64,000 nucleotides of DNA from assembly GCF_005144885.1 (NCBI RefSeq), contig NZ_CP039690.1:310001-374000 (forward strand), given 5' to 3'. This DNA is from Phreatobacter stygius (lineage in GTDB: Bacteria > Pseudomonadota > Alphaproteobacteria > Rhizobiales > Phreatobacteraceae). Position 1 is the stretch's first letter. The number at the start of each line of letters is the position of its first letter. The translations under genes were made by a program, and so were the position numbers. The notes under the pieces are model-generated. The model did not search any database and was not told where the DNA came from. It saw only the letters and a program-made list of their open reading frames with translations. Below are positions 1 to 64,000 of this stretch, piece by piece.

Positions 1-134
1 ACCGCATCGCCGGCGTGTTGCTCGGCATCGGCATCGTGTTGTGGATCGTCACCGTCCTGGTCAACCGCGCCGCCGGCGTCAAACCGAGCGAACCGGACAT
101 GGAAACGCTTGGCCGCGGCGGCCCGGTCAACTGA
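1..134 (+). CDS. C-terminal end of a membrane protein (partial)
   Basis: The gene enters from the left edge. Only its last 44 codons are present, in the frame starting at base 3, ending in TGA at 132-134. They encode one hydrophobic stretch (about 20 residues rich in Gly, Ile, Leu, Val) followed by a short polar tail ending GRGGPVN. This is a final transmembrane helix with a short hydrophilic end. The family cannot be named from this piece. It converges on the universal stress protein gene, with a strong hairpin between them. Confidence 0.6.
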   Translation, partial: RIAGVLLGIGIVLWIVTVLVNRAAGVKPSEPDMETLGRGGPVN

Positions 135-140
135 CACCTC

Positions 141-168
141 TGGCCCTCATGCTAGCGCATGAGGGCCA
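141..168. terminator. Hairpin between convergent genes, probable bidirectional terminator
   Basis: A perfect 12-bp stem (TGGCCCTCATGC and its complement) with a TAGC loop lies 6 bases after the stop codon of the left-edge gene and 30 bases past the stop of the convergent uspA gene. It has no T-run, but position and strength suit transcription termination on both strands. Confidence 0.65.
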
Positions 169-198
169 CGGCACCCGCCTTCCGAACGCCTTCCGCCG

Positions 199-633
199 CT
201 ACGCCGCCTGGTCGCGAATGACCATCACCGAACAGGCGGCATGGCGCACCACATAGGTCGAGTTCGACCCGAGCAGATAGGTCGACAGACCCGGCCGGTG
301 CGATGCCATGACGATCAGGTCGACATGGGTGGCGCGCGCCTCTTCCAGGATCTCGTGATAGGGCCGGCCGTGCCGGATCCGGACCTGGACCTGCTCGGCC
401 GGCAGGCCGGTCTCGCGGGCGAGCCTGGTCAGCGCGTCCTGGGCCTCGCGGACCTGGTTCTCGCGAAAATCCGGCGGCAGATATTCGGCCGCCATGACGG
501 GCGAATCCAGCACCACGGCGAGCAGCGTCAGCGTGCCGCCATTGGCCTTGACCATCGGCACCGCGGTGGCGATGGCCCGCGCCTCGAGGCCGGATTCGTT
601 GACGTCGACAGGACAGAGCACAGTCTTGAACAT
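199..633 (-). CDS. Universal stress protein, UspA family
   Basis: Single-domain UspA protein of 144 residues, the usual size. The N-terminus MFKTVLCPVDV is the first beta strand of the fold. The C-terminal part (MASHRPG..LLGSNSTYVVRHA.CSVMVI) matches the ATP-binding G-2x-G-9x-G(S/T) region, so a nucleotide-binding stress protein is expected. The ATG at 633 is chosen because GAGGAG lies 7 bases upstream and the protein then starts exactly at the domain; an in-frame start 26 codons earlier adds low-complexity sequence only. An EcfG-like promoter motif lies upstream at 723-747. Family assignment is secure; its trigger is not known. Confidence 0.93.
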   Translation of the reverse strand: MFKTVLCPVDVNESGLEARAIATAVPMVKANGGTLTLLAVVLDSPVMAAEYLPPDFRENQVREAQDALTRLARETGLPAEQVQVRIRHGRPYHEILEEARATHVDLIVMASHRPGLSTYLLGSNSTYVVRHAACSVMVIRDQAA

Positions 634-722
634 CGAGGTCTCCTCGGTCTGACGGCCGGGCCCCGCGCCGGCAGGTTCTGCCCGCCGTGAGCCAAGCCCT
701 TGATCAGCCACACCGTCGATCC

Positions 723-747
723 AACCGTCGAGCCGCCTTATCGTTCC
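723..747 (-). promoter_or_regulatory. Near-consensus EcfG-type promoter for uspA
   Basis: Read on the minus strand this is GGAAC, 16 bases, then GGTT. The alphaproteobacterial general-stress sigma factor EcfG recognises GGAAC-N16/17-CGTT, so one base of the -10 differs. It overlaps the end of the TIGR01620 gene and would give a leader of roughly 85 bases before the uspA ATG. Confidence 0.35.
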
Positions 748-1748
748 CGCTCGGCCTTGGTCGCCGAGAAGGTCAGCGCATCGCCGGCGAGATCGCGCAG
801 ATCCGGCCGTGGCGATTGAATATAGGGCAAGGGCCGCGTCACGGCGATGGCCGTAACGCCAAGCCGCGCGGTCAACAGGCCGTTGAGCACGCCCTCGCCG
901 AGCTTGGCCGAGAGTTTCGAGGCAAGGCCCGCGCCGAGGATCTGGTCGAGCACGGTATCGCCGGCCGCCATGCCGCCGGTCAGCGCCATATGGGTCATCA
1001 CATGGCGGGTCAGCTTGAACATGCCGAAGGTGCCGGGACGGCCGCCATAGAGTTCGGCGAGCCGGCGCACCAGCTGGATCGCCGAGCCGAACACCACGGC
1101 GAGGTCGACCGCCGCCCGCGGGCTGACCGCCGTGACGATCGAGACCCGCCGGGCGGCTTCCGCCACCAGCCGGATCGCCTCGCGATCGAGCGGCTCCAGC
1201 ACCTCGCGTTCGACGATCCTGAGCCGCTGCGGCCCGTCGATGATGCCGCCCAGAATGGCCTCGCCGAACAAGGCCCGGCCGCGCGCCGTGCGCGGGTTGG
1301 ACGACAGCGCCGCGATCAGGTCGTCGGCGACCACGGCGCAGGCCCGGTCGTCTTTCTCCGCCAGCGCCTTTTCGGCCCGCTCGCGCAGCCGGTCGAAACG
1401 GTTTAGCCGGCTGAGCGAAGCCAGTTCCCGGATCAGCAGGACGAGGCCGGCAAGCGCGAACAGCGCCACCGCCGCGACCCCGCCCCAGCCGAGCCAGGCG
1501 GCCCGTGCGAAGAGATCCTCGACCAGCCGCGACACCGCCAAGCCGAAGGCGAGCGACAAAAGGGCGCCGAGGCCGGTCCAGAACAGCTTGACCCAGCGGC
1601 TGGCCGGCGGCGGGGCTGCCGGCGGCGGCAGGATGGCCTCCACCGCCGGGCCGGAATGGTGAGGCACCGGCGCATCCGACGGCGCGGCGATCTCGACATC
1701 GGCCTGGTCCAGGCGGAAGGCCGCCGGCTTTTTCGGGGCGCCGCTCAT
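738..1748 (-). CDS. TIGR01620 family membrane protein (YcjF-like, DUF697)
   Basis: Protein of 336 residues: a soluble proline-rich N-terminus (MSGAPKKPAAFRL, then a Pro/Ala stretch), two adjacent transmembrane helices around residues 70-125 (FWTGLGALLSLAFGLAVSRL and WLGWGGVAAVALFALAGLVLL), then a DUF697-type alpha-helical domain. It corresponds to Escherichia coli YcjF, which accompanies the GTPase-like YcjX. Its ATG overlaps the ycjX stop codon (ATGA), so the two are translationally coupled and probably act together at the inner membrane. Function is uncharacterised in this group. A much longer open frame runs upstream of this ATG through ycjX but has no support. Confidence 0.88.
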   Translation of the reverse strand: MSGAPKKPAAFRLDQADVEIAAPSDAPVPHHSGPAVEAILPPPAAPPPASRWVKLFWTGLGALLSLAFGLAVSRLVEDLFARAAWLGWGGVAAVALFALAGLVLLIRELASLSRLNRFDRLRERAEKALAEKDDRACAVVADDLIAALSSNPRTARGRALFGEAILGGIIDGPQRLRIVEREVLEPLDREAIRLVAEAARRVSIVTAVSPRAAVDLAVVFGSAIQLVRRLAELYGGRPGTFGMFKLTRHVMTHMALTGGMAAGDTVLDQILGAGLASKLSAKLGEGVLNGLLTARLGVTAIAVTRPLPYIQSPRPDLRDLAGDALTFSATKAERER

Positions 1749-3184
1749 GTCAGCCGGTCTCCGATCAGGAATTCCACCGCGCGGTCGAGGCGGATATGCG
1801 GCAGCGGCCGGAGCGGATCGGCCGGCGGTGGGCGGAACCGCACGAACCGGTAGTCCTCGCCGTCGAAGGCCGTCGGACCGGTGAACAGAGCAGCCGGATC
1901 GGCCGGCAGCTCGCCCGGAAACACCGCGATTTCGGACCGGCCGTCGAACGTCTCGTTGCCCGCGGTCTCGCCGGGCAAGGGCGTGCCGACGATACAGGCG
2001 AGCGCTTCGCCGCGCCGGTTGACCGTCGTCTCGCGGGTGGCGCGCAGCGACGCCAGCGCCACCGCGTCGACCTGGGCGCCGGCGAATTCGGCGCGCTTGA
2101 TCGCCCGCTCGGTCAGCCGGCCGAGCAGTGCCTCCAGCCGGTCGTGGCTGACCTGGTGCAAATGGTCGGCCTTGGTCGCGGCGAACAGGATCTTGTCGAT
2201 GCGTCGCGCCAGGATCGCCGAGACGAAGGAGTTGCGGCCCGGCCGGAACGCGGTCAGCACGTCGGCCAGCGCCAGTTCCAGGTCGGCCAGCGCCGGCGGG
2301 CCGGCATTCAGCGCGGCCAGCGCATCGACCAGCACGATCTGCCGGTCGAGCGTGGCGAAATGATTGGCGTAGAACGGCATCACGACGAGGCGTTTGTAGC
2401 TCTCGAAGCGCTTCTCCATCAGCGCCGCCAGGCTGTCGCCGGGCGGCTCGCGGCCACCGAGCTCCATCGGCGCGAAGGTCAGCGCCGGCGAGCCCTCCAT
2501 CTCGCCCGGCAGCAGGAAGCGCCCGGGCGGCAAGGTCGACAGCGACACCCGCTCGTCGCGGCAAGCCTTCAGGTAGCTGGTGAACAGCTCGGCGAGCCGG
2601 CGCGCGGTCGTCTCGTCGGCGCGGGCGAACGGGTCGACCTCAGCCAGCGCCGCCAGCCAGGCGCCCGACAGGCCCTTGCGCGGCGGATTGCCGGCCGCCT
2701 CCAGGCTGCGGCGCGACCATTCGCCATAGGACTGGGCGAGCAGCGGCAGGTCGAGCAGCCATTCGCCGGGATAATCGACGATATCCAGCGTCAGCGTCTT
2801 CTCGGTGCCGCGCATCAGGCCGGAATTGGAGGCGAAATCGATGGCGAGCCGGATCTCGCTGATCCGCTTGGTGCCTTCGGGCCAGACCCGGTCGGGCCCG
2901 GTCAGGCTCGCCAGGTGGTCCTCATAGGCAAAACGCTGAATGCCGTCGTCGGGCTGCGGTTCCAGCCGCACCCGGGCGATCCGACCTTGCGCCTGCGCTT
3001 CGAACACCGGCCAGCGCGACGCGGTCAGCAAGCCGTGCACCAGGGCGGTGATGAACACCGTCTTGCCGGAGCGCGACAGGCCGGTGACGCCGAGCCGCAA
3101 GGTCGGGCTGACCCAGTCGGTGGCATAGGCGGCGATCGAGCGGGCGGCGAGCCGGGACTCGTTCAGAAAGCCGGTCCAGGCCAT
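1745..3184 (-). CDS. ycjX: YcjX family P-loop protein (DUF463)
   Basis: A 479-residue YcjX-like protein. The N-terminus carries a Walker A loop GLSRSGKT near residues 34-41, as in the family's GTPase-like domain, and further on LDIVDYPGEWLLDLPLL matches the DxPG (G3-like) motif. The family is linked to stress and phage-shock genes in enterobacteria, but its role is not firmly established. It is the middle gene of a three-gene operon: the upstream sixA stops 1 base before this ATG, and the downstream TIGR01620 gene overlaps by 4 bases. The ATG at 3184 gives the standard MAWTGFLNESRLA start. Confidence 0.92.
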   Translation of the reverse strand: MAWTGFLNESRLAARSIAAYATDWVSPTLRLGVTGLSRSGKTVFITALVHGLLTASRWPVFEAQAQGRIARVRLEPQPDDGIQRFAYEDHLASLTGPDRVWPEGTKRISEIRLAIDFASNSGLMRGTEKTLTLDIVDYPGEWLLDLPLLAQSYGEWSRRSLEAAGNPPRKGLSGAWLAALAEVDPFARADETTARRLAELFTSYLKACRDERVSLSTLPPGRFLLPGEMEGSPALTFAPMELGGREPPGDSLAALMEKRFESYKRLVVMPFYANHFATLDRQIVLVDALAALNAGPPALADLELALADVLTAFRPGRNSFVSAILARRIDKILFAATKADHLHQVSHDRLEALLGRLTERAIKRAEFAGAQVDAVALASLRATRETTVNRRGEALACIVGTPLPGETAGNETFDGRSEIAVFPGELPADPAALFTGPTAFDGEDYRFVRFRPPPADPLRPLPHIRLDRAVEFLIGDRLT

Positions 3185-3185
3185 G

Positions 3186-3710
3186 TCATTCCGCCCCGGC
3201 GTCGAGGTCGCGCGGGCTGATGAAGGCGATGAGCGTGCCACATTTCGGCCGGATGTCGCGCCATGCGGCGATATCGCAGTCGATCACCGCGAGACCCCCG
3301 GTCGGATATTTGGTCGAGACCCGCTGGCGTTCGATCAGCGGCCCCTCGGCCACCAGGCTCCCCGCCAGTGCCTCCAGGCCCGGATTATGGCCGACCAGCG
3401 CCAGGCTTTTGATCTCTTCCGGGGTCTGGCCGATGACCGCCATGAGCATGCCGACCGAGGCATGGTAGAGCCGCGCATCCTCGCTGCCCTCCGGCAGCGT
3501 CCGCCCGGCCGCCTTGGCCAGCGCCCAGGTCTCCTGGGTGCGCCGGGCGCTGGAGACCAGCGCCCGCTCCGGCACATAACCCCGCTCGGCCATGGCGCCG
3601 CCGATCAGCGGCGCGCCACGGCGGCCGCGGCCATTGAGCGGGCGTTCGTGGTCGGCCACGCCTGCCGGCCAGTCCGATTTGGCGTGACGCAACAGGATCA
3701 GCCGATGCAT
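3186..3710 (-). CDS. SixA-like histidine phosphatase (phosphoglycerate mutase superfamily)
   Basis: 174 residues. The N-terminal RHAKSDW box contains the Arg-His pair whose His is phosphorylated during catalysis, and the later VGHNPGLEAL holds the second catalytic His. This is the SixA layout, a family that dephosphorylates phosphohistidine on Hpt proteins and PTS components. An Hpt protein is encoded 3.4 kb away, but no functional link is shown. The ATG at 3710 has GAGG upstream and yields the classic MHRLILLRHAKSD start; the longer open frame upstream is intergenic repeat sequence. First gene of the sixA-ycjX-TIGR01620 operon. Confidence 0.9.
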   Translation of the reverse strand: MHRLILLRHAKSDWPAGVADHERPLNGRGRRGAPLIGGAMAERGYVPERALVSSARRTQETWALAKAAGRTLPEGSEDARLYHASVGMLMAVIGQTPEEIKSLALVGHNPGLEALAGSLVAEGPLIERQRVSTKYPTGGLAVIDCDIAAWRDIRPKCGTLIAFISPRDLDAGAE

Positions 3711-4004
3711 GAGGGTCCTCTGAACTGACCTGATATGTGCGCGATCACCCCGGCCGAAACAAGCGGCGGTGTGTCGCGGCAGGGTGGGACCCGGATATCG
3801 AGGCCGGCCAAGAGTGCCGTCCGAGGGAGCTTGCGCTCGAATTTGAGCTCGCACCCCGGAACCAGGCTCAACACGGCTTTCCGAACCATGCACGTGAGCC
3901 CCCCTCACCTCGCCCCGGCGGGGAGAGGTGAAGGGCCAGCGGTTCACGTGCGAGCGGATTGATCGCGCCGCCGGCAGCCATTCGCCATTCGCCACTCGCC
4001 CCCT
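3711..4004. repeat. Intergenic gap with a short palindrome and a tandem ATTCGCC array
   Basis: No gene seen. Bases 3906-3930 form a near-perfect palindrome, CACCTCGCCCC..GGGGAGAGGTG, a type that recurs at 5100-5120, 5351-5367 and 8778-8801. Bases 3978-4000 hold a tandem array of CATTCGCCA-like units directly after the DMT transporter stop codon; the same array occurs at 62455-62490 and 63921-63955. Confidence 0.7.
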
Positions 4005-4874
4005 CTACCTCCGCTCGCTCAGGATCAGGTAGAGCCCGCTCGCCACGATGATCGCCGCGCCGGCGAAGACGTTCAGCGCCGGGATCACGCCGAAGATGAA
4101 CCAGCCGGCCAGCACCGACCAGATCAGCTGGACATATTGCAGCGGTGCGGTGACCGAGGCCGAGGCCAAACGGAAGGCCACCATCATGAACTGCTGGGCG
4201 ATCAGCTGGATCGCCGCGACGCAAGCGATGATCGCCATGATCCGCCAGGACAGCGGCTGCCACAGCGGCCAGGCGAGGCTGCCGGCGATGATGACCAGGA
4301 ACAGGTTGAAATAGACGATGATCGCCAGGCTGCTCTCGGTGCGGGTCATGTCGCGCATGGCGACCATGGTGGCGGCCCAGGTGGCGGCCGAGACCACCAC
4401 CAGGAGCGCGGCCATGGATATGCCGCTCGTGTCCGGCTTGATGATGACCAGCGCGCCGGCAAAACCGATCACCACGGCGATCCAGCGATTGGCCGGCACG
4501 CGCTCGCGCAGCGCCAGGCCGGACAGGGCGACGACGAAGAACGGCGTGACGAACAGGATGGTGGTGGCGACCGGCAGGTCGAGCTCACGCAAGGCCTCGA
4601 AATAGGTGACGATCGAGACCGCCGAGAGGCCGGCGCGCAGGACATGGGCGCCGATCCGGCGGGTGACGAGCCGGCCCGAGCCATCGGCCAGGCGCCAGAG
4701 GATGGCGGGCGCCAGCAGGGCCAGGCCGAAGCCGCTCCTGACTGCAATGATTTGCCAGCTCGGCAATTCCGCGACGATCAGCTTGACGATGACGTCGTTG
4801 GCCGAAATGAAGGTGAAGCAGACGAGCTGGGCGGCAATCGCGGCGAGCGGGCGCTCAGCCGTGGCTGGGGGCAT
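4005..4874 (-). CDS. DMT superfamily (EamA) transporter
   Basis: 289 residues arranged as about ten hydrophobic helices in two EamA repeats. Typical motifs are a first-repeat FTFISANDVIVKLIV segment, the conserved LRERVPANRWIAVVIGFAGALVI around the middle, and a final LNVFAGAAIIVASGLYLILSERR. Members export or import small metabolites across the inner membrane; the substrate cannot be predicted. The ATG at 4874 is preferred over one 24 codons upstream because it puts the start just ahead of the first helix. Transcribed alone, with repeat-filled gaps on both sides. Confidence 0.88.
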   Translation of the reverse strand: MPPATAERPLAAIAAQLVCFTFISANDVIVKLIVAELPSWQIIAVRSGFGLALLAPAILWRLADGSGRLVTRRIGAHVLRAGLSAVSIVTYFEALRELDLPVATTILFVTPFFVVALSGLALRERVPANRWIAVVIGFAGALVIIKPDTSGISMAALLVVVSAATWAATMVAMRDMTRTESSLAIIVYFNLFLVIIAGSLAWPLWQPLSWRIMAIIACVAAIQLIAQQFMMVAFRLASASVTAPLQYVQLIWSVLAGWFIFGVIPALNVFAGAAIIVASGLYLILSERR

Positions 4875-5573
4875 GGCGGTTGTTTCGCTCCTTGGCCTCC
4901 AGTGTTTAGGCGATTTTCGCGACCAGCCAAGAGGCCGCGCGGACATGCCGCCCCTGCGCCGTCCTCCGGTTGACCAGTGGGGCGATGCTATTTGCGAGCG
5001 ATGGTGTGTGCGGGGACGGCCATTGACTTGCGCAACGGTCAGCGGTCCCCTCGTCCTGAGCCTATCGAAGGCCGAAGCTCACGCAAGAACCACCGCCTTC
5101 ACCTCACCCCGGCGGGGCTACGACATTCACACATCTCTCAAAGGGGCCTGAATTCGCCACCTCTCAAGGCTTCGCACGAGAACCACGGATAGCGCATGCG
5201 CCGTCCTTTTTCGTCATGGCCGGCCTTGTGCCGGCCATCCACGCATTGCCTTGACCGCGGAGGACGTGGATGGCCGTGACAAGCACGGCCATGACGAAGC
5301 GAGAAACACCGCGCCAAGACATGGATTGTCGAGATGTGTGAATCCGGTAGCCCCGGCGGGGAGAGGTCGGCCGTCGCGTAGCGAAGGCCGGGAGAGGGGG
5401 AATTGCCGTTTCAGCACAAGGCCGTATGCGCCTTGCACGGTGCTTCTTCGGAAGGCCCCTCGCCCCCTGTCCCGACCGGCCGGGGAGAGGTGAAGGCGGT
5501 GGTTCCAGAGCGCATCTCAAAGCAAGCCGACCGGACGGCAGCGCCATTCGAACGCACCGCGCTCAGCCCCCCT
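4875..5573. repeat. 700-bp non-coding region of nested palindromic repeats
   Basis: No convincing gene on either strand. The centre (5100-5367) is a nested structure: outer inverted arms at about 5100-5137 and 5331-5367 (each with a CCCCGGCGGGG core and an ATTCACACATCTC segment) enclose an inner inverted repeat (5211-5243 with 5265-5297). A further CCGGCCGGGGAGAGGTGAAG element lies at about 5475-5495. The pieces match repeats found elsewhere in this window, so this is a mosaic of repetitive intergenic elements. Confidence 0.75.
5211..5297. repeat. Long imperfect inverted repeat (33-bp arms)
   Basis: Left arm 5211-5243 and right arm 5265-5297 are complementary with about four mismatches, separated by 21 bases. 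The arms read TCGTCATGGCCG...GGCCATCCACG, clearly the same family as the perfect element at 47981-48066. Transcribed from either side it would fold into a long hairpin. Confidence 0.85.
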
Positions 5574-6614
<1,041 letters not shown>

Positions 6615-6693
6615 TTATCCCGGATGAGGTCCAGTCCAAGCCGTGCAGTCTCTAGCGCGAAGCCGGCCCGCGGCGAAAGCCGGGCTACGCCGG

Positions 6694-7014
6694 TCAGCCC
6701 TGCCGTTCCGGCGTGGTCACGATCAGGCCGTCCAGTTGATCGGTGATCTTGATCTGGCAGGACAGCCGCGAATTCGGCCGCACGTCGAAAGCGAAATCGA
6801 GCATATCCTCCTCCATATGGGAGGGCTCGCCGACAATTGCCGTCCATTGGTCGTCGACATAGACATGGCAGGTCGCGCAGGCACAGGCGCCGCCACATTC
6901 CGCCACCACGCCCGGCACGCCGTTCTTGATCGCCGCTTCCATCACGGTCGCGCCGACGTCGCCGGAAACCGGGCGCTTCTCGCCAGCATGATCGATGAAG
7001 GTAATCTGAGGCAT
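6694..7014 (-). CDS. Adrenodoxin-type 2Fe-2S ferredoxin
   Basis: 106 residues. Cluster ligands are Cys40, Cys46, Cys49 and Cys86 (C-X5-C-X2-C-X36-C), the adrenodoxin/putidaredoxin spacing, in [16 protein letters not shown] and LSCQIKI. Such proteins carry electrons to cytochrome P450s or other oxygenases, or serve Fe-S biogenesis. The C-terminus [11 protein letters not shown] is usual for proteobacterial members of the P450/ISC-like group. The ATG at 7014 begins [11 protein letters not shown], the first strand. The ferredoxin reductase gene follows 82 bases downstream on the same strand, suggesting a two-component redox pair. Confidence 0.93.
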
Positions 7015-7145
7015 GATGGCTCGGCCCTTGCGGCTGGAATGGTCGCTCAAACGCGAAACCGCCGCATCATCCGCGGCGGTCCCGACGTGCCGTTGAGATA
7101 GCGAAAAGGTCGGGCTTTTGCCAGGGGGCCGGCTCGCACGCCTGA

Positions 7146-7502
7146 TCAGGCCACCTTGCGCAGCTCGGCGATGAAGGCATTGGCCTCGGCGACCTCGGCC
7201 TCCAGGCGCTCGAGTTCGGCGATCGCCTGGCTCGACAGGTAGTCGAGCTTGGCGCCCTCGACGGCTTCCGCCGCTTCCGCCACGGCGAAGGCGCCGATGC
7301 CGCGGGCCGAACCGATCAGGGTATGGGCGGCATAGGCCCAGTCCTTGGCCGTGGTGGCCTGGCGCAACCGTTCGATCATCGCCCGGGACTGGCGTTCGAA
7401 CAGCGCCAGCACCTCCAGTTCAAGATCGCGGTCGCCGAAGGTCTGGCGGGCAAGATGCGCGAGATCGACGGGGCTGCTGTGCCCGGAAGGATCATCGGTC
7501 AT
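7146..7502 (-). CDS. Hpt domain phosphotransfer protein
   Basis: 118 residues, one histidine phosphotransfer domain. His60 sits in [14 protein letters not shown], matching the family HxLKGSAxxxGA motif, and is the expected phosphorylation site. The rest is helical and rich in Ala and Glu. Stand-alone Hpt proteins relay phosphate between hybrid kinases and response regulators in the cytoplasm; no kinase or regulator lies nearby, so its circuit is unknown. The ATG at 7502 starts [10 protein letters not shown]; an alternative start 18 codons upstream adds nothing conserved. Confidence 0.88.
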
Positions 7503-7654
7503 GGTGGTTCTGGTGTCCTGCCTGTCCGGGAGAAGGTCGAGCCCTTCTCGCGTCATGTCGCCCGATCATCGGATGGGAACGGCAAGGCGGGGTTAAAACC
7601 AGGGCTCAATACTGGTGAAACCCGGACATTCGGTTGATAGGAGGTGAATCTCCG

Positions 7655-7933
7655 TCAATTTTTCGCTGATTTTGAACCAATCAGGCGGCGGCCGGCATCG
7701 GTCAGCTTGCACACCAGCCAGTCCGGCTTGAGCGGGTTGGCAAACCACGGTTCGGCCCAGCCGGCCTCGATACAGGCCCGGATGGTTGAATGCGGCACCT
7801 CGCGCCCGAGCGTGTCGAAAAGCGGCAACTTGCCGCCGGGCTGGCCGATGCCGCGGGCCAGCCAGCGGCGTTGCGCCTCGCTCGGACGGGACGCGGGCGG
7901 CGCGCTCACGGACTTGGTCGACTTCTCGATCAT
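7655..7933 (-). CDS. Conserved-looking small protein, unknown function
   Basis: 92 residues (ATG at 7933); a longer start at 8008 would add 25 residues. After a short Ser/Pro-rich beginning comes RRWLARGIGQPGGKLPLFD, then VPHSTIRACIEAGWAEPWF and ending in KLTDAGRRLI. The last part resembles the second half of a winged-helix domain (LTxxGRxLI is frequent at the end of such domains), so a small DNA-binding role is possible but unproven. It lies between the LysE gene and the Hpt gene on the same strand, without overlap. Confidence 0.55.
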   Translation of the reverse strand: MIEKSTKSVSAPPASRPSEAQRRWLARGIGQPGGKLPLFDTLGREVPHSTIRACIEAGWAEPWFANPLKPDWLVCKLTDAGRRLIGSKSAKN

Positions 7934-8031
7934 GGCGAAACAAGCCATCCAGGGAACACTCTCGACCGGATCGTGGCACGTTCGGCCAGACCGCGCCACG
8001 GGGATCACCGTCGCGGCAAGCCCTGCAACGG

Positions 8032-8664
8032 TCAGTCCCGGCCGCCGAGGGCCAGGCGGCAGGCCAATCCGGCAAAGACGGTGGCCAGCAGATATCGCGG
8101 CAGCCAGCGGAAACGGCCCGTTGTGCCAAGGCCGATCCGGATGCGATCGCTCAACAGGATGACCACGCCGTTCACCACAAGGCCGACGCCGTTCAGCATC
8201 GTCGCAAGCATCAGCGCCTGCAAAACCATCGCCCCCGCCTCCGGGCGCATGAACTGGGGAAACAGTGCCAGCACGAAGAGCACCATTTTCGGATTGAGCA
8301 GGTTGGTCGCCAGCGCCTCGGCGAGAATGCGCGCCTTGGACAGCCGCATCAGGCCCGATGACGGCGCAAACCCGGCCTCGCCCGACCGGATCGTCTTCCA
8401 GGCGAGATAAAGCAGATAGGCTGAGCCCACGGCGCGCACGATGTCATAGGCCACCGGCACGGCGAGAAAGAGCTGCGCCAGCCCGAGCCCGGCGGCGAGC
8501 GCATGGCAATAGGTGCCAAGCGCGATGCCGGCATAGGTGAGGAAGCCGGCGGCCCGCCCTTGGCTAACGCTGCGCGAGGCCATGAGCAGCATGTCGGGCC
8601 CGGGCGTGGCGGTGAGCACCACGGCGGCGGCGGCAAAAATCATCAGGGTGGAGACATCCGGCAT
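8032..8664 (-). CDS. LysE/RhtB family amino-acid exporter
   Basis: 210 residues with about six transmembrane helices. The family signature is clear at the N-terminus: VVLTATPGPDMLLMASRSVSQG followed by a Gly-rich second helix, and later KMVLFVLALFPQF. These proteins export amino acids or derivatives such as homoserine, threonine or lysine through the inner membrane; the substrate is not deducible. The gene is monocistronic in appearance, with 98 bases to the next gene downstream and a palindrome-bearing gap upstream. Confidence 0.92.
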   Translation of the reverse strand: MPDVSTLMIFAAAAVVLTATPGPDMLLMASRSVSQGRAAGFLTYAGIALGTYCHALAAGLGLAQLFLAVPVAYDIVRAVGSAYLLYLAWKTIRSGEAGFAPSSGLMRLSKARILAEALATNLLNPKMVLFVLALFPQFMRPEAGAMVLQALMLATMLNGVGLVVNGVVILLSDRIRIGLGTTGRFRWLPRYLLATVFAGLACRLALGGRD

Positions 8665-8978
8665 AGCGTTGTCCTTCGCATGAGCCGGAATTTCCGATTA
8701 TCAGATTCCCGCGCGGCATCAAGGTTGCCCGCCCGGACTGCGCTCCTGGCTGCCGCCGGCGAACAGGCTCCCCGCCTCACCTCTCCCCGGCGGGGCGAGG
8801 TCGAGGCGGAGGTTCCGGTGTGACCTTCGAAAGGCCGCCAAACGACAGGCAAGGAGCCACCCTGCCCGCCGTCATCAAACCCATCATCTTGCTCAACAGG
8901 TCACAGTGGACCGGCGCGGCGGCGCCTCACCGAAGCGCCGGAGCAACCAGTCCCCGGTGTGGCCTGACGGCATCGCCG
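8665..8978. repeat. Intergenic gap with a CACCTC...GAGGT palindrome
   Basis: 314 bases upstream of the LysE gene and downstream of the small secreted protein gene. It contains the near-palindrome CACCTCTCCCC..GGGGCGAGGT at 8778-8801, another copy of the element at 3906-3930. The rest shows no gene that I can support. Confidence 0.6.
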
Positions 8979-9305
8979 TCATCTCTCCGCCGGTCGCGCG
9001 ACGCTCGACGGGCAGGAATTGTAGGAACTGCGGATCACGATGCGATCGCCGCATTGATAGGAGCACCGCATCAGTCCCTCGGGCGTCAAACGAGACGACG
9101 AATAGAGAATGCAGGCCGGCAGTGGACTTTGGGCCAGCCGCTGCGACAGACCTGCCGGCGGTTCGTTATCGGCCGCCCGAACGCCCCCGGCGGAGGCATT
9201 TCCCGCAGAAAAAAGGCCAACGGCAATTACAACGACCTTAGGGAAGATTGCTGATTTATAGTTCAACTGCTTTCTCCATGCTTGAAATCCGCGCTTCCTC
9301 AACAC
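8979..9305 (-). CDS. Small secreted cysteine-containing protein, unknown function
   Basis: About 108 residues from a GTG start (start uncertain; no good ribosome site is visible). A basic N-terminus leads to a signal-peptide-like hydrophobic stretch VVVIAVGLFSAGNASAGG, with likely cleavage after ASA. The mature part has four cysteines, one in LPACILY and three in RCSYQCGD and YNSCPSS, which would suit two disulfides in the periplasm. Small exported proteins ending in a Cys-rich RCxYxCG...CP segment are common as hypotheticals in this order, from general knowledge. No neighbour hints at its role. Confidence 0.5.
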   Translation of the reverse strand: MLRKRGFQAWRKQLNYKSAIFPKVVVIAVGLFSAGNASAGGVRAADNEPPAGLSQRLAQSPLPACILYSSSRLTPEGLMRCSYQCGDRIVIRSSYNSCPSSVARPAER

Positions 9306-9988
9306 GGATCAAGGGCAACCTTTCGCAAGGGAATGTGGCATGAAAATGCCGCGCCGGTCAGCCGATGCCGGAGGTCGAAGGCCGGTCTTCGGCCGGTGCT
9401 CCGAAGCCCGCGACGGGACCCGGTTTGCCGCCTGGCTTTGATCCCTGGGCTTCCCGGTCTCGGGATGTGCCGGCGATCGGGCAAGCCACCGCCAAGGTTG
9501 ACAACGACCTGGACCGGCATGGTGCTGCGGTGGCGCGCTCTTGGCCTTGAGGGCGCGACCGGCGATCGCGCGCCGCGCGCCGGCCACCGGAAACGCCGGC
9601 CTCCGCAGCCGAGGCCGGCGGGCTTCGGAAATCGCGCGGCGTCCTCGCTTGCCGGGAGGCGGCGGCGATCGGCGCGGCCGCGGATAGCGGGCGGTTCGCC
9701 CTGATTGATCCACAGGTTAACGAACACAAAAGGAACGTTTGGCCGGGTGGGATTCCATCAACCAAGCCATTTCAAGTACTTGGCTAAAAACATGGTGAAC
9801 AAGGCGTTAACGATGTTTGAGAAACGCTGGGGTGTCGCGGTATCTTTCCGAAGATCTCATCGGTAGATTATTGGTGCGGCGGACTGTTGTCCCGCCGGTC
9901 GTCGTGTTGCGTCCGAGAGGCACTTGGGCCGTGACACGAAGGCTGTCGGGGGCCTGTCTGCGAGAGTATGAGGACGCGGGCGACGACC
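9306..9988. promoter_or_regulatory. 680-bp gap with an AT-rich leader upstream of the growth pole ring gene
   Basis: The left two thirds are GC-rich and show no supported gene. From about 9705 to 9880 the base composition shifts to AT-rich, unlike the surroundings, as expected of a promoter region for the large gene at 9989. It holds two TTAACG half-sites (near 9717 and 9806) that resemble part of the CtrA site TTAACCAT, and the 10-bp palindrome CAAGTACTTG at 9773-9782. The exact promoter cannot be assigned. Confidence 0.45.
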
Positions 9989-12900
9989 ATGGCGAACACT
10001 CCCAAGAAGATCCAGGATCCGGCTGAAGCGGCTCTTGCGGCGATCCAGGATGCGCTGAACCTCGCGACCGAGGAGGCCAAGGGCACGACGAAGCCGGCGG
10101 TTCAGGAACCCTCCAAGGTCCAGCCGGCGACCCGGTCGGCCGAGAACGCCAAGGCATCGGCCTCGCCGGTCAAGGTCGACGACGATCTGTTTGCCGACAC
10201 CAAACGCGCCGACAGCGTGGTGGCGCCGAGCCAGGCCGCCGCCAATGACGACCGGCGCGACATCGCCCAATTGCTCGAGCGTCTGTCCAGGCGCGCCTCC
10301 GCGACACCGCTCTGGATCGCTTTCTTCATGTCGATCGCCTGGACCGGGCTCGGCCTGTTCCTCGGTTCGCGCCTGCTCGCCGGCGCCAGCGTCGACTTCG
10401 CCTCCCCCACCGTCCTCACCTTCCTCACCGCGCTGGTCCTGCCGGTCGTCTTCTTCTTCGTCATGGGCGGGCTGATCCGCCGCACCCAGGAAATGCGCAT
10501 CGTCGCGCGCGGCATGAGCGAAGTCGCCATTCGCCTGGCCGAGCCGGAAACCATCGCGCGTGAATCCGTCGTCTCGGTCGGCCAGGCCATCCGCCGCGAG
10601 GTCGCCGCCATGGGCGACGGCGTCGAGCGGGCGCTGGCGCGCGCCAACGAGCTGGAATCGCTTGTCCATAACGAGGTCGCCTCGCTCGAGCGCGCCTATA
10701 ACGACAATGAACTGCGCATCCGCAACCTGATCGAGGAACTGGTCACCCAGCGCGAGGCGATCGTCTCCAATTCCGAGCGCGTCCGCGGCGCCATCACCGG
10801 CGCCCACGAGCACCTCGCCTCGCAGATGGCCGAAGCCGGCGACAACCTGTCGCGCCGGATCGACGAAAGCGGCCTGCGCGTCACCGGCAGCCTGGCCGAC
10901 AAGGCCGAGGCGATCACGGTGGCGCTCGGCCGCGCCGGCGATCACATGATCGACCAGATCCACGTGCGCGGCTCCGACATCGTCGAGCGCCTGGCGGCGA
11001 CCAGCGACGACGTTACCCGGGCCCTGTCGACCACCGGCGACCGGGTCACCACGGTGCTGACCGACACCGGCAACAGCGTCACCATCGCGATGGCCGAGAC
11101 CGGCTCGACCATGGCCGCCAAGCTGTCGGAAACCGGCACGACGATGACCGAGCACCTGGCCGCGACCAGTGCCGACATCACCCATGCCATTGCCTCGCGC
11201 GCCGACGAAGTGGCGACGCGGCTGAAGGACTCCGCCGAAGCCCTGGTCACCGAGCTGTCGAGCCGCGGCGGCGAAGTGTCGGTCCGGCTGAAGGATACCG
11301 GCGACGCCCTGGTCGCCGAACTGTCGAGCCGCGGCGGCGAGGTCACCTCGCTGCTGCGCGAGACCGGCCACAGCCTGGTCGCCGAATTGTCGAGCCAGAG
11401 CGGCGAGGTCACCTCGCTCCTCAAGGAGACCGGCGAAACCCTGGTCAACGAACTCTCGGTGCGCGGCAGCGACGTCACCTCGCGCCTGAAGGAAGCCGGC
11501 GAAACGCTGGTGTTCGAACTCTCGACCCGCGGCAACGAGGTCACCACCCGGCTGAAGGACACCGGCGAGACCATCGTCAGCGAACTGTCGATCCGCGGCG
11601 GCGAGGTTGTCGACAAGCTCGAATCGACCGGCGGCTTCGTCGCCGACAGCATCAGCCAGCGCGGCGACGCCTTTGCCGCCCGCATCGCCGAGACCGGCGA
11701 CCGCCTGCAGGTCACCGTCACCGACGTGGTCGACAAGCTCGAGCTGACCGGTGGCCATATCGCCGAAACCCTCGGCCAGCGCGGCGACGTGCTCGTCTCC
11801 CGCATCGCAGAAACCGGCGACCGGCTGCAGACCACCGTCACCGACGTGGTCGTCAAGCTCGAACAGACCGGCGGCCATATCGCCGAGAGCATCGGCCAGC
11901 GCGGCGACCTGCTCGCCACGCGCATCGCCGAAACCGGCGACCGGTTGCAAGCCACCGTCATCGACGTCGTCGACCGGCTCGAAACGACCAGCGGACAGGT
12001 CGCCGAAACCATCGGCCAGCGCGGCGAAGCGATCGCCTTCCGGATCGCCGAAACCGGCGCCCGGGTGCACACCGCCGTCACCGACGTCACCGACAAGCTC
12101 GAAGCGACCAGCGGCCAGATCGCCGAAACCATCGGCCAGCGCGGCGACGTGCTCGTCGCCCGCGTCGCCGAGACCGGCGACCGGCTGCAGACCACCGTCG
12201 CCGACGTGGTCGACAAGCTCGAAGCGACCAGCGGCCATATTGCCGAGACCTTCGGCCAGCGCGGCGAGGCGCTCGTCAGCCGCATCTCCGACACCGGCGA
12301 CCAGTTGCAGGTCACGGTTGCCAGCGTCATCGACAAGCTGGAATCGACCAGCGGCCAGATCACCCATACTTTCGGCGAACGGGGCGATGCGCTGGTGGCG
12401 CGGATCGCCGAAACCGGCAATATCTTCGGCGAGCGGGGCGACACGCTGGTTCAGCGCATCGCCGAGACCGGCGACCGGCTGCATTCCACCGTCACCGTCC
12501 AGGGCGACGAGCTCGACAAGCGCCTGTCGGTCACCGGCCAGCTGATCGCCGACGCGATCGCGCAGCGCACCAGCGAAGCCAAGTTCGCCATTGGCGATGT
12601 CGGCATTCAGGTGGTCGAGACCCTCACCGAAAAGGCCCAGGACGTGCAACTGGCGCTGTTCCGCGCCGGCGAAACCGTCACGACCGCCATTTCCGAGCGC
12701 ACCACCGGCCTGAAGTCGGAGATCGAGCTCGCCGGCACCGACGTGCTCTCGGCCTTCGCCACCCAGGGCACCGACCTCAGCAATCGCCTCGGCGCCATCG
12801 GCAAGGACGTCGCCGCCATTCTGGCCGCCAAGAGCGACGATCTGACCAGCCAGTTGCAGACCGCGGCCAGTGCCGTGTCGTCGGCGGTCGGCGAGCATGG

Positions 12901-15900
12901 CGAAGCCATCATCACCCGCATCGCCCAGAACGTGGTGACGCTGGAAGATGCGATCAACCGTCACAGCTCCGGATTCGAATCCAGGGTTGCCGCCCATGCG
13001 GCGAACCTGGACGAGGCGATCGGCCGCCACAGCGCCGGCTTCGAGCAGCGCATCGCCGGCTATACCGGCAATATGGAAGACGCGATCATCCGGCACAGTT
13101 CCGGCTTCGAGGAGCGCGTGCTCTCGCACGCCGCCAATATCGAGGACGCGATCATCCGCCACAGCACCGGCTTCGAGGAGCGGGTCTCCAGCCAGGCCGC
13201 GAGCATGGAAGAGGCCATCGGCCGCCACAGCCAGGGGTTCGAATCCAGGGTTGCCGGCCACGCCGCGACGCTCGAGGACACCATTGGCCGGCACACCTCC
13301 GGTCTGCGCGAGCTGGTTTCGTCGCACGCCACCTCGCTCGAGGACGCGATCGGCCGCCACACCTCGGAATTCGAGATGCGGGTCGCCGGTCACGCCACCA
13401 CGCTCGGCGAGTCGGTGGCGACCCATGTCGCCCTGCTCGACCACAAGCTGACCAACCATGTCGGGGCGCTCGAGGCGACCATTGCCGGCAAGGGCGGCGA
13501 ACTGGCCGACCGGATCCTCAACGACACGCGTGAATTCGCCGACCGGGTGGCGAGCAAGAGCACCGAGATCACCGAGGCGCTGGACGGACGGCTCGCCCGC
13601 ATCGACCAGGCGCTCGACAACCGCGCCCAGGCGTTCAATTCGACGCTCGCCAGCCGCACGCTCGAACTTGCCAAGGTGCTGGGCGACGGCGGCCGCAGCG
13701 TCACCGAGGCGCTCGAGAACAAGTCGGCCGAGATCACCTATAATCTCGCCAGCAAGTCCGACGAGATCACCCAGAGCATCACCGAGAAATCCGAGCAGAT
13801 CGCTCAGAACCTGACCACCAAGTCGGACGAGATTGCCCAGAACCTGACCGCCAAGTCGGATCAGATCGCCCGGCACCTCACCTCGAAGTCCGACGAGATC
13901 GCCAACAACCTGACGACCCGCTCGGACGCCATCGCGCTGCATCTGGCCATCAAGTCGGACGAGATCGCCCAGAACCTGACGTCCAAGTCCGACGCCATTG
14001 TCGAACATCTCGCCGTCAAGTCGGACGAGATCGCCTACAACATCACCTCCCGCTCCGACGAGATCGCCCAGACGCTGGCCAGCAAGTCGGCCGAGATCGC
14101 CGACAACCTCACCGCCAAGTCGAGCGAGATCACCCGGACGCTGAGCGACAAGTCGGACGAGGTCACCTACACCCTCACCGGCAAGGCCGATCAGATCACC
14201 GCGACCCTCAGCGACAAGGCCGACGAGATCAACCGCACGCTCGGCAGCCGCGCGCAGGAGGTGGCCGAGACCCTCGACACCCGGGTTGCCCGGTTCGAAG
14301 AGGTCGTGGTCGGCCGGCTCGAGACCGTGTCGCAATCGCTCGACGAGCGCGGCACCTCGATCGCCGAAAAGCTCGCCGCCAAGGTCGAGGCGGTGTCCTC
14401 GACGCTGCGCTCCAATGCCGAAGAGGTCGAGCGGACGCTGTCGACCATTTCCAGCGACATCACGCTGGGCCTGTCGACCCGCGTCAACGAGATCAACGCG
14501 GTGCTGGGTGCCCGCTCGACCGAGCTTGCCTCGCTGCTCGACGAACGCGGCAGCAATCTCGTCTCGCGCATTGGCGAAAACGGCCAGACCATCACCTCCG
14601 AGGTCAGCCGCGTCGGCGACATCGTGGTGCGGGCTCTGGAAAACCGCGGCGCCACCATTGCCGAGGTGCTTGGCCAGAAGGGCGCCGAGATCACCCAGGC
14701 TCTGTCGGAAACCGGCATCGAGGTCACCCGCTCGATCACCGATTCGAGCGAGCAGGCGGCGCGCACGCTGACCGATTCCTCGACCGCCTTCCGCACCACC
14801 GTGGACGAAGGCGCGCGTGAATCGATCGCGGCGCTGACCACCACCAACGAGCAGCTGCGCGGCGAGATCGGCGGCCTCTTGAGCAAGCTCGCCGAGTCGA
14901 ACATCGTGCTGCGCGAACTGTCGAGCCAGGCCGAGACCAATCTCGGCTCGATCAACCGCCAGCTCGGCAAGCGCATCGACGAGTTCCGCAACTCCGTCGA
15001 CACCGCCTCGACGACGGCGGAAACCTCGACCCAGCTGCTCAACGGCCAGATCAGCCAGCTCTCGACCGTTGCCAGCACGGTGCTGCAGGACGTCTCGGCG
15101 CTGACCGAGCGGCTCGACACCCAGGCCGCCGTGCTGACCAGCGCCGCCGAGCAGGTCGACAAGATGCAGGACCGGCTCGACACGTCGCTCGACGAGCGGC
15201 GCGGCGTGCTGGAGCACCTGGTCAGCCACCTCGCGAGCAAGACCGAGGACATGGACAACCTGATCAAGAGCTTCTCCGGCCTGCTCGACGACAATCTCGG
15301 CGCCGCCGAGAACCGGGCCCGCGAGATCGGCCGGGTGCTGGTCGAATCCACCGGCCAGACCACCCAGGCGATCCACGAACAGGCCGATGCCTTGCGGCTG
15401 GCCACCGGCAAGGAGCGCGAGCGCACCACCCACGCCTTGCGCTCGGCCTATGACCAGGCGACCGGCGACATGAACGCCCTGTTCCATGACGCGGCCGAGC
15501 GCTTCGCCGCGCTCACCTCGGGCATGAAGGGCATGGCGGCCGAGATCCAGGCCGAGCTGGCTGCGACCCGCAGCGAGCTGTCCCGTGGCATGGTCGAGAT
15601 CCCGCGCGAGACCCAGGAAAACGCCGCGGCCATGCGCCGCGTGGTCGCCGAGCAGATCAAGGCGCTGGCCGAACTGAACGACATCGTCGCCAAGTCCGGC
15701 CGGGCCTATGACGTGGCCGATCCCGCGCCGATCTCCTCGTCGCCGTCGCGCCGCGCCGAGCCGGTGCCCTTGCCGGTCATGCCGCTGCGCGGCGCCGGCG
15801 TTACCGAGCTGCCGCGCGCCGAAATCTCCCGAGCGGAAGTGCCGAGGGCCGAACAGCCCAAGCCCGAAACGCCGCGGCCGCGCGCTGCTGAAACCCGCCG

Positions 15901-16381
15901 CGAGGCCCCTGCCCGCACCGAGCCGGTGCGCGGTCCGGCCGATCGCGGCTGGCTGTCGGACCTGCTCGCCCGCGCCTCGACCGACGACAGCGACGGCGAG
16001 CCGCTGCGCCCGGCCTCGCGCCGGCCCCCGGCGCCTGCCGCCCTCGACAATCTCGACGCCCTGTCCTCGGACATCGCCCGGATGGTCGATCACGACGCGG
16101 TCGTCGACCTCTGGGAGCGCTGGCGCCGGGGCGAACGCAATGTGTTCTCGCGCCGGCTCTACACCACCCAGGGCCAGCAGACCTTCGACGACCTGCGCCG
16201 CCGCTATCGCCGCGACAGCGAGTTCCGCGACACCGTCGACCGCTATATCGACGAGTTCCAGCGGCTGCTCGGCGATGTCGACCGCAACGATCGCGACGGC
16301 TCGCTCGCCCGCACCTACCTGACCTCGGAAACCGGCAAGGTGTTCACCCTGCTGGCCCATTCGAGCGGCCGGTTCGACTGA
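9989..16381 (+). CDS. gpr: Giant apolipoprotein-like polar growth protein (GPR/RgsE family)
   Basis: 2,130 residues. A disordered N-terminus is followed by two membrane helices at about residues 105-165 (LWIAFFMSIAWTGLGLFLG and VLTFLTALVLPVVFFFVMG), then some 1,800 residues of amphipathic helix, then a Pro/Arg linker and a compact C-terminal domain (WERWRRGERNVFSRRLY). The helix region has striking internal repeats: six 22-residue units (11222-11617), seven 40-residue units (from 11618), seven 22-residue units (12962-13423) and seventeen 11-residue units of type KSDEIAQNLTS (13721-14281). Length, two N-terminal helices and apolipoprotein-like repeats match the Agrobacterium growth pole ring protein and Sinorhizobium RgsE, which form a ring at the growing pole and are needed for rod shape. 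The ATG at 9989 is preferred over one seven codons earlier. Confidence 0.87.
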   Translation: MANTPKKIQDPAEAALAAIQDALNLATEEAKGTTKPAVQEPSKVQPATRSAENAKASASPVKVDDDLFADTKRADSVVAPSQAAANDDRRDIAQLLERLSRRASATPLWIAFFMSIAWTGLGLFLGSRLLAGASVDFASPTVLTFLTALVLPVVFFFVMGGLIRRTQEMRIVARGMSEVAIRLAEPETIARESVVSVGQAIRREVAAMGDGVERALARANELESLVHNEVASLERAYNDNELRIRNLIEELVTQREAIVSNSERVRGAITGAHEHLASQMAEAGDNLSRRIDESGLRVTGSLADKAEAITVALGRAGDHMIDQIHVRGSDIVERLAATSDDVTRALSTTGDRVTTVLTDTGNSVTIAMAETGSTMAAKLSETGTTMTEHLAATSADITHAIASRADEVATRLKDSAEALVTELSSRGGEVSVRLKDTGDALVAELSSRGGEVTSLLRETGHSLVAELSSQSGEVTSLLKETGETLVNELSVRGSDVTSRLKEAGETLVFELSTRGNEVTTRLKDTGETIVSELSIRGGEVVDKLESTGGFVADSISQRGDAFAARIAETGDRLQVTVTDVVDKLELTGGHIAETLGQRGDVLVSRIAETGDRLQTTVTDVVVKLEQTGGHIAESIGQRGDLLATRIAETGDRLQATVIDVVDRLETTSGQVAETIGQRGEAIAFRIAETGARVHTAVTDVTDKLEATSGQIAETIGQRGDVLVARVAETGDRLQTTVADVVDKLEATSGHIAETFGQRGEALVSRISDTGDQLQVTVASVIDKLESTSGQITHTFGERGDALVARIAETGNIFGERGDTLVQRIAETGDRLHSTVTVQGDELDKRLSVTGQLIADAIAQRTSEAKFAIGDVGIQVVETLTEKAQDVQLALFRAGETVTTAISERTTGLKSEIELAGTDVLSAFATQGTDLSNRLGAIGKDVAAILAAKSDDLTSQLQTAASAVSSAVGEHGEAIITRIAQNVVTLEDAINRHSSGFESRVAAHAANLDEAIGRHSAGFEQRIAGYTGNMEDAIIRHSSGFEERVLSHAANIEDAIIRHSTGFEERVSSQAASMEEAIGRHSQGFESRVAGHAATLEDTIGRHTSGLRELVSSHATSLEDAIGRHTSEFEMRVAGHATTLGESVATHVALLDHKLTNHVGALEATIAGKGGELADRILNDTREFADRVASKSTEITEALDGRLARIDQALDNRAQAFNSTLASRTLELAKVLGDGGRSVTEALENKSAEITYNLASKSDEITQSITEKSEQIAQNLTTKSDEIAQNLTAKSDQIARHLTSKSDEIANNLTTRSDAIALHLAIKSDEIAQNLTSKSDAIVEHLAVKSDEIAYNITSRSDEIAQTLASKSAEIADNLTAKSSEITRTLSDKSDEVTYTLTGKADQITATLSDKADEINRTLGSRAQEVAETLDTRVARFEEVVVGRLETVSQSLDERGTSIAEKLAAKVEAVSSTLRSNAEEVERTLSTISSDITLGLSTRVNEINAVLGARSTELASLLDERGSNLVSRIGENGQTITSEVSRVGDIVVRALENRGATIAEVLGQKGAEITQALSETGIEVTRSITDSSEQAARTLTDSSTAFRTTVDEGARESIAALTTTNEQLRGEIGGLLSKLAESNIVLRELSSQAETNLGSINRQLGKRIDEFRNSVDTASTTAETSTQLLNGQISQLSTVASTVLQDVSALTERLDTQAAVLTSAAEQVDKMQDRLDTSLDERRGVLEHLVSHLASKTEDMDNLIKSFSGLLDDNLGAAENRAREIGRVLVESTGQTTQAIHEQADALRLATGKERERTTHALRSAYDQATGDMNALFHDAAERFAALTSGMKGMAAEIQAELAATRSELSRGMVEIPRETQENAAAMRRVVAEQIKALAELNDIVAKSGRAYDVADPAPISSSPSRRAEPVPLPVMPLRGAGVTELPRAEISRAEVPRAEQPKPETPRPRAAETRREAPARTEPVRGPADRGWLSDLLARASTDDSDGEPLRPASRRPPAPAALDNLDALSSDIARMVDHDAVVDLWERWRRGERNVFSRRLYTTQGQQTFDDLRRRYRRDSEFRDTVDRYIDEFQRLLGDVDRNDRDGSLARTYLTSETGKVFTLLAHSSGRFD

Positions 16382-16405
16382 GCCGGATCGACCCCGAGGA
16401 CAGAC

Positions 16406-16432
16406 AAAAGGGCGCCGCGAGGCGCCCTTTTT
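16406..16432 (+). terminator. Rho-independent terminator after gpr
   Basis: A stem GGGCGCC/GGCGCCC with a GCGA loop, extended by AAAA pairing with the following TTTT, then T-run. It begins 24 bases after the gpr stop codon. Confidence 0.92.
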
Positions 16433-16630
16433 GTTGAGGCGCCGGGCCAGGACGGCTGCTGAAGACATCAGCCCATGGCTGGTCGCTCCGCCGGCCTGCG
16501 ACCTTCGAAGGCTTCCGCCCTCACGGATCAGCCATTCCGAAACGCCGGCGACAGGCCGGACAGGCGGCGTATCGTTGCCGATACGAAGCGGCGTCGAAAC
16601 GCCCGCGAGGACGAAGCCGGGGAGGATGTG

Positions 16631-17740
16631 ATGCGGAGATGGATCGCAGCGGCGGCTCTGGTGCTTGTCGCGAGCCTGGCGCAGGCCGCCGAGACGCCGA
16701 GCTACCAGGTCGACGCGGCCTGGCCGAAGTCATTGCCGAACAACTGGCTCATGGGCCAGGCGGCCGGTGTCGCGGTCGATGGCGATGACCATGTCTGGGT
16801 CTTGCAGCGGCCGCGCACCCTGACCGACGACGAGCGTGCCGCCGCCCTCGATCCGCCGCGCTCGAAATGCTGCCGGCCGGCGCCGCCGGTGCTGGAATTC
16901 GACCAGTCGGGGACGCTGCTGCGCTCCTGGGGCGGGCCTGGCGAAGGTTACAACTGGCCGCAGAACGAGCATGGCATCCATATCGACGGCAAGGGTTTTG
17001 TCTGGATCGCCGGCAATGGCGAGAATGACGGGCATGTGCTGAAATTCACCCGCGACGGCAAGTTCGTGCTGCAGATCGGCCGGAGCGGACCTCAGACCAA
17101 TTCGACCGACACTGCCCGCCTCGGCCGGCCCGCCAACATGACGGTCGATGTCGCGGCCAGCGAGATCTATATCGCCGACGGCTATTTCAACCATCGCATC
17201 ATCGTCTTCGACAGCGAGACCGGCGCCTTCAAGCGCATGTGGGGGGCCTATGGCCGGCCGCCGACCGATCTCAGGCTGCCGGCGTTCAGCCCGGACGCGC
17301 CGCCCTCCCCTCAATTCGGCAATCCCGTCCATTGTGTCAGGCTGTCGCGCGACGGGCTCGTCTATGTCTGCGACCGGATCAACAACCGCGTCCAGGTGTT
17401 CCAGCGCGACGGCACTTTCGTGCGCGAGTTCTTCGTCGAGCGGCGAACGCTCGCCAATGGCTCGGTCTGGGACCTCGAACTGTTTCCCGATGCGAACGAG
17501 ACCTTCCTGATCAATGCCGATGGCGCCAATAACGAGGTCCGCATCCTCGAACGCTCCAGCGGCACTGTCGTCGGCGCCTTCGGCCGCAGCGGCCGCAATG
17601 CCGGCGAGTTCCACTGGATCCACAACGTCGCGCTGGATTCACGCGGCAATATCTTCACCACCGAGGTCGACAACGCCAAGCGCGCCCAGCGCTTCCTCCT
17701 GCGCGGCGACATGGTGTTGCGCCGGCGGGCGGCGCAGTAG
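16631..17740 (+). CDS. Exported NHL-repeat beta-propeller protein
   Basis: 369 residues with a signal peptide (MRRWIAAAALVLVASLAQAAE, cleavage after AQA). The mature protein consists of repeated NHL-type blades: GVAVDGDDHVWVLQRP, GIHIDGKGFVWIAGNG, NMTVDVAASEIYIADGY.NHRIIVFD, CVRLSRDGLVYVCDRINNRVQVF and NVALDSRGNIFTTEVDNAKRAQRF. This gives a six-bladed propeller of the peptidyl-alpha-hydroxyglycine lyase-like type, acting in the periplasm; no enzymatic role can be assigned. The ATG at 16631 has GGAGG seven bases upstream. The gene stands alone and converges on the lipoprotein gene. Confidence 0.88.
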   Translation: MRRWIAAAALVLVASLAQAAETPSYQVDAAWPKSLPNNWLMGQAAGVAVDGDDHVWVLQRPRTLTDDERAAALDPPRSKCCRPAPPVLEFDQSGTLLRSWGGPGEGYNWPQNEHGIHIDGKGFVWIAGNGENDGHVLKFTRDGKFVLQIGRSGPQTNSTDTARLGRPANMTVDVAASEIYIADGYFNHRIIVFDSETGAFKRMWGAYGRPPTDLRLPAFSPDAPPSPQFGNPVHCVRLSRDGLVYVCDRINNRVQVFQRDGTFVREFFVERRTLANGSVWDLELFPDANETFLINADGANNEVRILERSSGTVVGAFGRSGRNAGEFHWIHNVALDSRGNIFTTEVDNAKRAQRFLLRGDMVLRRRAAQ

Positions 17741-17794
17741 GGGTGGGGAGAATTCTCAGGACGCGGCCAGAAGGTGAAAAGCGCCACAGAATCG

Positions 17795-17817
17795 AACCTC
17801 TCCCTTGGGAGAGGGTT
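17795..17817. terminator. Hairpin between convergent genes
   Basis: An 8-bp perfect stem (CCTCTCCC/GGGAGAGG) with a TT loop lies midway between the convergent NHL-repeat and lipoprotein genes. It lacks a strong T-run, so termination is inferred from position. Confidence 0.4.
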
Positions 17818-17854
17818 GGTTCAGCGCTTTCTCTCCGCGTGAAGCCCTAACCCC

Positions 17855-18463
17855 TCAAACCCGCGCCGAAGCCCAGACCACGACGTCGCGCAGCACGGTC
17901 TGCAGCGCCCGGTCGAAAGCGGCCGAGACGGTTGCCGCGTCGATGGCTCCGACCGCCGCGCGGCCGGAGAACACCTGGCCGGCCAGGATCCGGCCGGAGC
18001 GGTCGTTGACCAGCTTGACCGAGACCTCGACCACCACCTCGCCACCGGCGCCGACCACCACCTCGAACGAGCGGATTTCACTCAACAGCTGGAAGTCCGA
18101 CGCCAGGCGGTCGCCCGGCCGGCCGACGGAACGCAGATGATTGGCGTTTTCGAAGGCCCGGATGATGCGTGCCTGCAACAGCTTGGGCAGGCGGTCGGCC
18201 CAGGCGCCGTCAGTCAGATAGGACACCGCGCCACCCGCCCCGCGCACCGCGATGCGCTCGGTATCGAGGCTGGCAATGGCCTTCGGTTCGACCACCATGA
18301 GCTGGCCGCGCTGGGCGCCCGGCCGCGTCGGAAAGCTGGTCGGCGCCGTCAGGTCATAGGTCTGCGGCGCGTTGCTGGAGGCGCAACCCGACACGGCGAG
18401 CGCGACGGCCAAGGCCATCCCGATCCGAAACTGTCCGCGCCGCTGACTCAATCCCAACCTCAT
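17855..18463 (-). CDS. ABC-type transport auxiliary lipoprotein (Mla-associated)
   Basis: 202 residues. The N-terminus RIGMALAVALAVSGCASS is a lipoprotein signal with the lipobox VSGC, so the mature protein is lipid-anchored. The following YDLTAPTSF and GQLMVVEPKAIASLDTERI segments fit the ABC-type transport auxiliary lipoprotein family (PF03886) that accompanies MCE/MlaD transporters in place of MlaC/MlaB. It is the last of four same-strand genes, 172 bases after mlaD, and probably serves lipid transfer between the membranes. The ATG at 18463 is chosen because it places the signal peptide at the N-terminus; an upstream alternative adds an unrelated basic stretch. Confidence 0.87.
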   Translation of the reverse strand: MRLGLSQRRGQFRIGMALAVALAVSGCASSNAPQTYDLTAPTSFPTRPGAQRGQLMVVEPKAIASLDTERIAVRGAGGAVSYLTDGAWADRLPKLLQARIIRAFENANHLRSVGRPGDRLASDFQLLSEIRSFEVVVGAGGEVVVEVSVKLVNDRSGRILAGQVFSGRAAVGAIDAATVSAAFDRALQTVLRDVVVWASARV

Positions 18464-18635
18464 TCCCTGTCCGCGTTCGGCGCGGGCGCTTGTTCTTCCC
18501 GAGCATTTCAAGCGACGTGGGCCCCGGCCCGTCAATAGTGACGCTGCGCGGGCGCGTGCAAGACATGACGACAAGCTGACACGCTAAAGCGTCCTGCCGA
18601 TTCCAGGAACCGGAAAAAAGCTCAGCTGCGGTACT

Positions 18636-19892
18636 CTAACGCCGGTACTCCGGCACGCCTGAGCCACCGAAGATGAAACGTTGTGGGTTGCGCTCGAGCG
18701 AACGCAATGTCCGTTCGAGCTCCGACAGCGTGCGCCGGCCATCGGCCGACAGCGACTGGATATCCCGGATCGTCCGATCCGTGAAGCCGGAGATCGACGT
18801 GGTCAATTGCGCCGTCCGGCTGTCCAGGCGCTCGGCCAGTGTCCTCACCGCTTTCGCCGTATTGGTGAACTCGGCGAACATGTTGCTGGTTCCATTGCCC
18901 TCGAAACCGCGCAGCAAAGCGTCGACCCGATCGGCCATGCCGTTGAGCTTGGCCGAGACCTCCGCGGCATTCTTGGCGATCTGGTCGACATTGGCCGAAT
19001 TGTCGCCGAGCGTCTGGGTGAACCGGTCGATATTGGCCAGCGCCCGGTTGATCCGGTCGCCGTCGAGCGCGGTCAGCGTCCGGCTCATCGCGCCGGCGGC
19101 GGTCCTGGCGTCGCGGATCAGCTCGGCGAAGGAATCGGTCTGGCCGGCGAGCCCGCGGGTCAGTTCGTCGACATTGCGCAGGATCGCGCCGACCCGGCCG
19201 GGCTCGATCCCCTGCAGCATCACCTCGATCTGGCTGGTGACGGCGTCGAGCCGCTTGGTCAGCGCCGCGATCTGCCTGGCCGCGTCGCCGGAATCCTTCA
19301 GGAGCGCGCCGACATTGTCGGCGTTGTCGCCGAGCGCCTGGGTGAAGCGCTCGACATTGCGCAGGCTGCGGTCGAAGCCGCCCTGGCCGGCGGCGATGGT
19401 GTCGTCGAGCCGGCGCACCAGATTGTCGGCATTGGTCATGATCTGCCGCGCGCCCTGCAGCAGGTCCTGGATCGCCGAGGGGTCGGCGCGCAGCACCGGC
19501 AGCTGGCCCTCGGCCGGCGGCGCCAGCGGCGGCGCATCGGCCGAACCGCCGGTCAGCGACAGGGCAGCGACGCCCGACAGCATCGCGACATCCAGGCTGA
19601 CCCGGGTATTGCTGCGGATCGGGGTATCGGCGGCCACCGCGATGGTGCCGATGACCTGGCGCGGATCGGCCGGATCGACCCTGATGGTGCGGACCTCGCC
19701 GACCCGGATACCGTTGAAGAAGACATTGGCGCCGCGGTTCAGGCCGGCCACCGGCCCGGAGAAGATCACCTGGTACTGCACCCGGTTGGTGCTGTCGCCG
19801 GCACGCAGGAACCACCAGAGAAACAGGCCGAAGATCACCAGCACGACAAGCGTGAAGGCGCCGATCAGCGTGGTATTGGCCTTGGTCTCCAT
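18636..19892 (-). CDS. mlaD: MlaD family (MCE domain) lipid transport protein
   Basis: 418 residues. One N-terminal membrane anchor (LIGAFTLVVLVIFGLFLWWFL, about residues 9-29) precedes the MCE domain (about 40-115: YQVIFSGPVAGLNRGANVFF, then GIRVGEVRTI). A long helical C-terminal part with recurring NVERFTQALGDNADNV-type segments follows, as in extended MlaD/PqiB-like proteins whose helices form a lipid channel across the periplasm. It is preceded by the ATPase gene (19-base gap) and followed by the auxiliary lipoprotein, so it is the substrate-binding component of an Mla-type transporter. The ATG at 19892 starts METKANTTLIG directly before the anchor. Confidence 0.93.
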   Translation of the reverse strand: METKANTTLIGAFTLVVLVIFGLFLWWFLRAGDSTNRVQYQVIFSGPVAGLNRGANVFFNGIRVGEVRTIRVDPADPRQVIGTIAVAADTPIRSNTRVSLDVAMLSGVAALSLTGGSADAPPLAPPAEGQLPVLRADPSAIQDLLQGARQIMTNADNLVRRLDDTIAAGQGGFDRSLRNVERFTQALGDNADNVGALLKDSGDAARQIAALTKRLDAVTSQIEVMLQGIEPGRVGAILRNVDELTRGLAGQTDSFAELIRDARTAAGAMSRTLTALDGDRINRALANIDRFTQTLGDNSANVDQIAKNAAEVSAKLNGMADRVDALLRGFEGNGTSNMFAEFTNTAKAVRTLAERLDSRTAQLTTSISGFTDRTIRDIQSLSADGRRTLSELERTLRSLERNPQRFIFGGSGVPEYRR

Positions 19893-19911
19893 GCGCGCCC
19901 GCGCCTCGTTG

Positions 19912-20679
19912 TCAGCCTGAAATCCTGGCGGCGCGCGCCCGCTCGCCGCCAAAATAGCTCTTGAGCCAGGGATGGGTCTGGCGGAGCATGTCCGCCATCG
20001 TCCCTGTCACGATCACCTTGCCGTCGGCGAGAGCCGCGATTCGATCGCAGATTCGCGCCAGACTATCGAGATCATGGGTGACCATATACACCGTCAGCCC
20101 CAAAGTGTCGCGCAGGGTCTTGATCAGCGTATCGAACTCGCCGGCGCCGATCGGATCGAGGCCGGAGGTCGGCTCGTCGAGGAAGACGATCTCCGGGTCG
20201 AGCGCCAGGGCGCGGGCCAGCGCCGCGCGCTTGATCATGCCGCCGGAGAGTTCCGAGGGGTATTTTTCCGCCGCATCCGGGTTCAGGCCGACCAGCGCGA
20301 TCTTCAGCCGGGCGATCTCGTCCATCAGCGGTTCGGACAGCTTGAGATATTCCCGCAAGGGCACCTGGATGTTCTGTTTCACCGTCAGCGACGAGAACAG
20401 CGCGCCATGCTGGAACAGCACGCCCCAGCGCCGCTCGATCGCCTTGTGCTCGGCGGCGGTCGCATCATCCAGGTCCTCGCCGAACACCGCGATCTTGCCA
20501 CGCCGCTTCGGCACCAGGCCGATGATGCAGCGGGTCAGCACCGACTTGCCCGTGCCCGAACCGCCGACCACGCCCAGCACCTCGCCGCGCCGGACGTCGA
20601 GGTCGAGCCCGTCGATGATCAGCCGGTGGTTAAAGCCGACCGCCAGATCGCGCACGGAGATGATCACTTCACTGGTCAT
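19912..20679 (-). CDS. mlaF: ATP-binding protein of Mla-type lipid ABC transporter
   Basis: 255 residues, a single ABC ATPase. Walker A is GGSGTGKS (near residues 38-45), the signature LSGGMIKRAALARAL, and Walker B IVFLDEPTSGLDP. The LSGGM variant of the signature is typical of MlaF. It powers phospholipid movement with the adjoining permease and MCE protein. The ATG at 20679 comes 1 base after the permease stop codon, so translation is coupled. An upstream open frame in the same phase overlaps the permease and is not used. Confidence 0.95.
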   Translation of the reverse strand: MTSEVIISVRDLAVGFNHRLIIDGLDLDVRRGEVLGVVGGSGTGKSVLTRCIIGLVPKRRGKIAVFGEDLDDATAAEHKAIERRWGVLFQHGALFSSLTVKQNIQVPLREYLKLSEPLMDEIARLKIALVGLNPDAAEKYPSELSGGMIKRAALARALALDPEIVFLDEPTSGLDPIGAGEFDTLIKTLRDTLGLTVYMVTHDLDSLARICDRIAALADGKVIVTGTMADMLRQTHPWLKSYFGGERARAARISG

Positions 20680-20680
20680 G

Positions 20681-21874
20681 TCATTGATCGATCGCTGCGA
20701 AAAAGACCGCGAAAACCGCATCGACCACGATGACCAGGAAGATCGCCTTGACCACGGATGCGGTGGTCTGCCGGCCCAGGCTCTCGGCCGAGCCCTGCAC
20801 GCGCAGACCCTCGACACAGGCGACCAGGCCAATGATCAAGGCCATGAACGGCGCCTTGGCGAGCCCGATCCAGATGTGCCGCCGGCCAACCTCTTCCTGC
20901 ATCCGGCTGAAGAACAGCTCGATCGGCAACTGGCCATAGACCTGTGACACGATGGCCCCGCCCATCAGCGCCGAGAGGTCGCCGATGATGGTCAGGAGCG
21001 GCAGGCCGATGATCAACGCGATGAGGCGCGGCAGCACCAGCACCTCGATCGGGTTCAGCCCCATGACGCGCAGCGCGTCGATCTCCTCGCGCATTTTCAT
21101 CGAGCCGATCTCGGCCGTGAAGGCCGAGCCGGTCCGGCCGGCCACCATGATCGAGACGATCAGCACGCCAATCTCGCGCATGGTCAGGATCGAGACGAGA
21201 TCGACCACATAGCTGTCGGCGCCGAAGCGGCGGAAAAAGAAGATGCCCTGCTGGGCGATGATCGCACCAATGACGAAGGTGATCAGCATGATGATCGGCA
21301 CGGCGCGAAAGGCGATATGGTCGAGCTGGGTGATCACCGCCGGCACGCGGAACCGGCCGGTGCCGGTGAACAGGCTGCCGACCGCCATCACCACCTCACC
21401 GAGGAACGACAGCAGCGCCATGAAGTCGTCACGGGCGCCGACCGCCTGCTCGCCGACCTTCTGCAGCGCCTGGATCACCGGCGGCGGCAGCACGGGGCGT
21501 GCGGGCAGCGGCGCCGACAGGCCCTCGGCCACCTCGCCATAGATCACCGTCGCGGCCTCCGACAGACCGACCCGCTCGACCGGAACGCCCTTGTCGGCAA
21601 AGCCCTTCTCGATCGTGTGCGCCAGGGTGCCGCCCAACGTATCGAGCCGTTCGACCGCGGAAAAATCCATCACCACCGCGGCCGGCGTGCCGCTTTTGGT
21701 CAAAAGGCTCTTGGCGTCATCTTCCAGCGCACCGGCGGTCTCGGCGGTCCAGCAGCCGGCCAGCGTGATCGTCAGCCTGCTGGCCTCGACCTGGCTGGTC
21801 AGCTGGGCGGCTGGTACGGCGGTTGAGACTGTCACGGCTCGATTTCGCCAGGCTCGATTTTGATTGAGGCGCAT
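20681..21874 (-). CDS. mlaE: MlaE permease with N-terminal STAS domain
   Basis: 397 residues from the ATG at 21874; a GTG at 21835 giving 384 residues is an equally possible start. Residues up to about 120 form a STAS domain ([22 protein letters not shown]), the MlaB function fused to the permease. Then come about five membrane helices with the family motif [29 protein letters not shown]-like segment and [17 protein letters not shown]. The fusion is common in alphaproteobacteria. It leads the mlaE-mlaF-mlaD-lipoprotein operon and is divergent from dgcN across about 100 bases. Confidence 0.93.
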   Translation of the reverse strand: [397 protein letters not shown]

Positions 21875-21975
21875 GCGCGCGACCGGCTTGGCACGCGCGC
21901 CACTCCTCTCCATAAAGGAGGCGCCGGGTTCCGTCGAGGCGCCCTGCCAATCCCAAACCGCTTCGGATCGCCGCC

Positions 21976-23031
21976 ATGGAAATCGCCAAGCCTTATCTCC
22001 TGTTCCTGGGGGATGTTCACGACCAGCTCGCCGCGAAGACCGCGCAAGGTATCGTCGACTGGCGCCGCGACTGGTGTGTCGGCCAATTGCGCCTGGAAGG
22101 CTGCAAAGCCGATACCGGCCTGCCCGACAAGACCATAGCGGAAGCCGCCAAGGCCGGCGCCAAGACCCTGGTGGTCGGCGTGGTCAATGCCGGCGGCGTC
22201 CTGGCGCCGCACTGGATCGATAGTATCGTGGCCGCCATCGAGGCCGGCATGGATGTCGCCACCGGCCTGCACACCCGCCTCGGCGACACGCCGAAGATCG
22301 CCGCCGCCGCCAAGAAGCACGGCGCCAAGCTGTTCGACGTCCGTCATCCGACCCAGACCTTCCCGACCGGCAAGGGCAATCTCCGGTCGGGCAAGCGCCT
22401 GCTGATGGTGGGCACGGACTGCTCGGTCGGCAAGAAATACACCGCGCTCGCCATGGAAAAAGGCATGCGCGACCGCGGTTTCGACGCCGATTTCCGCGCC
22501 ACCGGCCAGACCGGCATCTTCATTTCCGGGCGTGGCGTGGCGGTCGACGCCGTCGTCGCCGATTTCATTGCCGGCGCCGCCGAATGGCTCACCCCGGATG
22601 CCGATCCGATGCACTGGGACGTGGTCGAGGGCCAGGGTTCGCTGTTCCACCCCTCCTTTGCCGGCGTCACGCTCGGCCTCCTGCACGGCGCCCAGCCGGA
22701 TGCCTTCATCGTCTGCCACGAGCCGACCCGGCGCACCATGCGCGGCGTCGATACGCCGATCCCGTCGATCGGCGAGGTCATCGACCTGACCATTGCGCTC
22801 GGCAAGCTGACCAATCCGGCGATCACCTGCGTCGGGCTTTCGGTCAATACCGAACACCTCGGCGAGGACGCCGCCTTCAGCGTGCTCGACCGGCTGTCGC
22901 GTGAGTATGAACTGCCGGCCACCGACCCGGTGCGGTTCGGCGTCGAGCCGCTGGTCGACGCCGTCGCCGAGCTCTATGGCGAACCGGAGCCGAAGCCGAA
23001 AGCCCGTTCGACCGCCCGGAGGGCTCGCTGA
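21976..23031 (+). CDS. dgcN: D-glutamate N-acetyltransferase DgcN (DUF1611)
   Basis: 351 residues covering the DUF1611 N-terminal and C-terminal domains. A P-loop-like motif GTDCSVGKKYTAL lies at about residues 150-162, and VVEGQGSLFHPSFAGVTLGLLHG is the family hallmark. In the described pathway DgcN acetylates D-glutamate and DgcA then converts N-acetyl-D-Glu to N-acetyl-L-Glu. The next gene is dgcA, starting 1 base after this stop codon, which strongly supports the pathway. Both enzymes are cytoplasmic. The usual DgcR regulator is not adjacent. Confidence 0.92.
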   Translation: MEIAKPYLLFLGDVHDQLAAKTAQGIVDWRRDWCVGQLRLEGCKADTGLPDKTIAEAAKAGAKTLVVGVVNAGGVLAPHWIDSIVAAIEAGMDVATGLHTRLGDTPKIAAAAKKHGAKLFDVRHPTQTFPTGKGNLRSGKRLLMVGTDCSVGKKYTALAMEKGMRDRGFDADFRATGQTGIFISGRGVAVDAVVADFIAGAAEWLTPDADPMHWDVVEGQGSLFHPSFAGVTLGLLHGAQPDAFIVCHEPTRRTMRGVDTPIPSIGEVIDLTIALGKLTNPAITCVGLSVNTEHLGEDAAFSVLDRLSREYELPATDPVRFGVEPLVDAVAELYGEPEPKPKARSTARRAR

Positions 23032-23032
23032 C

Positions 23033-24016
23033 ATGGCCTCGCGCGATCTCGCCGTCTCGACCGAACGCTGGCCGATCGCCGGCACCTTCACCATCTCGCG
23101 CGGCTCGCGCACCGAGGCCGTCGTCGCGGTCTGCGAGATCCGGCAGGGCTCGGCGGTCGGGCGCGGCGAATGCGTGCCCTACCCGCGTTACGGCGAGACC
23201 GTGGACGGGGTCGCCGCCGAGATCGAGGCGATGATCGACCCGATCGACAACGGCCTCGACCGCCAGGGCTTGCTCGCCGCGATGAAGCCCGGGGCGGCGC
23301 GCAACGCCATCGATTGCGCGTTGTGGGATCTCGAGGCCAAGCTTGCTGGCAAGCGCGCCTGGGAGCTGGCCGGCATTGCCCCGCCGAAGCCGCTCACCAC
23401 GGTCTATACGATCTCGCTCGGCTCGCCCGAGGAAATGGCCCAGTCGGCCGCCCATTGCGGCCGCAGCCACCTGAAGATCAAGCTCGGCGGTGACGGCGAT
23501 GCCGACCGGCTGGCCGCCATTCGCGCCGCCGTGCCGGACGCGACCCTGGTGATCGATGCCAACGAGGCCTGGACCCCGGCCAATCTCGCCGCCAATCTGG
23601 CGGTTTGCGAACGTTTCCGCATTGCCATGGTCGAGCAGCCCTTGCCGGCCGCCGACGACGGCGCACTCGCCGGCATCAGGCGGCCGATCCCGATCTGCGC
23701 CGACGAAAGCGTGCACGACCGCAAGACCCTGGCCTCGCTGGTCGGCAAATATGACGCGATCAATATCAAGCTCGACAAGACCGGCGGGCTGACCGAAGCC
23801 TTCCTGCTCGCCGACGACGCCGAGAAGCTCGGTTTCAAGATCATGACCGGCTGCATGGTCGGCACATCCCTGTCGATGGCGCCAGCGACGCTGGTGGCGC
23901 AGCGCGCTTTCCTGGTCGACCTCGACGGCCCGCTGCTGCTGCGCGAGGACCGGCCCGAGGGCCTGCGTTACGACGGCGCCACCGTCTATCCGCCGGCGTC
24001 TTCCCTCTGGGGCTGA
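23033..24016 (+). CDS. dgcA: N-acetyl-D-glutamate racemase DgcA (enolase superfamily)
   Basis: 327 residues of the dipeptide-epimerase-like branch of the enolase superfamily. Catalytic residues are visible: Lys148/Lys150 in LKIKLGG, metal ligands Asp175 (VIDANEAW), Glu201 (VEQPLP) and Asp224 (CADESV), and the second base lysine in NIKLDKTGG near 246-249. With dgcN immediately upstream, it is expected to racemise N-acetyl-D-Glu rather than a dipeptide. Its 3' end overlaps the 3' end of the convergent MFS gene by 31 bases. Confidence 0.93.
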   Translation: MASRDLAVSTERWPIAGTFTISRGSRTEAVVAVCEIRQGSAVGRGECVPYPRYGETVDGVAAEIEAMIDPIDNGLDRQGLLAAMKPGAARNAIDCALWDLEAKLAGKRAWELAGIAPPKPLTTVYTISLGSPEEMAQSAAHCGRSHLKIKLGGDGDADRLAAIRAAVPDATLVIDANEAWTPANLAANLAVCERFRIAMVEQPLPAADDGALAGIRRPIPICADESVHDRKTLASLVGKYDAINIKLDKTGGLTEAFLLADDAEKLGFKIMTGCMVGTSLSMAPATLVAQRAFLVDLDGPLLLREDRPEGLRYDGATVYPPASSLWG

Positions 24017-25197
24017 GGCTGGAAAACGGGAGCCCGCGGTGGCAGCGGCAGTGACCGCGCCACCAGCGTGATGATCAGCCCGGCCAGGCACAGCGCCGCC
24101 ATGGCGAAATAGGCGCCGGCCCCGATGCGCGCGTAGAAATAGCCGGCGAGCAGGGTCGAGCCGGCCATGGTCGCACCCATGGCGATCGACACCGTGCCCT
24201 GGCCGCTGGCGCGGGCATGCGGCGGCAGCCGGTCGGCGAGATAGACCATGGTGCCGAGATGGACCAGGCCGAAGCCGCCGCCATGCAGCACCTGCAGCGG
24301 CGCCAGGATGACCAGCGGCGGGTCGAGCGCCATCACCCCCCAGCGGGCCATGCTGGAGGCCGCCCCGATGATCAGATAGGTGGTCGGACGCCAGCCCCGG
24401 GTGAACCGGCTGGCGAGCCAGAAGATCAGGATCTCGGCGCCCACCGCCACCGCCCAGAGCAGGCCGACGGTCGCCGCCGAATAGCCCATGTGCTCCTTCC
24501 AGTGGATCGACGAGAAGGTGTAATAGACCGCGTGGCTCGACTGCAGGGCGGCTGCCGCCATGATGACGAGCACGAAGCGGCCGTTGAAATAGCTCGGCCC
24601 CTTCGGCCCGGTGGTCGCCTCGCGCCGGTCGGCGACCAGGCCGATGCTCGCCGCCAGCAGCAAGAGGAAGCTCAGGCAGATCATCCAGACGATGTTCACC
24701 GGCGCCACCCGCAGCAGCAGCAGGCCGCCAACCACATTGGCCGCCATGAAGGCGACCGAGCCCCAGACCCGGATCCGGCCATAGTCGAGCGACCGCTTGG
24801 CGACGCCGGCCAGCCCATAGGCGTCCGACAGCGGCATCAGCGGGCTCCAGACGAAATGGGCGATGAGCACGCTGATCAGGATCATGCCGAAACCTTCGGC
24901 GAGGCCGACGCCGACATAGGCGACCGTGGTGGCGCTGGCGCAGATCACCACGGCGATCGACAGGATGCCGCCACGATCGGCGAAATAGGTGATGACGGGC
25001 GTGGCGACCAGCCGGATCATCAGCGCCGAGGCCAGCACCAGGCCGATCTCGCCGTCGGAAAGCCCCTTGGCGCGCAGCCAGATCGGGAAAAACGGCTGGT
25101 GCAGCCCGAAACCAACGAACAAAGCGGCGTAAAACAACGCCAAACGGGTCGCAAATAGCTTCGAATCGTTTGATTTTGCTTGCGGCTCGGAGCGCAT
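23986..25197 (-). CDS. MFS transporter (MFS_1-like / LacY-related)
   Basis: 403 residues with twelve hydrophobic helices. Early segments LFYAALFVGFGLHQPFFPIWL and ALMIRLVATPVITYFADR (A-motif-like DR) place it in the MFS group related to HcaT/LacY-type proton symporters. The substrate is unknown; its location beside dgcNA suggests, weakly, uptake of a related compound. The ATG at 25197 (MRSEPQAKSND) is used because it sits just ahead of helix 1. The tail overlaps dgcA by 31 bases on the opposite strand, and the start is divergent from cheZ. Confidence 0.88.
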   Translation of the reverse strand: MRSEPQAKSNDSKLFATRLALFYAALFVGFGLHQPFFPIWLRAKGLSDGEIGLVLASALMIRLVATPVITYFADRGGILSIAVVICASATTVAYVGVGLAEGFGMILISVLIAHFVWSPLMPLSDAYGLAGVAKRSLDYGRIRVWGSVAFMAANVVGGLLLLRVAPVNIVWMICLSFLLLLAASIGLVADRREATTGPKGPSYFNGRFVLVIMAAAALQSSHAVYYTFSSIHWKEHMGYSAATVGLLWAVAVGAEILIFWLASRFTRGWRPTTYLIIGAASSMARWGVMALDPPLVILAPLQVLHGGGFGLVHLGTMVYLADRLPPHARASGQGTVSIAMGATMAGSTLLAGYFYARIGAGAYFAMAALCLAGLIITLVARSLPLPPRAPVFQPQPQREDAGG

Positions 25198-25274
25198 TAA
25201 GATTTCGCAGGAGATTCGCGTGTCAGCATTCTTTCTAGACTGTCCACGCCCGTCCCGCGAGAGCGCAAATCGGC

Positions 25275-26282
25275 ATGAGTGACGATACGAAAACACTGCC
25301 CGCCCGGCTCGACGATTACGACGCCATCGCGGCGGCGGTGATGGAGACCGCCCGCGGCCGCTGGTTTCTCGCCGAATATGCCAGGCGCCACCGCGCCGCC
25401 GACACGGCGGAAGTGCTCGATGCCATCGGCAAGCTGGAAAAGGTGATGGGCGCGGCGCGTCCCGCGCCCGAGATCGACCGCATCCGCATGGACATCCGCG
25501 AGATGGCCGGCGCGATCGCCCGCACCAAGACGGAAATCGCCGCGATCAAGCCCGAAGGCGTCGAAGGCGGCCGTTTCGAGGAAGCCTCCGTCGAGCTCGA
25601 CGCCATCGTCCAGGCGACCGCGACGGCCACCGGCGATATCCTGAGCGCGGCCGAAACCATCCAGGAAATCGCCTGGACGCTGCGCGAGATGGGCGCCGAG
25701 GGCGAGGTCTGCGACCTCATCGACACCAAGGCGACCGATATCTACGCCGCCTGCTCGTTCCAGGACGTGACCGGCCAGCGCACCCGCAAGGTGATCGGGG
25801 TGCTGCGCTTCCTGGAGGACCGGATCGATTCGATGATGGGCATCTGGGGCGATGCCGGTGTCGCCGCAGCGCCCTTGCCGGCCAAGGCCGGTGAGCCGTC
25901 GCTGCTGAACGGCCCGGCCCGGCCCGGCGAGGGCCTGGCCCAGGACGATGTCGACCTGATGATGGACGACGGCCTGTTCGAACAGCCCGCGGCGGCCCTT
26001 GCCGTCCGCCCGGCGACGTCTTCCGTCGTCCGTCCGGCGGCCTCTTCGGTCGTCCAGGCGGCGCCTTCGGTCGCGGCCGCGCCGGTCGCGCCGCATGACG
26101 TTCCCGTCGCGGCGCGCGCCACCGCGGCGGCGGCGCTGTCGACCGCCGACACGCCGCTGGCGCCGAGCCCGCGGCCTGCCCGCGCCGGTGCCGGCACCGG
26201 CGGCAAGGCGCCGGAAGGCCTGCCCTCGATCGAGGATATCGAGAAGCTGAGCTTCGTCGAAAAGGTTGCGGTGATGAGCTGA
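25275..26282 (+). CDS. cheZ: CheZ-like protein phosphatase
   Basis: 335 residues. The central helical region contains SFQDVTGQRTRKVI, matching the CheZ active-site segment FQDLTGQ; Asp164 and Gln168 correspond to E. coli Asp143 and Gln147, which position water for dephosphorylation of CheY-P. The N-terminal 180 residues form the long helical hairpin, then a 130-residue Ala/Pro/Val-rich linker, and the C-terminus ends IEDIEKLSFVEKVAVMS, as in the CheY-binding tail helix. No other chemotaxis gene is nearby, so it is an orphan. The phosphatase assignment rests on the active-site motif. Confidence 0.87.
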   Translation: MSDDTKTLPARLDDYDAIAAAVMETARGRWFLAEYARRHRAADTAEVLDAIGKLEKVMGAARPAPEIDRIRMDIREMAGAIARTKTEIAAIKPEGVEGGRFEEASVELDAIVQATATATGDILSAAETIQEIAWTLREMGAEGEVCDLIDTKATDIYAACSFQDVTGQRTRKVIGVLRFLEDRIDSMMGIWGDAGVAAAPLPAKAGEPSLLNGPARPGEGLAQDDVDLMMDDGLFEQPAAALAVRPATSSVVRPAASSVVQAAPSVAAAPVAPHDVPVAARATAAAALSTADTPLAPSPRPARAGAGTGGKAPEGLPSIEDIEKLSFVEKVAVMS

Positions 26283-26350
26283 GCCGAGCCCGGCTCGACG
26301 CGCGAGCCGGTGCCTTGGCCCGGTTGAACGAGATCATCGATGACGTCGAC

Positions 26351-27100
26351 ATGCCCGATATCCCGCCCACCCGGAGGCCGATCGTGCCACCCGTGAACGC
26401 AGCGCCCGAGCCGACACCGATCGTCCACTTCGATCGCGGCACGGTCCGGGCGCAGGTTCATGCCCAGTTGCGCCGGCTGGTCATGCTCGGCCGCTTCCGG
26501 CCTGGCCAGGCGCTGAAGCTGAACGATCTCGCCAATGCGCTGGGCACCAGCCTGCAGCCGGTGCGCGAGGCCGTGCGCCAGCTGGTCGCCGAAAAGGCCC
26601 TCGAGGCCTTGCCCAACCGCAGCGCCCGCGTGCCGCGCGCCGACCACGCCAAGCTCGATGATCTGCAACGCGTCCGCTTCGCCATCGAAGGCCTGGCCGC
26701 CGAGCTCGCGGCCGCCCGGGTCACCCGCGCCGACATCGCCACGCTGGACGCCATCGTCGAGGCCGAGGTCCGCGAACTGACGACCTCAGGGATCGAGGCT
26801 TCGGTGGCGCAGAACCTCGAATTTCATTTCGCGCTCTATCGCATGTCGGGATCGGCCATATTGCCGCCGATCATCGAGAGCCTGTGGCTGCAGTTCGGCC
26901 CGCATATGCGGCAGGCGGCGGACGCCTTTTATGCCGCCGACGACCGGGCGACCGACCACCACCGGGCCATCATCGTGGCGCTGAAGGAGCGCGACGTCAT
27001 GGCGGTGCGCGCGGCCGTCGAGCGCGATATCGGCCGCTCCTTCGACATCGTCAGGACCCTGCTCGACAAGCCGGGCACCGCCAAGCCGCGCCGCGCCTAG
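26351..27100 (+). CDS. GntR family transcriptional regulator (FCD/FadR-type)
   Basis: 249 residues. The winged-helix domain is at about residues 28-95, including LNDLANALGTSLQPVREAVRQLVAEKALEALPN-like recognition sequence. The C-terminal all-helical FCD domain contains LEFHFALYRMSGS and DHHRAIIVALKERD, with the Asp/His residues that bind a metal-coordinated effector. A 20-bp perfect palindrome containing TTGATCAA lies 200 bases downstream, before the livG start, and is the obvious candidate operator. The ATG at 26351 is preferred; a TTG 12 codons earlier is possible. It probably controls the following transporter-enzyme operon. Confidence 0.92.
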   Translation: MPDIPPTRRPIVPPVNAAPEPTPIVHFDRGTVRAQVHAQLRRLVMLGRFRPGQALKLNDLANALGTSLQPVREAVRQLVAEKALEALPNRSARVPRADHAKLDDLQRVRFAIEGLAAELAAARVTRADIATLDAIVEAEVRELTTSGIEASVAQNLEFHFALYRMSGSAILPPIIESLWLQFGPHMRQAADAFYAADDRATDHHRAIIVALKERDVMAVRAAVERDIGRSFDIVRTLLDKPGTAKPRRA

Positions 27101-27417
27101 AATGCAATCGTTTCGAAGTGAAGCGACCCGCGGAGGACGGCCTGTCCTCGATTCAGTGCTTCGATCCGGGGCGATCAGGCCCTAGCGCCGTCCCGCCGCC
27201 CCGGCGGATCAACCCCTGCCCACGATGCCGATGCGAGGCCGTGCCCGAAACTTGCGCTGGAACGGCACAAGAATAGGCTTGTGTGACATTGCGAACCGGA
27301 CCAATCTTTGATCAAAGATTGCCACGAGCAGGGACGACGACGTGCGGCAACCGCGGTGCCATAGCCAGGCAGGAGCCTCTTTCGACGCGACGACCGTCGG
27401 CCGATCGGGCGCGCGGC
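27101..27417 (+). promoter_or_regulatory. Promoter/leader region of the liv-molybdoenzyme operon
   Basis: 317 bases between the GntR gene and livG with no supported gene. It contains the perfect palindrome at 27302-27321 and a locally AT-richer stretch around 27270-27330, marking the likely promoter. No terminator for the GntR gene is obvious, so some read-through is possible. Confidence 0.6.
27302..27321. promoter_or_regulatory. Perfect 20-bp palindrome, candidate GntR operator
   Basis: CAATCTTTGATCAAAGATTG reads identically on both strands. GntR/FCD regulators bind short palindromes, often centred on GATC or similar in alphaproteobacteria. It stands 97 bases before the livG ATG and next to a GntR gene, so it is probably where that regulator represses the operon until its ligand is present. 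Confidence 0.75.
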
Positions 27418-28173
27418 ATGCTTGAGGTTCGCGACATCGCCGTCACCTTCGGGGCCTTGAAGGCGGTCGACGGCGTGTCGCTGAATTTTGCCTCCACTGC
27501 CATCACCGCCCTGATCGGGCCGAACGGCGCTGGCAAGACCACGCTGTTCAATCTGCTCGCCGGCACGCTGAAACCCCAGGCCGGCGAGATCCGGCTCGCC
27601 GGCGAACGCGTCGACGGCTTGCCGGCCCACGCCATGTTCCATCGTGGCCTCGCCCGTACCTTCCAGATCCCCCGGCCCTTCGGCGAGCTGAGCGTCCTGG
27701 AAAACCTGATGGTCGTGCCCGACGAGCGGCCGGGCGAGCGCTTCTACGACAACTGGATCGTCCCCGGCCGGGTGCGCCGGCGCGAGCTGGCGTTGCGCGA
27801 ACGCGCCCGCGAACTGCTCGATTTCGTCACGCTCGGCGCGCTCGCCGACCAGCCGGCACGTATCCTGTCGGGCGGCCAGCAGAAACTGCTCGAACTGGCG
27901 CGCGTGCTGATGGGTGACCCGAAGATGATCCTGCTCGACGAACCGGCGGCCGGGGTCAATCCGGCGCTCCTGCAGGTGATCGTCGAGCGGATCCAGGACA
28001 TCCACCGGCGCGGCATCGGCTTCGTCATCATCGAGCACAATATCGACCTGGTGACCCGCATCTGCGATCCCGTCGTGGTGATGGCCCAGGGCCGCGTGCT
28101 GACAACCGGCGACGCGGCGACCGTGCGCTCCGATCCACGCGTCATCGACGCCTATCTCGGCGACGCGCCATGA
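27418..28173 (+). CDS. livG: Branched-chain-type ABC transporter ATP-binding protein (LivG)
   Basis: 251 residues. Walker A GPNGAGKT, signature LSGGQQKLLELARVL, Walker B MILLDEPAAGVNP (the GVNP ending is typical of LivG-type ATPases). The start MLEVRDIAVTFGALKAVDGV fits the family. Its stop overlaps the livF ATG by 4 bases. Together with LivF it energises uptake by the LivHM permeases. The true substrate need not be a branched-chain amino acid, because the operon also encodes redox enzymes. Confidence 0.94.
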   Translation: MLEVRDIAVTFGALKAVDGVSLNFASTAITALIGPNGAGKTTLFNLLAGTLKPQAGEIRLAGERVDGLPAHAMFHRGLARTFQIPRPFGELSVLENLMVVPDERPGERFYDNWIVPGRVRRRELALRERARELLDFVTLGALADQPARILSGGQQKLLELARVLMGDPKMILLDEPAAGVNPALLQVIVERIQDIHRRGIGFVIIEHNIDLVTRICDPVVVMAQGRVLTTGDAATVRSDPRVIDAYLGDAP

Positions 28174-28937
28174 CCACCGAGACCGTGCCCACAAAGACCA
28201 TGGCCGAACCAAGCGCGCCGGCGCTCAGCGTCGAAGCCCTCTCCGCCGGTTATCACCGCGACCTGCCGATCGTGCGCGGCGCGGCGCTGACGGTGGCCTC
28301 GGGCGAGGTGGTGGCGCTGCTCGGCCCGAACGGCGCCGGCAAGTCGACACTGATGAAGGCGATCGCCGGCCTCGTCGGCATTTTCTCAGGCCAGGTCACG
28401 CTGTCGGGGGTTTCGGTCGCCGGTGTCGCCGCCGAGGACCTCGCCGCCGCCGGCCTCGGCTATGTGCCGCAGTTGCAAAACGTCTTCACCGGCCTGACGG
28501 TGGACGAGAACCTCAGGGCCGGTGCCCACCGGCTGCGTGGTTCGCTGGTCCGCGAGCGCATTGGCGCGGCCTATCACCGCTTTCCCGACCTGGTTCAGCG
28601 CCGCCGCGCCTATGGCGGCGAACTGTCCGGCGGCCAGCGCCAGATGCTGGCGATCGCCCGCGCGCTGATCATGCATCCGCGCGTGCTGTTGCTGGACGAG
28701 CCGAGCGCCGGCCTGTCGCCGAAGATCACCACCGAGATCTTCGCCGCGGTGCGGGCGATCGCCGCCGAAGGCGTCGCCGTGCTGATGGTCGAGCAGAACG
28801 TCAAGGCCGGCCTCGCCGCCGCCGACCGCGGCATCGTGCTGGTCGAAGGCCGGGTCGCCATGGCCGGGCCGGCGCAGGCGCTGGCCAATGATCCGGATCT
28901 GCGCAGGGTCTTCATGGGCGGGAGGGTTGCCGCGTGA
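28170..28937 (+). CDS. livF: Branched-chain-type ABC transporter ATP-binding protein (LivF)
   Basis: 255 residues. Walker A GPNGAGKS, signature LSGGQRQMLAIARAL, Walker B LLLDEPSAGLSP. The LSP ending after the Walker B region is typical of LivF. The ATG overlaps the livG stop (ATGA), and its own stop overlaps the livH GTG (GTGA), so the whole set is translationally coupled. A short N-terminal extension (about 15 residues) precedes the first strand. Confidence 0.94.
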   Translation: MTTETVPTKTMAEPSAPALSVEALSAGYHRDLPIVRGAALTVASGEVVALLGPNGAGKSTLMKAIAGLVGIFSGQVTLSGVSVAGVAAEDLAAAGLGYVPQLQNVFTGLTVDENLRAGAHRLRGSLVRERIGAAYHRFPDLVQRRRAYGGELSGGQRQMLAIARALIMHPRVLLLDEPSAGLSPKITTEIFAAVRAIAAEGVAVLMVEQNVKAGLAAADRGIVLVEGRVAMAGPAQALANDPDLRRVFMGGRVAA

Positions 28938-29833
28938 TCGCCCAGCTCATCGTCGACGGCATCATGACCGGCGCCATCCTGTCGCTCGGCGCGATCGGCA
29001 TCACGCTGGGCCTCGCCATCCTGCGCTTCGCCAATTTCGCCTATGCCGAACTGCTCACCGTTGGCGCCTATGCGACGCTGGCCGTGGTGCTCGCCATGGG
29101 CGGAACCGGAGTGCCGATCGACCCCTTCTCGTTCGGCGCCTATATCGGCCTGGCGCTGCTGGTCTCGCTGGCCGCGACCGGGCTTGCCGCGCTTGTCGGC
29201 GATGCCCTGGTGTTCGCGCCGCTGCGCCGGCGCAGCGCCGGGCCGCTGGTGCTGATCTTCGCCTCTTTCGGGCTGGCGCTGGTGGTGCGCAACCTGGTGC
29301 TGCTGATCTTCGGGCCGCAGCCGGAATATTATTCGCGCGAACTGCAGATGGCGATCCTGCTGCCCGGCGACATCAGGCTGATGCCCGACCAGGTGGTGGT
29401 GCTGGCCGCCGCCGTTTTGGCGCTCGGCGCGCTCTGGTGGGTGCTCAACCATACCCGCCACGGCCTCGCCATGCGGGCGGTCGCCGAAAACCCAGGCTTG
29501 GCGCAGACCTGCGCGATCAGTCCGAAGGCGGCGATCCGTGTCACCTGGCTGATCACCGGCGTGCTCGGCGCGCTCGGCGGCACGCTGTTCGGCCTCACCG
29601 TGCAACTGCGTCCCGAAATGGGCGCGAACCTGCTCTTGCCGCTGTTCACCGCCGCCGTGCTCGGCGGCGTCGGCAGCATTCCAGGCGCGGTCATCGGCGG
29701 GCTGTTCGTCGGCATTGCCGAAAACCTCTCCACCCTGGTCCTGCCCACCGCCTACAAGGCCATCGTGCCGTTCCTGATCATGCTCGCCTGTTTCTTCATC
29801 CGGCCCCAGGGCCTGTTCGGGCAAAGCCGATGA
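28934..29833 (+). CDS. livH: Branched-chain-type ABC transporter permease (LivH)
   Basis: 299 residues with about eight membrane helices, starting with IVDGIMTGAILSLGAIGITLG and the family segment RFANFAYAELLTVGAYATL. The conserved cytoplasmic loop TRHGLAMRAVAENPGLAQTCAI contacts the ATPase. The start is GTG at 28934, overlapping the livF stop. It forms the inner-membrane channel with LivM. Confidence 0.94.
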   Translation: MIAQLIVDGIMTGAILSLGAIGITLGLAILRFANFAYAELLTVGAYATLAVVLAMGGTGVPIDPFSFGAYIGLALLVSLAATGLAALVGDALVFAPLRRRSAGPLVLIFASFGLALVVRNLVLLIFGPQPEYYSRELQMAILLPGDIRLMPDQVVVLAAAVLALGALWWVLNHTRHGLAMRAVAENPGLAQTCAISPKAAIRVTWLITGVLGALGGTLFGLTVQLRPEMGANLLLPLFTAAVLGGVGSIPGAVIGGLFVGIAENLSTLVLPTAYKAIVPFLIMLACFFIRPQGLFGQSR

Positions 29834-30807
29834 CCGGGCTGCTCTCCTATTTCATCTTCTTCGCGACCATTGCCTCGATCTTCGCCATCGCGACGCTCGG
29901 GCTCAACCTGCAATGGGGCCAGTGCGGCCAGTTCAATGCCGGCGTCGTCGGCTTCATCGCGGTCGGCGCCTATACCCAGGCGATCCTGACCGTGCCGGCC
30001 AATCCGGAATTCGTCAGCGGCATCCAGTTGCCCTTCCCGCTCGCGCTCATCGCCAGCATGGCGGCGACCGTCGTGATCGCCACCGTCATCGGGCTCGCGA
30101 CGATCCGGCTGCGCACCGACTATCTGGCGCTCGCCACCTTCGGCATCGCCGCCACCATCCAGCTCCTGCTGATGAACCTCGACCCCGTCACCGGCGGCGG
30201 CCGCGGCATGCCGGGCGTGCCGCGGCCCTTCGCCTTCCTGCCGCCGCTCAGCTTCGCCGCCATCTATCTCGCCATGGCGGGCGGCGCGATGATCCTGTCC
30301 TATGTCGCGCTCGAACGCCTGGTGCGCTCGCCCTGGGGACGGGTGCTGCGCGCCATCCGCGACGACGAGACCGCTGCGGCTTCGCTCGGCAAGTCGGTCG
30401 AGGCTTTCCGGCTCACCGCCTTCGTCATCGGCGCGGCCTTCATGGGGCTCGCCGGCGCGCTTTATGCCTCGTTCATCGGTTATGTCAGCCCCTTCGACTT
30501 CCTGCCGATCATGACCTTCCAGGTCTGGGCCATGCTGATCGTCGGCGGCAGCGGCAGCAATCGCGGCGCCATTGTCGGCGCCTTCCTGGTCTGGGCGCTG
30601 TGGAGCCTGTCCGGCGTCGCGGTGGTATCATTCCTGCCGACCCGCCTGCAGACCCAGGGCGGCGCCATCCAGGCCATCATGATCGGCACCTTGCTGATCG
30701 GCACTTTGATCCTCAGGCCCAATGGCCTGATCGGCTCGGATGCGCGCCCCGGCGCGCTCACCCGCCGGAAACTTCGCAGCCTGAAACAGAACGGGAGACG
30801 GACATGA
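29830..30807 (+). CDS. livM: Branched-chain-type ABC transporter permease (LivM)
   Basis: 325 residues with about nine helices. LGLNLQWGQCGQFNAGVVGFIAVGAY-type sequence near the N-terminus and the cytoplasmic coupling loop SPWGRVLRAIRDDETAAASLGKSVEAFRL identify LivM. Its ATG overlaps the livH stop and its TGA overlaps the ATG of the binding protein gene. The C-terminal tail is a short basic stretch. Confidence 0.93.
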   Translation: MTGLLSYFIFFATIASIFAIATLGLNLQWGQCGQFNAGVVGFIAVGAYTQAILTVPANPEFVSGIQLPFPLALIASMAATVVIATVIGLATIRLRTDYLALATFGIAATIQLLLMNLDPVTGGGRGMPGVPRPFAFLPPLSFAAIYLAMAGGAMILSYVALERLVRSPWGRVLRAIRDDETAAASLGKSVEAFRLTAFVIGAAFMGLAGALYASFIGYVSPFDFLPIMTFQVWAMLIVGGSGSNRGAIVGAFLVWALWSLSGVAVVSFLPTRLQTQGGAIQAIMIGTLLIGTLILRPNGLIGSDARPGALTRRKLRSLKQNGRRT

Positions 30808-32081
30808 AGACGAAACTGACATTGGCCCTGTCCGCCTTGCTGCTGGCGGGCCTTGCCGCCGGGCCGGCCCAGGCCCAGGCCCCGGCCGTCAGCTGCCCGG
30901 TCCGCATCGGCGCGATCATTCCGCTGACCGGCCCGCAGGGGCCGATCGGCAAGCCGATCGCCGACACCGCGCAACTGGCGATCGAACACGTCAATGCCGC
31001 CGGCGGCATCAAGGGCTGCCCGGTCGAGCTCATCCTGCGCGACGATACCGGCCAGCCGACCGTCGGCCTGGAGGCCGCGCGCTTCCTGGTCGACGTCCAG
31101 AAGGTGCCGGCGATCGTCGGCGTGGTCGGCAGCGGCATCGCGCTGCCGATCGTCTCCTCGGTCACGACGGCCGCCCGCATTCCCCTGGTCTCGTGCTGCG
31201 CGGTGACCCCAACCCTCACCGCCATGGCCGAGCAGGGCCGGACCGACGGCTATTTCTTCCGCACCATCCCGACCTCGCGGGTGATGGGCGTCGCCCATGC
31301 GGTGGCGGCGACCGACCGCAGCTACAAGAGGGTCGCGGTCATCTATGTGAACAATGATTTCGGCCTGACCTTGCAGAACGACTTCAAGAAGGCGTTCGAG
31401 GCCATGGGCGGCAGCGTCGCCGGCGCCTTCGCCTATAACGAGAACCAGCCGTCCTACCGCGCCGAGGTCAACCAGGCATTGGCCCTGAAACCCGACGCCC
31501 TGGTGCTGCTCGCACTGTCGCAGGACGGCGCCACCATTGCCCGCGAATGGATCTCGCTCGGCGGGCCGCAGACCATGATCCTGCACAACACGCTGCGCTC
31601 GGACGACTTCATCAAGGCGGTCGGCGAGCGTTTCCTCGGCCGCGCCGCCGGCATCGACAATGCCCAGGTCGCCGGCCCCTCGGTCGATGCCTTCAACGCC
31701 GCCTATCAGGCCAAGTTCGGCCGTCCGCCGGTCGGACCCGGCCTGCACACCGTCTATGATTCCGTCGTCGTCACCGCGCTCGCCATGCAGGCGGCGGCGA
31801 CCCTCGACGGCACCGCGATCCGCGACCAGATGCGCCAGGTCACCGATCCCGCCGGCACCGAGGTTCTGCCCGGCGTCGACGGCATCCGCCGCGCCCTGGA
31901 GCTCCTGAAGGCCGGCACCCGCATCCGTTATGTCGGCGCCACCGGGCCGTTCCAGTTCGACAAGAACGGCGACGTCTCCGGCCCGGCGCTGATCTGGAAG
32001 ATCGAAGGCGGCCGGCTGGTCACCGAGCGTGTCATCGCGCTCGACGAGATGGCCGCCTTCTTCAAGCGTATCGGCTTTTGA
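30804..32081 (+). CDS. Periplasmic substrate-binding protein, Leu/Ile/Val-binding type
   Basis: 425 residues with a signal peptide (MKTKLTLALSALLLAGLAAG..AQA). The mature protein begins with the family strand VRIGAIIPLTGPQGPIG and LAIEHVNAAGGIKG, the type I periplasmic fold used by LivK, amide- and aromatic-compound-binding proteins. Paired cysteines (SCPV and KGCP; later VSCCAVTP) may form disulfides. It selects the substrate for the LivGFHM transporter. The ligand cannot be read from sequence; the downstream enzymes suggest an organic compound that is oxidised or reduced after uptake. Confidence 0.92.
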   Translation: MKTKLTLALSALLLAGLAAGPAQAQAPAVSCPVRIGAIIPLTGPQGPIGKPIADTAQLAIEHVNAAGGIKGCPVELILRDDTGQPTVGLEAARFLVDVQKVPAIVGVVGSGIALPIVSSVTTAARIPLVSCCAVTPTLTAMAEQGRTDGYFFRTIPTSRVMGVAHAVAATDRSYKRVAVIYVNNDFGLTLQNDFKKAFEAMGGSVAGAFAYNENQPSYRAEVNQALALKPDALVLLALSQDGATIAREWISLGGPQTMILHNTLRSDDFIKAVGERFLGRAAGIDNAQVAGPSVDAFNAAYQAKFGRPPVGPGLHTVYDSVVVTALAMQAAATLDGTAIRDQMRQVTDPAGTEVLPGVDGIRRALELLKAGTRIRYVGATGPFQFDKNGDVSGPALIWKIEGGRLVTERVIALDEMAAFFKRIGF

Positions 32082-32095
32082 GCAGGAGTGATCAG

Positions 32096-33148
32096 GTGGC
32101 CGCGGAACGTATCGAACTGGCGCCAGGCTACGACGTCTCGCGCATCACCAAGGGCAATTGGCAATTGGCCGAGCGTCATGGCGACGCGGTCGAGAAGGAC
32201 CAGGCCATCGACGACATGCGGCGTTTCGTCGAGGCCGGGTTCACCAATTTCGACTGCGCCGACCACTATGTCGGCGTCGAGGAACTGATCGGCGCGTTTC
32301 GCAAGCGCCATCCGGACCTCGCCCGGCTCCTGACGGTGCAGACCAAGGTGGTGCCGGACCGCGACCTGCTGCCGGTGCTGAAATATGCCGACATCGCCTT
32401 CCTGGTCGACCGGGCGCTCGCCCGCCTCGGCGTCGAACGGCTCGATCTCGTCCAGTTCCATTGGTGGGACTATGACGTGCCGGGATATGTCGAGGCCATG
32501 GGCTGGCTGAGCGATATGCAGGCCAAGGGCAAGATCTGGCAGGTCGGCACCACCAATTTCGACTGCCCGCGGCTGGAGGAGATCATCGCCAGCGGCGTGA
32601 CGGTGGCCAGCAACCAGCTGCAATATTCCGTGCTCGACCGCCGGCCCGAACATGGCATGGCTGATCTCGCCGAGAAGCACGGCATGGCGCTGCAGTGTTA
32701 CGGGGTGATCGCCGGCGGCTTCCTGTCGGAGCGCTGGCTCGGCGCCGCCGAGCCGGAGCCGCCATTGGCCAACCGGTCGCTGGTCAAATACCGGTTGATC
32801 ATCGACGAGTTCGGCTCCTGGTCGCTGTTCCAGGACATGTTGCGCACGCTCGCCGCGATCGGCGCCAAACACGGCGTCAGCCTGTCGGCGGTGGCGACAC
32901 GCTATGTGTTGGACAAGCCGCAGGTGGCGACCGCCATTGTCGGCGCGCGCACCGCGGCGCACCTGGCCGATCTCGTGGCGGTGGCATCGCTTGATCTCGA
33001 CGACGCCGACAAGGCGGCGATCGCTACGGTGGTCGCCAAGGCCTCCGGCCCGGAGGGCGATTGCTACAGCCTCGAGCGCGTGCCGGGCGGCCGGCACAGC
33101 AGCATCATGTGGACCAACCAGAACACCAAGGGGGTCGGTGCCCGCTGA
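32096..33148 (+). CDS. Aldo/keto reductase
   Basis: 350 residues from the GTG at 32096, chosen because AGGAG lies about 7 bases upstream; a TTG at 32078 is also in frame. The catalytic tetrad of the AKR fold is visible: Asp53, Tyr58, Lys84 and His122 (TNFDCADHY, VQTKV, VQFHWWD). The later GKIWQVGTTNFDCPRL and ATAIVGARTAAHL fit the NADP(H)-binding end. It is a cytoplasmic NAD(P)H-dependent carbonyl reductase or dehydrogenase. It follows the binding protein gene by 14 bases within the operon, so its substrate is probably the imported compound or a product of it. Confidence 0.9.
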   Translation: MAAERIELAPGYDVSRITKGNWQLAERHGDAVEKDQAIDDMRRFVEAGFTNFDCADHYVGVEELIGAFRKRHPDLARLLTVQTKVVPDRDLLPVLKYADIAFLVDRALARLGVERLDLVQFHWWDYDVPGYVEAMGWLSDMQAKGKIWQVGTTNFDCPRLEEIIASGVTVASNQLQYSVLDRRPEHGMADLAEKHGMALQCYGVIAGGFLSERWLGAAEPEPPLANRSLVKYRLIIDEFGSWSLFQDMLRTLAAIGAKHGVSLSAVATRYVLDKPQVATAIVGARTAAHLADLVAVASLDLDDADKAAIATVVAKASGPEGDCYSLERVPGGRHSSIMWTNQNTKGVGAR

Positions 33149-33165
33149 CGGCGCCGGAGACAGCC

Positions 33166-33513
33166 ATGAGCGACGATGCCTTCGAGCTCTTCGACCTCAA
33201 GGTGGAGGTCGTCCACCGCGACACGTCGCGGCCAATGGTCTGCCGGCACAAGGAAGGCGACTATTTCTTCCTGCGCGGCGGCGTCATGGAGTTTCCTCAG
33301 GACAGGCCAACCTTCGGTTATTACGCCATGCTGGCCGTCTTGCCCTTCCTGATGGCCAAGCAGCGGCCGACCCAGCGCTGCGACTGGATGTCGACGGATG
33401 GCGATATCGGCTGCACCGACCCCAATTGCGGCGCAGCCTTCCGCATTACGCGGCTGGCCCCCAAGACCTATCGGCATAGCGAATATACCAAGGTGCCGCT
33501 CGATCCGATGTAG
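33166..33513 (+). CDS. TIGR04076 family protein
   Basis: 115 residues. The pattern LKVEVVHRD, then FFLRGGVMEF.. and a Cys-bearing stretch QRCDWMSTDGDIGCTDPNC, ending FRITRLAP, fits the small uncharacterised TIGR04076 family. Four cysteines (one in MVCRHKEGD, three in the later segment) could bind a metal or act in redox chemistry; this is inference. It lies 17 bases after the aldo/keto reductase gene and 30 bases before the molybdoenzyme gene, so it is part of the same operon and likely assists one of them. Confidence 0.85.
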   Translation: MSDDAFELFDLKVEVVHRDTSRPMVCRHKEGDYFFLRGGVMEFPQDRPTFGYYAMLAVLPFLMAKQRPTQRCDWMSTDGDIGCTDPNCGAAFRITRLAPKTYRHSEYTKVPLDPM

Positions 33514-33543
33514 ATTGGGCCATCACTGGAACGGCGGCAGCCC

Positions 33544-36500
33544 ATGGCAGTCGAGATCCCCGGCTATTGCACGCTTTGCCGCTCGCGCTGCGGAACGCTC
33601 AATACCGTCGACAACGGCCGGCTGATCAAGGTCGCGCCGCTGCCCGGCCATCCGACCGGACGTGCGGTCTGCGCCAAGGGCCGGGCGGCGCCGGAGCTCG
33701 CCCATTCGTCGCGGCGGCTGACCCAGCCGCTCCGGCGCACCACGCCCAAGGGCTCGGCCGATCCCGGCTGGGTGCCGATCTCCTGGGACGCGGCGCTCGG
33801 CGAGATCGCGACGCGGCTCGGTGACATCAAGCAGCGCCATGGCGCCGAGGCCGTCGCCTTCGCCGTGACCTCGCCGAGCGCCACCCCGATCGTCGACAGC
33901 CTGGAATGGATCGAACGCTTCATCCAGCTGTTCGGCAGCCCCAATGTCTGCACCGCCACCGAGATCTGCAACTGGCAGAAGGATGTCGCCCACGGCTTCA
34001 CCTTCGGCGTCCCCTTGCCGCTGCCGGACTACGCCAATACCGACCTGATCATCCTCTGGGGCCACAATCCCGCGAGCGTCTGGCTGGCGGAGGCCGGCGA
34101 ACTCGCCGAGGCGCAGCGCCGCGGCGCCCGGCTCGCGGTCATCGATCCGCGCCGGACTGGCCATGCCGGCCAGGCCGATCATTGGCTGGCGGTGCGCCCG
34201 GGCACCGATGCCGCGCTGGCGCTGGGGCTTGCGCACCTCGTCATCGCCTCCGGCGGCTTCGACCGGAATTTCGTCCGCGCCTGGACCAATGGGCCGCTGC
34301 TGGTGCGCGCCGACACCGGACGGTTCCTCCGGATGCGCGATGTCGACCCGACGGCCGACAGCGCGCATTTTGCAGCCTTCGACCAGGCGGCGGGCCAGGT
34401 GGTGGCCTATGATCGCCGGCGCGACCCCGAAGCTGCCTGGGCGAAAGACCTGGCGCTCGAGGGTGCCTTCGAGGTCGCCGGCATGTCCTGCCGCCCGGCC
34501 TTCGACCTCTATGCCGCGCGCTGCGCCGAATTTCCGGTCGAACGGGTCGCCGGCATCACCGGCGTCGACGCCGACAAGATCGTCGCCCTGGCGGATGCGA
34601 TGGCAGAGGCCCGGGCCGTCTCCCATTTCGCCTGGACCGGTATCGGCCAGCACGCCAACTCCACCCAGACCTCGCGCGCCATGGCGACGCTTTATGCCTT
34701 GACCGGCAGTTTCGACGCCAAGGGCGGCAATGTCGTACCGACCCCGCTCGCCGCCAATCCGATCAGCGAGCCGGCGCTGCTGGCCGAAAGCCAGCGCATG
34801 AAGGCGCTCGGCGCCAAGGATCGGCCGATCGGGCCGGCGGCGCTCGGCATGGTCACCGCGCGCGAGCTCTATACCGCCATCCTCGAAGCCCGGCCTTATC
34901 GCGTCCGCGCGCTGATGACCTTCGGCGCCAACATGCTGCTGTCGCGCGGCGACGCCATGATGGGCCGTAACGCCCTGCAGGCGCTCGATTTCGCCGTCCA
35001 CTGCGATCTCTTCGACAATCCGACCGCCCAGCAAGCCGACATTCTCCTGCCCGTCGGCAGCCCCTGGGAACGCGAGGGCCTGAAGCTCGGCTTCGAGGTG
35101 ACCCAGGAGGCGCAGGAACTCATCCAGCTTCGTGCCGCCATGATCCCGCCTGTCGGCCAGTCCCGTTCGGATGCCGAGATCGTCTGCGACCTCGCCCGCC
35201 GGCTCGGTTTTGCCGATCGCATGTTCGACGGCGACATCGAGGCGGGCTGGCGGCACCGCCTCGCCCCGCTCGGCCTGACACTCGAGGCGCTCCGCGCCAA
35301 TCCCGCCGGCATCCGGCGCCCGGTCGAGACCCGCTATCGCAAACATGCCGACGCCGGGCCCCAGGGCATCCGCGGTTTCGCGACCGAAACGGCGCGGGTC
35401 GAACTCTATTCCGAGAAGATGCTGCGCAACGGCCAGGCGCCGCTGCCGGATTTCGACGATCCCGTCAACGCCCCCCTCGCGGCCGGTATCGAACGTCCCT
35501 TCGTCCTGACCTGCGCCAAGAGCCCCTATTATTGCCATAGCCAGCACCGCCAGGCGGCATCGCTGCGCCGGCGGGCGCGCGAGCCCATGGTCGCGCTCGC
35601 CGACAACATCGCCGAGGCCAGGGCGATCGCCGAGGGCGACTGGGTCCAGGTGTCGACGCGCTCGGCCAGCGTTCGCTTCAGGGCGACCATCGACCGGTCG
35701 CTCGCCCGCGACGTCGCGGTCGCCGATTTCGGCTGGTGGCGCTCGATGCCCGATCTCGGCTTGCCGGGTTACGACCCCTTCTCGGATGAGGGCAGCAATT
35801 TCAACCGGCTGATCGATGCCGATCATGCCGATCCGGTGAGCGGCGCCCCCTCGCTCAAATCGTTCGCCTGCGACATCAGGCCGGTGGAAACCGCGCGCGT
35901 CTCGCCCTGGCGCGGCCGGCGATCCCTCAGCGTCGTCGCGCGGCAGGACGGACCTGGCGGCGTGGTGGAACTGGCACTTGCCGGCGACGGCGGCGGCCAG
36001 CTGCCGCCGTTCCGGCCGGGCCAGCACGTTTCGGTCGGGCTCGACATTCCCGGCAGCGGCCCGGTCGAGCGCTCCTATTCGCTCTGCGGCGCCAGCGGGC
36101 CCGACGGCACCGAGCGCTATCGCATCGCCATCAAGCCGATCCGCGGCGCCGGGCAGGCCGGGCTTTTCTCGTCCTTCTCGGCCGCATCGCTAGCAGCCGG
36201 CAGCCGGATCGACATGCGGGCGCCGTCAGGCGATTTCATCATCCCGGCCGCCGCCGACTTTTCCGTCGTGCTGATCGCGGCCGGCATCGGCATCACGCCG
36301 TTTCTCGGCTATCTCCGGGCGCTGCAAGGCGCGCCGTCGGCGCCGGAGGTGGTGCTGCACTATGGCAGCCGGAACGCAGCGCTTCACGTCTTTCACGCCG
36401 AGATCGCGACGCTGGCGGGCGCCTTGCCCTCGCTCCGTCTCGTCACCCATTTCAGCCAACCGGGCCCGGATGATGTTTGCGACGCCGCCGGCCGGATCGA

Positions 36501-36933
36501 CGCCATGAGCATCGACCAGGACCTGATCGAGCGGCGCGCCCGCTTCTATCTCTGCGGGCCAGGCGGCATGATCGCCGAGATCACCCAAGGGTTGATCGGC
36601 CGCGGCGTGCCGGCCTTCGAGATTTTCAGCGAAGTGTTCGTGTCGCCGCCGCCGCGCCCCACGGCGGTGGGCGACGCCGGCCGCTTCGCCGTCACCTTCG
36701 CCCGCTCCGGGCGCACGGCCATCTGGTCGCCCGAACGCGGCGACCTGCTCGCCTTTGCCGAGGAGCTCGGCCTGTCGCTGCCATCCGGCTGCCGCGTCGG
36801 CCAATGCGAGAGCTGCGCGCTGACCGTGCTCGACGGCGCGGTGACCCACCAGGTGGCCATCGCCGATCTCGACGAGGGTGTCTGCCTGTCATGCCAGGCG
36901 GTGCCGGCTTCCGATCTCGTCCTCGACGCCTGA
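33544..36933 (+). CDS. Molybdopterin oxidoreductase fused to FAD/NAD reductase and 2Fe-2S ferredoxin
   Basis: 1,129 residues in three parts. (1) Residues 1 to about 780: an N-terminal 4Fe-4S site, Cys9-X2-Cys12-X3-Cys16-X26-Cys43, then the DMSO-reductase-family molybdopterin fold with a candidate Mo ligand Cys142 in TEICNWQKD, and a C-terminal dinucleotide-binding domain (CAKSPYYCHSQHRQ). (2) About 785-1035: a phthalate-dioxygenase-reductase-like module with FAD motif RSYSL (843-847), GIGITP (914-919) and CGPGG (1004). (3) About 1045-1129: a plant-type 2Fe-2S ferredoxin, Cys1083-X4-Cys1088-X2-Cys1091-X25-Cys1117. The chain NAD(P)H-FAD-2Fe2S-4Fe4S-Mo is thus within one polypeptide. No Tat signal, so cytoplasmic. 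The substrate is unknown; assimilatory nitrate reductase or formate dehydrogenase labels would be guesses. Confidence 0.92.
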   Translation: MAVEIPGYCTLCRSRCGTLNTVDNGRLIKVAPLPGHPTGRAVCAKGRAAPELAHSSRRLTQPLRRTTPKGSADPGWVPISWDAALGEIATRLGDIKQRHGAEAVAFAVTSPSATPIVDSLEWIERFIQLFGSPNVCTATEICNWQKDVAHGFTFGVPLPLPDYANTDLIILWGHNPASVWLAEAGELAEAQRRGARLAVIDPRRTGHAGQADHWLAVRPGTDAALALGLAHLVIASGGFDRNFVRAWTNGPLLVRADTGRFLRMRDVDPTADSAHFAAFDQAAGQVVAYDRRRDPEAAWAKDLALEGAFEVAGMSCRPAFDLYAARCAEFPVERVAGITGVDADKIVALADAMAEARAVSHFAWTGIGQHANSTQTSRAMATLYALTGSFDAKGGNVVPTPLAANPISEPALLAESQRMKALGAKDRPIGPAALGMVTARELYTAILEARPYRVRALMTFGANMLLSRGDAMMGRNALQALDFAVHCDLFDNPTAQQADILLPVGSPWEREGLKLGFEVTQEAQELIQLRAAMIPPVGQSRSDAEIVCDLARRLGFADRMFDGDIEAGWRHRLAPLGLTLEALRANPAGIRRPVETRYRKHADAGPQGIRGFATETARVELYSEKMLRNGQAPLPDFDDPVNAPLAAGIERPFVLTCAKSPYYCHSQHRQAASLRRRAREPMVALADNIAEARAIAEGDWVQVSTRSASVRFRATIDRSLARDVAVADFGWWRSMPDLGLPGYDPFSDEGSNFNRLIDADHADPVSGAPSLKSFACDIRPVETARVSPWRGRRSLSVVARQDGPGGVVELALAGDGGGQLPPFRPGQHVSVGLDIPGSGPVERSYSLCGASGPDGTERYRIAIKPIRGAGQAGLFSSFSAASLAAGSRIDMRAPSGDFIIPAAADFSVVLIAAGIGITPFLGYLRALQGAPSAPEVVLHYGSRNAALHVFHAEIATLAGALPSLRLVTHFSQPGPDDVCDAAGRIDAMSIDQDLIERRARFYLCGPGGMIAEITQGLIGRGVPAFEIFSEVFVSPPPRPTAVGDAGRFAVTFARSGRTAIWSPERGDLLAFAEELGLSLPSGCRVGQCESCALTVLDGAVTHQVAIADLDEGVCLSCQAVPASDLVLDA

Positions 36934-36995
36934 CGCGGACCGGCCGGCTCGCCCCATCGCATCGCCACCCCTCAACCGGCAAGCCGCGTGACCGG

Positions 36996-37985
36996 TCAGA
37001 CCGTCACGACGATCTTGCCGAACTGGTCGTTCGATTCCAGGAAACGATGCGCCTCGACGATCTCCTCGAAGGCAAAGGTCCTGGCGATGACCGGCCGGAG
37101 CGAACCCGACGCGAGCCCGTCGAGGATGAACGCCTTGGCGGCTTCCAGCCGCGCCGGATCGCCGGTGATCTCGTGGACGAGATAGCCGCGCAAGGTCAGG
37201 CTCTTGGCCAGCACCGCGAACAGCGGAAAGGGTGTCGGCTCGGGACTCAGGCCACCATATTCGATGAGCACGCCGCCACGTGACATCGCGGCCGTCAGCG
37301 GCTCGAATATCGGGCCGCCGATCGGGTCGAACGCCACGCGCACGCCCTCGGGGCCCGCGATGTCGGTCAGCCGGCCCCCCAGGTCTTCTTCCGCGGAGGC
37401 AATGACATACGCGGCGCCAGCCTCGCGCAAAGCCTGCGCCTTGGCCGATGTCCGGGTCACCGCGATGGTGGTCGCGCCCACCCTGTTGGCGATCTGGATC
37501 GCGGCAAGCCCGACGCTGCTCGATGCCGCGGTGATGACGACACGGTCTTGCGCGCCGAGCCTGGCGATGTCGATCAGCGCACCATAAGCGGTGAGATAGG
37601 GCATCCAGACCGCGGCCGCGGCTTCAAAGCTGAGCGATGGCGGATGCCTGACGACCAGTTCAGCCGGAAACGTCGCGAGATCGCCATAGGCAGGCCAACG
37701 GACCATCGACCTCGGCGGCACGATGCTGACCGCCTCGCCCGGCGCGAAACCGGCGACGCCTTCACCGACCGTCTCGACGAGGCCCGCCGCCTCCAGGCCA
37801 AGACCTGATGGCAGAACCGGCGTCTCGATGTAAGAGCCCGAGCGCAGCAGGGCCTCGGCCCGGTTGAGGCCCAGCGCCTTGACGCGGATCCGCACCTCGC
37901 CCCGGCCGGGCCGGGCAAGATCGACGGTCTCGATGCGCAGAACCTCGGGACCGCCATGCCGGTGAAAGCGAACAACCCGCGCCAT
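36996..37985 (-). CDS. Zinc-independent alcohol dehydrogenase / quinone oxidoreductase family
   Basis: 329 residues of the medium-chain dehydrogenase superfamily. The N-terminal GroES-like part starts MARVVRFHRHGGPEVLRIE; the nucleotide-binding motif is VVITAASSSVGLAAIQIAN (AxxxxVG type, as in quinone oxidoreductases). The structural-zinc cysteine cluster is absent, which points to NADPH:quinone reductase-like enzymes. It is divergent from a LysR gene across 103 bases, the usual arrangement for a regulator and its target. The ATG at 37985 begins exactly at the domain; an open stretch further upstream is not part of it. Confidence 0.9.
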   Translation of the reverse strand: MARVVRFHRHGGPEVLRIETVDLARPGRGEVRIRVKALGLNRAEALLRSGSYIETPVLPSGLGLEAAGLVETVGEGVAGFAPGEAVSIVPPRSMVRWPAYGDLATFPAELVVRHPPSLSFEAAAAVWMPYLTAYGALIDIARLGAQDRVVITAASSSVGLAAIQIANRVGATTIAVTRTSAKAQALREAGAAYVIASAEEDLGGRLTDIAGPEGVRVAFDPIGGPIFEPLTAAMSRGGVLIEYGGLSPEPTPFPLFAVLAKSLTLRGYLVHEITGDPARLEAAKAFILDGLASGSLRPVIARTFAFEEIVEAHRFLESNDQFGKIVVTV

Positions 37986-38019
37986 TGGCGACAACTCCAA
38001 ATGAATTGAACTGAATAAG

Positions 38020-38037
38020 CTATGGGGGCTGGCATAG
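38020..38037. promoter_or_regulatory. Dyad CTATG-N8-CATAG, candidate LysR site
   Basis: In the 103-bp gap between the divergent quinone oxidoreductase and LysR genes, CTATG at 38020-38024 pairs with CATAG at 38033-38037. LysR proteins bind short dyads in such gaps. Support is positional only. Confidence 0.4.
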
Positions 38038-38088
38038 ATCAGATAAATGGCCTCAGAGCTTCGACAGTCGAAACCAGGGGTTTTGAAT

Positions 38089-38988
38089 ATGGATCGCCTG
38101 ACCAGCATGGCCGTATTCGTCAAGGCCATCGATCTCGGCTCGTTCGCAGCGGCTGCCGCAGCACTCGATCTCTCCGGGCCGATGGTCGGCAAACATGTCC
38201 GGTTTCTCGAAGAGCGCCTGGGCATGCGCCTGATCAACCGGACCACCCGGCGCCAGAACCTGACCGATGTCGGCCGCGCCTATTATGACCGCTGCCGGGT
38301 GGTGCTCGCCGAGGCCGAGGCCGCGGATGCGCTGGCGACCGACCAGCTGTCCGAACCGCGCGGCAAGCTGCGCGTCACCATGCCCGTGCATTTCGGCCGG
38401 CACTGCGTCACCCCCGTCCTGCTGGAGCTGGCGCGGCAATATCCGGCGCTGGAACTGGACCTGTCGTTCAGCGATCGCATCGTCGATCTGGCCGAGGATG
38501 GCTATGATCTCGCCATCCGGACCGGTGATCTCGACGACAAGGCCGGGGTGATCGCGCGGCGCGTCGCGCGCCAGCGCATGGTCGTCTGCGCCGCGCCGGC
38601 CTATCTCGGCATGCATGGCCGGCCGGGGCAGGTCGAGGATCTCCCCCAGCACCACGCCATCATCTACCGCCGGTCGGGCCGCATTCGCCCCTGGCTGTTT
38701 CCGCGCCCGGGCCAGCCTCCGCTGGAGGTCACGCCGGTGAACCGGCTGCGGCTCGACGACCTCGATGCCATCGCCGATGTGGCGGCCGCCGGCATGGGGC
38801 TCGCCTGGCTGCCCTCCTGGCTGGTGCGCGAGCGCATCCAGGCCGGCGCGCTTGTCGTGGTCCTGCCGGACCAGCCGGAATTTCTCTACGACGGTTATGC
38901 GCTATGGCCGCAGACGCCGCACCTGCCGCTGAAGGTTCGCCTTGCCGTCGATGCGCTGGCGGCGGCCTTGCCCAGGTTCATGACCTGA
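38089..38988 (+). CDS. LysR family transcriptional regulator
   Basis: 299 residues. The N-terminal helix-turn-helix is FVKAIDLGSFAAAAAALDLSGPMVGKHVRFLEERLGMRLINRTTRR-type sequence (residues 8-53), and the rest is the type 2 periplasmic-like effector domain (LRVTMPVHFGRH, LDLSFSDRIVDLAEDGYDLAIRTG). The close relatives are CrgA-like regulators that control divergent oxidoreductases. The ATG at 38089 is preferred over one 14 codons earlier, matching the normal start MDRLTSMAVFVKA. The likely target is the divergent quinone oxidoreductase gene. Confidence 0.93.
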   Translation: MDRLTSMAVFVKAIDLGSFAAAAAALDLSGPMVGKHVRFLEERLGMRLINRTTRRQNLTDVGRAYYDRCRVVLAEAEAADALATDQLSEPRGKLRVTMPVHFGRHCVTPVLLELARQYPALELDLSFSDRIVDLAEDGYDLAIRTGDLDDKAGVIARRVARQRMVVCAAPAYLGMHGRPGQVEDLPQHHAIIYRRSGRIRPWLFPRPGQPPLEVTPVNRLRLDDLDAIADVAAAGMGLAWLPSWLVRERIQAGALVVVLPDQPEFLYDGYALWPQTPHLPLKVRLAVDALAAALPRFMT

Positions 38989-39034
38989 ACGGCGCGGCCG
39001 CGGTCCGCCGTAGCGAGCTTGCGCGAATTCCGGT

Positions 39035-39769
39035 CTAACCCGCCCAGATCGTCGCCGTTTCGCGTTCGAGCGCCGCGATGATGCAGGCCGCCACCGGGTG
39101 CATGTGCTTGGCCGGATCCGGCTCGATCTCGGCCCTGGCCGAGAACCGTCCGAACCGGCTGTCGACCGACAGCCCGAGCACATGGGCGCCGCCCGGCCCG
39201 GGATCGTCGAGCCTGACCGTGGCGTTCCCGACGCCCGGGCCGGCGAGCGCCGCCGCGACGGCAATATTGATCTCGTTGGCATGACGCAGCACGGCGTCGT
39301 CCAGCCGGCCGGCGAAAACCTCACCGGCCGCGCCCGCCATGCCCGGGCGCGACGCCGTGACATGGAGACGCGCCTCAGGGTCGATCGCGGCCGCCGCGAC
39401 GCCGTCGAGGCCGCCGAGCGCGCCCGGCAGCAAGCGCAGCCGGTGACCATGGGTGCGGCCGGCGGTCTCCAGGCTGGCGAACAGCTCGGCCGCGGCGAGC
39501 GCGCTGGCGCTGACCGTCCAGACATCGGCCAGGGCGAGCGCCCGCGCCCCATAAAGGCGCAGCGCCTCCGGACCGGCGGCCTCGATGATCAGATCGGCCG
39601 GATCGGCGAAAAACCGCTCCGGATCCGCGGTCGCCTCGGGCACCCCGGCGGCTCGCGCCTCACGCACCAGGCACCGGCCCAGGCGCCATTGGGCCGAGGT
39701 CCTGAGATAAGCGAGCACCGGACGCGCTATGCGTCCAGCCCCGATGACACCAATGCGTCTGGCTTCCAT
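39035..39769 (-). CDS. L-aspartate dehydrogenase-like protein (DUF108 family)
   Basis: 244 residues. An N-terminal Rossmann motif (RRIGVIGAGRIARPVLAYL) is followed by the family segment VWTVSASALA, a Gly-rich LLPGALGGLDGVAAAA and the C-terminal ANEINIAVAAALAGPGVGNATVRL, which resembles the DUF108 domain of NAD(P)-dependent aspartate dehydrogenases (NadX type). Such enzymes interconvert L-aspartate and iminoaspartate. The gene follows the threonine-dehydratase-like gene by 37 bases on the same strand, so the two probably share a pathway of amino acid deamination. No other NAD-synthesis gene is near. Confidence 0.87.
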   Translation of the reverse strand: MEARRIGVIGAGRIARPVLAYLRTSAQWRLGRCLVREARAAGVPEATADPERFFADPADLIIEAAGPEALRLYGARALALADVWTVSASALAAAELFASLETAGRTHGHRLRLLPGALGGLDGVAAAAIDPEARLHVTASRPGMAGAAGEVFAGRLDDAVLRHANEINIAVAAALAGPGVGNATVRLDDPGPGGAHVLGLSVDSRFGRFSARAEIEPDPAKHMHPVAACIIAALERETATIWAG

Positions 39770-39806
39770 CGATCGACGTCACCGCCGGGGGTACCGCGCC
39801 TTTGCC

Positions 39807-40781
39807 TCACGCCACCAGTTTGGCGAACAGGGCCGGATCGACATTGCCGCCGGACACCACCGCGGCGACCACCTGGCCGCGGACATCCAGCCGCCCGGAC
39901 AAGAGCGCCGCCAGCGGCACCGCACCCGACGGCTCGACCACCAGCTTCAGCTCGCGGAAGGCGAAATTGACCGCGCGCTTCACCTCGTCCTCCGACACGG
40001 TGACGCCGCCGGCGACATGCGGCTGATTGACCGCGAAGGTCAGCTCGCCCGGCGTCTGGGCCAGCAGCCCGTCGCACAGCGAGCCGCCGAGCTTGACATT
40101 GGCGACCCGCTTGCCGGCCTCGAACGAGCGCGCATGATCGTCGAAATCCTCGGGCTCGACGCTGTAGAGCTTGGCCTTGGGGGCGCGGTCGTGCACCGCC
40201 AGCGCCACCCCGGCGAGCAGCCCGCCGCCCGAGCAGCAGACCAGCACGGTATCCGGCAGCAAGCCCTGCGCGGTCAGTTCCTCGATGATCTCGCGCCCGA
40301 CCGTGCCCTGCCCGGCCATGATGTAGAAATCGTCATAGGGCGGCACCAGCGTCGCGCCGCGATCGGCGGCGAGCTGCCGGGCGATCGCCACCCGGTCCTC
40401 CTTCTCGCGGTCATAGAGCACGATCTCGGCGCCGGCCGCGGCGGTGCGTTCGCGCTTCAGGGCCGGGCTGTCCTTGGGCATCACGATGACCGCCGGCATG
40501 CCCAGGAGCTGGGCGGCGGTGGCAACCCCCTGCGCATGATTGCCGGACGACATGGCGACCACCCCGGCCCTGCGCTCCTGGTCGGTCAGCCGGGCCAGCC
40601 GGTTATAGGCGCCGCGGAACTTGAACGAGCCGGTGCGCTGCAGCGGCTCGGCCTTGAGGAACACCCGCGCGCCGGTGATGGCGTCGAGCTCCGGCAAGCT
40701 CAGAAGCGGCGTGCGGCGGGCCACCGGCGCGATCAGGCGCGCGGCATCGGCGACATCGGCTGCGGTCGGCAGGGCGGGCAT
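39807..40781 (-). CDS. Threonine/serine dehydratase family, PLP-dependent ammonia-lyase
   Basis: 324 residues, a fold-type II PLP enzyme. Lys54 in TGSFKFRGAYN is the Schiff-base lysine, SSGNHAQG contacts substrate carboxylate, and CCSGGGLLAGVA is the phosphate-binding Gly loop. No C-terminal ACT domain, so it is the catabolic or hydroxyaspartate-dehydratase-like short form. The aspartate-dehydrogenase-like gene follows it, which raises the possibility of a hydroxy-amino-acid substrate such as 3-hydroxyaspartate; threonine or serine is the default assumption. Divergent from the glycosyltransferase gene. Confidence 0.92.
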   Translation of the reverse strand: MPALPTAADVADAARLIAPVARRTPLLSLPELDAITGARVFLKAEPLQRTGSFKFRGAYNRLARLTDQERRAGVVAMSSGNHAQGVATAAQLLGMPAVIVMPKDSPALKRERTAAAGAEIVLYDREKEDRVAIARQLAADRGATLVPPYDDFYIMAGQGTVGREIIEELTAQGLLPDTVLVCCSGGGLLAGVALAVHDRAPKAKLYSVEPEDFDDHARSFEAGKRVANVKLGGSLCDGLLAQTPGELTFAVNQPHVAGGVTVSEDEVKRAVNFAFRELKLVVEPSGAVPLAALLSGRLDVRGQVVAAVVSGGNVDPALFAKLVA

Positions 40782-40920
40782 GGCGGCTCTCCGGATTGGG
40801 TTTCCCCCATATGATGTCCCTTGCCGGGGCGCCGCAAGTGCCTAACGACATCGGCCGGTCGGTTTGGCCGGCCTCGCCATATCAACTCGTCCAGGCTAGA
40901 AGCGGGGCCGGAGGCCACCC

Positions 40921-42126
40921 GTGCTGCAACCCGATCCGACGCCGACGCCCGCCTGTGAGGGCCCTGCCACTATGGCCGCCTTACCGCGCAACATCCTGAT
41001 CCTGATGAGCCGGACCGGTGGCGGGCATCTGGCCAGCGCGCGGGCGCTGGAGGCGGAATTCCTGCGCCAGGACCCGCAGGCCCGCGTCACCATTGTCGAT
41101 CTCCTGACCGATCACATCAGCTTCCCGTTCAGCCGCCTGCCGCGCACCTATGACACGCTGGTCAACCGCGCGCCGCGCCTGTGGCAGGCCATGTGGAAGG
41201 TCACCGCCCGGCGCGCCGTCGGCGGCTCGTCCTCGGCCCTGGTCCGGTACATGTCGCAGAGCAAGCTCGAACGGCTGATCCGCGACTGCAAGCCGGACCT
41301 GGTCGTCTCGGTGCACCCGCTGGTCAACGACCTGATGATCCCGGTGCTGGCCCGGCTCGCCCCGGCGACCCGCTATGTCACCGTGGTCACCGATCTCGGC
41401 GGCATTCACCCGCTCTGGCTGCATCCCGGCAATGCCGCGATCTACCTGCCGACCGCCAAGGCGGTAGCGGTGGCGCTGGCCCGCGGCCTGCCGCAGCACC
41501 GGCTGCACACCCATGGCTTGCCGATCCGTGCCGAATTTGCCCTCGCGCCGCCGGCGCGCGCCGACGCGCGGCTGAGCTTCGGCCTCGACCCGGCCTTGCC
41601 GGTGGTGCTGGTCATGGGCGGCGGCGGCGGCATCGGTCCGATCGAGGCGATCGTCGAGGCCATGGCCGCCGCGCTGGCGACGACCGGCGGCCGCGCCACG
41701 GCTCAAATCGCTGTCATCACGGCCAAGAACGACAGGCTTCGGGCGCGCCTTGCCGGCCGCTCCTGGCCGGTCCTGGTCGTGCCGCTCGGTTTCGTCGACC
41801 GCATGTCCGACCTGATGCATGCGAGCGACCTCCTGGTCACCAAGGCCGGCCCCGGCTCGATCGCGGAAGCCAGCGTGCGCGGCCTGCCGATGCTGATCTA
41901 TGGTTTCATTCCCGGCCAGGAAGCGGCCAATGTCGACCATGTCGTCGAGGCCGGCGCCGGCCTGTTCGAGCCGGACCCGAAAGCCCTCGCCGGCCAGGCC
42001 GCGGCCCTGCTCGGCAGCGACGGCCAGCGGCTCGCCGGGATGGCCGCCAAGGCGCGCGGGCTCGGCCGCGACCAGGCGACCCGCGACATCGTCGCCTCGA
42101 TTCTGGCCGATCTGCCCAAAGCTTGA
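40921..42126 (+). CDS. MGDG synthase-type glycosyltransferase (MurG-like)
   Basis: 401 residues from the GTG at 40921, which has GGAGG six bases upstream; an ATG at 40972 would give 384. The N-terminal MSRTGGGHLASARALEAEF is the monogalactosyldiacylglycerol-synthase-type signature, followed by a domain ending YVTVVTDLGGIHPLWLHPG. The C-terminal GT-B nucleotide-sugar part has VMGGGGGIGPIEAIVEAM, LVTKAGPGSIAEASVRGLPMLIY and a final helical tail. It would add sugar from a UDP-sugar to diacylglycerol or a similar membrane lipid at the inner face of the membrane. Possibly a glycolipid maker for phosphate-limited growth, which is inference. Confidence 0.88.
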   Translation: MLQPDPTPTPACEGPATMAALPRNILILMSRTGGGHLASARALEAEFLRQDPQARVTIVDLLTDHISFPFSRLPRTYDTLVNRAPRLWQAMWKVTARRAVGGSSSALVRYMSQSKLERLIRDCKPDLVVSVHPLVNDLMIPVLARLAPATRYVTVVTDLGGIHPLWLHPGNAAIYLPTAKAVAVALARGLPQHRLHTHGLPIRAEFALAPPARADARLSFGLDPALPVVLVMGGGGGIGPIEAIVEAMAAALATTGGRATAQIAVITAKNDRLRARLAGRSWPVLVVPLGFVDRMSDLMHASDLLVTKAGPGSIAEASVRGLPMLIYGFIPGQEAANVDHVVEAGAGLFEPDPKALAGQAAALLGSDGQRLAGMAAKARGLGRDQATRDIVASILADLPKA

Positions 42127-42243
42127 GCAGGAACGGCGAGGCAACGGGCTTTGGCGCACGGCCCCGATGCGATGCCGCGCTTGCGCAATCCGGCGAGCTC
42201 GTCATCATCCGCGCCGACGGCATCAAGTATGGGAGGCAACGTC

Positions 42244-43089
42244 GTGAAACTGGTACGCTTCGGACCCATGGGTAAAGAAAAGCCTGGCCTGGTCGACCCC
42301 GAAGGCAAGATCCGCGACCTCTCGGAGATCGTGCCCGACATTGCCGGCGAGGCGTTGTCGAACAAGGGACTGGCCAAGATCGCCAAGGCGGATTGGCAGA
42401 AACTTCCTGTGGCCTCGGGGCGGCCGCGCATCGGCGCCTGCGTCGGCGGCGTCGGCAATTTCATCGCCGTTGGCCTCAACTATGCCGACCATGCCGCCGA
42501 GACCGGCGCGGCGATCCCGACCGAACCGATCCTGTTCAACAAGGCGCCGTCCTGCATCGTCGGTCCGGACGACGACGTGATGCTGCCCAAGGGTTCGGTC
42601 AAGACCGACTGGGAGGTCGAGCTCGCCATCGTCATCGGCGAGCGCGCCCGCTACGTCTCCAAGCAGGATGCCCTCTCCGTGGTCGCCGGCTTCTGCATCT
42701 GCAACGACGTCTCCGAGCGCGCCTATCAGATCGAGCGCGGCGGCCAGTGGATGAAGGGCAAGGGCTGCGAGACCTTCGGTCCGCTCGGCCCCTGGCTGGT
42801 CACCGTCGACGAGGTCGCCGACGTGCAGAAGCTCGGCATGTGGCTCGACGTCAACGGCGAGCGCATGCAGACCGGCTCGACCAAGACCATGATCTTCGAC
42901 GTCAGGACCATCGTCTCCTACGTCTCGGAATTCATGGTGCTGGAACCCGGCGACGTCATCACCACGGGCACGCCGCCCGGTGTCGGTCTCGGCATGAAGC
43001 CGCCGAAATTCCTGAAAGCCGGCGACACCATGACGGTTGGCATCGAGGGCCTCGGCGTGCAGACCCAGAACGTCATCGCCTGGAAGTGA
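42244..43089 (+). CDS. Fumarylacetoacetate hydrolase family protein
   Basis: 281 residues from the GTG at 42244; GGGAGG lies seven bases upstream. The FAH-type catalytic core is clear: GVGNFIAVGLNYADHAAETG, LFNKAPSCIVGPDDDV, VDWEVELAIVIGERARYVS-like metal ligands (Glu-x-Glu) and the C-terminal GDVITTGTPPGVGLGMKPP. The family cleaves C-C bonds in beta-diketo acids or isomerises and hydrates related acids (ureidoglycolate lyase, fumarylpyruvate hydrolase and others). No pathway neighbour points to a substrate. A strong terminator follows. Confidence 0.93.
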   Translation: MKLVRFGPMGKEKPGLVDPEGKIRDLSEIVPDIAGEALSNKGLAKIAKADWQKLPVASGRPRIGACVGGVGNFIAVGLNYADHAAETGAAIPTEPILFNKAPSCIVGPDDDVMLPKGSVKTDWEVELAIVIGERARYVSKQDALSVVAGFCICNDVSERAYQIERGGQWMKGKGCETFGPLGPWLVTVDEVADVQKLGMWLDVNGERMQTGSTKTMIFDVRTIVSYVSEFMVLEPGDVITTGTPPGVGLGMKPPKFLKAGDTMTVGIEGLGVQTQNVIAWK

Positions 43090-43124
43090 CGTCAGCGTCG
43101 CCCGCGTTGAATCGGAACATGAAG

Positions 43125-43151
43125 AACCCCGGCTCGCGCCGGGGTTTTTTT
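43125..43151 (+). terminator. Rho-independent terminator after the FAH gene
   Basis: Stem AACCCCGGC / GCCGGGGTT with a TCGC loop, followed directly by a run of seven T. It starts 36 bases after the stop codon. Confidence 0.95.
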
Positions 43152-43364
43152 GTGCGCCGGATGGTTCCAATGGATTCAGCGCATGAAGTCGTTGAATCGG
43201 AATCAACGTCTGGAGAATGGTCGCTAACCGATTGAAAAATAGGACTATTCAGCCATGAAACGGCTCCGCCCGCCTGACCGCCGAAGCAAGAATGCGCCCG
43301 CGAACCACAACGCGCGCCGGCAGCCGGCGCAGCGACGGAAGCGGCCTTCACCGCCTCCCCCGCC

Positions 43365-46229
43365 CTACCAGCTATGCCGCAAGCCGAGATTGGCCCGCAC
43401 GGAGCGGTGTCGGTCGCCAAGCTCGCCGTCGAGCGAAGCGGACACCCGCATGCCGCCGGCAAACCTGGCCTCGATGCCGAGCGTCGCCAGCGCCGTATGG
43501 GTCGAGGCGCGCGCGCCAAACACCGCGAAGCCGGAATTGGCGAGCGTCTGGAACGCTGCGTCGACCGAGCGCTGGGTGTTCGCCTGATAGCCGTAGGCGA
43601 GCCGGCCGAAGGTCAGGAGATCGGCGCCCGGCGCGAGCGGCGTCAGGCTGTCGGCGCGCAGCCCGAGTTCCGTGCGCACGGTCCCGGTCGTCCTGGCGCC
43701 ATAGGTGAGCGCAAAGACGCCGGTGGCCGGCGCGGCGAAACCTTCGCGATAGCCTGAAGCCGAATAGCCGATCGCCTCGAGCGCGGCATAAGGCGTCCAG
43801 GCAAAGGCCCGGGTGCCGAAGCGCCGGCCGGCCTCGATCCGGCCGCCGAAGGTATGGGCGACCGGCGCCGAGCTATAGGTCTCCGAAACGCCGCCGAGAC
43901 TCACCGAACGGGACACCTCATAGCGGTTCCAGCCATAGGCCAGCGCCGCCGAGAGATAGCCCTCGCCGAGCCGGGTGGAGGTGTAGAGGCCGGCCTGGAA
44001 ATAATCGCCACTGCCCTGCCCGCGCGAACCCAAGCCGAAGGACGCGCCGCCGCCGGCCAGCGCAAAACCGACAAGCGTATCGGCCGAGATCCGCTTGTCG
44101 GCGCCGGCGGCAATGCCGAACACCGACGACGCCGTGCCGGCGGCGCCAAGGCCGGCGTCGGAGGCCGTGCGGCCGGCTTGGCCGAAGGCCTTGGTCCAGA
44201 CCGACCAGCCGGCGCCGCCCTGGGCCGCCGGAGCACGGCCGACGGACAGGTCGGCCATCTCGATCAGCGAGGAAGCGGGCGCCGAAGCGGTCGCGCCACG
44301 GGCGCCGGCCATCGGGTCGAGCATCAGGTTGAGGAACAGGCTCGACACCGACATGGCGCTGGCCTGGGTGCCGGTGGCGGCCTCGCCCGACAGCCCGTTC
44401 AGCATGGCGACGAGGCCGGCGCCCGATTGGCCGAGCAGCGCATTGAAGACCGCCGGCGGCGTGCCGCCGGCCGCCGCGATGCCGGCATCGAGCCCGGCGG
44501 CGACATTGGCCGGGTTGCGGCCGCCCTGGCCGGCGAGCCAGTTCGCCGCCTTGTAGGCGTCGATCACCAGCGTCACGTCATTGGCGCCGTGATGGATATG
44601 GCCGCTCACGCCGGGGAGGCTGACCAGCGTGAAGGTGCCGGACACGCCGCCCACGGCGGTCAGCACGGTATAGGTCCGGTTCTGGAAGCCGGCGCTGCTG
44701 CCGGTGAGTTGCAGCGTTCCGGCGAGCGACGCGCTGCCCGAGGCCGACGTCAGGCTTCCCACTGCATAGGCATAGGTCGCGCCGCCGTTCAGCGTCAGGC
44801 TGCCATTGACGATGAGCTGGCCCGGCGCCAGCGTGCCGCCCGACTGGATCGTGGTGTTGCCGACCGCGCCGGTACCACCGAGTGAACCGCCGCTCTGGAT
44901 CGTCACGGTTGCCGCGCCGGTCGTGTTGGTGGTTGCGAGAGTGACTGTACCGCCGCTGGTGATGTCGGCATGCCCGGTGCTGCTGCCATCAACGAAAGAC
45001 AACGAGCCCGCACCGGTGATGACGGCGTTGCCGGCCGTGCTGGTGGCGGCGAACGCGAGCGCGCTGGTGTTGGCGATGGCGGCGCTGCCGGCCGTGCTGC
45101 TGTCGCGGAAAGCGAGGTAGCCAGCGTTGGTGATGGTGGCGCTGCCGGCGCTGCTGCTGTGGTGGAAAACGAAGCCTGTAACGCTCTTGTTGGTGTTGAC
45201 GATGGTGGCGCTGCCGGCCGTGCCGGTGTCGAAGAAATTCAGGCTGCCGGTGTTGGTGATGGTAGCGCTGCCAGCCGTGCTGGTGGCGGCGAACGCGAGC
45301 TCGCCGTTGTTGGCGATGGCGGCACTGCCGGCCGTGCTTGCGCCGAAGAAAAAGAACTGGCTGGTGTTGGTGATGGCGGCGCTGCCGGCCGTGCTTGCGC
45401 CCAAGAAAAAGAACTGGCTGCTGTTGGTGATGGCGGCGCTGCCGGCGCTGCTGGTGTTGAAGAACGACAGACCGCCGGTGTTGGTGATGGTGGCGCCGCC
45501 GGCCGTGCTGGTGCCGAAGAAATTCAGGCTGCTGGTGTTGGTGATGGCGGCGCTGCCGGCGGTGCTGCTGTCGCGGAAAGCGAGGTAGCCAGCGTTGGTG
45601 ATGGTGGCGCCGCCGGCGCTGCTGCTGCCGTGGAAAACGAAGCTAATAACGCTGTTGTTGGTGTTGACGATGGTGGCGTTGCCGGCCGTGCTGCCGTCGA
45701 AGAAATTGAGATTGCCGTTGCTGGTGCTGGTGATGGTCGCGCTGCCGGCCGAGCTGATGTCGAAGAATGTCATGCCGCCGTTGTTGGCGATGACGGCGCC
45801 GCCGGCGCTGCTGCTGTCGAAGAATGCCATGCCGCTGACGCTATTGTTGGCGATGCCGGCGCCGCCGGCGCTGCTGCTGCCTTGGAAAACGATGCGGTTG
45901 GTGTTGATGATGGCGAGGTCGCCGCCATCGACGACGATTCCGGCGCCGGTGAAATTCAGGTTGGCGCCGAGGGTGACGACATAGGCCGGAGCGCCGGCAT
46001 CCAAGGTCCAGCCGCCAATGGTCATGTTGTTCGACAGGGTCAGCGCGGTCGTGTCCGACGGGCCGAAAGACGCCGTGCCTGTCGGCACCGCACCGCTCGA
46101 CCAGTTGGGCGCGTCGGTGAGTTGACTGGACCCCGGGCTCTGCCGCCAGGTGGCGTCCTGGCCCCGCGACGGCTGCGCCGCGGCGAGTGCGGTCAAGGCG
46201 GTGGTGGCGAACAACAGTGCGCGCGCCAT
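43365..46229 (-). CDS. Autotransporter (type V secretion) with 19-residue-repeat passenger
   Basis: 954 residues. Signal peptide MARALLFATTALTALAAAQ, then an autotransporter head (PNWSSGAVPTGTASFG). A passenger of repeated 19-residue coils such as STAGSAAITNTSSLNFFGT follows (roughly 44950-45870), then a beta-helix end (TIQSGGTLAPGQLIVNGSLTL). After a junction near residue 600 comes the C-terminal 12-strand barrel (GWSVWTKAFGQAGRT ... LRHSW, with the aromatic C-terminal residue used for barrel assembly). It would be displayed on the cell surface. Repeats are nearly identical at DNA level, including a 150-bp block present twice. An earlier in-frame start would add 34 residues without signal character. 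Binding target unknown. Confidence 0.9.
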   Translation of the reverse strand: MARALLFATTALTALAAAQPSRGQDATWRQSPGSSQLTDAPNWSSGAVPTGTASFGPSDTTALTLSNNMTIGGWTLDAGAPAYVVTLGANLNFTGAGIVVDGGDLAIINTNRIVFQGSSSAGGAGIANNSVSGMAFFDSSSAGGAVIANNGGMTFFDISSAGSATITSTSNGNLNFFDGSTAGNATIVNTNNSVISFVFHGSSSAGGATITNAGYLAFRDSSTAGSAAITNTSSLNFFGTSTAGGATITNTGGLSFFNTSSAGSAAITNSSQFFFLGASTAGSAAITNTSQFFFFGASTAGSAAIANNGELAFAATSTAGSATITNTGSLNFFDTGTAGSATIVNTNKSVTGFVFHHSSSAGSATITNAGYLAFRDSSTAGSAAIANTSALAFAATSTAGNAVITGAGSLSFVDGSSTGHADITSGGTVTLATTNTTGAATVTIQSGGSLGGTGAVGNTTIQSGGTLAPGQLIVNGSLTLNGGATYAYAVGSLTSASGSASLAGTLQLTGSSAGFQNRTYTVLTAVGGVSGTFTLVSLPGVSGHIHHGANDVTLVIDAYKAANWLAGQGGRNPANVAAGLDAGIAAAGGTPPAVFNALLGQSGAGLVAMLNGLSGEAATGTQASAMSVSSLFLNLMLDPMAGARGATASAPASSLIEMADLSVGRAPAAQGGAGWSVWTKAFGQAGRTASDAGLGAAGTASSVFGIAAGADKRISADTLVGFALAGGGASFGLGSRGQGSGDYFQAGLYTSTRLGEGYLSAALAYGWNRYEVSRSVSLGGVSETYSSAPVAHTFGGRIEAGRRFGTRAFAWTPYAALEAIGYSASGYREGFAAPATGVFALTYGARTTGTVRTELGLRADSLTPLAPGADLLTFGRLAYGYQANTQRSVDAAFQTLANSGFAVFGARASTHTALATLGIEARFAGGMRVSASLDGELGDRHRSVRANLGLRHSW

Positions 46230-46954
46230 CAAGGGATACGCGTGCGGCGTCGAGCGACGCGATGCCGGAAATGCCAATGGTGCCCCCACCTGCCCTGCGT
46301 CATACCCGAGCCGGCGGCCCGCCGGTGTCAAACGCCCCGGGCCGATGGTTCAACCCGGCCAGAATGGTCAATTCTCCAGCGCGATCAACAAGACAATTCG
46401 CATCGCCGCTCCAGTGGCCAAGAATGGTCAACGGTGTGTCTCCCTTGCCATTGTTGGCGCGGTCGGTCCCAAGGGTTCTGCCGGCCGCGACGCGCTCCCG
46501 TCAGGCGAGCGACAGGTCCGAAACCGGTGTCGGCCGCCGGCGCCAACCCCGCGCCGGTTGACGGTGATCGCGTCGGCCTCTACGGCGCCGTGCTCTTCCC
46601 GACCAACCTGCGCACTTCCGCCTCCTCCAGCGCATGAGGCGTCGGCCGGATCATCTCCGCCTTCGTTCCGATCGGCCTGCTGCCGCTCTTGGGACATTGT
46701 TGCGCGCCGGCCGTGCTCGCCGTGATCTCGATAGCCTTGCTGGCGAGCGTCGCGCTGATCCTGGCAGCAGCTCCCCCGGGCCTGGCGCGCCGGCCGGTCG
46801 AGTAAGGGCGCGGGCGGCAGCCGGGACATGGCGCGAGCGCGCGATATCCCGCGTATCGCGCGATCCGCGCGGCGGCCGAGACCGCCTTGATTCTGCCGGC
46901 GCCGACGCCCATGTTGAACAGATCTGTTTTTTTGTCCAACCGAGGGCCCCAGCG
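46230..46954. other. 725-bp gap between autotransporter and antitoxin genes, with a possible gene remnant
   Basis: No complete gene can be supported. Bases 46638-46805 on the plus strand read as about 55 hydrophobic residues (FVPIGLLPLLGHCCAPAVLA then a second Leu/Ile/Ala-rich helix) ending in TAA, but start directly after a stop codon without a convincing initiation codon. This may be a decayed end of a small membrane protein. Near 46360 and 46424 the short direct repeat AGAATGGTCAA occurs twice, close to where the autotransporter promoter would lie. Confidence 0.4.
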
Positions 46955-47332
46955 ATGGCGAACCCAAAAAGGAGCAAGGCCGGTCCGAAGGCGGCCAAGT
47001 CCGACGCAGGCAGCGCCAAGCAGATGCGCGGCAGTGAAGTCGCCATTGGCGAACGCCCGGCCAAACCGGCACGCTCGCCGGCCAGCAAGGCACGTTTCGA
47101 GGCCGTCATGAAGGCTGCCGGGCAGTCCGGGCTGCTGGGCGACAAGAGTGGCCGGATCGGCGGCAGGGTCAGCACCGAATTGGTCGCTCAGGCGAAGAAG
47201 CAGACGGGCATCGAAACGGATACCGATCTGATCGAATTCGCCCTGGCCAGCATTGCTCTCGACGACAAATTCGCCGAGGTCTTCAGGGCGTCGAGAGGCA
47301 AGGTCGATCCGGACCTGAAACTCGGATTCTGA
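46955..47332 (+). CDS. Antitoxin with ribbon-helix-helix domain (probable)
   Basis: 125 residues. The first 60 residues are basic and low complexity (Lys/Ala/Ser/Arg-rich), followed by ARFEAVMKAAGQSGLLG and RIGGRVSTELVAQAKKQTGIE, which together with DTDLIEFALASIAL resemble an RHH DNA-binding fold. The next gene encodes a PIN-domain protein that begins 1 base after this stop, the classic antitoxin-toxin order. It would bind and neutralise the toxin and repress the operon. Family not identified. Confidence 0.78.
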   Translation: MANPKRSKAGPKAAKSDAGSAKQMRGSEVAIGERPAKPARSPASKARFEAVMKAAGQSGLLGDKSGRIGGRVSTELVAQAKKQTGIETDTDLIEFALASIALDDKFAEVFRASRGKVDPDLKLGF

Positions 47333-47333
47333 C

Positions 47334-47897
47334 GTGGCGGGTTTTGACTTCGATGGAGCTCGCCGCTGGGCTCGGTTCGATCCCGAGAAGGCGCTCACCC
47401 GCCGCCCTGACCGCGAACTGGCTTTCGCCCATGAGGACGCGGTCGGCGGCCAGGCACTGCTGCTGGACACCTGCGTCTACATCGATCAGATGCAAGGCCG
47501 GTCGCCGGCGATCGTCGAGGATCTGATCGACGCGCGGCAGATCAATCACTCGACCGTCGCCATACAGGAATTGATGCATACGGTGGGTGTGCTCAATCCC
47601 GCCGACCGGCGCACGCCCACGGTGATCCACGCGATTCGCGCGCAGATCGAGGCAATGCCTCCGCATCGGGTTTTCGCTCCCGACCCCGACGTGCTCGGCA
47701 AGGCGGCGCTGCTATCCGGCATGCTGTGCCGGCTTCAGGGTTATGCCACCGATCACAAGCTTCGCGCCCTGCAGGACTGCGTGCTCTTTCTTCAGGCACA
47801 GAAGCTCGGCTTCACGGTGCTGACCGCAAATGTCGGAGATTTCGACATGCTGCAGCAATTGCTCCCTGGACGCGTGCTGTTCTATCGCAAGCTGTAG
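47334..47897 (+). CDS. PIN domain toxin (probable RNase)
   Basis: 187 residues from a GTG start 1 base after the antitoxin stop. PIN acidic residues are visible: Asp45 in ALLLDTCVYID, Glu79 in VAIQELMH, Asp148 in KLRALQDCVLF and Asp169/Asp171 in VLTANVGDFDML. The N-terminal 40 residues are an extra segment before the PIN core, longer than most VapC toxins. It should cleave RNA when the antitoxin is lost. Together with the upstream gene it forms a type II module. Confidence 0.85.
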   Translation: MAGFDFDGARRWARFDPEKALTRRPDRELAFAHEDAVGGQALLLDTCVYIDQMQGRSPAIVEDLIDARQINHSTVAIQELMHTVGVLNPADRRTPTVIHAIRAQIEAMPPHRVFAPDPDVLGKAALLSGMLCRLQGYATDHKLRALQDCVLFLQAQKLGFTVLTANVGDFDMLQQLLPGRVLFYRKL

Positions 47898-48233
47898 CTT
47901 GGTTGGCGCTCGCAGGCCGGGAGCGGCGGGGCGGCGGCGGCGGCGGCGGGGAAGACAGATCTCGCGCCCGCAGCACTCATCGTCTTGGCCGGGCTTGTCC
48001 CGGCCATCCACGACTTGCTTCGGCCCAAGACATGCGTGGATGGCCGGGACAAGCCCGGCCAAGACGAAGTGCAAGGCTTGCGAGGTCAGGCCTCGGTCGG
48101 ATCGATCCATTCGCGATCAGCCACTTGCGATCCGCCGGTGGCCTTCATGTGGGGCTTCAGCGTCGGCGGACCCGGGCTTGCTGATGACTTGTGAATGCCA
48201 CAGCCCTCCGGGAGGGTCAGCCCCCTGCCCGCC
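47898..48233. repeat. Intergenic gap with a perfect 32-bp inverted repeat
   Basis: No gene seen. The main structure is the long inverted repeat at 47981-48066. A GC-only stretch (47930-47950, runs of CGG) lies before it. A small CCCTCCGGGAGGG hairpin near 48204-48216 may end transcription of the XRE regulator gene on the minus strand. Confidence 0.65.
47981..48066. repeat. Perfect 32-bp inverted repeat, palindromic intergenic element
   Basis: Arms 47981-48012 and 48035-48066 are exact complements with a 22-base spacer. The arms begin CGTCTTGGCCGGGCTTGTCC and end GGCCATCCACG, the same family as the imperfect element at 5211-5297. It is placed between the convergent PIN-toxin and XRE genes. 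Confidence 0.92.
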
Positions 48234-48848
48234 TCAATCCATCACGGCGGCTTTGAGGATGCAGACCATGGTGGCATGGGCGGTTTCGGTGCCGACATTG
48301 CGGATGACATGGCGGCCGTCGCAGCGGTAGCGCACGCTCTCTCCCGCCCTCACCGTCTCGACCCGGTCGCCGACCTCGACGACGAATTCGCCTTCCAGCA
48401 CCGACAGGCTTTCCACCGAGCCGCGCTGATGGCCTTCGCTCTCCAGCACGCCGCCCGGATCGCAATGGAAATCGTACCATTGCAGCCATTCCACCGTCTT
48501 GATCCAGCCGGTGATCGACAGCCGGCACTTGCCGTCGTCGGAGACGAGCAGCGGCGTGTCGCCCTTCGACAGCTTTTCCAGGAACGGCTCTTCGGTTGCG
48601 GTCGCCAGCACCCGCTCGATCGACACGTCGAGCGCCTGGCTCAGCCGCCAGATCGTCGCCAGCGTCGGATTGGTCTCGTTGCGCTCGATCTGGCTGATGA
48701 TCGACTTGGCCACGCCGGACTGCTCGGACAATTCCGAAAGCGACAGGTTATAGGCCTTGCGCAGGCGCTGGACCGTCCGGCCGAGATTGCCTGACAACAC
48801 ATGAGCGCCGGCATCCAGCTCGACTTTTTTCGGATCGCGGTCGGCCAT
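48234..48848 (-). CDS. XRE family regulator with C-terminal cupin domain
   Basis: 204 residues. The helix-turn-helix is at about residues 24-80 (LGRTVQRLRKAYNLSLSELSEQSGVAKSIISQIERN-type sequence), and a cupin domain follows (YDFHCDPGGVLESEGHQRGSVESLSVLEGEF and later RYRCDGRHVIRNV). Such regulators sense small molecules such as amino acids or polyamines through the cupin. A perfect 16-bp palindrome lies 33 bases upstream of the ATG, likely its own operator. The ATG at 48848 begins MADRDPKKVEL. Confidence 0.92.
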   Translation of the reverse strand: MADRDPKKVELDAGAHVLSGNLGRTVQRLRKAYNLSLSELSEQSGVAKSIISQIERNETNPTLATIWRLSQALDVSIERVLATATEEPFLEKLSKGDTPLLVSDDGKCRLSITGWIKTVEWLQWYDFHCDPGGVLESEGHQRGSVESLSVLEGEFVVEVGDRVETVRAGESVRYRCDGRHVIRNVGTETAHATMVCILKAAVMD

Positions 48849-48880
48849 GGCGTTCGGAAATCAGGCTCTCGGTCGTTGTT

Positions 48881-48896
48881 CCGAACGATCGTTCGG
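48881..48896. promoter_or_regulatory. Perfect 16-bp palindrome, candidate operator of the XRE regulator
   Basis: CCGAACGATCGTTCGG is fully palindromic and sits 33 bases before the XRE-cupin start codon. The half-site CGTTCGG recurs at 48851-48857, immediately next to the ATG. Autoregulation by the XRE protein is the simple reading. Confidence 0.65.
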
Positions 48897-48957
48897 CGAA
48901 AAGTACCCTACGGCGCGCGTCGCTGCGGTGCAAGATGCGCGTCCCGGGCGATCGCCG

Positions 48958-49776
48958 TCAGCCAGCGTCATGGGCCAGCCGCGCGTCGATCATCGGCTCG
49001 AGCCAAGCGCCGCGCGTGATGATGTTCATATGCGTCGTGCCGGGCAGTACGGCGAGCTGCGCACCGGGGATCAGCCGCGCCATTTCGGCGGCGTGCTCGA
49101 CCCGGGTGAAGTCGTTGTCGCCGATCGCGACCAGGAAGCGCGCGCGAATGCCGCGGAGCTCGGCCGCGGTCCAGCCCTGCCACTCCGCCAGCATGGCGTT
49201 GAGCTTGACCACCACCGCCTCCCAGGCGGTCGGATCCGGCGCATGGCGCCGGAAGTTTTCCTGCCAGGCGGCGAAATCGGCTTCCGTCGGCAAAAGCGGG
49301 ATCAGCTCGGCCGAGGGCTGGTGGCTCGGGTCGCGCTGCAGCTTCACCAGTTCGGGCAGCATGCCCTCCAGCATGGTGAAGGCGCCGAGCGTTGTGACGC
49401 TGCGCACTCTGGCCGGGTGATGGATCGCCAGGCCGATCGCGATCAGCCCGCCCAGGCTATGGCCGACGAAGTCGGCCTGGCCGACGCCGAGATGGGCCAG
49501 GACGCCGGCGGTGTCCTCGACCATCCGATCGATCGTGACGGGGCCGCCGCGATCCCCGGTATGGCCGTGGCCTTGCGGCTCGATGGCGACGACCGGCCGG
49601 CTCCTGGCGAAACGCGGGATGAGATCTTCGACAAGCGCGGTATCGATCGCCATCAGCCCGCCGGGCAGGAGCACCATTGGCGTCCGGCCGCCGGTCGGCG
49701 CGCCGCCATGCAGCTCATAATAGATCTTCAGGCCGTCGACCGTCGCGTAACCGCTGCCGCCTGCCGTTTCCGTCAT
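48958..49776 (-). CDS. Alpha/beta hydrolase
   Basis: 272 residues. The oxyanion region PMVLLPGGLMA, the nucleophile elbow VGHSLGGL (Ser of GHSLG) and the C-terminal catalytic His in LPGTTHMN are present, with the acid residue probably in AIGDNDF. The core alpha/beta hydrolase fold thus appears intact, acting on an ester, epoxide or similar bond in the cytoplasm; the substrate is unknown. The ATG at 49776 starts MTETAGGSGYATVDGLKIYYELHG; upstream in-frame sequence belongs to the gap after the SRPBCC gene. Confidence 0.9.
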   Translation of the reverse strand: MTETAGGSGYATVDGLKIYYELHGGAPTGGRTPMVLLPGGLMAIDTALVEDLIPRFARSRPVVAIEPQGHGHTGDRGGPVTIDRMVEDTAGVLAHLGVGQADFVGHSLGGLIAIGLAIHHPARVRSVTTLGAFTMLEGMLPELVKLQRDPSHQPSAELIPLLPTEADFAAWQENFRRHAPDPTAWEAVVVKLNAMLAEWQGWTAAELRGIRARFLVAIGDNDFTRVEHAAEMARLIPGAQLAVLPGTTHMNIITRGAWLEPMIDARLAHDAG

Positions 49777-49834
49777 CGCAAACCCCTTTTGCTGTCCAAG
49801 GAGGAACCGGCGGCCGGTGGCGCGCCGGCGCCGA

Positions 49835-50356
49835 TCAGCCGCCGGCGGCCAGAGGCCGGTCCCGAAGGCTCGCCCGCACCCGCATGGCGGCCGCCACGAC
49901 GGCGAGCTGGTCGAGGCCGGAACCGGTGCCCTGGACATAGCCGCCGCCGACATGGGCGTTCTTCATCGCCACCGTGTCGAACAGCGTATGGATGGTCAGC
50001 GTCGTGCGCTCGTCCTTCTCGTCGAAGCTGACGGTGACGATCATCCGTCCGGCGTTGGGGCGCTCGAAACCGTTGTCATAGGCAATCTTCCGGTTCGGCA
50101 CGATCTCGAGATATTCGCCGCCGAAGGGCGTGTTCTGCTTGCCGCTCGGCCCGGTCATGGCGAAGCGGAACCGCCCGCCGACCCGGAAATCGATCTCGCA
50201 CAAGGTCAGCGGCCAGCCGACCGGGCCGAACCACTGGGTCAGGTGCTCGGCCTTGCTATAGGCCTCGAACAGGAAGCGCGCGGGCACGTCGAACACCCTG
50301 GTGATGACGACTTCGCGTGCGGCTGCGGGTTCGTCCGCCATCGTCTCAGCCGGCAT
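49835..50356 (-). CDS. SRPBCC (AHSA1-like) family protein
   Basis: 173 residues from the ATG at 50356, which has GGAGG six bases upstream and overlaps the ArsR stop; a second ATG at 50341 gives 168. The domain begins VVITRVFDVPARFLFEAYSKAEHLTQWFGP and contains GGRFRFAMTGPSG, GEYLEIVPNRKIAYDNGFE and TLTIHTLFDT, typical of the activator-of-Hsp90-ATPase-1-like (START-like) ligand-binding fold. It is co-transcribed with an ArsR regulator, the very common ArsR-SRPBCC arrangement. The ligand is unknown. Confidence 0.91.
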   Translation of the reverse strand: MPAETMADEPAAAREVVITRVFDVPARFLFEAYSKAEHLTQWFGPVGWPLTLCEIDFRVGGRFRFAMTGPSGKQNTPFGGEYLEIVPNRKIAYDNGFERPNAGRMIVTVSFDEKDERTTLTIHTLFDTVAMKNAHVGGGYVQGTGSGLDQLAVVAAAMRVRASLRDRPLAAGG

Positions 50357-50684
50357 CGCCGTCCTCCTGGCGCTTGAGCTCCTTGGCGTAGGCCTCGAGC
50401 CGGTCGAGGCTCTGTTCCCAGAAGCGCCGGTACTCGCCGAGAAACTCGGCCGCGCCCGCCAGCGGCTCGGCATTCAGGCGCACCGGCCGGAACTGGGCGC
50501 TGCGGCCGCGCGACACCAGCCCGGCTGTCTCCAGCACCTTCAGATGTTTCGAGATGGTCGGCTGGCTCAATGCGAAAGGCGCGACCAGTTCGTTGACCGT
50601 CGCCTCGCCGGTGGCGAGGCGCGCCAGGATGGCGCGGCGCGTCGGATCGGCGAGCGCTCCGAAGACGCGATCAAGCTGTTCCAT
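50346..50684 (-). CDS. ArsR family transcriptional regulator
   Basis: 112 residues from the ATG at 50684 (another ATG lies 5 codons upstream). The winged-helix core MEQLDRVFGALADPTRRAILARL, VNELVAPFALSQPTISKHLKVLETAGLV is the standard ArsR fold. It lacks the CxC metal-binding cysteines of arsenic sensors, as is usual for the SRPBCC-linked group. The downstream SRPBCC gene overlaps its stop. The strongly AT-rich repeat directly upstream is the likely operator. Confidence 0.92.
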   Translation of the reverse strand: MEQLDRVFGALADPTRRAILARLATGEATVNELVAPFALSQPTISKHLKVLETAGLVSRGRSAQFRPVRLNAEPLAGAAEFLGEYRRFWEQSLDRLEAYAKELKRQEDGDAG

Positions 50685-50698
50685 GGCCGCAAATCTCA

Positions 50699-50733
50699 TA
50701 TTGCCGATAAGCTATATTGCTAATAAGCGATAT
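50699..50733. promoter_or_regulatory. Tandem AT-rich repeat, candidate ArsR operator
   Basis: Two 16-bp direct repeats, TATTGCCGATAAGCTA (50699-50714) and TATTGCTAATAAGCGA (50715-50730), lie immediately upstream of the ArsR start; they differ at two positions. The second also forms an imperfect dyad ATATTGC-N6-GCGATAT. This AT-rich patch in GC-rich DNA, next to an ArsR gene, fits an autoregulatory site overlapping the promoter. Confidence 0.65.
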
Positions 50734-50781
50734 AATGCAGGGCCGATCCTGTCAAGCCGCCGCGGTCAGGCTGATGCGGTC

Positions 50782-51669
50782 TCAAACCGATGCCTGGGTT
50801 CGCCGCGGCAGGCCGATGGTCAGGACCGCCGCCAGCACGCAGCCGATGCCGATGACCTGCGCCAGGCCAATCGTCTCATTGAGCAGGACGACGGCGAGCA
50901 GCACCGCCGAGACCGGCGCGAGCGCGGTGAACAGCGAGGCTTCGACGCCGCTCACCCGGGCAGCGCCGGCATACCAGAGCAGAAATCCGCCAACCGTCGG
51001 CACCAGCCCGTAATAGGCGACGGCGGCGAGCGCTTCCGGCGCGACCGGCATCATCCAGGGCTGTTCGATCAGCGCCGGGACGCTCGACAGCGCCAGGCCG
51101 ATGCCGGTCAGCAGCGCCGACAGGGCAAGTGGCGAGATCGCCGCGCGCAGGCGCTTGTTGAGCAGGATGAACAGGCCCTCGCCGACCACCGCGGCGAAGA
51201 TCAGGGCATTGCCGAGCAGCGAATGGCCGCCGCCATCCGGCGCGGCGCCGGTGATCGACAAGACCCCGATCGCGGCGAGCCCGATGGCGGCGAGCAATCG
51301 CCGGTCCGGCCGCTCGCCGAGAACCCCGATCGAGATCGCCGCGGCGACGATCGGCAGGGTGCCGGTGACCACGCCGGCATCGGTCGCCGAGGTCAGCCCG
51401 AGGCCCCAGATCAGCAGCACCGTGTAACCGACGCTGCCGGCACTGGCCTGCAAGAGCAGGATCAGCCAGTCGCGCCGGTCGAGCTTCGGCCAAGGGGTCC
51501 GGGTGACGGACATCAGGGCGACGAAGACCGGCAGCGCCACGGCGAACCTCAGCGCGGTCGCGGTGAATGGCGGCAATCCCGTCGCGATCACCTTGCTGGC
51601 GACCACCGTGCTGCCGACCAGCACCATGGCGAGCGCCAGAAACACATAACCTTGAACCTGCCGCGACAT
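50782..51669 (-). CDS. DMT superfamily (EamA) transporter
   Basis: 295 residues with ten helices in two EamA repeats (MSRQVQGYVFLALAMVLVG..., GERPDRRLLAAIGLAAIGVL, and GVEASLFTALAPVSAVLLAVVLLNE). The conserved ERP(D)RR loop marks the inter-repeat region. A drug/metabolite exporter with unknown substrate. An AraC gene lies 87 bases upstream on the same strand, so the pair may form an operon in which the regulator controls its own transporter. Confidence 0.92.
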   Translation of the reverse strand: MSRQVQGYVFLALAMVLVGSTVVASKVIATGLPPFTATALRFAVALPVFVALMSVTRTPWPKLDRRDWLILLLQASAGSVGYTVLLIWGLGLTSATDAGVVTGTLPIVAAAISIGVLGERPDRRLLAAIGLAAIGVLSITGAAPDGGGHSLLGNALIFAAVVGEGLFILLNKRLRAAISPLALSALLTGIGLALSSVPALIEQPWMMPVAPEALAAVAYYGLVPTVGGFLLWYAGAARVSGVEASLFTALAPVSAVLLAVVLLNETIGLAQVIGIGCVLAAVLTIGLPRRTQASV

Positions 51670-51756
51670 GATCCGCCCGTCTCCATCGGAAAGGCGGCAG
51701 ATGAGCCGGTCGGGCCCGGCTGGTCTTGAACGGGATTGCAGGGCGCTGAGGACGGC

Positions 51757-52566
51757 TCAGCTCAGCGCGCCGGCATAACCGCCGGGCGAGACGCCATAGG
51801 TCCGCACGAAGACGCGGGTCATGTGGCTCTGGTCGGCGAAGCCGCTGGCGGCTGCGGCTTCCGCCAGCGCCGTGCCGCCGGCGATCAGCCGGCGCGCCAG
51901 GTCGATCCGGCGCTGCACCAGATAGGCATGCGGCGTCAGCCCGGTGGCCCGGGTGAAACCGCGCAGGACCTGGAACCGGCTGAGCCCGCTTTCGCGGGCG
52001 AGGTCGGCAAGGCTGACCGGCCTGGTCGGCGCATCGTCGATCCGGCGACGGGCCCGCTCGATCGTCCCGGGCACCGAACGCGGCGCGCCGCCCGCCGCTT
52101 CGCCCATGAGCCCGGCGAGCAGCCCGAGCAGCAGCGCCTCCCGGTCGATCCCGGCGGCATCGTCCTCGCCGGCCGTCATGGCGGTGAACAGATGCCCGAA
52201 GGCGGCGGCGAGCCCGGCATCGCGCAGCACCGGCCGGTCGAACTCGCAAGCCTCCGCCCTGCCCTCGCTGATATCAGAGGCGGCCCGGCGAATGACCGCC
52301 GGATCGAAATAGAGCATGCGCCACGACCGGCCGGCATCGCCGATCGGCGCGCCGTCATGCACCTCGCCGGGATTGACCGTGATGATGTCGCCGGAGCCTG
52401 CCTCGACCATGCCCCGGCCGCTATAGGATCTGTGGCCGCCCTGGTGGATCAGGCCAATGCCATATTGCTCGTGCGAATGCCGGGGAAAGGCATGGCGCGT
52501 CGCGGCCTCGACCGCCTCGACGCCGGCGCCCTCGCAGCGAAGCATCCTGAATCGGCCTCGTGTCAT
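51757..52566 (-). CDS. AraC family transcriptional regulator
   Basis: 269 residues. The N-terminal cupin-like sensing domain contains RHAFPRHSHEQYGIGLIHQGG and GSGDIITVNPGEVHDGAP. The C-terminal double helix-turn-helix runs from about residue 175 (SLADLARESGLSRFQVLRGFTRATGLTPHAYLVQRRID-type sequence) to DQSHMTRVFVRTYGVSPGGY. It precedes an EamA transporter gene on the same strand, a frequent pairing in which the regulator senses the exported compound. Confidence 0.93.
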   Translation of the reverse strand: MTRGRFRMLRCEGAGVEAVEAATRHAFPRHSHEQYGIGLIHQGGHRSYSGRGMVEAGSGDIITVNPGEVHDGAPIGDAGRSWRMLYFDPAVIRRAASDISEGRAEACEFDRPVLRDAGLAAAFGHLFTAMTAGEDDAAGIDREALLLGLLAGLMGEAAGGAPRSVPGTIERARRRIDDAPTRPVSLADLARESGLSRFQVLRGFTRATGLTPHAYLVQRRIDLARRLIAGGTALAEAAAASGFADQSHMTRVFVRTYGVSPGGYAGALS

Positions 52567-52654
52567 TGCCTGCCGCCCGAAACGCCGCGCATTGTCGCCG
52601 CGGCCAGCGGCGAAACTCGCAGGCTTTTGCGACCGAATAAAGGGCCGGTCGCGC

Positions 52655-53566
52655 CTATCCGGCGGCTGAATCGCAGGCCTGTCCCGGCACCCGCCGGCTG
52701 AACGGCGACCAGCCGAGCGTCATGCCCGCGGCGGCGAGCAGGATGGCGCTGGCGCCGGCGACCTGCAGCCATTGCAGGTGATGGCCGAAAGCGATCAGGT
52801 CGACCAGCACCGCGACCACCGGATAGATGAAGGACAGGGCGCCGGTCAGGTTGGTCGGCAGCTTCTGGATCGCGCCGTAAAGCAGCACGAAGACCACGCC
52901 GGTATGCACGATGCCGAGCGTGCCGAGCGCGCCCCAGGTGGCGGCACCCGCCGGCAGTTCGGCCAGATTGGCGAGCGGCAGCAGCATGACCATCCCGACC
53001 GACACCTGGATCAAGGTGATCAGGTGTGGCGGAACCCCCTTGAGGCGCTTGGCGACGATTGCCGCCACCGCATAAAAGAACGCGGCGCCGAGCGCCAGCA
53101 GGATGCCGGTGAGATAATCCGCGCCGATCGCGGCGGCCGAGGGCTTGGCCTGTACGATCGCCAGCATTCCGGCAAAGGCGATGCCGAGCCAGCCGAGCTG
53201 GGTGACGGTCGGCCGCTCGCCGAAGACCAGCACGCCGAGGCCGACCAGCATGAAGGGCTGGGTGTTGTAGACCGCTGTCGCGATCGAGATCGAGGCATGC
53301 GGATAGGCGGCGAACAGCAGGAGCCAGTTGGCGACGATGGCGAGGCCGCCGAGCGCGGCGAGGCCCGCCTGGCCTGGTGTGATGATGTCGCGCCGGAGCA
53401 GTCCCATGGCGGCGCAGACCACCAGCAAGGTCGCCGCGCCGAACACGCAGCGCCAGAACACGACGTCCATGACCGGCAAGCCGGAGACCACGACGAACCA
53501 TCCGATCGTGCCGGAAATCGCCATGGCGGCGGTCATCTCGGCGGTGCCGCGCAGCTTCTCGGTCAT
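52655..53566 (-). CDS. DMT superfamily (EamA) transporter
   Basis: 303 residues with ten helices. Typical segments: GTIGWFVVVSGLPVMDVVFWR, ALGGLAIVANWLLLFAAYPHASISIATAVYNTQPFM-type second-helix region, FGERPTVTQLGWLGIAFAGMLAI and TNLTGALSFIYPVVAVLVDLIAFGH. The ATG at 53566 (MTEKLRGTAEM) is chosen because it directly precedes helix 1. Divergent from an Lrp/AsnC gene, which probably regulates it; such pairs often handle amino acid export. Confidence 0.92.
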   Translation of the reverse strand: MTEKLRGTAEMTAAMAISGTIGWFVVVSGLPVMDVVFWRCVFGAATLLVVCAAMGLLRRDIITPGQAGLAALGGLAIVANWLLLFAAYPHASISIATAVYNTQPFMLVGLGVLVFGERPTVTQLGWLGIAFAGMLAIVQAKPSAAAIGADYLTGILLALGAAFFYAVAAIVAKRLKGVPPHLITLIQVSVGMVMLLPLANLAELPAGAATWGALGTLGIVHTGVVFVLLYGAIQKLPTNLTGALSFIYPVVAVLVDLIAFGHHLQWLQVAGASAILLAAAGMTLGWSPFSRRVPGQACDSAAG

Positions 53567-53707
53567 GGCAGCCTCGTCGCGTCCAAAATCCATCGGAGGC
53601 TGCAGCATAATTGGCGACTTGCCGGATCTATATGGGCTTTATAAGGTCATCGGCGAAATCGACATTACAATATGAGACGGTTTTGACGATCGGCCTTTGG
53701 AAAAATC

Positions 53708-54142
53708 ATGCTCGATGATCTCGACCGGCGCATCGTCGAAATCCTGGCCGATGACGCCCGCATCTCGCTGAAGGAGCTGGCGCAACGGGTCGAGTTGTCC
53801 TCGCCGAGCGCTTCCGACCGCCTGCGCCGGCTGGAAGAACGCGGCGTGATCCGCGCCTTCACCGTCGATATCGATCCGCAGGCGCTCGGCTACACCCTGC
53901 AGGCGATCGTCCGCATCAAGCCGCTGCCGGGCAAGCTGCACACGGTCCAGAAGCTGATCCGGGAGATCCCCGAATTCACCGAATGCGACAAGGTGACCGG
54001 CGACGACTGCTTCATCGCCCGGCTGCACCTGCGGTCGATCGAAGAGCTCGACCGGATCCTCGACCGCATCACCGACAAGGCCGAGACCAGCACGGCGATC
54101 GTCAAGGCCCAGCCGGTCAAGCGGCGCCTGCCGCCGCTTTAG
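53708..54142 (+). CDS. Lrp/AsnC family transcriptional regulator
   Basis: 144 residues. N-terminal helix-turn-helix DRRIVEILADDARISLKELAQRVELSSPSASDRLRRLEERGVI-type sequence, then the RAM (regulation of amino acid metabolism) domain with AIVRIKPLPGKLHTV and VTGDDCFIARLHLRSIEELD. The conserved GDxD loop for amino acid binding is present as GDDC. The divergent DMT transporter gene, 141 bases away across an AT-rich gap, is the probable target, with amino acid as effector. Confidence 0.94.
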   Translation: MLDDLDRRIVEILADDARISLKELAQRVELSSPSASDRLRRLEERGVIRAFTVDIDPQALGYTLQAIVRIKPLPGKLHTVQKLIREIPEFTECDKVTGDDCFIARLHLRSIEELDRILDRITDKAETSTAIVKAQPVKRRLPPL

Positions 54143-54497
54143 GGTACGAGAATACTGTCCCTCGCGCTGCGGTCGGCCGTCCGTCGAGGCTCGCGCAAGG
54201 GCGCTCGCACCTCAGGATGAGGAACGTGGTGTATGGCAGCAGCGACAGTGCTAGTTGCGCGACGAGGACCGTGTCTCATAAGCGACAGTCGTGCAAATCC
54301 CCAACAGTCCTCATCCTGAGGAGCGAGCGTAGCGAGCCTCGAAGGACGGCTGACCTCCGTGCAACACCATCCAGGTGCTTCGAACAAAACATGCCGGTTC
54401 CCGGATTTTCTCGCAGGCCCTGTCGAAATCATGCCTTGCTCACCCGACATCGTGACGCCGGGTGACCAGTGCCGGCATCATCACGAGGACGAGCGAC
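54143..54497. repeat. Gap with a ~45-bp imperfect inverted repeat and the YCII-ECF42 promoter
   Basis: No gene seen. Inverted arms at about 54174-54222 and 54308-54352 (GTCGAGGCTCGC... and CCTCATCCTGAGGAGCGAGC..., mutually complementary with a few mismatches and an indel) enclose about 85 bases. After them comes the promoter-like motif at 54421-54448. Confidence 0.7.
54421..54448 (+). promoter_or_regulatory. ECF42-type promoter motif upstream of YCII-ECF42 operon
   Basis: TGTCGA, 18 bases, then CGAC. The described ECF42 promoter has TGTCGA at -35 and CGA/TC at -10. It lies 49 bases before the YCII gene start, so the sigma factor encoded in the operon probably drives its own transcription. 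Confidence 0.6.
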
Positions 54498-54854
54498 ATG
54501 CGCTATCTGCTGATGCTTTACGCCGACGAAGCCGTGGGGTCCAAGTTCACGCCGGACGAGATGCGGCCGTTCATGGAACAGATGTTCGCCTACCAGGCGG
54601 CGCTCACCAAGGCCGGGGCCTTCGTCGCGACCGCCCCGCTGGCACGCACCGACCGAGCCTGCACCATCCGCATGGAGGGCGGCGAGATGAAGGTCCATGA
54701 CGGCCCCTATGCCGAGACCCGCGAACAGTTCGGTGGTTATTTCATCATCGAGGCTGCCGATATCGACATGGCGCGGACCTGGGCCGCACGCTGTCCGGCG
54801 GCGACCTGGGGCAGCATCGAGATCCGTGAGATCATCGACCATTGCTACCCGTGA
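54498..54854 (+). CDS. YCII-related (DGPF) domain protein
   Basis: 118 residues of the YCII/DGPF family: MRYLLMLYADEAVG at the start, the motif HDGPYAETREQFGGYFIIEAAD (DGPF-like) in the middle and a C-terminal SIEIREII. These small alpha-beta barrel-like proteins are the conserved companions of ECF42 sigma factors. The sigma gene begins at this gene's stop codon (TGATG). The family's precise action is not established; a role in sensing or modulating the sigma factor is inferred. The ATG at 54498 gives the standard start. Confidence 0.93.
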   Translation: MRYLLMLYADEAVGSKFTPDEMRPFMEQMFAYQAALTKAGAFVATAPLARTDRACTIRMEGGEMKVHDGPYAETREQFGGYFIIEAADIDMARTWAARCPAATWGSIEIREIIDHCYP

Positions 54855-56107
54855 TGCCGGTCCGGGCCGACGACCCGGCGCGCCGCGCCGTCGAGCGGGC
54901 GGCACGCGCGAGCTATGGCCGCCTCGTCGCCTTTCTCAGCACCCGCACCCGCGATGTCGCCGGCGCCGAGGACGCGCTGGCGGAGGCCTTCGCGACAGCA
55001 CTGCAGCAATGGCCCGCCGACGGCGTGCCGGCCAATCCCGATGCCTGGCTGTTGACCGTGGCGCGCCGGCGCGGCGCCGATGCCTTGCGCCGCCGGCGGA
55101 CCAGCGCGGTCCACGCGCCACATCTGATGCTGATCGCCGACGAGATCGAAGCCGCTGCGGCAAGCCTGGGCGACATCCCCGACCGGCGCCTGGCGCTGAT
55201 GTTCGCCTGCGCCCATCCGGCGATCGAGCCGGGCATTCGCACCCCGCTGATCCTGCAGACCATTCTCGGCTTGACCGCCGCCGCGATCGCTTCGGCCTTC
55301 CTGATGCCGCCGGCAACCATGGGTCAGCGGCTGGTCCGCGCCAAGGCCAGGCTCCGCGAGGCCGGCATCGCCTTCGCCATCCCCGACAAGGAGGAACTGC
55401 CGGGCCGGCTCGATGCCGTGCTGGAGGCCGTTTATGCGGCCTATGCCAAGGGCTGGGCCGAGACCGGCGAACCCGGCACACCGCAACTTGCCGACGAAGC
55501 GATCTGGCTCGGCCGGGTGCTCGTCGCGCTTTTGCCTGAACAACCCGAGGCCAAGGGCATGCTGGCGCTGATGCTGCAAGCCGAGGCGCGGCGGCCGGCC
55601 CGGCGCGATACTGGCGGCGCCTATGTGCCGCTGGACGCGCAGGACACCAGGCTCTGGGATATCGCCCGGGTCCGAGAGGCCGAGATGCTGCTGGCCGAGG
55701 CCAATGCCGGTGGCCCGAGCGGGCGCTACCAGATCGAGGCGGCGATCCAGTCGGCCCACGCGGCACGGCGCCTGCACGGCGTTGCGAGCTGGGGCGCCAT
55801 CGTGGCGCTCTACGACCTTCTGTTCGCCCTGGCGCCGTCGCCGGTGGTGGCCCTCAACCGCGCCGTGGCGCGTGCCGAGCTCGACGGTCCCGCCGCGGCG
55901 CTCGAAGAGATCGATCGCCTGGCGGGCGACCCGCGCATGGCCGACTATCAACCCTATTGGGCGGCGCGCGGCCATCTCTGCGCGCGCGCCGGCCGGTGCG
56001 GCGACGCCAAGGCGGCGCTGACGCTCGCCATTGGCCTAGCCGCCGATCCGGCGGTCCGCCTGTACCTGCAGGGCCAGCGCGACCGTTTGTGCAACGGCGG
56101 GACATAA
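54854..56107 (+). CDS. ECF sigma factor with C-terminal extension (ECF42 group)
   Basis: 417 residues. The N-terminal sigma region 2 spans about 15-85 (ASYGRLVAFLSTRTRDVAGAEDALAEAF and DAWLLTVARRRGADALRRRR), followed by sigma-4-like sequence (RLALMFACAHPAIEPGIRTPLILQTILGL, ASAFLMPPATMGQRLVRAKARL). The remaining 200 residues are the DUF6596/TPR-like extension (LDAVLEAVYAAYAKGWAETGE ... ALNRAVARAELDGPAAALEEID) that defines ECF42. No anti-sigma gene is present; the extension is thought to control activity. The YCII partner gene overlaps its start by one base. Ends just before a hairpin. Confidence 0.93.
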   Translation: MPVRADDPARRAVERAARASYGRLVAFLSTRTRDVAGAEDALAEAFATALQQWPADGVPANPDAWLLTVARRRGADALRRRRTSAVHAPHLMLIADEIEAAAASLGDIPDRRLALMFACAHPAIEPGIRTPLILQTILGLTAAAIASAFLMPPATMGQRLVRAKARLREAGIAFAIPDKEELPGRLDAVLEAVYAAYAKGWAETGEPGTPQLADEAIWLGRVLVALLPEQPEAKGMLALMLQAEARRPARRDTGGAYVPLDAQDTRLWDIARVREAEMLLAEANAGGPSGRYQIEAAIQSAHAARRLHGVASWGAIVALYDLLFALAPSPVVALNRAVARAELDGPAAALEEIDRLAGDPRMADYQPYWAARGHLCARAGRCGDAKAALTLAIGLAADPAVRLYLQGQRDRLCNGGT

Positions 56108-56111
56108 AAAA

Positions 56112-56135
56112 GGCCGCCCGGCAAAGCGGGCGGCC
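56112..56135. terminator. Hairpin after the ECF42 gene
   Basis: A perfect 9-bp GC stem (GGCCGCCCG/CGGGCGGCC) with a 6-base loop begins 4 bases after the stop codon. There is a run of A before it but no T-run after it on the plus strand, so it is a less typical terminator; on the minus strand it would have the T-run. Confidence 0.6.
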
Positions 56136-56342
56136 TGGTCGCGACAGCCGGGTTGGGGGGCAATCAGCCACGCGACTTGCAGCTTCAACGCAGTCGTCGG
56201 CGGGTGGTTCCCGCACCATGCGCCGGCGATGCAAAAAATCGCGGGAGCGCGGGCGAAGCGGCAAACCTTGACAGGCCGTGCCGGCGTACCGAAGTCTTGG
56301 CGGCGTGCATGCTGGCGAGCTTCTTTTCATCCGAGGCCTCAC

Positions 56343-56573
56343 ATGACCAAGCTCTTTGCTCACCTCGAGGCGGACGGTTCCTATTCACCCGACGTGCTCG
56401 CCATGATGCAGGTGATCCATATGAGCGTCTGCGCCGAACTGGCCGTACCGCTGGACGACCATGTGACCCGCGAAGCCGTTGCCGAGGCCATCGTGCGGCA
56501 GATCGATCTCGGCAATCACGATGTCACCGCGGTCACCGAGACCGCCCGCAGCGCGGCGAGAACCACCAGCTGA
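56343..56573 (+). CDS. Small hypothetical protein beside DUF892 gene
   Basis: 76 residues starting MTKLFAHLEADGSYSPDVLAMMQ. No known motif; mostly helical, acidic, no signal peptide or membrane helix. It precedes the DUF892 gene by 82 bases on the same strand, but that gene has its own EcfG-type promoter in the gap. Function unknown. An upstream in-frame start would overlap the gap after the ECF42 terminator and is not preferred. Confidence 0.6.
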   Translation: MTKLFAHLEADGSYSPDVLAMMQVIHMSVCAELAVPLDDHVTREAVAEAIVRQIDLGNHDVTAVTETARSAARTTS

Positions 56574-56603
56574 GCCTTGGCCGCGCCAGCCTGTCGACCG
56601 GCC

Positions 56604-56628
56604 GGAACTTCACCGCACGGCCGACGTT
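56604..56628 (+). promoter_or_regulatory. Consensus EcfG general-stress promoter
   Basis: GGAAC (56604-56608), 16 bases, then CGTT (56625-56628). This matches the EcfG sigma promoter GGAAC-N16/17-CGTT exactly. It ends 27 bases before the ATG of the DUF892 gene, which would give a short leader containing the AGGAGG ribosome site. Confidence 0.8.
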
Positions 56629-56655
56629 CCTCCTCAGCCTGCACAGGAGGACGCC

Positions 56656-57159
56656 ATGGCAAAGATTCACGCGCTGGACGACATGTTTCTCGATCTGTTG
56701 AAGGACGTCTATTACGCCGAAAAACAGATCCTCAAGGCCTTGCCCAAAATGGCCAAGGCGGCCCGCTCGACGCAGTTGAAGGCGGCCTTCGAAAAGCACC
56801 GCGACGAGACCGAAGGCCATGTCGAGCGCCTCGAGCAGGTGTTCGAGATCGTCGGGCAGACGCCGCGCGGCAAGACCTGCGACGCGATCCTCGGCATTAT
56901 CGAGGAGGGCAAGGCGGTCATCGAAGACTATGACGACAGCCCGGCGCTCGATGCCGGCCTGGTGGCTGCGGCCCAGGCGGTCGAGCATTACGAGATCGCC
57001 CGCTACGGTACGCTCAAGGCCTGGGCGAACCAGCTCGGCAAGAGCGACGCGGCCAAGCTCTTCGGCGCCACTTTGGCCGAGGAAGAGAAGACCGACATGG
57101 CCCTGACCAAGCTCGCGGCAACCTCGATCAACAAGAGCGCCACGGCAACAGCCGCCTGA
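56656..57159 (+). CDS. DUF892 (YciE-like) ferritin-like stress protein
   Basis: 167 residues of the YciE/DUF892 family, a four-helix ferritin-like bundle: LDLLKDVYYAEKQILKALPKMAKAA, AFEKHRDETEGHVERLEQVFE, AAQAVEHYEIARYGTLKAW and AEEEKTDMALTKLA. The Glu and His residues along these helices (E..H motifs) suit a di-metal site. DUF892 genes are widely found in stress regulons. AGGAGG lies just upstream of the ATG, and a consensus EcfG promoter precedes it, so it is probably induced in the general stress response. Confidence 0.94.
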   Translation: MAKIHALDDMFLDLLKDVYYAEKQILKALPKMAKAARSTQLKAAFEKHRDETEGHVERLEQVFEIVGQTPRGKTCDAILGIIEEGKAVIEDYDDSPALDAGLVAAAQAVEHYEIARYGTLKAWANQLGKSDAAKLFGATLAEEEKTDMALTKLAATSINKSATATAA

Positions 57160-57197
57160 GCCGCCCGGCACCGGGCGCGGCGTCGTCCTGACAGGCA

Positions 57198-57221
57198 GCC
57201 CGCCTCGGCACGGAGGCGGGC
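57198..57221. terminator. Hairpin between convergent DUF892 and GST genes
   Basis: A perfect 9-bp stem (GCCCGCCTC/GAGGCGGGC) with a 6-base loop, placed in the 83-bp gap between two convergent genes. It has no T-run; bidirectional termination is inferred from position. Confidence 0.5.
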
Positions 57222-57242
57222 GCCAAAGAGCCCGGGCCGCGA

Positions 57243-57947
57243 TCAGCCCCGCTTCGGACTATCCAGCCCACGCTGCACCGCCGGCCGCGCAAGGCCGCGG
57301 TCCAGCCAGGCCGGCACCCGCTTGAAGCTGTCATAGGCGACGAGCTCGCCGGCGCCGTAGAAGCCGACCAGGTTGCGCACCCAGCCGAGCATGGAAATAT
57401 CGGCGATCGTATAGTCGTCGCCCATGATCCATTGCCGGCCTTCGAGCCGGGTCTCGAGCACGCCGAGCAGGCGCTTGGATTCGTTGACATAGCGCTCCAG
57501 CGGCCGCTTGTCGGCATAGTCCCGGCCGGCGAACTTGTGGAAGAAGCCGACCTGGCCGAACATCGGCCCGACCGCCGCCATCTGGAAGAACACCCATTGG
57601 ATGGTCTCGTAGCGCCGGGCGGCATCATCAGGCAGCAGCTTGCCGGTCTTCTCGGCGAGATAGATGAGGATCGCGCCGGATTCGAACAGGGCCAGCGGTT
57701 TGTCGCCGGGCCCGTCGGGATCGATGATCGCCGGGATCTTGCCGTTCGGGTTCAGCGCCAGGAATTCCGGCGTCCAGCTTTCATTCTTGCCGATATCGAC
57801 GAGATGCGGCTCGTAAGGCAGGCCGATCTCCTCGAGCATGATCGACACCTTGACGCCGTTCGGCGTCGGCAGCGAATAGAGCTGCAGCCGGTCGGGATGG
57901 GCGGCCGGCCAGCGCGTGGCGATCGGAAAGGCGGAAAGGTCGGGCAT
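57243..57947 (-). CDS. Glutathione S-transferase (Ure2p/YfcG-like)
   Basis: 234 residues. The N-terminal thioredoxin-like domain begins around LQLYSLPTPNGVKVSIMLEEIGLPYEPHLVDI and includes NPNGKIPAIIDPDG and ESGAILIYLAEKTG, the Ure2p-type pattern in which TPNG replaces the classic Ser/Tyr start. The C-terminal helical domain contains DYTIADISMLGWVRNLVGF. It would handle glutathione-linked disulfide reduction or conjugation in the cytosol. The ATG at 57947 starts MPDLSAFPIATRWP; an earlier start lies in the gap. Confidence 0.94.
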   Translation of the reverse strand: MPDLSAFPIATRWPAAHPDRLQLYSLPTPNGVKVSIMLEEIGLPYEPHLVDIGKNESWTPEFLALNPNGKIPAIIDPDGPGDKPLALFESGAILIYLAEKTGKLLPDDAARRYETIQWVFFQMAAVGPMFGQVGFFHKFAGRDYADKRPLERYVNESKRLLGVLETRLEGRQWIMGDDYTIADISMLGWVRNLVGFYGAGELVAYDSFKRVPAWLDRGLARPAVQRGLDSPKRG

Positions 57948-58068
57948 CCCGGGCTCCTGGAGCGTGAACTGAGGCCGGGACGATAGCGAGGCTCCGCCAA
58001 GGTGCAATCCGCGCGCGTGGCTGAGGCCCGCAACTGACGAGGATGTGACCGGCGGGCAGGTCCCGCCG

Positions 58069-59433
58069 TCAGCGCATCAGGTGGTTCGCCACCGCCTCGA
58101 AGGCCGGCAGCGTGATCGGGTCATTGGCAGCATTGCCGGCCAGGGGATGCGAGGAGAAGCGTGCGATGACCATGCGCGCGGCGGGATCGACATAGATCGA
58201 CTGGCCGTGCACGCCGCGCGCCATGAAGGCGCCGTGGGCATTGTGGGTGATCCACCACATGCCGCGATAGCTCCAGCCCTTGAGCAGCGCATAGCCGGCC
58301 TTCTCGAAGGCGGCCCGGTCGCCGCCGGCGCGAATCCGGGTGATCGCCGCCTCCGGCACCAGGCGCTGGCCGTTGATCACCCCATTGTCCAGCATGAGCT
58401 GGCCGATCCGCGCCATGTCGCGCAGGCCCGCGCTGAAGCCGCCGCCGGCGAACGGCGTGCCGATCGAATCCACTGAAATATAGCCGTCCTGCTCGGCCCC
58501 CATCCGGCTCCAGATCCGCTCCGACAGAAGCGCCGCCACCGATTTGCCGGTCGCCCGTGCAATGATCCAGCCAAGCGTATCGGTATTGACGGTCCGGTAG
58601 CCGAAGGCCGCGCCGTGCTCGCCCTCCTTGCGCACCGTGCGGAGGAAGTCGAAATAGCTGCGCGGCCCGGCATAGCCTGATGGTTTCGGCAAGGGATTGC
58701 CCGCCGCCGCATGCAGCCAGACATCGGCCTGCGGGTCGGCATAGTCCTCGCTGTAGCGAAGCCCGGTGGTCATCTCCAGCACCTGCCTCACCGTCGCATC
58801 GCCGAAGCCGCTGCCGGCAAGCTCCGGCACGATCGCGTCGACCCTGGCGCGCTCGTCGATCACGCCTTCGGCCACCAGCATCTCGCCGAGCAGCCCGGTC
58901 AGCGATTTGGTCACCGACATGGCGGCGTGCTGGCCGGCCTCGCCGAGGCAGCCGAAATAGCGCTCAAAGACCAACACGCCGTCGCGCAGGATGGCAATGC
59001 CGTCGGTGTAATTGGCCTCGAGCGACTGCGCCCAGGTCATCTCGCGGCTACCGCCGATCGGGGTGAACCTGACCGCGTCGATCGTCCAGTCGATCCGGCG
59101 CGCCAGCGGCACCGGCGCGCCCAGGCCCCGGCTGACGCCGAGCGTCGGCATCAGCTGGCGATTGTGGCAGACGACCCAGCGCGACCGGGGGAAATTGAAG
59201 AAGTCCGGATCGGAAAAACGGATGATCTTGTCGGCCGGCGGCGGCGACCCCACCATCCACTCCAGTCTGCCGGGGTCCGAGTTTTCGGCCGACAACATCT
59301 GCCGCTCCTGCGGGGCCTGTGCCACGGCCAGCGGCGGCGCGCCGGCGATCCCCGTTGCGACGATGCCGGCAACCGCGAGCCGGCGGCCGAAAGCGCGGGC
59401 GGCGGATCTTCTTTCAATAGCTGACGACGACAT
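58069..59433 (-). CDS. Serine hydrolase, beta-lactamase class C family
   Basis: 454 residues with a signal-like N-terminus (RRSAARAFGRRLAVAGIVATGIAGAPP...AQA). The nucleophile motif is Ser173-Val-Thr-Lys176 in AAMSVTKSLTG, and the second motif contains a Tyr in TTGLRYSEDY. C-terminal sequence HGVHGQSIYVDPAARMVIARFSS is typical of class C-like esterases (6-aminohexanoate-dimer-hydrolase type), so it is more likely an exported esterase than an antibiotic-degrading enzyme. Its ATG overlaps by 20 bases the end of a truncated porin gene. Confidence 0.9.
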   Translation of the reverse strand: MSSSAIERRSAARAFGRRLAVAGIVATGIAGAPPLAVAQAPQERQMLSAENSDPGRLEWMVGSPPPADKIIRFSDPDFFNFPRSRWVVCHNRQLMPTLGVSRGLGAPVPLARRIDWTIDAVRFTPIGGSREMTWAQSLEANYTDGIAILRDGVLVFERYFGCLGEAGQHAAMSVTKSLTGLLGEMLVAEGVIDERARVDAIVPELAGSGFGDATVRQVLEMTTGLRYSEDYADPQADVWLHAAAGNPLPKPSGYAGPRSYFDFLRTVRKEGEHGAAFGYRTVNTDTLGWIIARATGKSVAALLSERIWSRMGAEQDGYISVDSIGTPFAGGGFSAGLRDMARIGQLMLDNGVINGQRLVPEAAITRIRAGGDRAAFEKAGYALLKGWSYRGMWWITHNAHGAFMARGVHGQSIYVDPAARMVIARFSSHPLAGNAANDPITLPAFEAVANHLMR

Positions 59434-59938
59434 TGACGAAACCTCCTGTCCAGGCCGGCGTTTTGGACGGCACGATCGAGGCGATCCCCGCTCCGGGAAA
59501 GGACACGCTGAAGCCCGCGGTCAGATAGGTGTTGGGGTTCACCTGGCGCGTATATTCGACGAAGACATCATCGGCGAGATGCTTGTTGGTGACCCCGGCG
59601 ACCAGGATCGGCACGCCATTGGACACCTCCAGGCGCGTACCTTGGCCGAACTGGATCGGACTGCGCAATTCGTTGGCCTTGACGATCGAATAGCGCAGCG
59701 TCAGCGCGTCGCGGTCGGTTGGAGCCAGCTCGAGCGCGATCTGATGCGCGTTGAGGTTCGAATTGATGAACACCATCGACGACTTCGAGCCGGCCGACCA
59801 GGAGCTCGGCGAACCCTCGAAATACAATGGGTCGAACCGCTCGTTGCGGCTGGTCGAAGGGTTGGCGCCGGATAAGGTCTGGTACGAATAGGTCAGCGTC
59901 GGCGACCACGCTGCCTGGCTTGACGTTGAATCCCGCAT
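59414..59938 (-). pseudogene. Truncated outer-membrane porin (alginate-export/DUF-type beta-barrel) remnant
   Basis: 174 residues forming only the C-terminal third of a larger barrel. The segments WSPTLTYSYQTLSG, RNERFDPLYFEGSPSSW, ALELAPTDRDALTLRY, LADDVFVEYTRQVNPNTYL and a final GGFVNVVVSY (aromatic end) are alternating strands of an outer-membrane protein such as the alginate-export family. It lacks signal peptide and N-terminal strands. The ATG at 59938 is probably accidental: a neighbouring frame reads AGFNVKPGS just before, as if the frame had shifted. The upstream part is missing, replaced by the DMT gene region, so the gene is a broken remnant. Confidence 0.72.
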
Positions 59939-60063
59939 GAGGGAAAATAAATCTCATATAGTGGATCTGCGAGCATATCGGCATGGCAACGAGCGCGATC
60001 ATCGACGGCCTGGGAACGACGCCCTCACCTGCCGGGTTCGACCGGCAAGCAGCCGGCTGAGCC

Positions 60064-60900
60064 ATGGAATTTGCCCATGTCATAGCCGCCCTCTCGAGCG
60101 CTCTCTTGCATGCCGGCTGGAACGCCGCGATCAAGTCCAGCCGCAATCCGGCCCAGGCGATGACCGCGCAGATGCTCCTGGGCGCCATCCTGGTGGTGCC
60201 CGGCCTAGTCTGGACCGGCCTGCCGGCCCAGGCCGCCTGGGGCTGGATTGCCGCCTCGACCGTGATGAACATCCTGACCGTCCAGGCGCTGTTGCGCGCC
60301 TACGAGCTCGGCGGCTTCGGCATCGTCTATCCGATCGTGCGCGCGCTGGCGGTGCTGCTCGTCGTGCCGCTCGCGGCCGGACTGGCGGGCGACCGGATCG
60401 GTCCCGCAGCGCTTGCCGGCATCCTGGTCATCACCCTGTCCCTCGCAGCTCTCAGCTATGACGCGGCGCGCGACAAGGCGGTCACCGGACGGGCGCTGGC
60501 CTGGACGCTCGCGGCCGGCCTCGGCACCGCCGCCTATATCATATGCGACGCCCAAGGCGTGCGCGCGGCGGGCTCGCCCTGGGCCTATGGCTTTGCCGTG
60601 TCGGTGACCAATGCCGCCGCCATGTGCTGGCGGCGGCGCCATGCCGGTCCGCCATGGCAACAGCTCAACGGGCAATGGGCGGTGGCGGCACCGGTCGCGA
60701 TCGCCGCCATGGTGTCCTACCTCCTGATCCTCTGGGTCTGGAGCCATGCGCCGATCGCCGCCGCCTCGGCGCTACGCGACACCAGCGCCGTCTTCGCCAT
60801 CCTGATCGCGGTGATCTGGCTGAAGGAACCGTTCACGCCGACCCGCATCGTCGCCGTGCTGCTCGCCGCCGCGGCGGTGCCGCTCTTGCGGTTGGGCTGA
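60064..60900 (+). CDS. DMT superfamily (EamA-like) transporter
   Basis: 278 residues with about nine to ten helices. It starts MEFAHVIAALSSALLHAGWNAAIKSSRNP, the characteristic opening of a DMT subgroup. ELGGFGIVYPIVRALAVLLVVPLAAGL and ALRDTSAVFAILIAVIWLKEPF mark the two EamA-like repeats. Substrate unknown. It starts about 125 bases from the end of the porin remnant, on the opposite strand, near the presumed rearrangement point. No regulator neighbours it. Confidence 0.9.
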   Translation: MEFAHVIAALSSALLHAGWNAAIKSSRNPAQAMTAQMLLGAILVVPGLVWTGLPAQAAWGWIAASTVMNILTVQALLRAYELGGFGIVYPIVRALAVLLVVPLAAGLAGDRIGPAALAGILVITLSLAALSYDAARDKAVTGRALAWTLAAGLGTAAYIICDAQGVRAAGSPWAYGFAVSVTNAAAMCWRRRHAGPPWQQLNGQWAVAAPVAIAAMVSYLLILWVWSHAPIAAASALRDTSAVFAILIAVIWLKEPFTPTRIVAVLLAAAAVPLLRLG

Positions 60901-61193
60901 CGACGGGCCGCCACGTCGGGTCTACGGCCGCCGGTCGTCTCCAGCATCACAGCCTCCGTGCGGTTCGGGTTCATCAGGGAGCCGGCGATCGCGGGTATCA
61001 ATGGCAAGGACCGGGCCGGCCGTCAGGCCGCTCGCCCGGCGCTGGCGCGTCAATGTGGCGGCGGCCGCCCGGTTCTGAGGCAACCCGCGCAATGCGGGTT
61101 TGGACGGGCGGGCACGCGGCGCGCGGATGTTTCCGTCGCCGGCCATCATGCTCTAAATAGGCCGACGATCCCCCATCCGGCAGGCCTATTCCC
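60901..61193. other. Non-coding gap before the aminopeptidase gene
   Basis: 293 bases with no supported gene. A weak hairpin (AACCCGC/GCGGGTT with a 5-base loop) lies at 61082-61100. The last 40 bases are AT-richer (CTCTAAATAGG) and probably contain the promoter of the aminopeptidase gene. Confidence 0.5.
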
Positions 61194-62450
61194 ATGACCA
61201 CGCAGCAGCACGACATCCCCGCATCGGTCGACCCGGTGAAACTCGACAGGCTCGCCGAAGTGGCGGTCAAGGTCGGCCTGCAGCTGGAGGCCGGCCAGGA
61301 CCTGTTCCTGACCGCGCCGGTGGCGGCGCTGCCGCTGGTCCGGCGCATTGCCGAACATGCCTACCGGGCCGGCGCCGGCCTGGTCACGCCGCTGATCTCC
61401 GACGAACAGGTGACGCTGGCGCGGTATCGTTACGGCCGGGACCAGAGTTTCGACCGCGCCGCCGGCTGGCTCTATGACGGTGTCGCCAAGGCCTTTTCCG
61501 CCAACACCGCCCGGCTCGCCATTGTCGGCGACAATCCGATGCTGCTGTCGGGCGAGGACCCGGCCAAGGTGGCACGCGCCAACAAGGCCAATTCGCTCGC
61601 CTATCAGCCGGCGCTCGAAAAGATCGTCGGCTTCGACATCAACTGGAACATCGTCGCTTATCCGAGCGCCGCCTGGGCCGCCCAGGTTTTCCCCGGCGAG
61701 GACGAGGCGGTCGCGGTGACCAGGCTCGCCGACGCGATCTTTGCCGCCTCGCGGGTCGACAATGCCGATCCGGTCGCCGCCTGGACCGCCCATAATGCGG
61801 CCTTGCGCAAGCGCACCCAATGGCTCAACGGCCAGCGTTTCCACGCCCTGCATTTCACCGGGCCGGGAACCGACCTGACGGTCGGCCTTGCCGACGGCCA
61901 CGAATGGCAGGGCGGCGCCTCGACCGCCAGGAACGGCATCACCTGCAACCCGAACATCCCGACCGAAGAGGTCTTCACCACGCCCCATGCCCGCCGGGTC
62001 GACGGCCAAGTGTCGAGCACCAAGCCCCTGTCCTACCAGGGCACGCTGATCGATCAGATCGCCGTGCGTTTCGAGGCCGGCCGCATCGTCGAGGCCAAGG
62101 CGGCACGCGGCGAAGCCGTGCTGAACAAGGTGCTCGACACCGACGAGGGCGCGCGCGGGCTCGGCGAAGTGGCGCTGGTGCCGCATTCCTCGCCGATCTC
62201 GAAAAGCGGGCTCCTGTTCTTCAACACCCTGTTCGACGAAAACGCCGCCTGCCACATCGCGCTCGGCCAGTGCTATTCGAAATGTTTCGTCGACGGCGCC
62301 CGGCTGACACCCGGCCAGATCGCCGCCCAGGGCGGCAACAAGAGCCTCATCCACATCGACTGGATGATCGGCTCGGGCGAGATCGACATCGACGGCGTCC
62401 ACAGCGACGGCCGCCGCGTGCCGGTGTTCCGCACGGGCGAATGGGCGTGA
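61194..62450 (+). CDS. M29 family metalloaminopeptidase
   Basis: 418 residues, the standard length for thermophilic-type M29 aminopeptidases. Metal-ligand and catalytic segments are visible: CNPNIPTEEVFTTPHARRVDG (Glu pair), LNKVLDTDEGARGLGEVALV, SGLLFFNTLFDENAACHIALGQCYSKCF (Glu, His, Tyr) and a final LIHIDWMIGS (His-Asp). The family binds two divalent metals and releases N-terminal amino acids from peptides in the cytoplasm. It lies alone, ending 5 bases before a repeat array and the IS110 element. Confidence 0.93.
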   Translation: MTTQQHDIPASVDPVKLDRLAEVAVKVGLQLEAGQDLFLTAPVAALPLVRRIAEHAYRAGAGLVTPLISDEQVTLARYRYGRDQSFDRAAGWLYDGVAKAFSANTARLAIVGDNPMLLSGEDPAKVARANKANSLAYQPALEKIVGFDINWNIVAYPSAAWAAQVFPGEDEAVAVTRLADAIFAASRVDNADPVAAWTAHNAALRKRTQWLNGQRFHALHFTGPGTDLTVGLADGHEWQGGASTARNGITCNPNIPTEEVFTTPHARRVDGQVSSTKPLSYQGTLIDQIAVRFEAGRIVEAKAARGEAVLNKVLDTDEGARGLGEVALVPHSSPISKSGLLFFNTLFDENAACHIALGQCYSKCFVDGARLTPGQIAAQGGNKSLIHIDWMIGSGEIDIDGVHSDGRRVPVFRTGEWA

Positions 62451-62454
62451 CGGG

Positions 62455-62490
62455 GAGTGGCGATTAGCGAATGGCGAATGGCGAATGGGG
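62455..62490. repeat. Tandem GCGAATG array
   Basis: Short tandem units of the form GCGAATGGC, reading TGGCGAATGGCGAATGG, immediately after the aminopeptidase stop codon. It is the reverse-complement orientation of the arrays at 3978-4000 and 63921-63955, so the IS110 copy is bracketed by inverted arrays. Confidence 0.8.
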
Positions 62491-62555
62491 ATGAAGCCGC
62501 GAGCGCCGCGCGCGTAAACCCTCGCCCGATTGCGGGAGAGCATCTGTGTTTCGGG

Positions 62556-63536
62556 TCAAGCCTGTTTTGGAGCGTGAGTGGCCCAAGTGCGGTCCTGAGC
62601 GATAAGGGTGTTGGCGAGGACGACGAGCTTTCGAGCCACGGCGATGAGGGCGCATTTGGGCTTCTTGCCCTTGGCGATCAGGCGGTCGTGGAAACTTTTC
62701 ATGTCGGCGTTGCAGCGCGTGGCCGAGAGCGCCGCCAGGTAGAGAACGCGGCGCACCCGGGAGCGTCCGCCCCAGATGACGCGGACGCCCTGTCGTTCAC
62801 CCGAATCATCGGCGATCGGGGCTAGTCCCGCCAACAGGCTGATCTGTTTGATGTTGCAGGTCCCCAGCTCGGTCAGGGCGGCCACCAGGGTCGTGGCGAC
62901 CGCCGGGCCGAACGAAGGGATCGAGATCAGAATGTCGTGGCGTCTGGCCAGGCATGGATCGGCCGCGATGCGTTTGGCGATCTCGCCGGCGATGGCTTCG
63001 ATAGCCTTGGCGATCCGGGTGAGACGGTGAGCGAGATGGCGGATCAGGAACTTGTCGGTGACCGCGTGCCGCTGGTTCTTGAGGGCTGTCTGTTCGTCGA
63101 CGGCCGCATCGCGGGCGCTGACCAACTCATTGAGCGCATCGAGGGCTTCCGGTGCCGGCGGTCGCTGGGCCGGGTTCATGGCCCGCGCGAACAGGGCCAA
63201 CACGCGGGCATCGAGCCGGTCGGTCTTGGCCAAGGTGCCCGTGGCACGCGCGAACATGCGCACGCGATAAGGATCGACCACGGCAACCGGCACGCCCGAG
63301 GCATGCAGGCTTCGGCGAACCTGGCGGTGCCACTTGCCGGTCGCCTCGACCACGACCAGCGCCAGATCAAAGCGCTGAAGCCAGCGCTTCAACTGCCGGA
63401 TGCCCAACTCGGCATTGGCAAAACGGTGGGTCTCCCCGCCGGGCAGAACGTGGATGTCGAGCCAGCTCTTGCTGACGTCGATTCCCACGGTAGACTTGCC
63501 TTCGGTCTCTTGTTTGGACGCTTCCTTGCCTTGCAT
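62556..63536 (-). CDS. IS110 family transposase (DEDD recombinase)
   Basis: 326 residues, the same length as the IS621 recombinase. The RuvC-like domain has Asp20 (VGIDVSKSW), Glu64 (VVEATGKW), Asp106 and Asp109 (KTDRLDAR), i.e. DEDD with the spacing of IS621. The C-terminal Tnp domain contains LLAGLAPIADDSGERQG with Ser245 as candidate catalytic serine, then VIWGGRSRVRRVLYLAAL. The reading frame is intact, so the element may be active. The ATG at 63536 (MQGKEASKQE) is chosen; the open frame upstream is the non-coding end. It moves by RNA-guided recombination in this family, with a bridge RNA from the non-coding end. Confidence 0.95.
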   Translation of the reverse strand: MQGKEASKQETEGKSTVGIDVSKSWLDIHVLPGGETHRFANAELGIRQLKRWLQRFDLALVVVEATGKWHRQVRRSLHASGVPVAVVDPYRVRMFARATGTLAKTDRLDARVLALFARAMNPAQRPPAPEALDALNELVSARDAAVDEQTALKNQRHAVTDKFLIRHLAHRLTRIAKAIEAIAGEIAKRIAADPCLARRHDILISIPSFGPAVATTLVAALTELGTCNIKQISLLAGLAPIADDSGERQGVRVIWGGRSRVRRVLYLAALSATRCNADMKSFHDRLIAKGKKPKCALIAVARKLVVLANTLIAQDRTWATHAPKQA

Positions 63537-63720
63537 ACGGGACTTCCTCCCCAGCATCTGTTCAGGACAAGAGCCAGAGGACGGCCGGACCATGCTCTCC
63601 CGCGGTGCTGAGCCAAAGGGTGAAACGGTCCCGGACATCCGCGTCGAGGCCGGTGGCCACCGGCCTCGACGCACCTCTCAGCCTGCGCTGAGTCGGTCCC
63701 GCAAACATGCAAGGGTGGCG
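63537..63720 (-). ncRNA. Candidate bridge RNA region of the IS110 element
   Basis: About 180 bases directly upstream of the transposase start, with no supported coding sequence, as in IS621 where the 177-nt bridge RNA is made from the left non-coding end. It includes a perfect 32-bp palindrome at 63641-63672 that would fold into a long hairpin. The location and size are suggestive; target- and donor-binding loops have not been identified. Confidence 0.45.
63641..63672. repeat. Perfect 32-bp palindrome in the IS110 non-coding end
   Basis: Arms GCGTCGAGGCCGGTGG and its exact reverse complement meet without a spacer. In single-stranded RNA or DNA this gives a 14-bp stem with a minimal loop. It may be a structural stem of the bridge RNA. 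Confidence 0.9.
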
Positions 63721-63780
63721 GCGCATAGCGAGTGCGAACGCATCTCGCGTTCGCTCGATGCTATGAGGCGCCGGGTGAGG

Positions 63781-64000
63781 GTCTGAAGAGGGCCGGCCCT
63801 TCATTTCGATCGGGAATGCACGTCCAGCACCGACGCAACCACCCTCACCCGGCCGCTCCGCGGCCACCCTCTCCCGCGAAGGCGCGGGAGAGGGTTTGCG
63901 CGCAGCGTTTCGCATCATGCCCTATTCGCCATTCGCCACTCGCCATTCGCCACTTCCCCTCCCGCCATTGACCGGCCGGCCGGACCTGGCTTATGAGCAG
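63781..64000. repeat. Right-end non-coding repeats
   Basis: No gene supported. Bases 63851-63865 form GGCCGC-TCC-GCGGCC, and 63866-63895 form a 13-bp perfect stem (ACCCTCTCCCGCG and complement, 4-base loop). A tandem ATTCGCCA array follows at 63921-63955. These are the same classes of intergenic repeats seen in the left part of the window. Confidence 0.7.

Follow-up and report, generated by a model that had tools for sequence, protein, structure and literature searches.

Uptake operons of the Liv and Urt (HAAT) type that carry a local GntR gene share with the operon described here their gene order, the protein classes of their transporter and a regulator with a palindromic site. Unlike them, the present operon is tied to an aldo/keto reductase (AKR) and a TIGR04076 protein and, in 19 of 21 loci, to RidA or an AspDH-like dehydrogenase (AspDH). 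The TIGR04076 family has been described beside the isethionate (IslAB) cluster of Bilophila, where the authors suggest a part in redox reactions or iron-cluster metabolism (PMC8667426); the likeness lies in the same small protein family standing next to a catabolic cluster, whereas the portion of the published table covered here lists no AKR, Liv genes or molybdoenzyme-reductase fusion (MoFus) (PMC8667426). The fusion itself recalls two described types of enzyme. Its reductase half has the flavin, NAD and C-terminal 2Fe-2S domain order of phthalate dioxygenase reductase and PaaE, but it is fused to a molybdoenzyme, and no oxygenase gene is present in the operon. Its molybdenum half has acetylene hydratase as nearest solved relative, with a cysteine at the Mo-ligand position and one 4Fe-4S motif in common; unlike acetylene hydratase and the catechol dehydroxylases, MoFus has its own flavin/NAD and 2Fe-2S reductase, and a ketimine-reductase neighbour in 5 of 19 other loci.

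RidA deaminases and pyrroline/piperideine-2-carboxylate reductases have imine hydrolysis or reduction as their common theme, and we found no described pathway that joins either of them with AKR, TIGR04076 and MoFus. In the open-access literature (most subscription papers lay outside the search), TIGR04076 is named in one paper, and no paper names DUF3830 or describes the gene set of the operon. An earlier note on this DNA stated that its author knew of no described pathway with this set.

Organization and origin of the locus

The window, the whole stretch of 64,000 nucleotides analysed here, spans positions 310001-374000 of a single-contig genome of 7.35 Mb. Within it a GntR gene and a perfect 20-bp palindrome precede livGFHM, a binding protein, AKR, TIGR04076 and MoFus, in that order (Table 1); open reading frames and family matches place all of these where the earlier note had put them. 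The tight coupling of the eight operon genes that it described is likewise borne out, with four junctions formed by 4-bp overlaps and two by gaps of 17 and 30 bp; the seventh, between binding protein and AKR, is a 4-bp overlap only if AKR starts with TTG, and an alternative GTG start at 32096, behind AGGAG, would leave a 14-bp gap there.

Table 1. Coordinates of the features of the locus, numbered within the window
Feature	Position	Strand	Family matches and remarks
GntR/FCD transcriptional regulator	26315..27100	+	FCD 70 bits, GntR 52 bits; ATG alternatives 26340, 26351
Perfect 20-bp palindrome CAATCTTTGATCAAAGATTG, probable GntR operator	27302..27321	.	recurs beside GntR genes elsewhere
livG-type ABC ATPase	27418..28173	+	ABC_tran
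livF-type ABC ATPase	28170..28937	+	ABC_tran
livH-type permease	28934..29833	+	BPD_transp_2
livM-type permease	29830..30807	+	BPD_transp_2
Periplasmic binding protein	30804..32081	+	Peripla_BP_6
Aldo/keto reductase (AKR)	32078..33148	+	Aldo_ket_red, 214 bits
TIGR04076 protein	33166..33513	+	NCBIfam TIGR04076.1: 53.3 bits, cutoff 33
MoFus, 1129-aa molybdoenzyme-reductase fusion	33544..36933	+	Molybdopterin + Molydop_binding + NAD_binding_1 + Fer2
AspDH-like dehydrogenase	39035..39769	-	Asp_DH_C, NAD_binding_3; part of insertion
Inserted segment, 13.5 kb	26283..39806	.	missing between same two core genes in 5/5 relatives examined

The operon reached this place as part of a larger segment. In all five relatives examined, out of the 10 operon-free genomes among 12 in the genus, the gene at 25275-26282 directly adjoins the PALP gene; 26283-39806 is therefore an insert, and the AspDH-like gene travels with the operon as part of it. 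TIGR04076 is present in 2 of the 12 genus genomes, the window genome and G961 (taken, from matching coordinates, as the same assembly as locus L009), and the AspDH-like gene is found in the same two; the PALP gene next to it occurs in 11 of the 12. L009 carries livF to MoFus at 85-97% identity, its contig beginning inside livF. The window has AspDH on the opposite strand at a distance of 2 kb from the operon, with a quinone reductase gene and a LysR gene (36996-38988) in between. Since these two are absent at the corresponding place in L009, and the LysR orthologue of that assembly sits on a different contig, they are probably outside the system. The earlier note had passed over both the insertion and the AspDH-like gene, as well as RidA and AspDH as recurrent partners elsewhere.

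The GntR regulator and its probable operator

GntR homologues (E <= 1e-10) were detected in 10 of the 30 other loci searched, and thus accompany AKR and TIGR04076 in about one third of loci, other genera included. An exact match to the palindrome occurs once in the 7.35-Mb genome. Palindromes of at least 20 bp number three in the window, versus a mean of 0.23 in mononucleotide shuffles of it. Palindrome length by itself is weak evidence; recurrence beside the GntR genes of other genera is strong. Exact copies of the 16-bp core (27304-27319) occur in L039 (Alloyangia) and L083, L086 has one with a single mismatch, and L041, L042, L043 and L044 have it with 3-4 mismatches, each time adjoining GntR; the copies are flanked by the conserved portion of the GntR gene on one side and the next gene on the other, and in L041 the core overlaps the annotated GntR start. 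With the window counted, the core (0 to 4 mismatches) adjoins GntR in 8 of the 11 GntR-bearing loci and was not found in L037, L038 and L090, and the palindrome-linked GntR proteins of other loci are 41-58% identical to that of the window. When the same 1.07 Mb was shuffled once by mononucleotide, 0, 0, 2, 2 and 8 matches arose at 0-4 mismatches, and the real loci also contain some 4-mismatch matches away from GntR, so the cases with 3-4 mismatches count only through their location. Recurrence beside homologous GntR genes of other genera argues, at the level of sequence comparison, that the palindrome is probably the operator of GntR. L086 has GntR and the site and, within its fetched stretch, no Liv genes; regulator and site therefore track the AKR-TIGR04076 pair, not the transporter.

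The AKR-TIGR04076 core and its transporter

Counting the window's own genome, 20 of the 385 genomes of the class have TIGR04076 homologues. AKR adjoins TIGR04076 in 20 of the 21 other genome loci, which are all the TIGR04076 loci besides that of the window, every one fetched; the remaining locus, L095, has no AKR. On plasmids, AKR lies within 100 bp of TIGR04076 in 22 of 26 records (two of the 22 being one strain) and 3.4 kb off in one haloarchaeal record, and three Rhodococcus records gave no AKR at E <= 1e-50. The pair occurs in Hyphomicrobiales, Rhodobacterales, other alphaproteobacteria and one haloarchaeon. Its AKR is a distinct subfamily with an invariant QxxWW. The window protein has a putative tetrad, D59, Y64, K90 and H128, to which we presume the Asp-Tyr-Lys-His catalytic roles apply; of the 30 AKRs adjoining TIGR04076, 10 lack the His of the tetrad, that of L037 among them. 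In the TIGR04076 protein, Cys26, Cys83 and Cys88 are nearly invariant.

Two ABC_tran, two BPD_transp_2 and one Peripla_BP_6 protein within one operon assign the transporter to the HAAT-type class. An ordinary operon for the uptake of branched-chain amino acids, followed by enzyme genes unconnected with it, would share this Liv-type architecture and these general Pfam families, and the binding protein indeed has as its best solved relatives proteins annotated as branched-chain or Leu/Ile/Val binders; we nevertheless regard such an operon as very improbable, because all five proteins fall far below the curated NCBIfam Liv cutoffs (score/cutoff: LivG 215.8/362, LivF 160.3/441, LivH 96.9/379, LivM 135.1/366, binding protein 51.6/477) and because Liv genes accompany AKR and TIGR04076 together in 19 loci beyond the window genome and L009. 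The NCBIfam Urt cutoffs are missed as well (UrtD 186.1/304.1, UrtE 202.1/285.8, UrtB 119.3/250.3, UrtC 91.7/296.2, UrtA 33.8/492.75).

Liv genes are present in 12 of the 21 genome loci, in 7 of the 8 plasmid loci whose neighbourhoods were inspected (out of 26 TIGR04076 records), in the window and in L009, 21 loci in total, and related binding proteins are present in Liv-bearing loci. The AKR-TIGR04076 pair stands without Liv genes in 8 of the 21 genome loci, the ninth Liv-free locus being L095; two of the Liv-free loci, L088 and L091, are close to contig ends. As the pair is also found without Liv and with other transporters, Liv is a usual but replaceable partner. A peptide ABC transporter is annotated alongside the haloarchaeal pair, and TRAP-like genes, recognised by eye only, are adjacent in L090.

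The earlier proposal of an import-plus-redox operon under a local GntR regulator holds, in that transporter, AKR, TIGR04076 and sometimes GntR recur together in other genera. The arrangement that it named as refuting, enzymes apart from the transporter in relatives, is seen in part, in the eight genome loci just given, with Liv still the usual partner. Its view of the whole gene set as a unit survives for the transporter, AKR and TIGR04076 and fails for MoFus, which is no fixed member and joined twice, as set out below.

RidA and AspDH as alternative partners

Among the 21 Liv-bearing loci, RidA is found in 15 and AspDH in four (window, L009, L080 and L037), none has both, and the two that have neither, L038 and L096, carry a gene for an FAD amine-oxidase-type protein (DAO) instead. 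RidA is either separate or fused behind a second AKR. These counts refer to the fetched stretches, mostly 15-21 kb, whose ends or contig ends could hide either gene; L009 and L080 begin at contig ends. MoFus is present in three of the 21 (window, L009 and L037). All three are AspDH loci; the fourth AspDH locus, L080, lacks MoFus, and none of the 15 RidA loci has it. The mutual exclusion of RidA and AspDH gives a Fisher p of 0.0025 if relatedness of the loci is ignored, and label shuffles on the AKR tree reached equal clustering of RidA in 61 of 500 and of AspDH in 12 of 500. In that tree L037 groups with the RidA loci L042 and L098 (100/100), far from the window, L009 and L080; with AspDH rows in two well-separated places, at least two changes are forced, and the tree is most simply read as giving the AspDH state two origins.

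Relatives of the AspDH-like gene have 42% identity in L037 (the LA6 plasmid) and 29% in L080. The window protein matches Pfam Asp_DH_C (28.4 bits, cutoff 27) and NAD_binding_3 (37.3, cutoff 24), and the AspDH-like proteins pass no NCBIfam AspDH cutoff, the best score of the window protein being 71.6 of 177. DAO genes occur in L038, L089, L093 and L096 and in the MoFus loci L025 and L028; the best curated match of the DAO proteins tested is L-pipecolate oxidase, at 149 to 442 bits, below its cutoff of 600.

The molybdoenzyme-reductase fusion

MoFus joins a bis-MGD-type molybdoenzyme, a flavin/NAD reductase and a C-terminal 2Fe-2S domain in one chain. Matches to Molybdopterin and Molydop_binding, the 4Fe-4S cysteines and the Mo-ligand position assign it to the DMSO reductase (bis-MGD) superfamily. 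The 4Fe-4S cysteines 9/12/16/43 and Cys142 are invariant in all 25 alignment rows; Cys142 aligns with a cysteine of acetylene hydratase, and we take it to be the Mo ligand, the cofactor roles of the other cysteines being likewise our assumption. R843, Y845, C1083, C1088, C1091 and C1117 are invariant in the rows covering them (five unfused rows do not reach the flavin and 2Fe-2S positions, and the L024 piece ends before the 2Fe-2S domain). They presumably represent the RxYS flavin motif and the C-terminal CX4CX2C...C plant-type 2Fe-2S motif of the phthalate-dioxygenase-reductase type, a module type to which this half of MoFus belongs, aligning with 2pia over 788-1121; it also aligns with flavohaemoglobin reductase domains. 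Both the phthalate dioxygenase reductase and flavohaemoglobin reductase families take electrons from NAD(P)H. Given a reductase half of this NAD(P)H-accepting type, and since inspection by eye showed no leader peptide, the simplest reading is a reductase of the cytosol driven by NAD(P)H, and we think it probable that MoFus works as a reductase.

An assimilatory nitrate reductase or formate dehydrogenase standing here by chance would agree with the annotation nasC on the LA6 plasmid and with a general similarity to the Fdh-alpha and NasC models, but the scores lie far under the curated cutoffs (NasC, NF047855, 148.4 of 1100 bits; Fdh-alpha 230.3 of 666.25). In formate dehydrogenases a His typically follows the Mo-site Cys/Sec; here all 25 rows have Asn, Gly or Thr at that position (Asn143 in the window), and none has His. 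Chance placement is further contradicted by the occurrence of MoFus genes from two separate clades in the AKR-TIGR04076 cluster type, and we find this explanation hardly credible.

Acetylene hydratase is the best solved relative of MoFus both in the single-sequence comparison (180.8 bits against 150.3 for the next) and in the profile comparison (324.5 against 281.9), and this best-hit evidence would suit a reductive dehydroxylase of the acetylene hydratase/catechol dehydroxylase branch, stripping C-OH from an aromatic or N-heterocyclic acid with NAD(P)H, as would a MoFus homologue near a 3-hydroxyanthranilate dioxygenase gene in Azospirillum (L010). The similarity is distant, however, in a comparison that did not extend to catechol dehydroxylase sequences, and only with a cyclic imino acid as product would a dehydroxylase lead one to expect ketimine reductases next to it; we judge such an activity improbable.

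Homologues of MoFus are present in 11 of 249 genomes of the order (E <= 1e-100) and 5 of 398 of the phylum (E <= 1e-150), own genome counted in both, and in 39 plasmid records of many genera (E <= 1e-80), 12 of which had their neighbourhoods inspected. We compared 19 fused loci besides the window and L009, among them the own-genome paralogue and L037. In five (L025, L045, L047, L052 and L054) a same-strand gene of the ornithine cyclodeaminase family adjoins MoFus or is one gene away, a transporter gene intervening in L047, and all five proteins pass the pyrroline/piperideine-2-carboxylate reductase cutoff (390-422 bits, cutoff 322). No ketimine reductase of that kind was found in the other 14, and the cyclodeaminase near the own-genome paralogue passes the cutoff for true ornithine cyclodeaminase instead. 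Eighteen of the 19, L037 being the exception, have neither TIGR04076 nor the AKR subfamily of the operon. Short-chain fatty acid transporter genes were noticed beside MoFus in L024, L045 and L047.

These ketimine reductases, and the DAO genes of the sister clusters L038, L089, L093 and L096, might also point to an oxidative MoFus, a dehydrogenase linked to NAD(P)+ that acts on an amine or on a D- or N-substituted amino acid and replaces the DAO of its sister systems. Modules of the phthalate-dioxygenase-reductase type normally deliver electrons from NAD(P)H, which speaks against this direction, and L025 holds DAO and MoFus together, so the two are not simple substitutes; the oxidative alternative seems to us rather unlikely.

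In the MoFus tree the copy of L037 pairs with the second MoFus of the window's own genome (100/100), whereas the window copy groups with L009 (100/100) and then with Azospirillum L010 (81/96). Copies in two separate clades mean that MoFus joined this cluster type twice; it is an optional late part of the cluster.

A proposed pathway

That the segment is an inducible catabolic island we regard as very likely. A pathway centred on an imine is somewhat favoured. Our best reading as a whole, in which a small nitrogenous acid is imported and catabolised via an imine, with MoFus as an NAD(P)H-driven molybdenum reductase, is tentative and falls a little short of an even chance; of the small organic acid or N-compound proposed earlier as substrate, the N-compound class is the likelier. 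On this reading, the GntR/FCD protein would occupy the palindrome as a repressor and would leave it once the imported small organic acid, or something made from it, binds to the protein. LivGFHM and the binding protein would take up a nitrogen-containing carboxylic compound, which may go through an imine (C=N) in the cell. In most Liv-bearing relatives RidA would hydrolyse this imine to a carbonyl, to be handled by AKR and the TIGR04076 protein. In the present lineage MoFus and the AspDH-like enzyme may take the place of RidA: MoFus, powered by NAD(P)H via flavin and 2Fe-2S, would turn an oxidised form of the compound (candidates are an N-oxide, an oxime or a hydroxylated ring) into the imine by reduction, after which the AspDH-like enzyme would interconvert imine and amino acid. 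An imine as product of MoFus would explain both the adjacent imine reductases and the standing of MoFus with AspDH in place of RidA.

The bis-MGD superfamily performs oxygen-atom transfer. Dehydroxylation is reported among relatives of acetylene hydratase (PMC7028382). N-O reduction in particular is a doubtful assignment for MoFus. Speculative to a similar degree is a wider idea: MoFus would stand for a class of molybdenum reductases, so far undescribed, that are self-contained, cytosolic and driven by NAD(P)H, produce alpha-imino acids and act together with an imine reductase of their own, and it would have replaced RidA twice in an older, undescribed AKR-TIGR04076 system. If the imine reading is true, it gives a testable role to TIGR04076 and to a family of fused molybdenum reductases found on plasmids of many genera, and it points to a class of nitrogenous nutrients used by AKR-TIGR04076 bacteria. 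Substrates for an enzyme making alpha-imino acids would be, for example, oximes, nitrones and N-hydroxy or ring-hydroxylated acids, and its dedicated imine reductase would be a pyrroline/piperideine-2-carboxylate reductase or AspDH.

Residue variation in the aldo/keto reductases and TIGR04076 proteins

Among the 30 aldo/keto reductases (AKRs) adjoining a TIGR04076 gene, the QxxWW motif is invariant, and the catalytic His position (H128 in the enzyme of the window) is occupied by Tyr, Phe or Cys in 10. On these sequences, some AKRs of this group may not be ordinary carbonyl reductases. The TIGR04076 proteins vary as well: because the haloarchaeal member (L040, 9584-9919) has none of the three cysteines that are nearly invariant among its bacterial counterparts, a cysteine metal site is not essential to the family.

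Molybdoenzymes and kynurenine-pathway genes at compared loci

Elsewhere in the genome from which the window comes lies a second gene of the molybdoenzyme-reductase fusion (MoFus) type (C1:5107644-5111026, corresponding to 9642-13027 of locus L024), which is 46% identical to MoFus and whose similarity near the C-terminus is divided between two reading frames; beside it lie a GntR-like gene and one for a short-chain fatty acid transporter. In L080, which has the most closely related AKR-TIGR04076 pair of any locus outside the genus, that pair is followed by a xanthine-oxidase-type molybdenum hydroxylase (7036-9674), composed of a 2Fe-2S subunit and a MoCoBD large subunit, whereas MoFus belongs to a separate molybdoenzyme class.

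Kynurenine-pathway genes, whether by connection or by chance, lie near TIGR04076-AKR or MoFus at three loci: a kynureninase close to TIGR04076-AKR (L083, 14401-15648), a kynureninase with an indoleamine dioxygenase, both by annotation, ~9 kb from the haloarchaeal TIGR04076-AKR (L040, 19624-21014), and a 3-hydroxyanthranilate dioxygenase 7.6 kb distant from MoFus in Azospirillum (L010, 1862-2416).

Further features within the window

Additional features of the window, with their positions and context
Feature	Position	Observation
2130-aa protein, seven apolipoprotein-like stretches	9989-16381	
Adjacent DUF1611 and enolase-superfamily genes	21976-24016	Kept at the same place in all five relatives examined
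954-aa protein with autotransporter domain	43365-46229	
Perfect 32-bp palindrome, GCGTCGAGGCCGGTGGCCACCGGCCTCGACGC	63641-63672	In front of a minus-strand ORF (called at 62556-63536), ~100 bp upstream of its start
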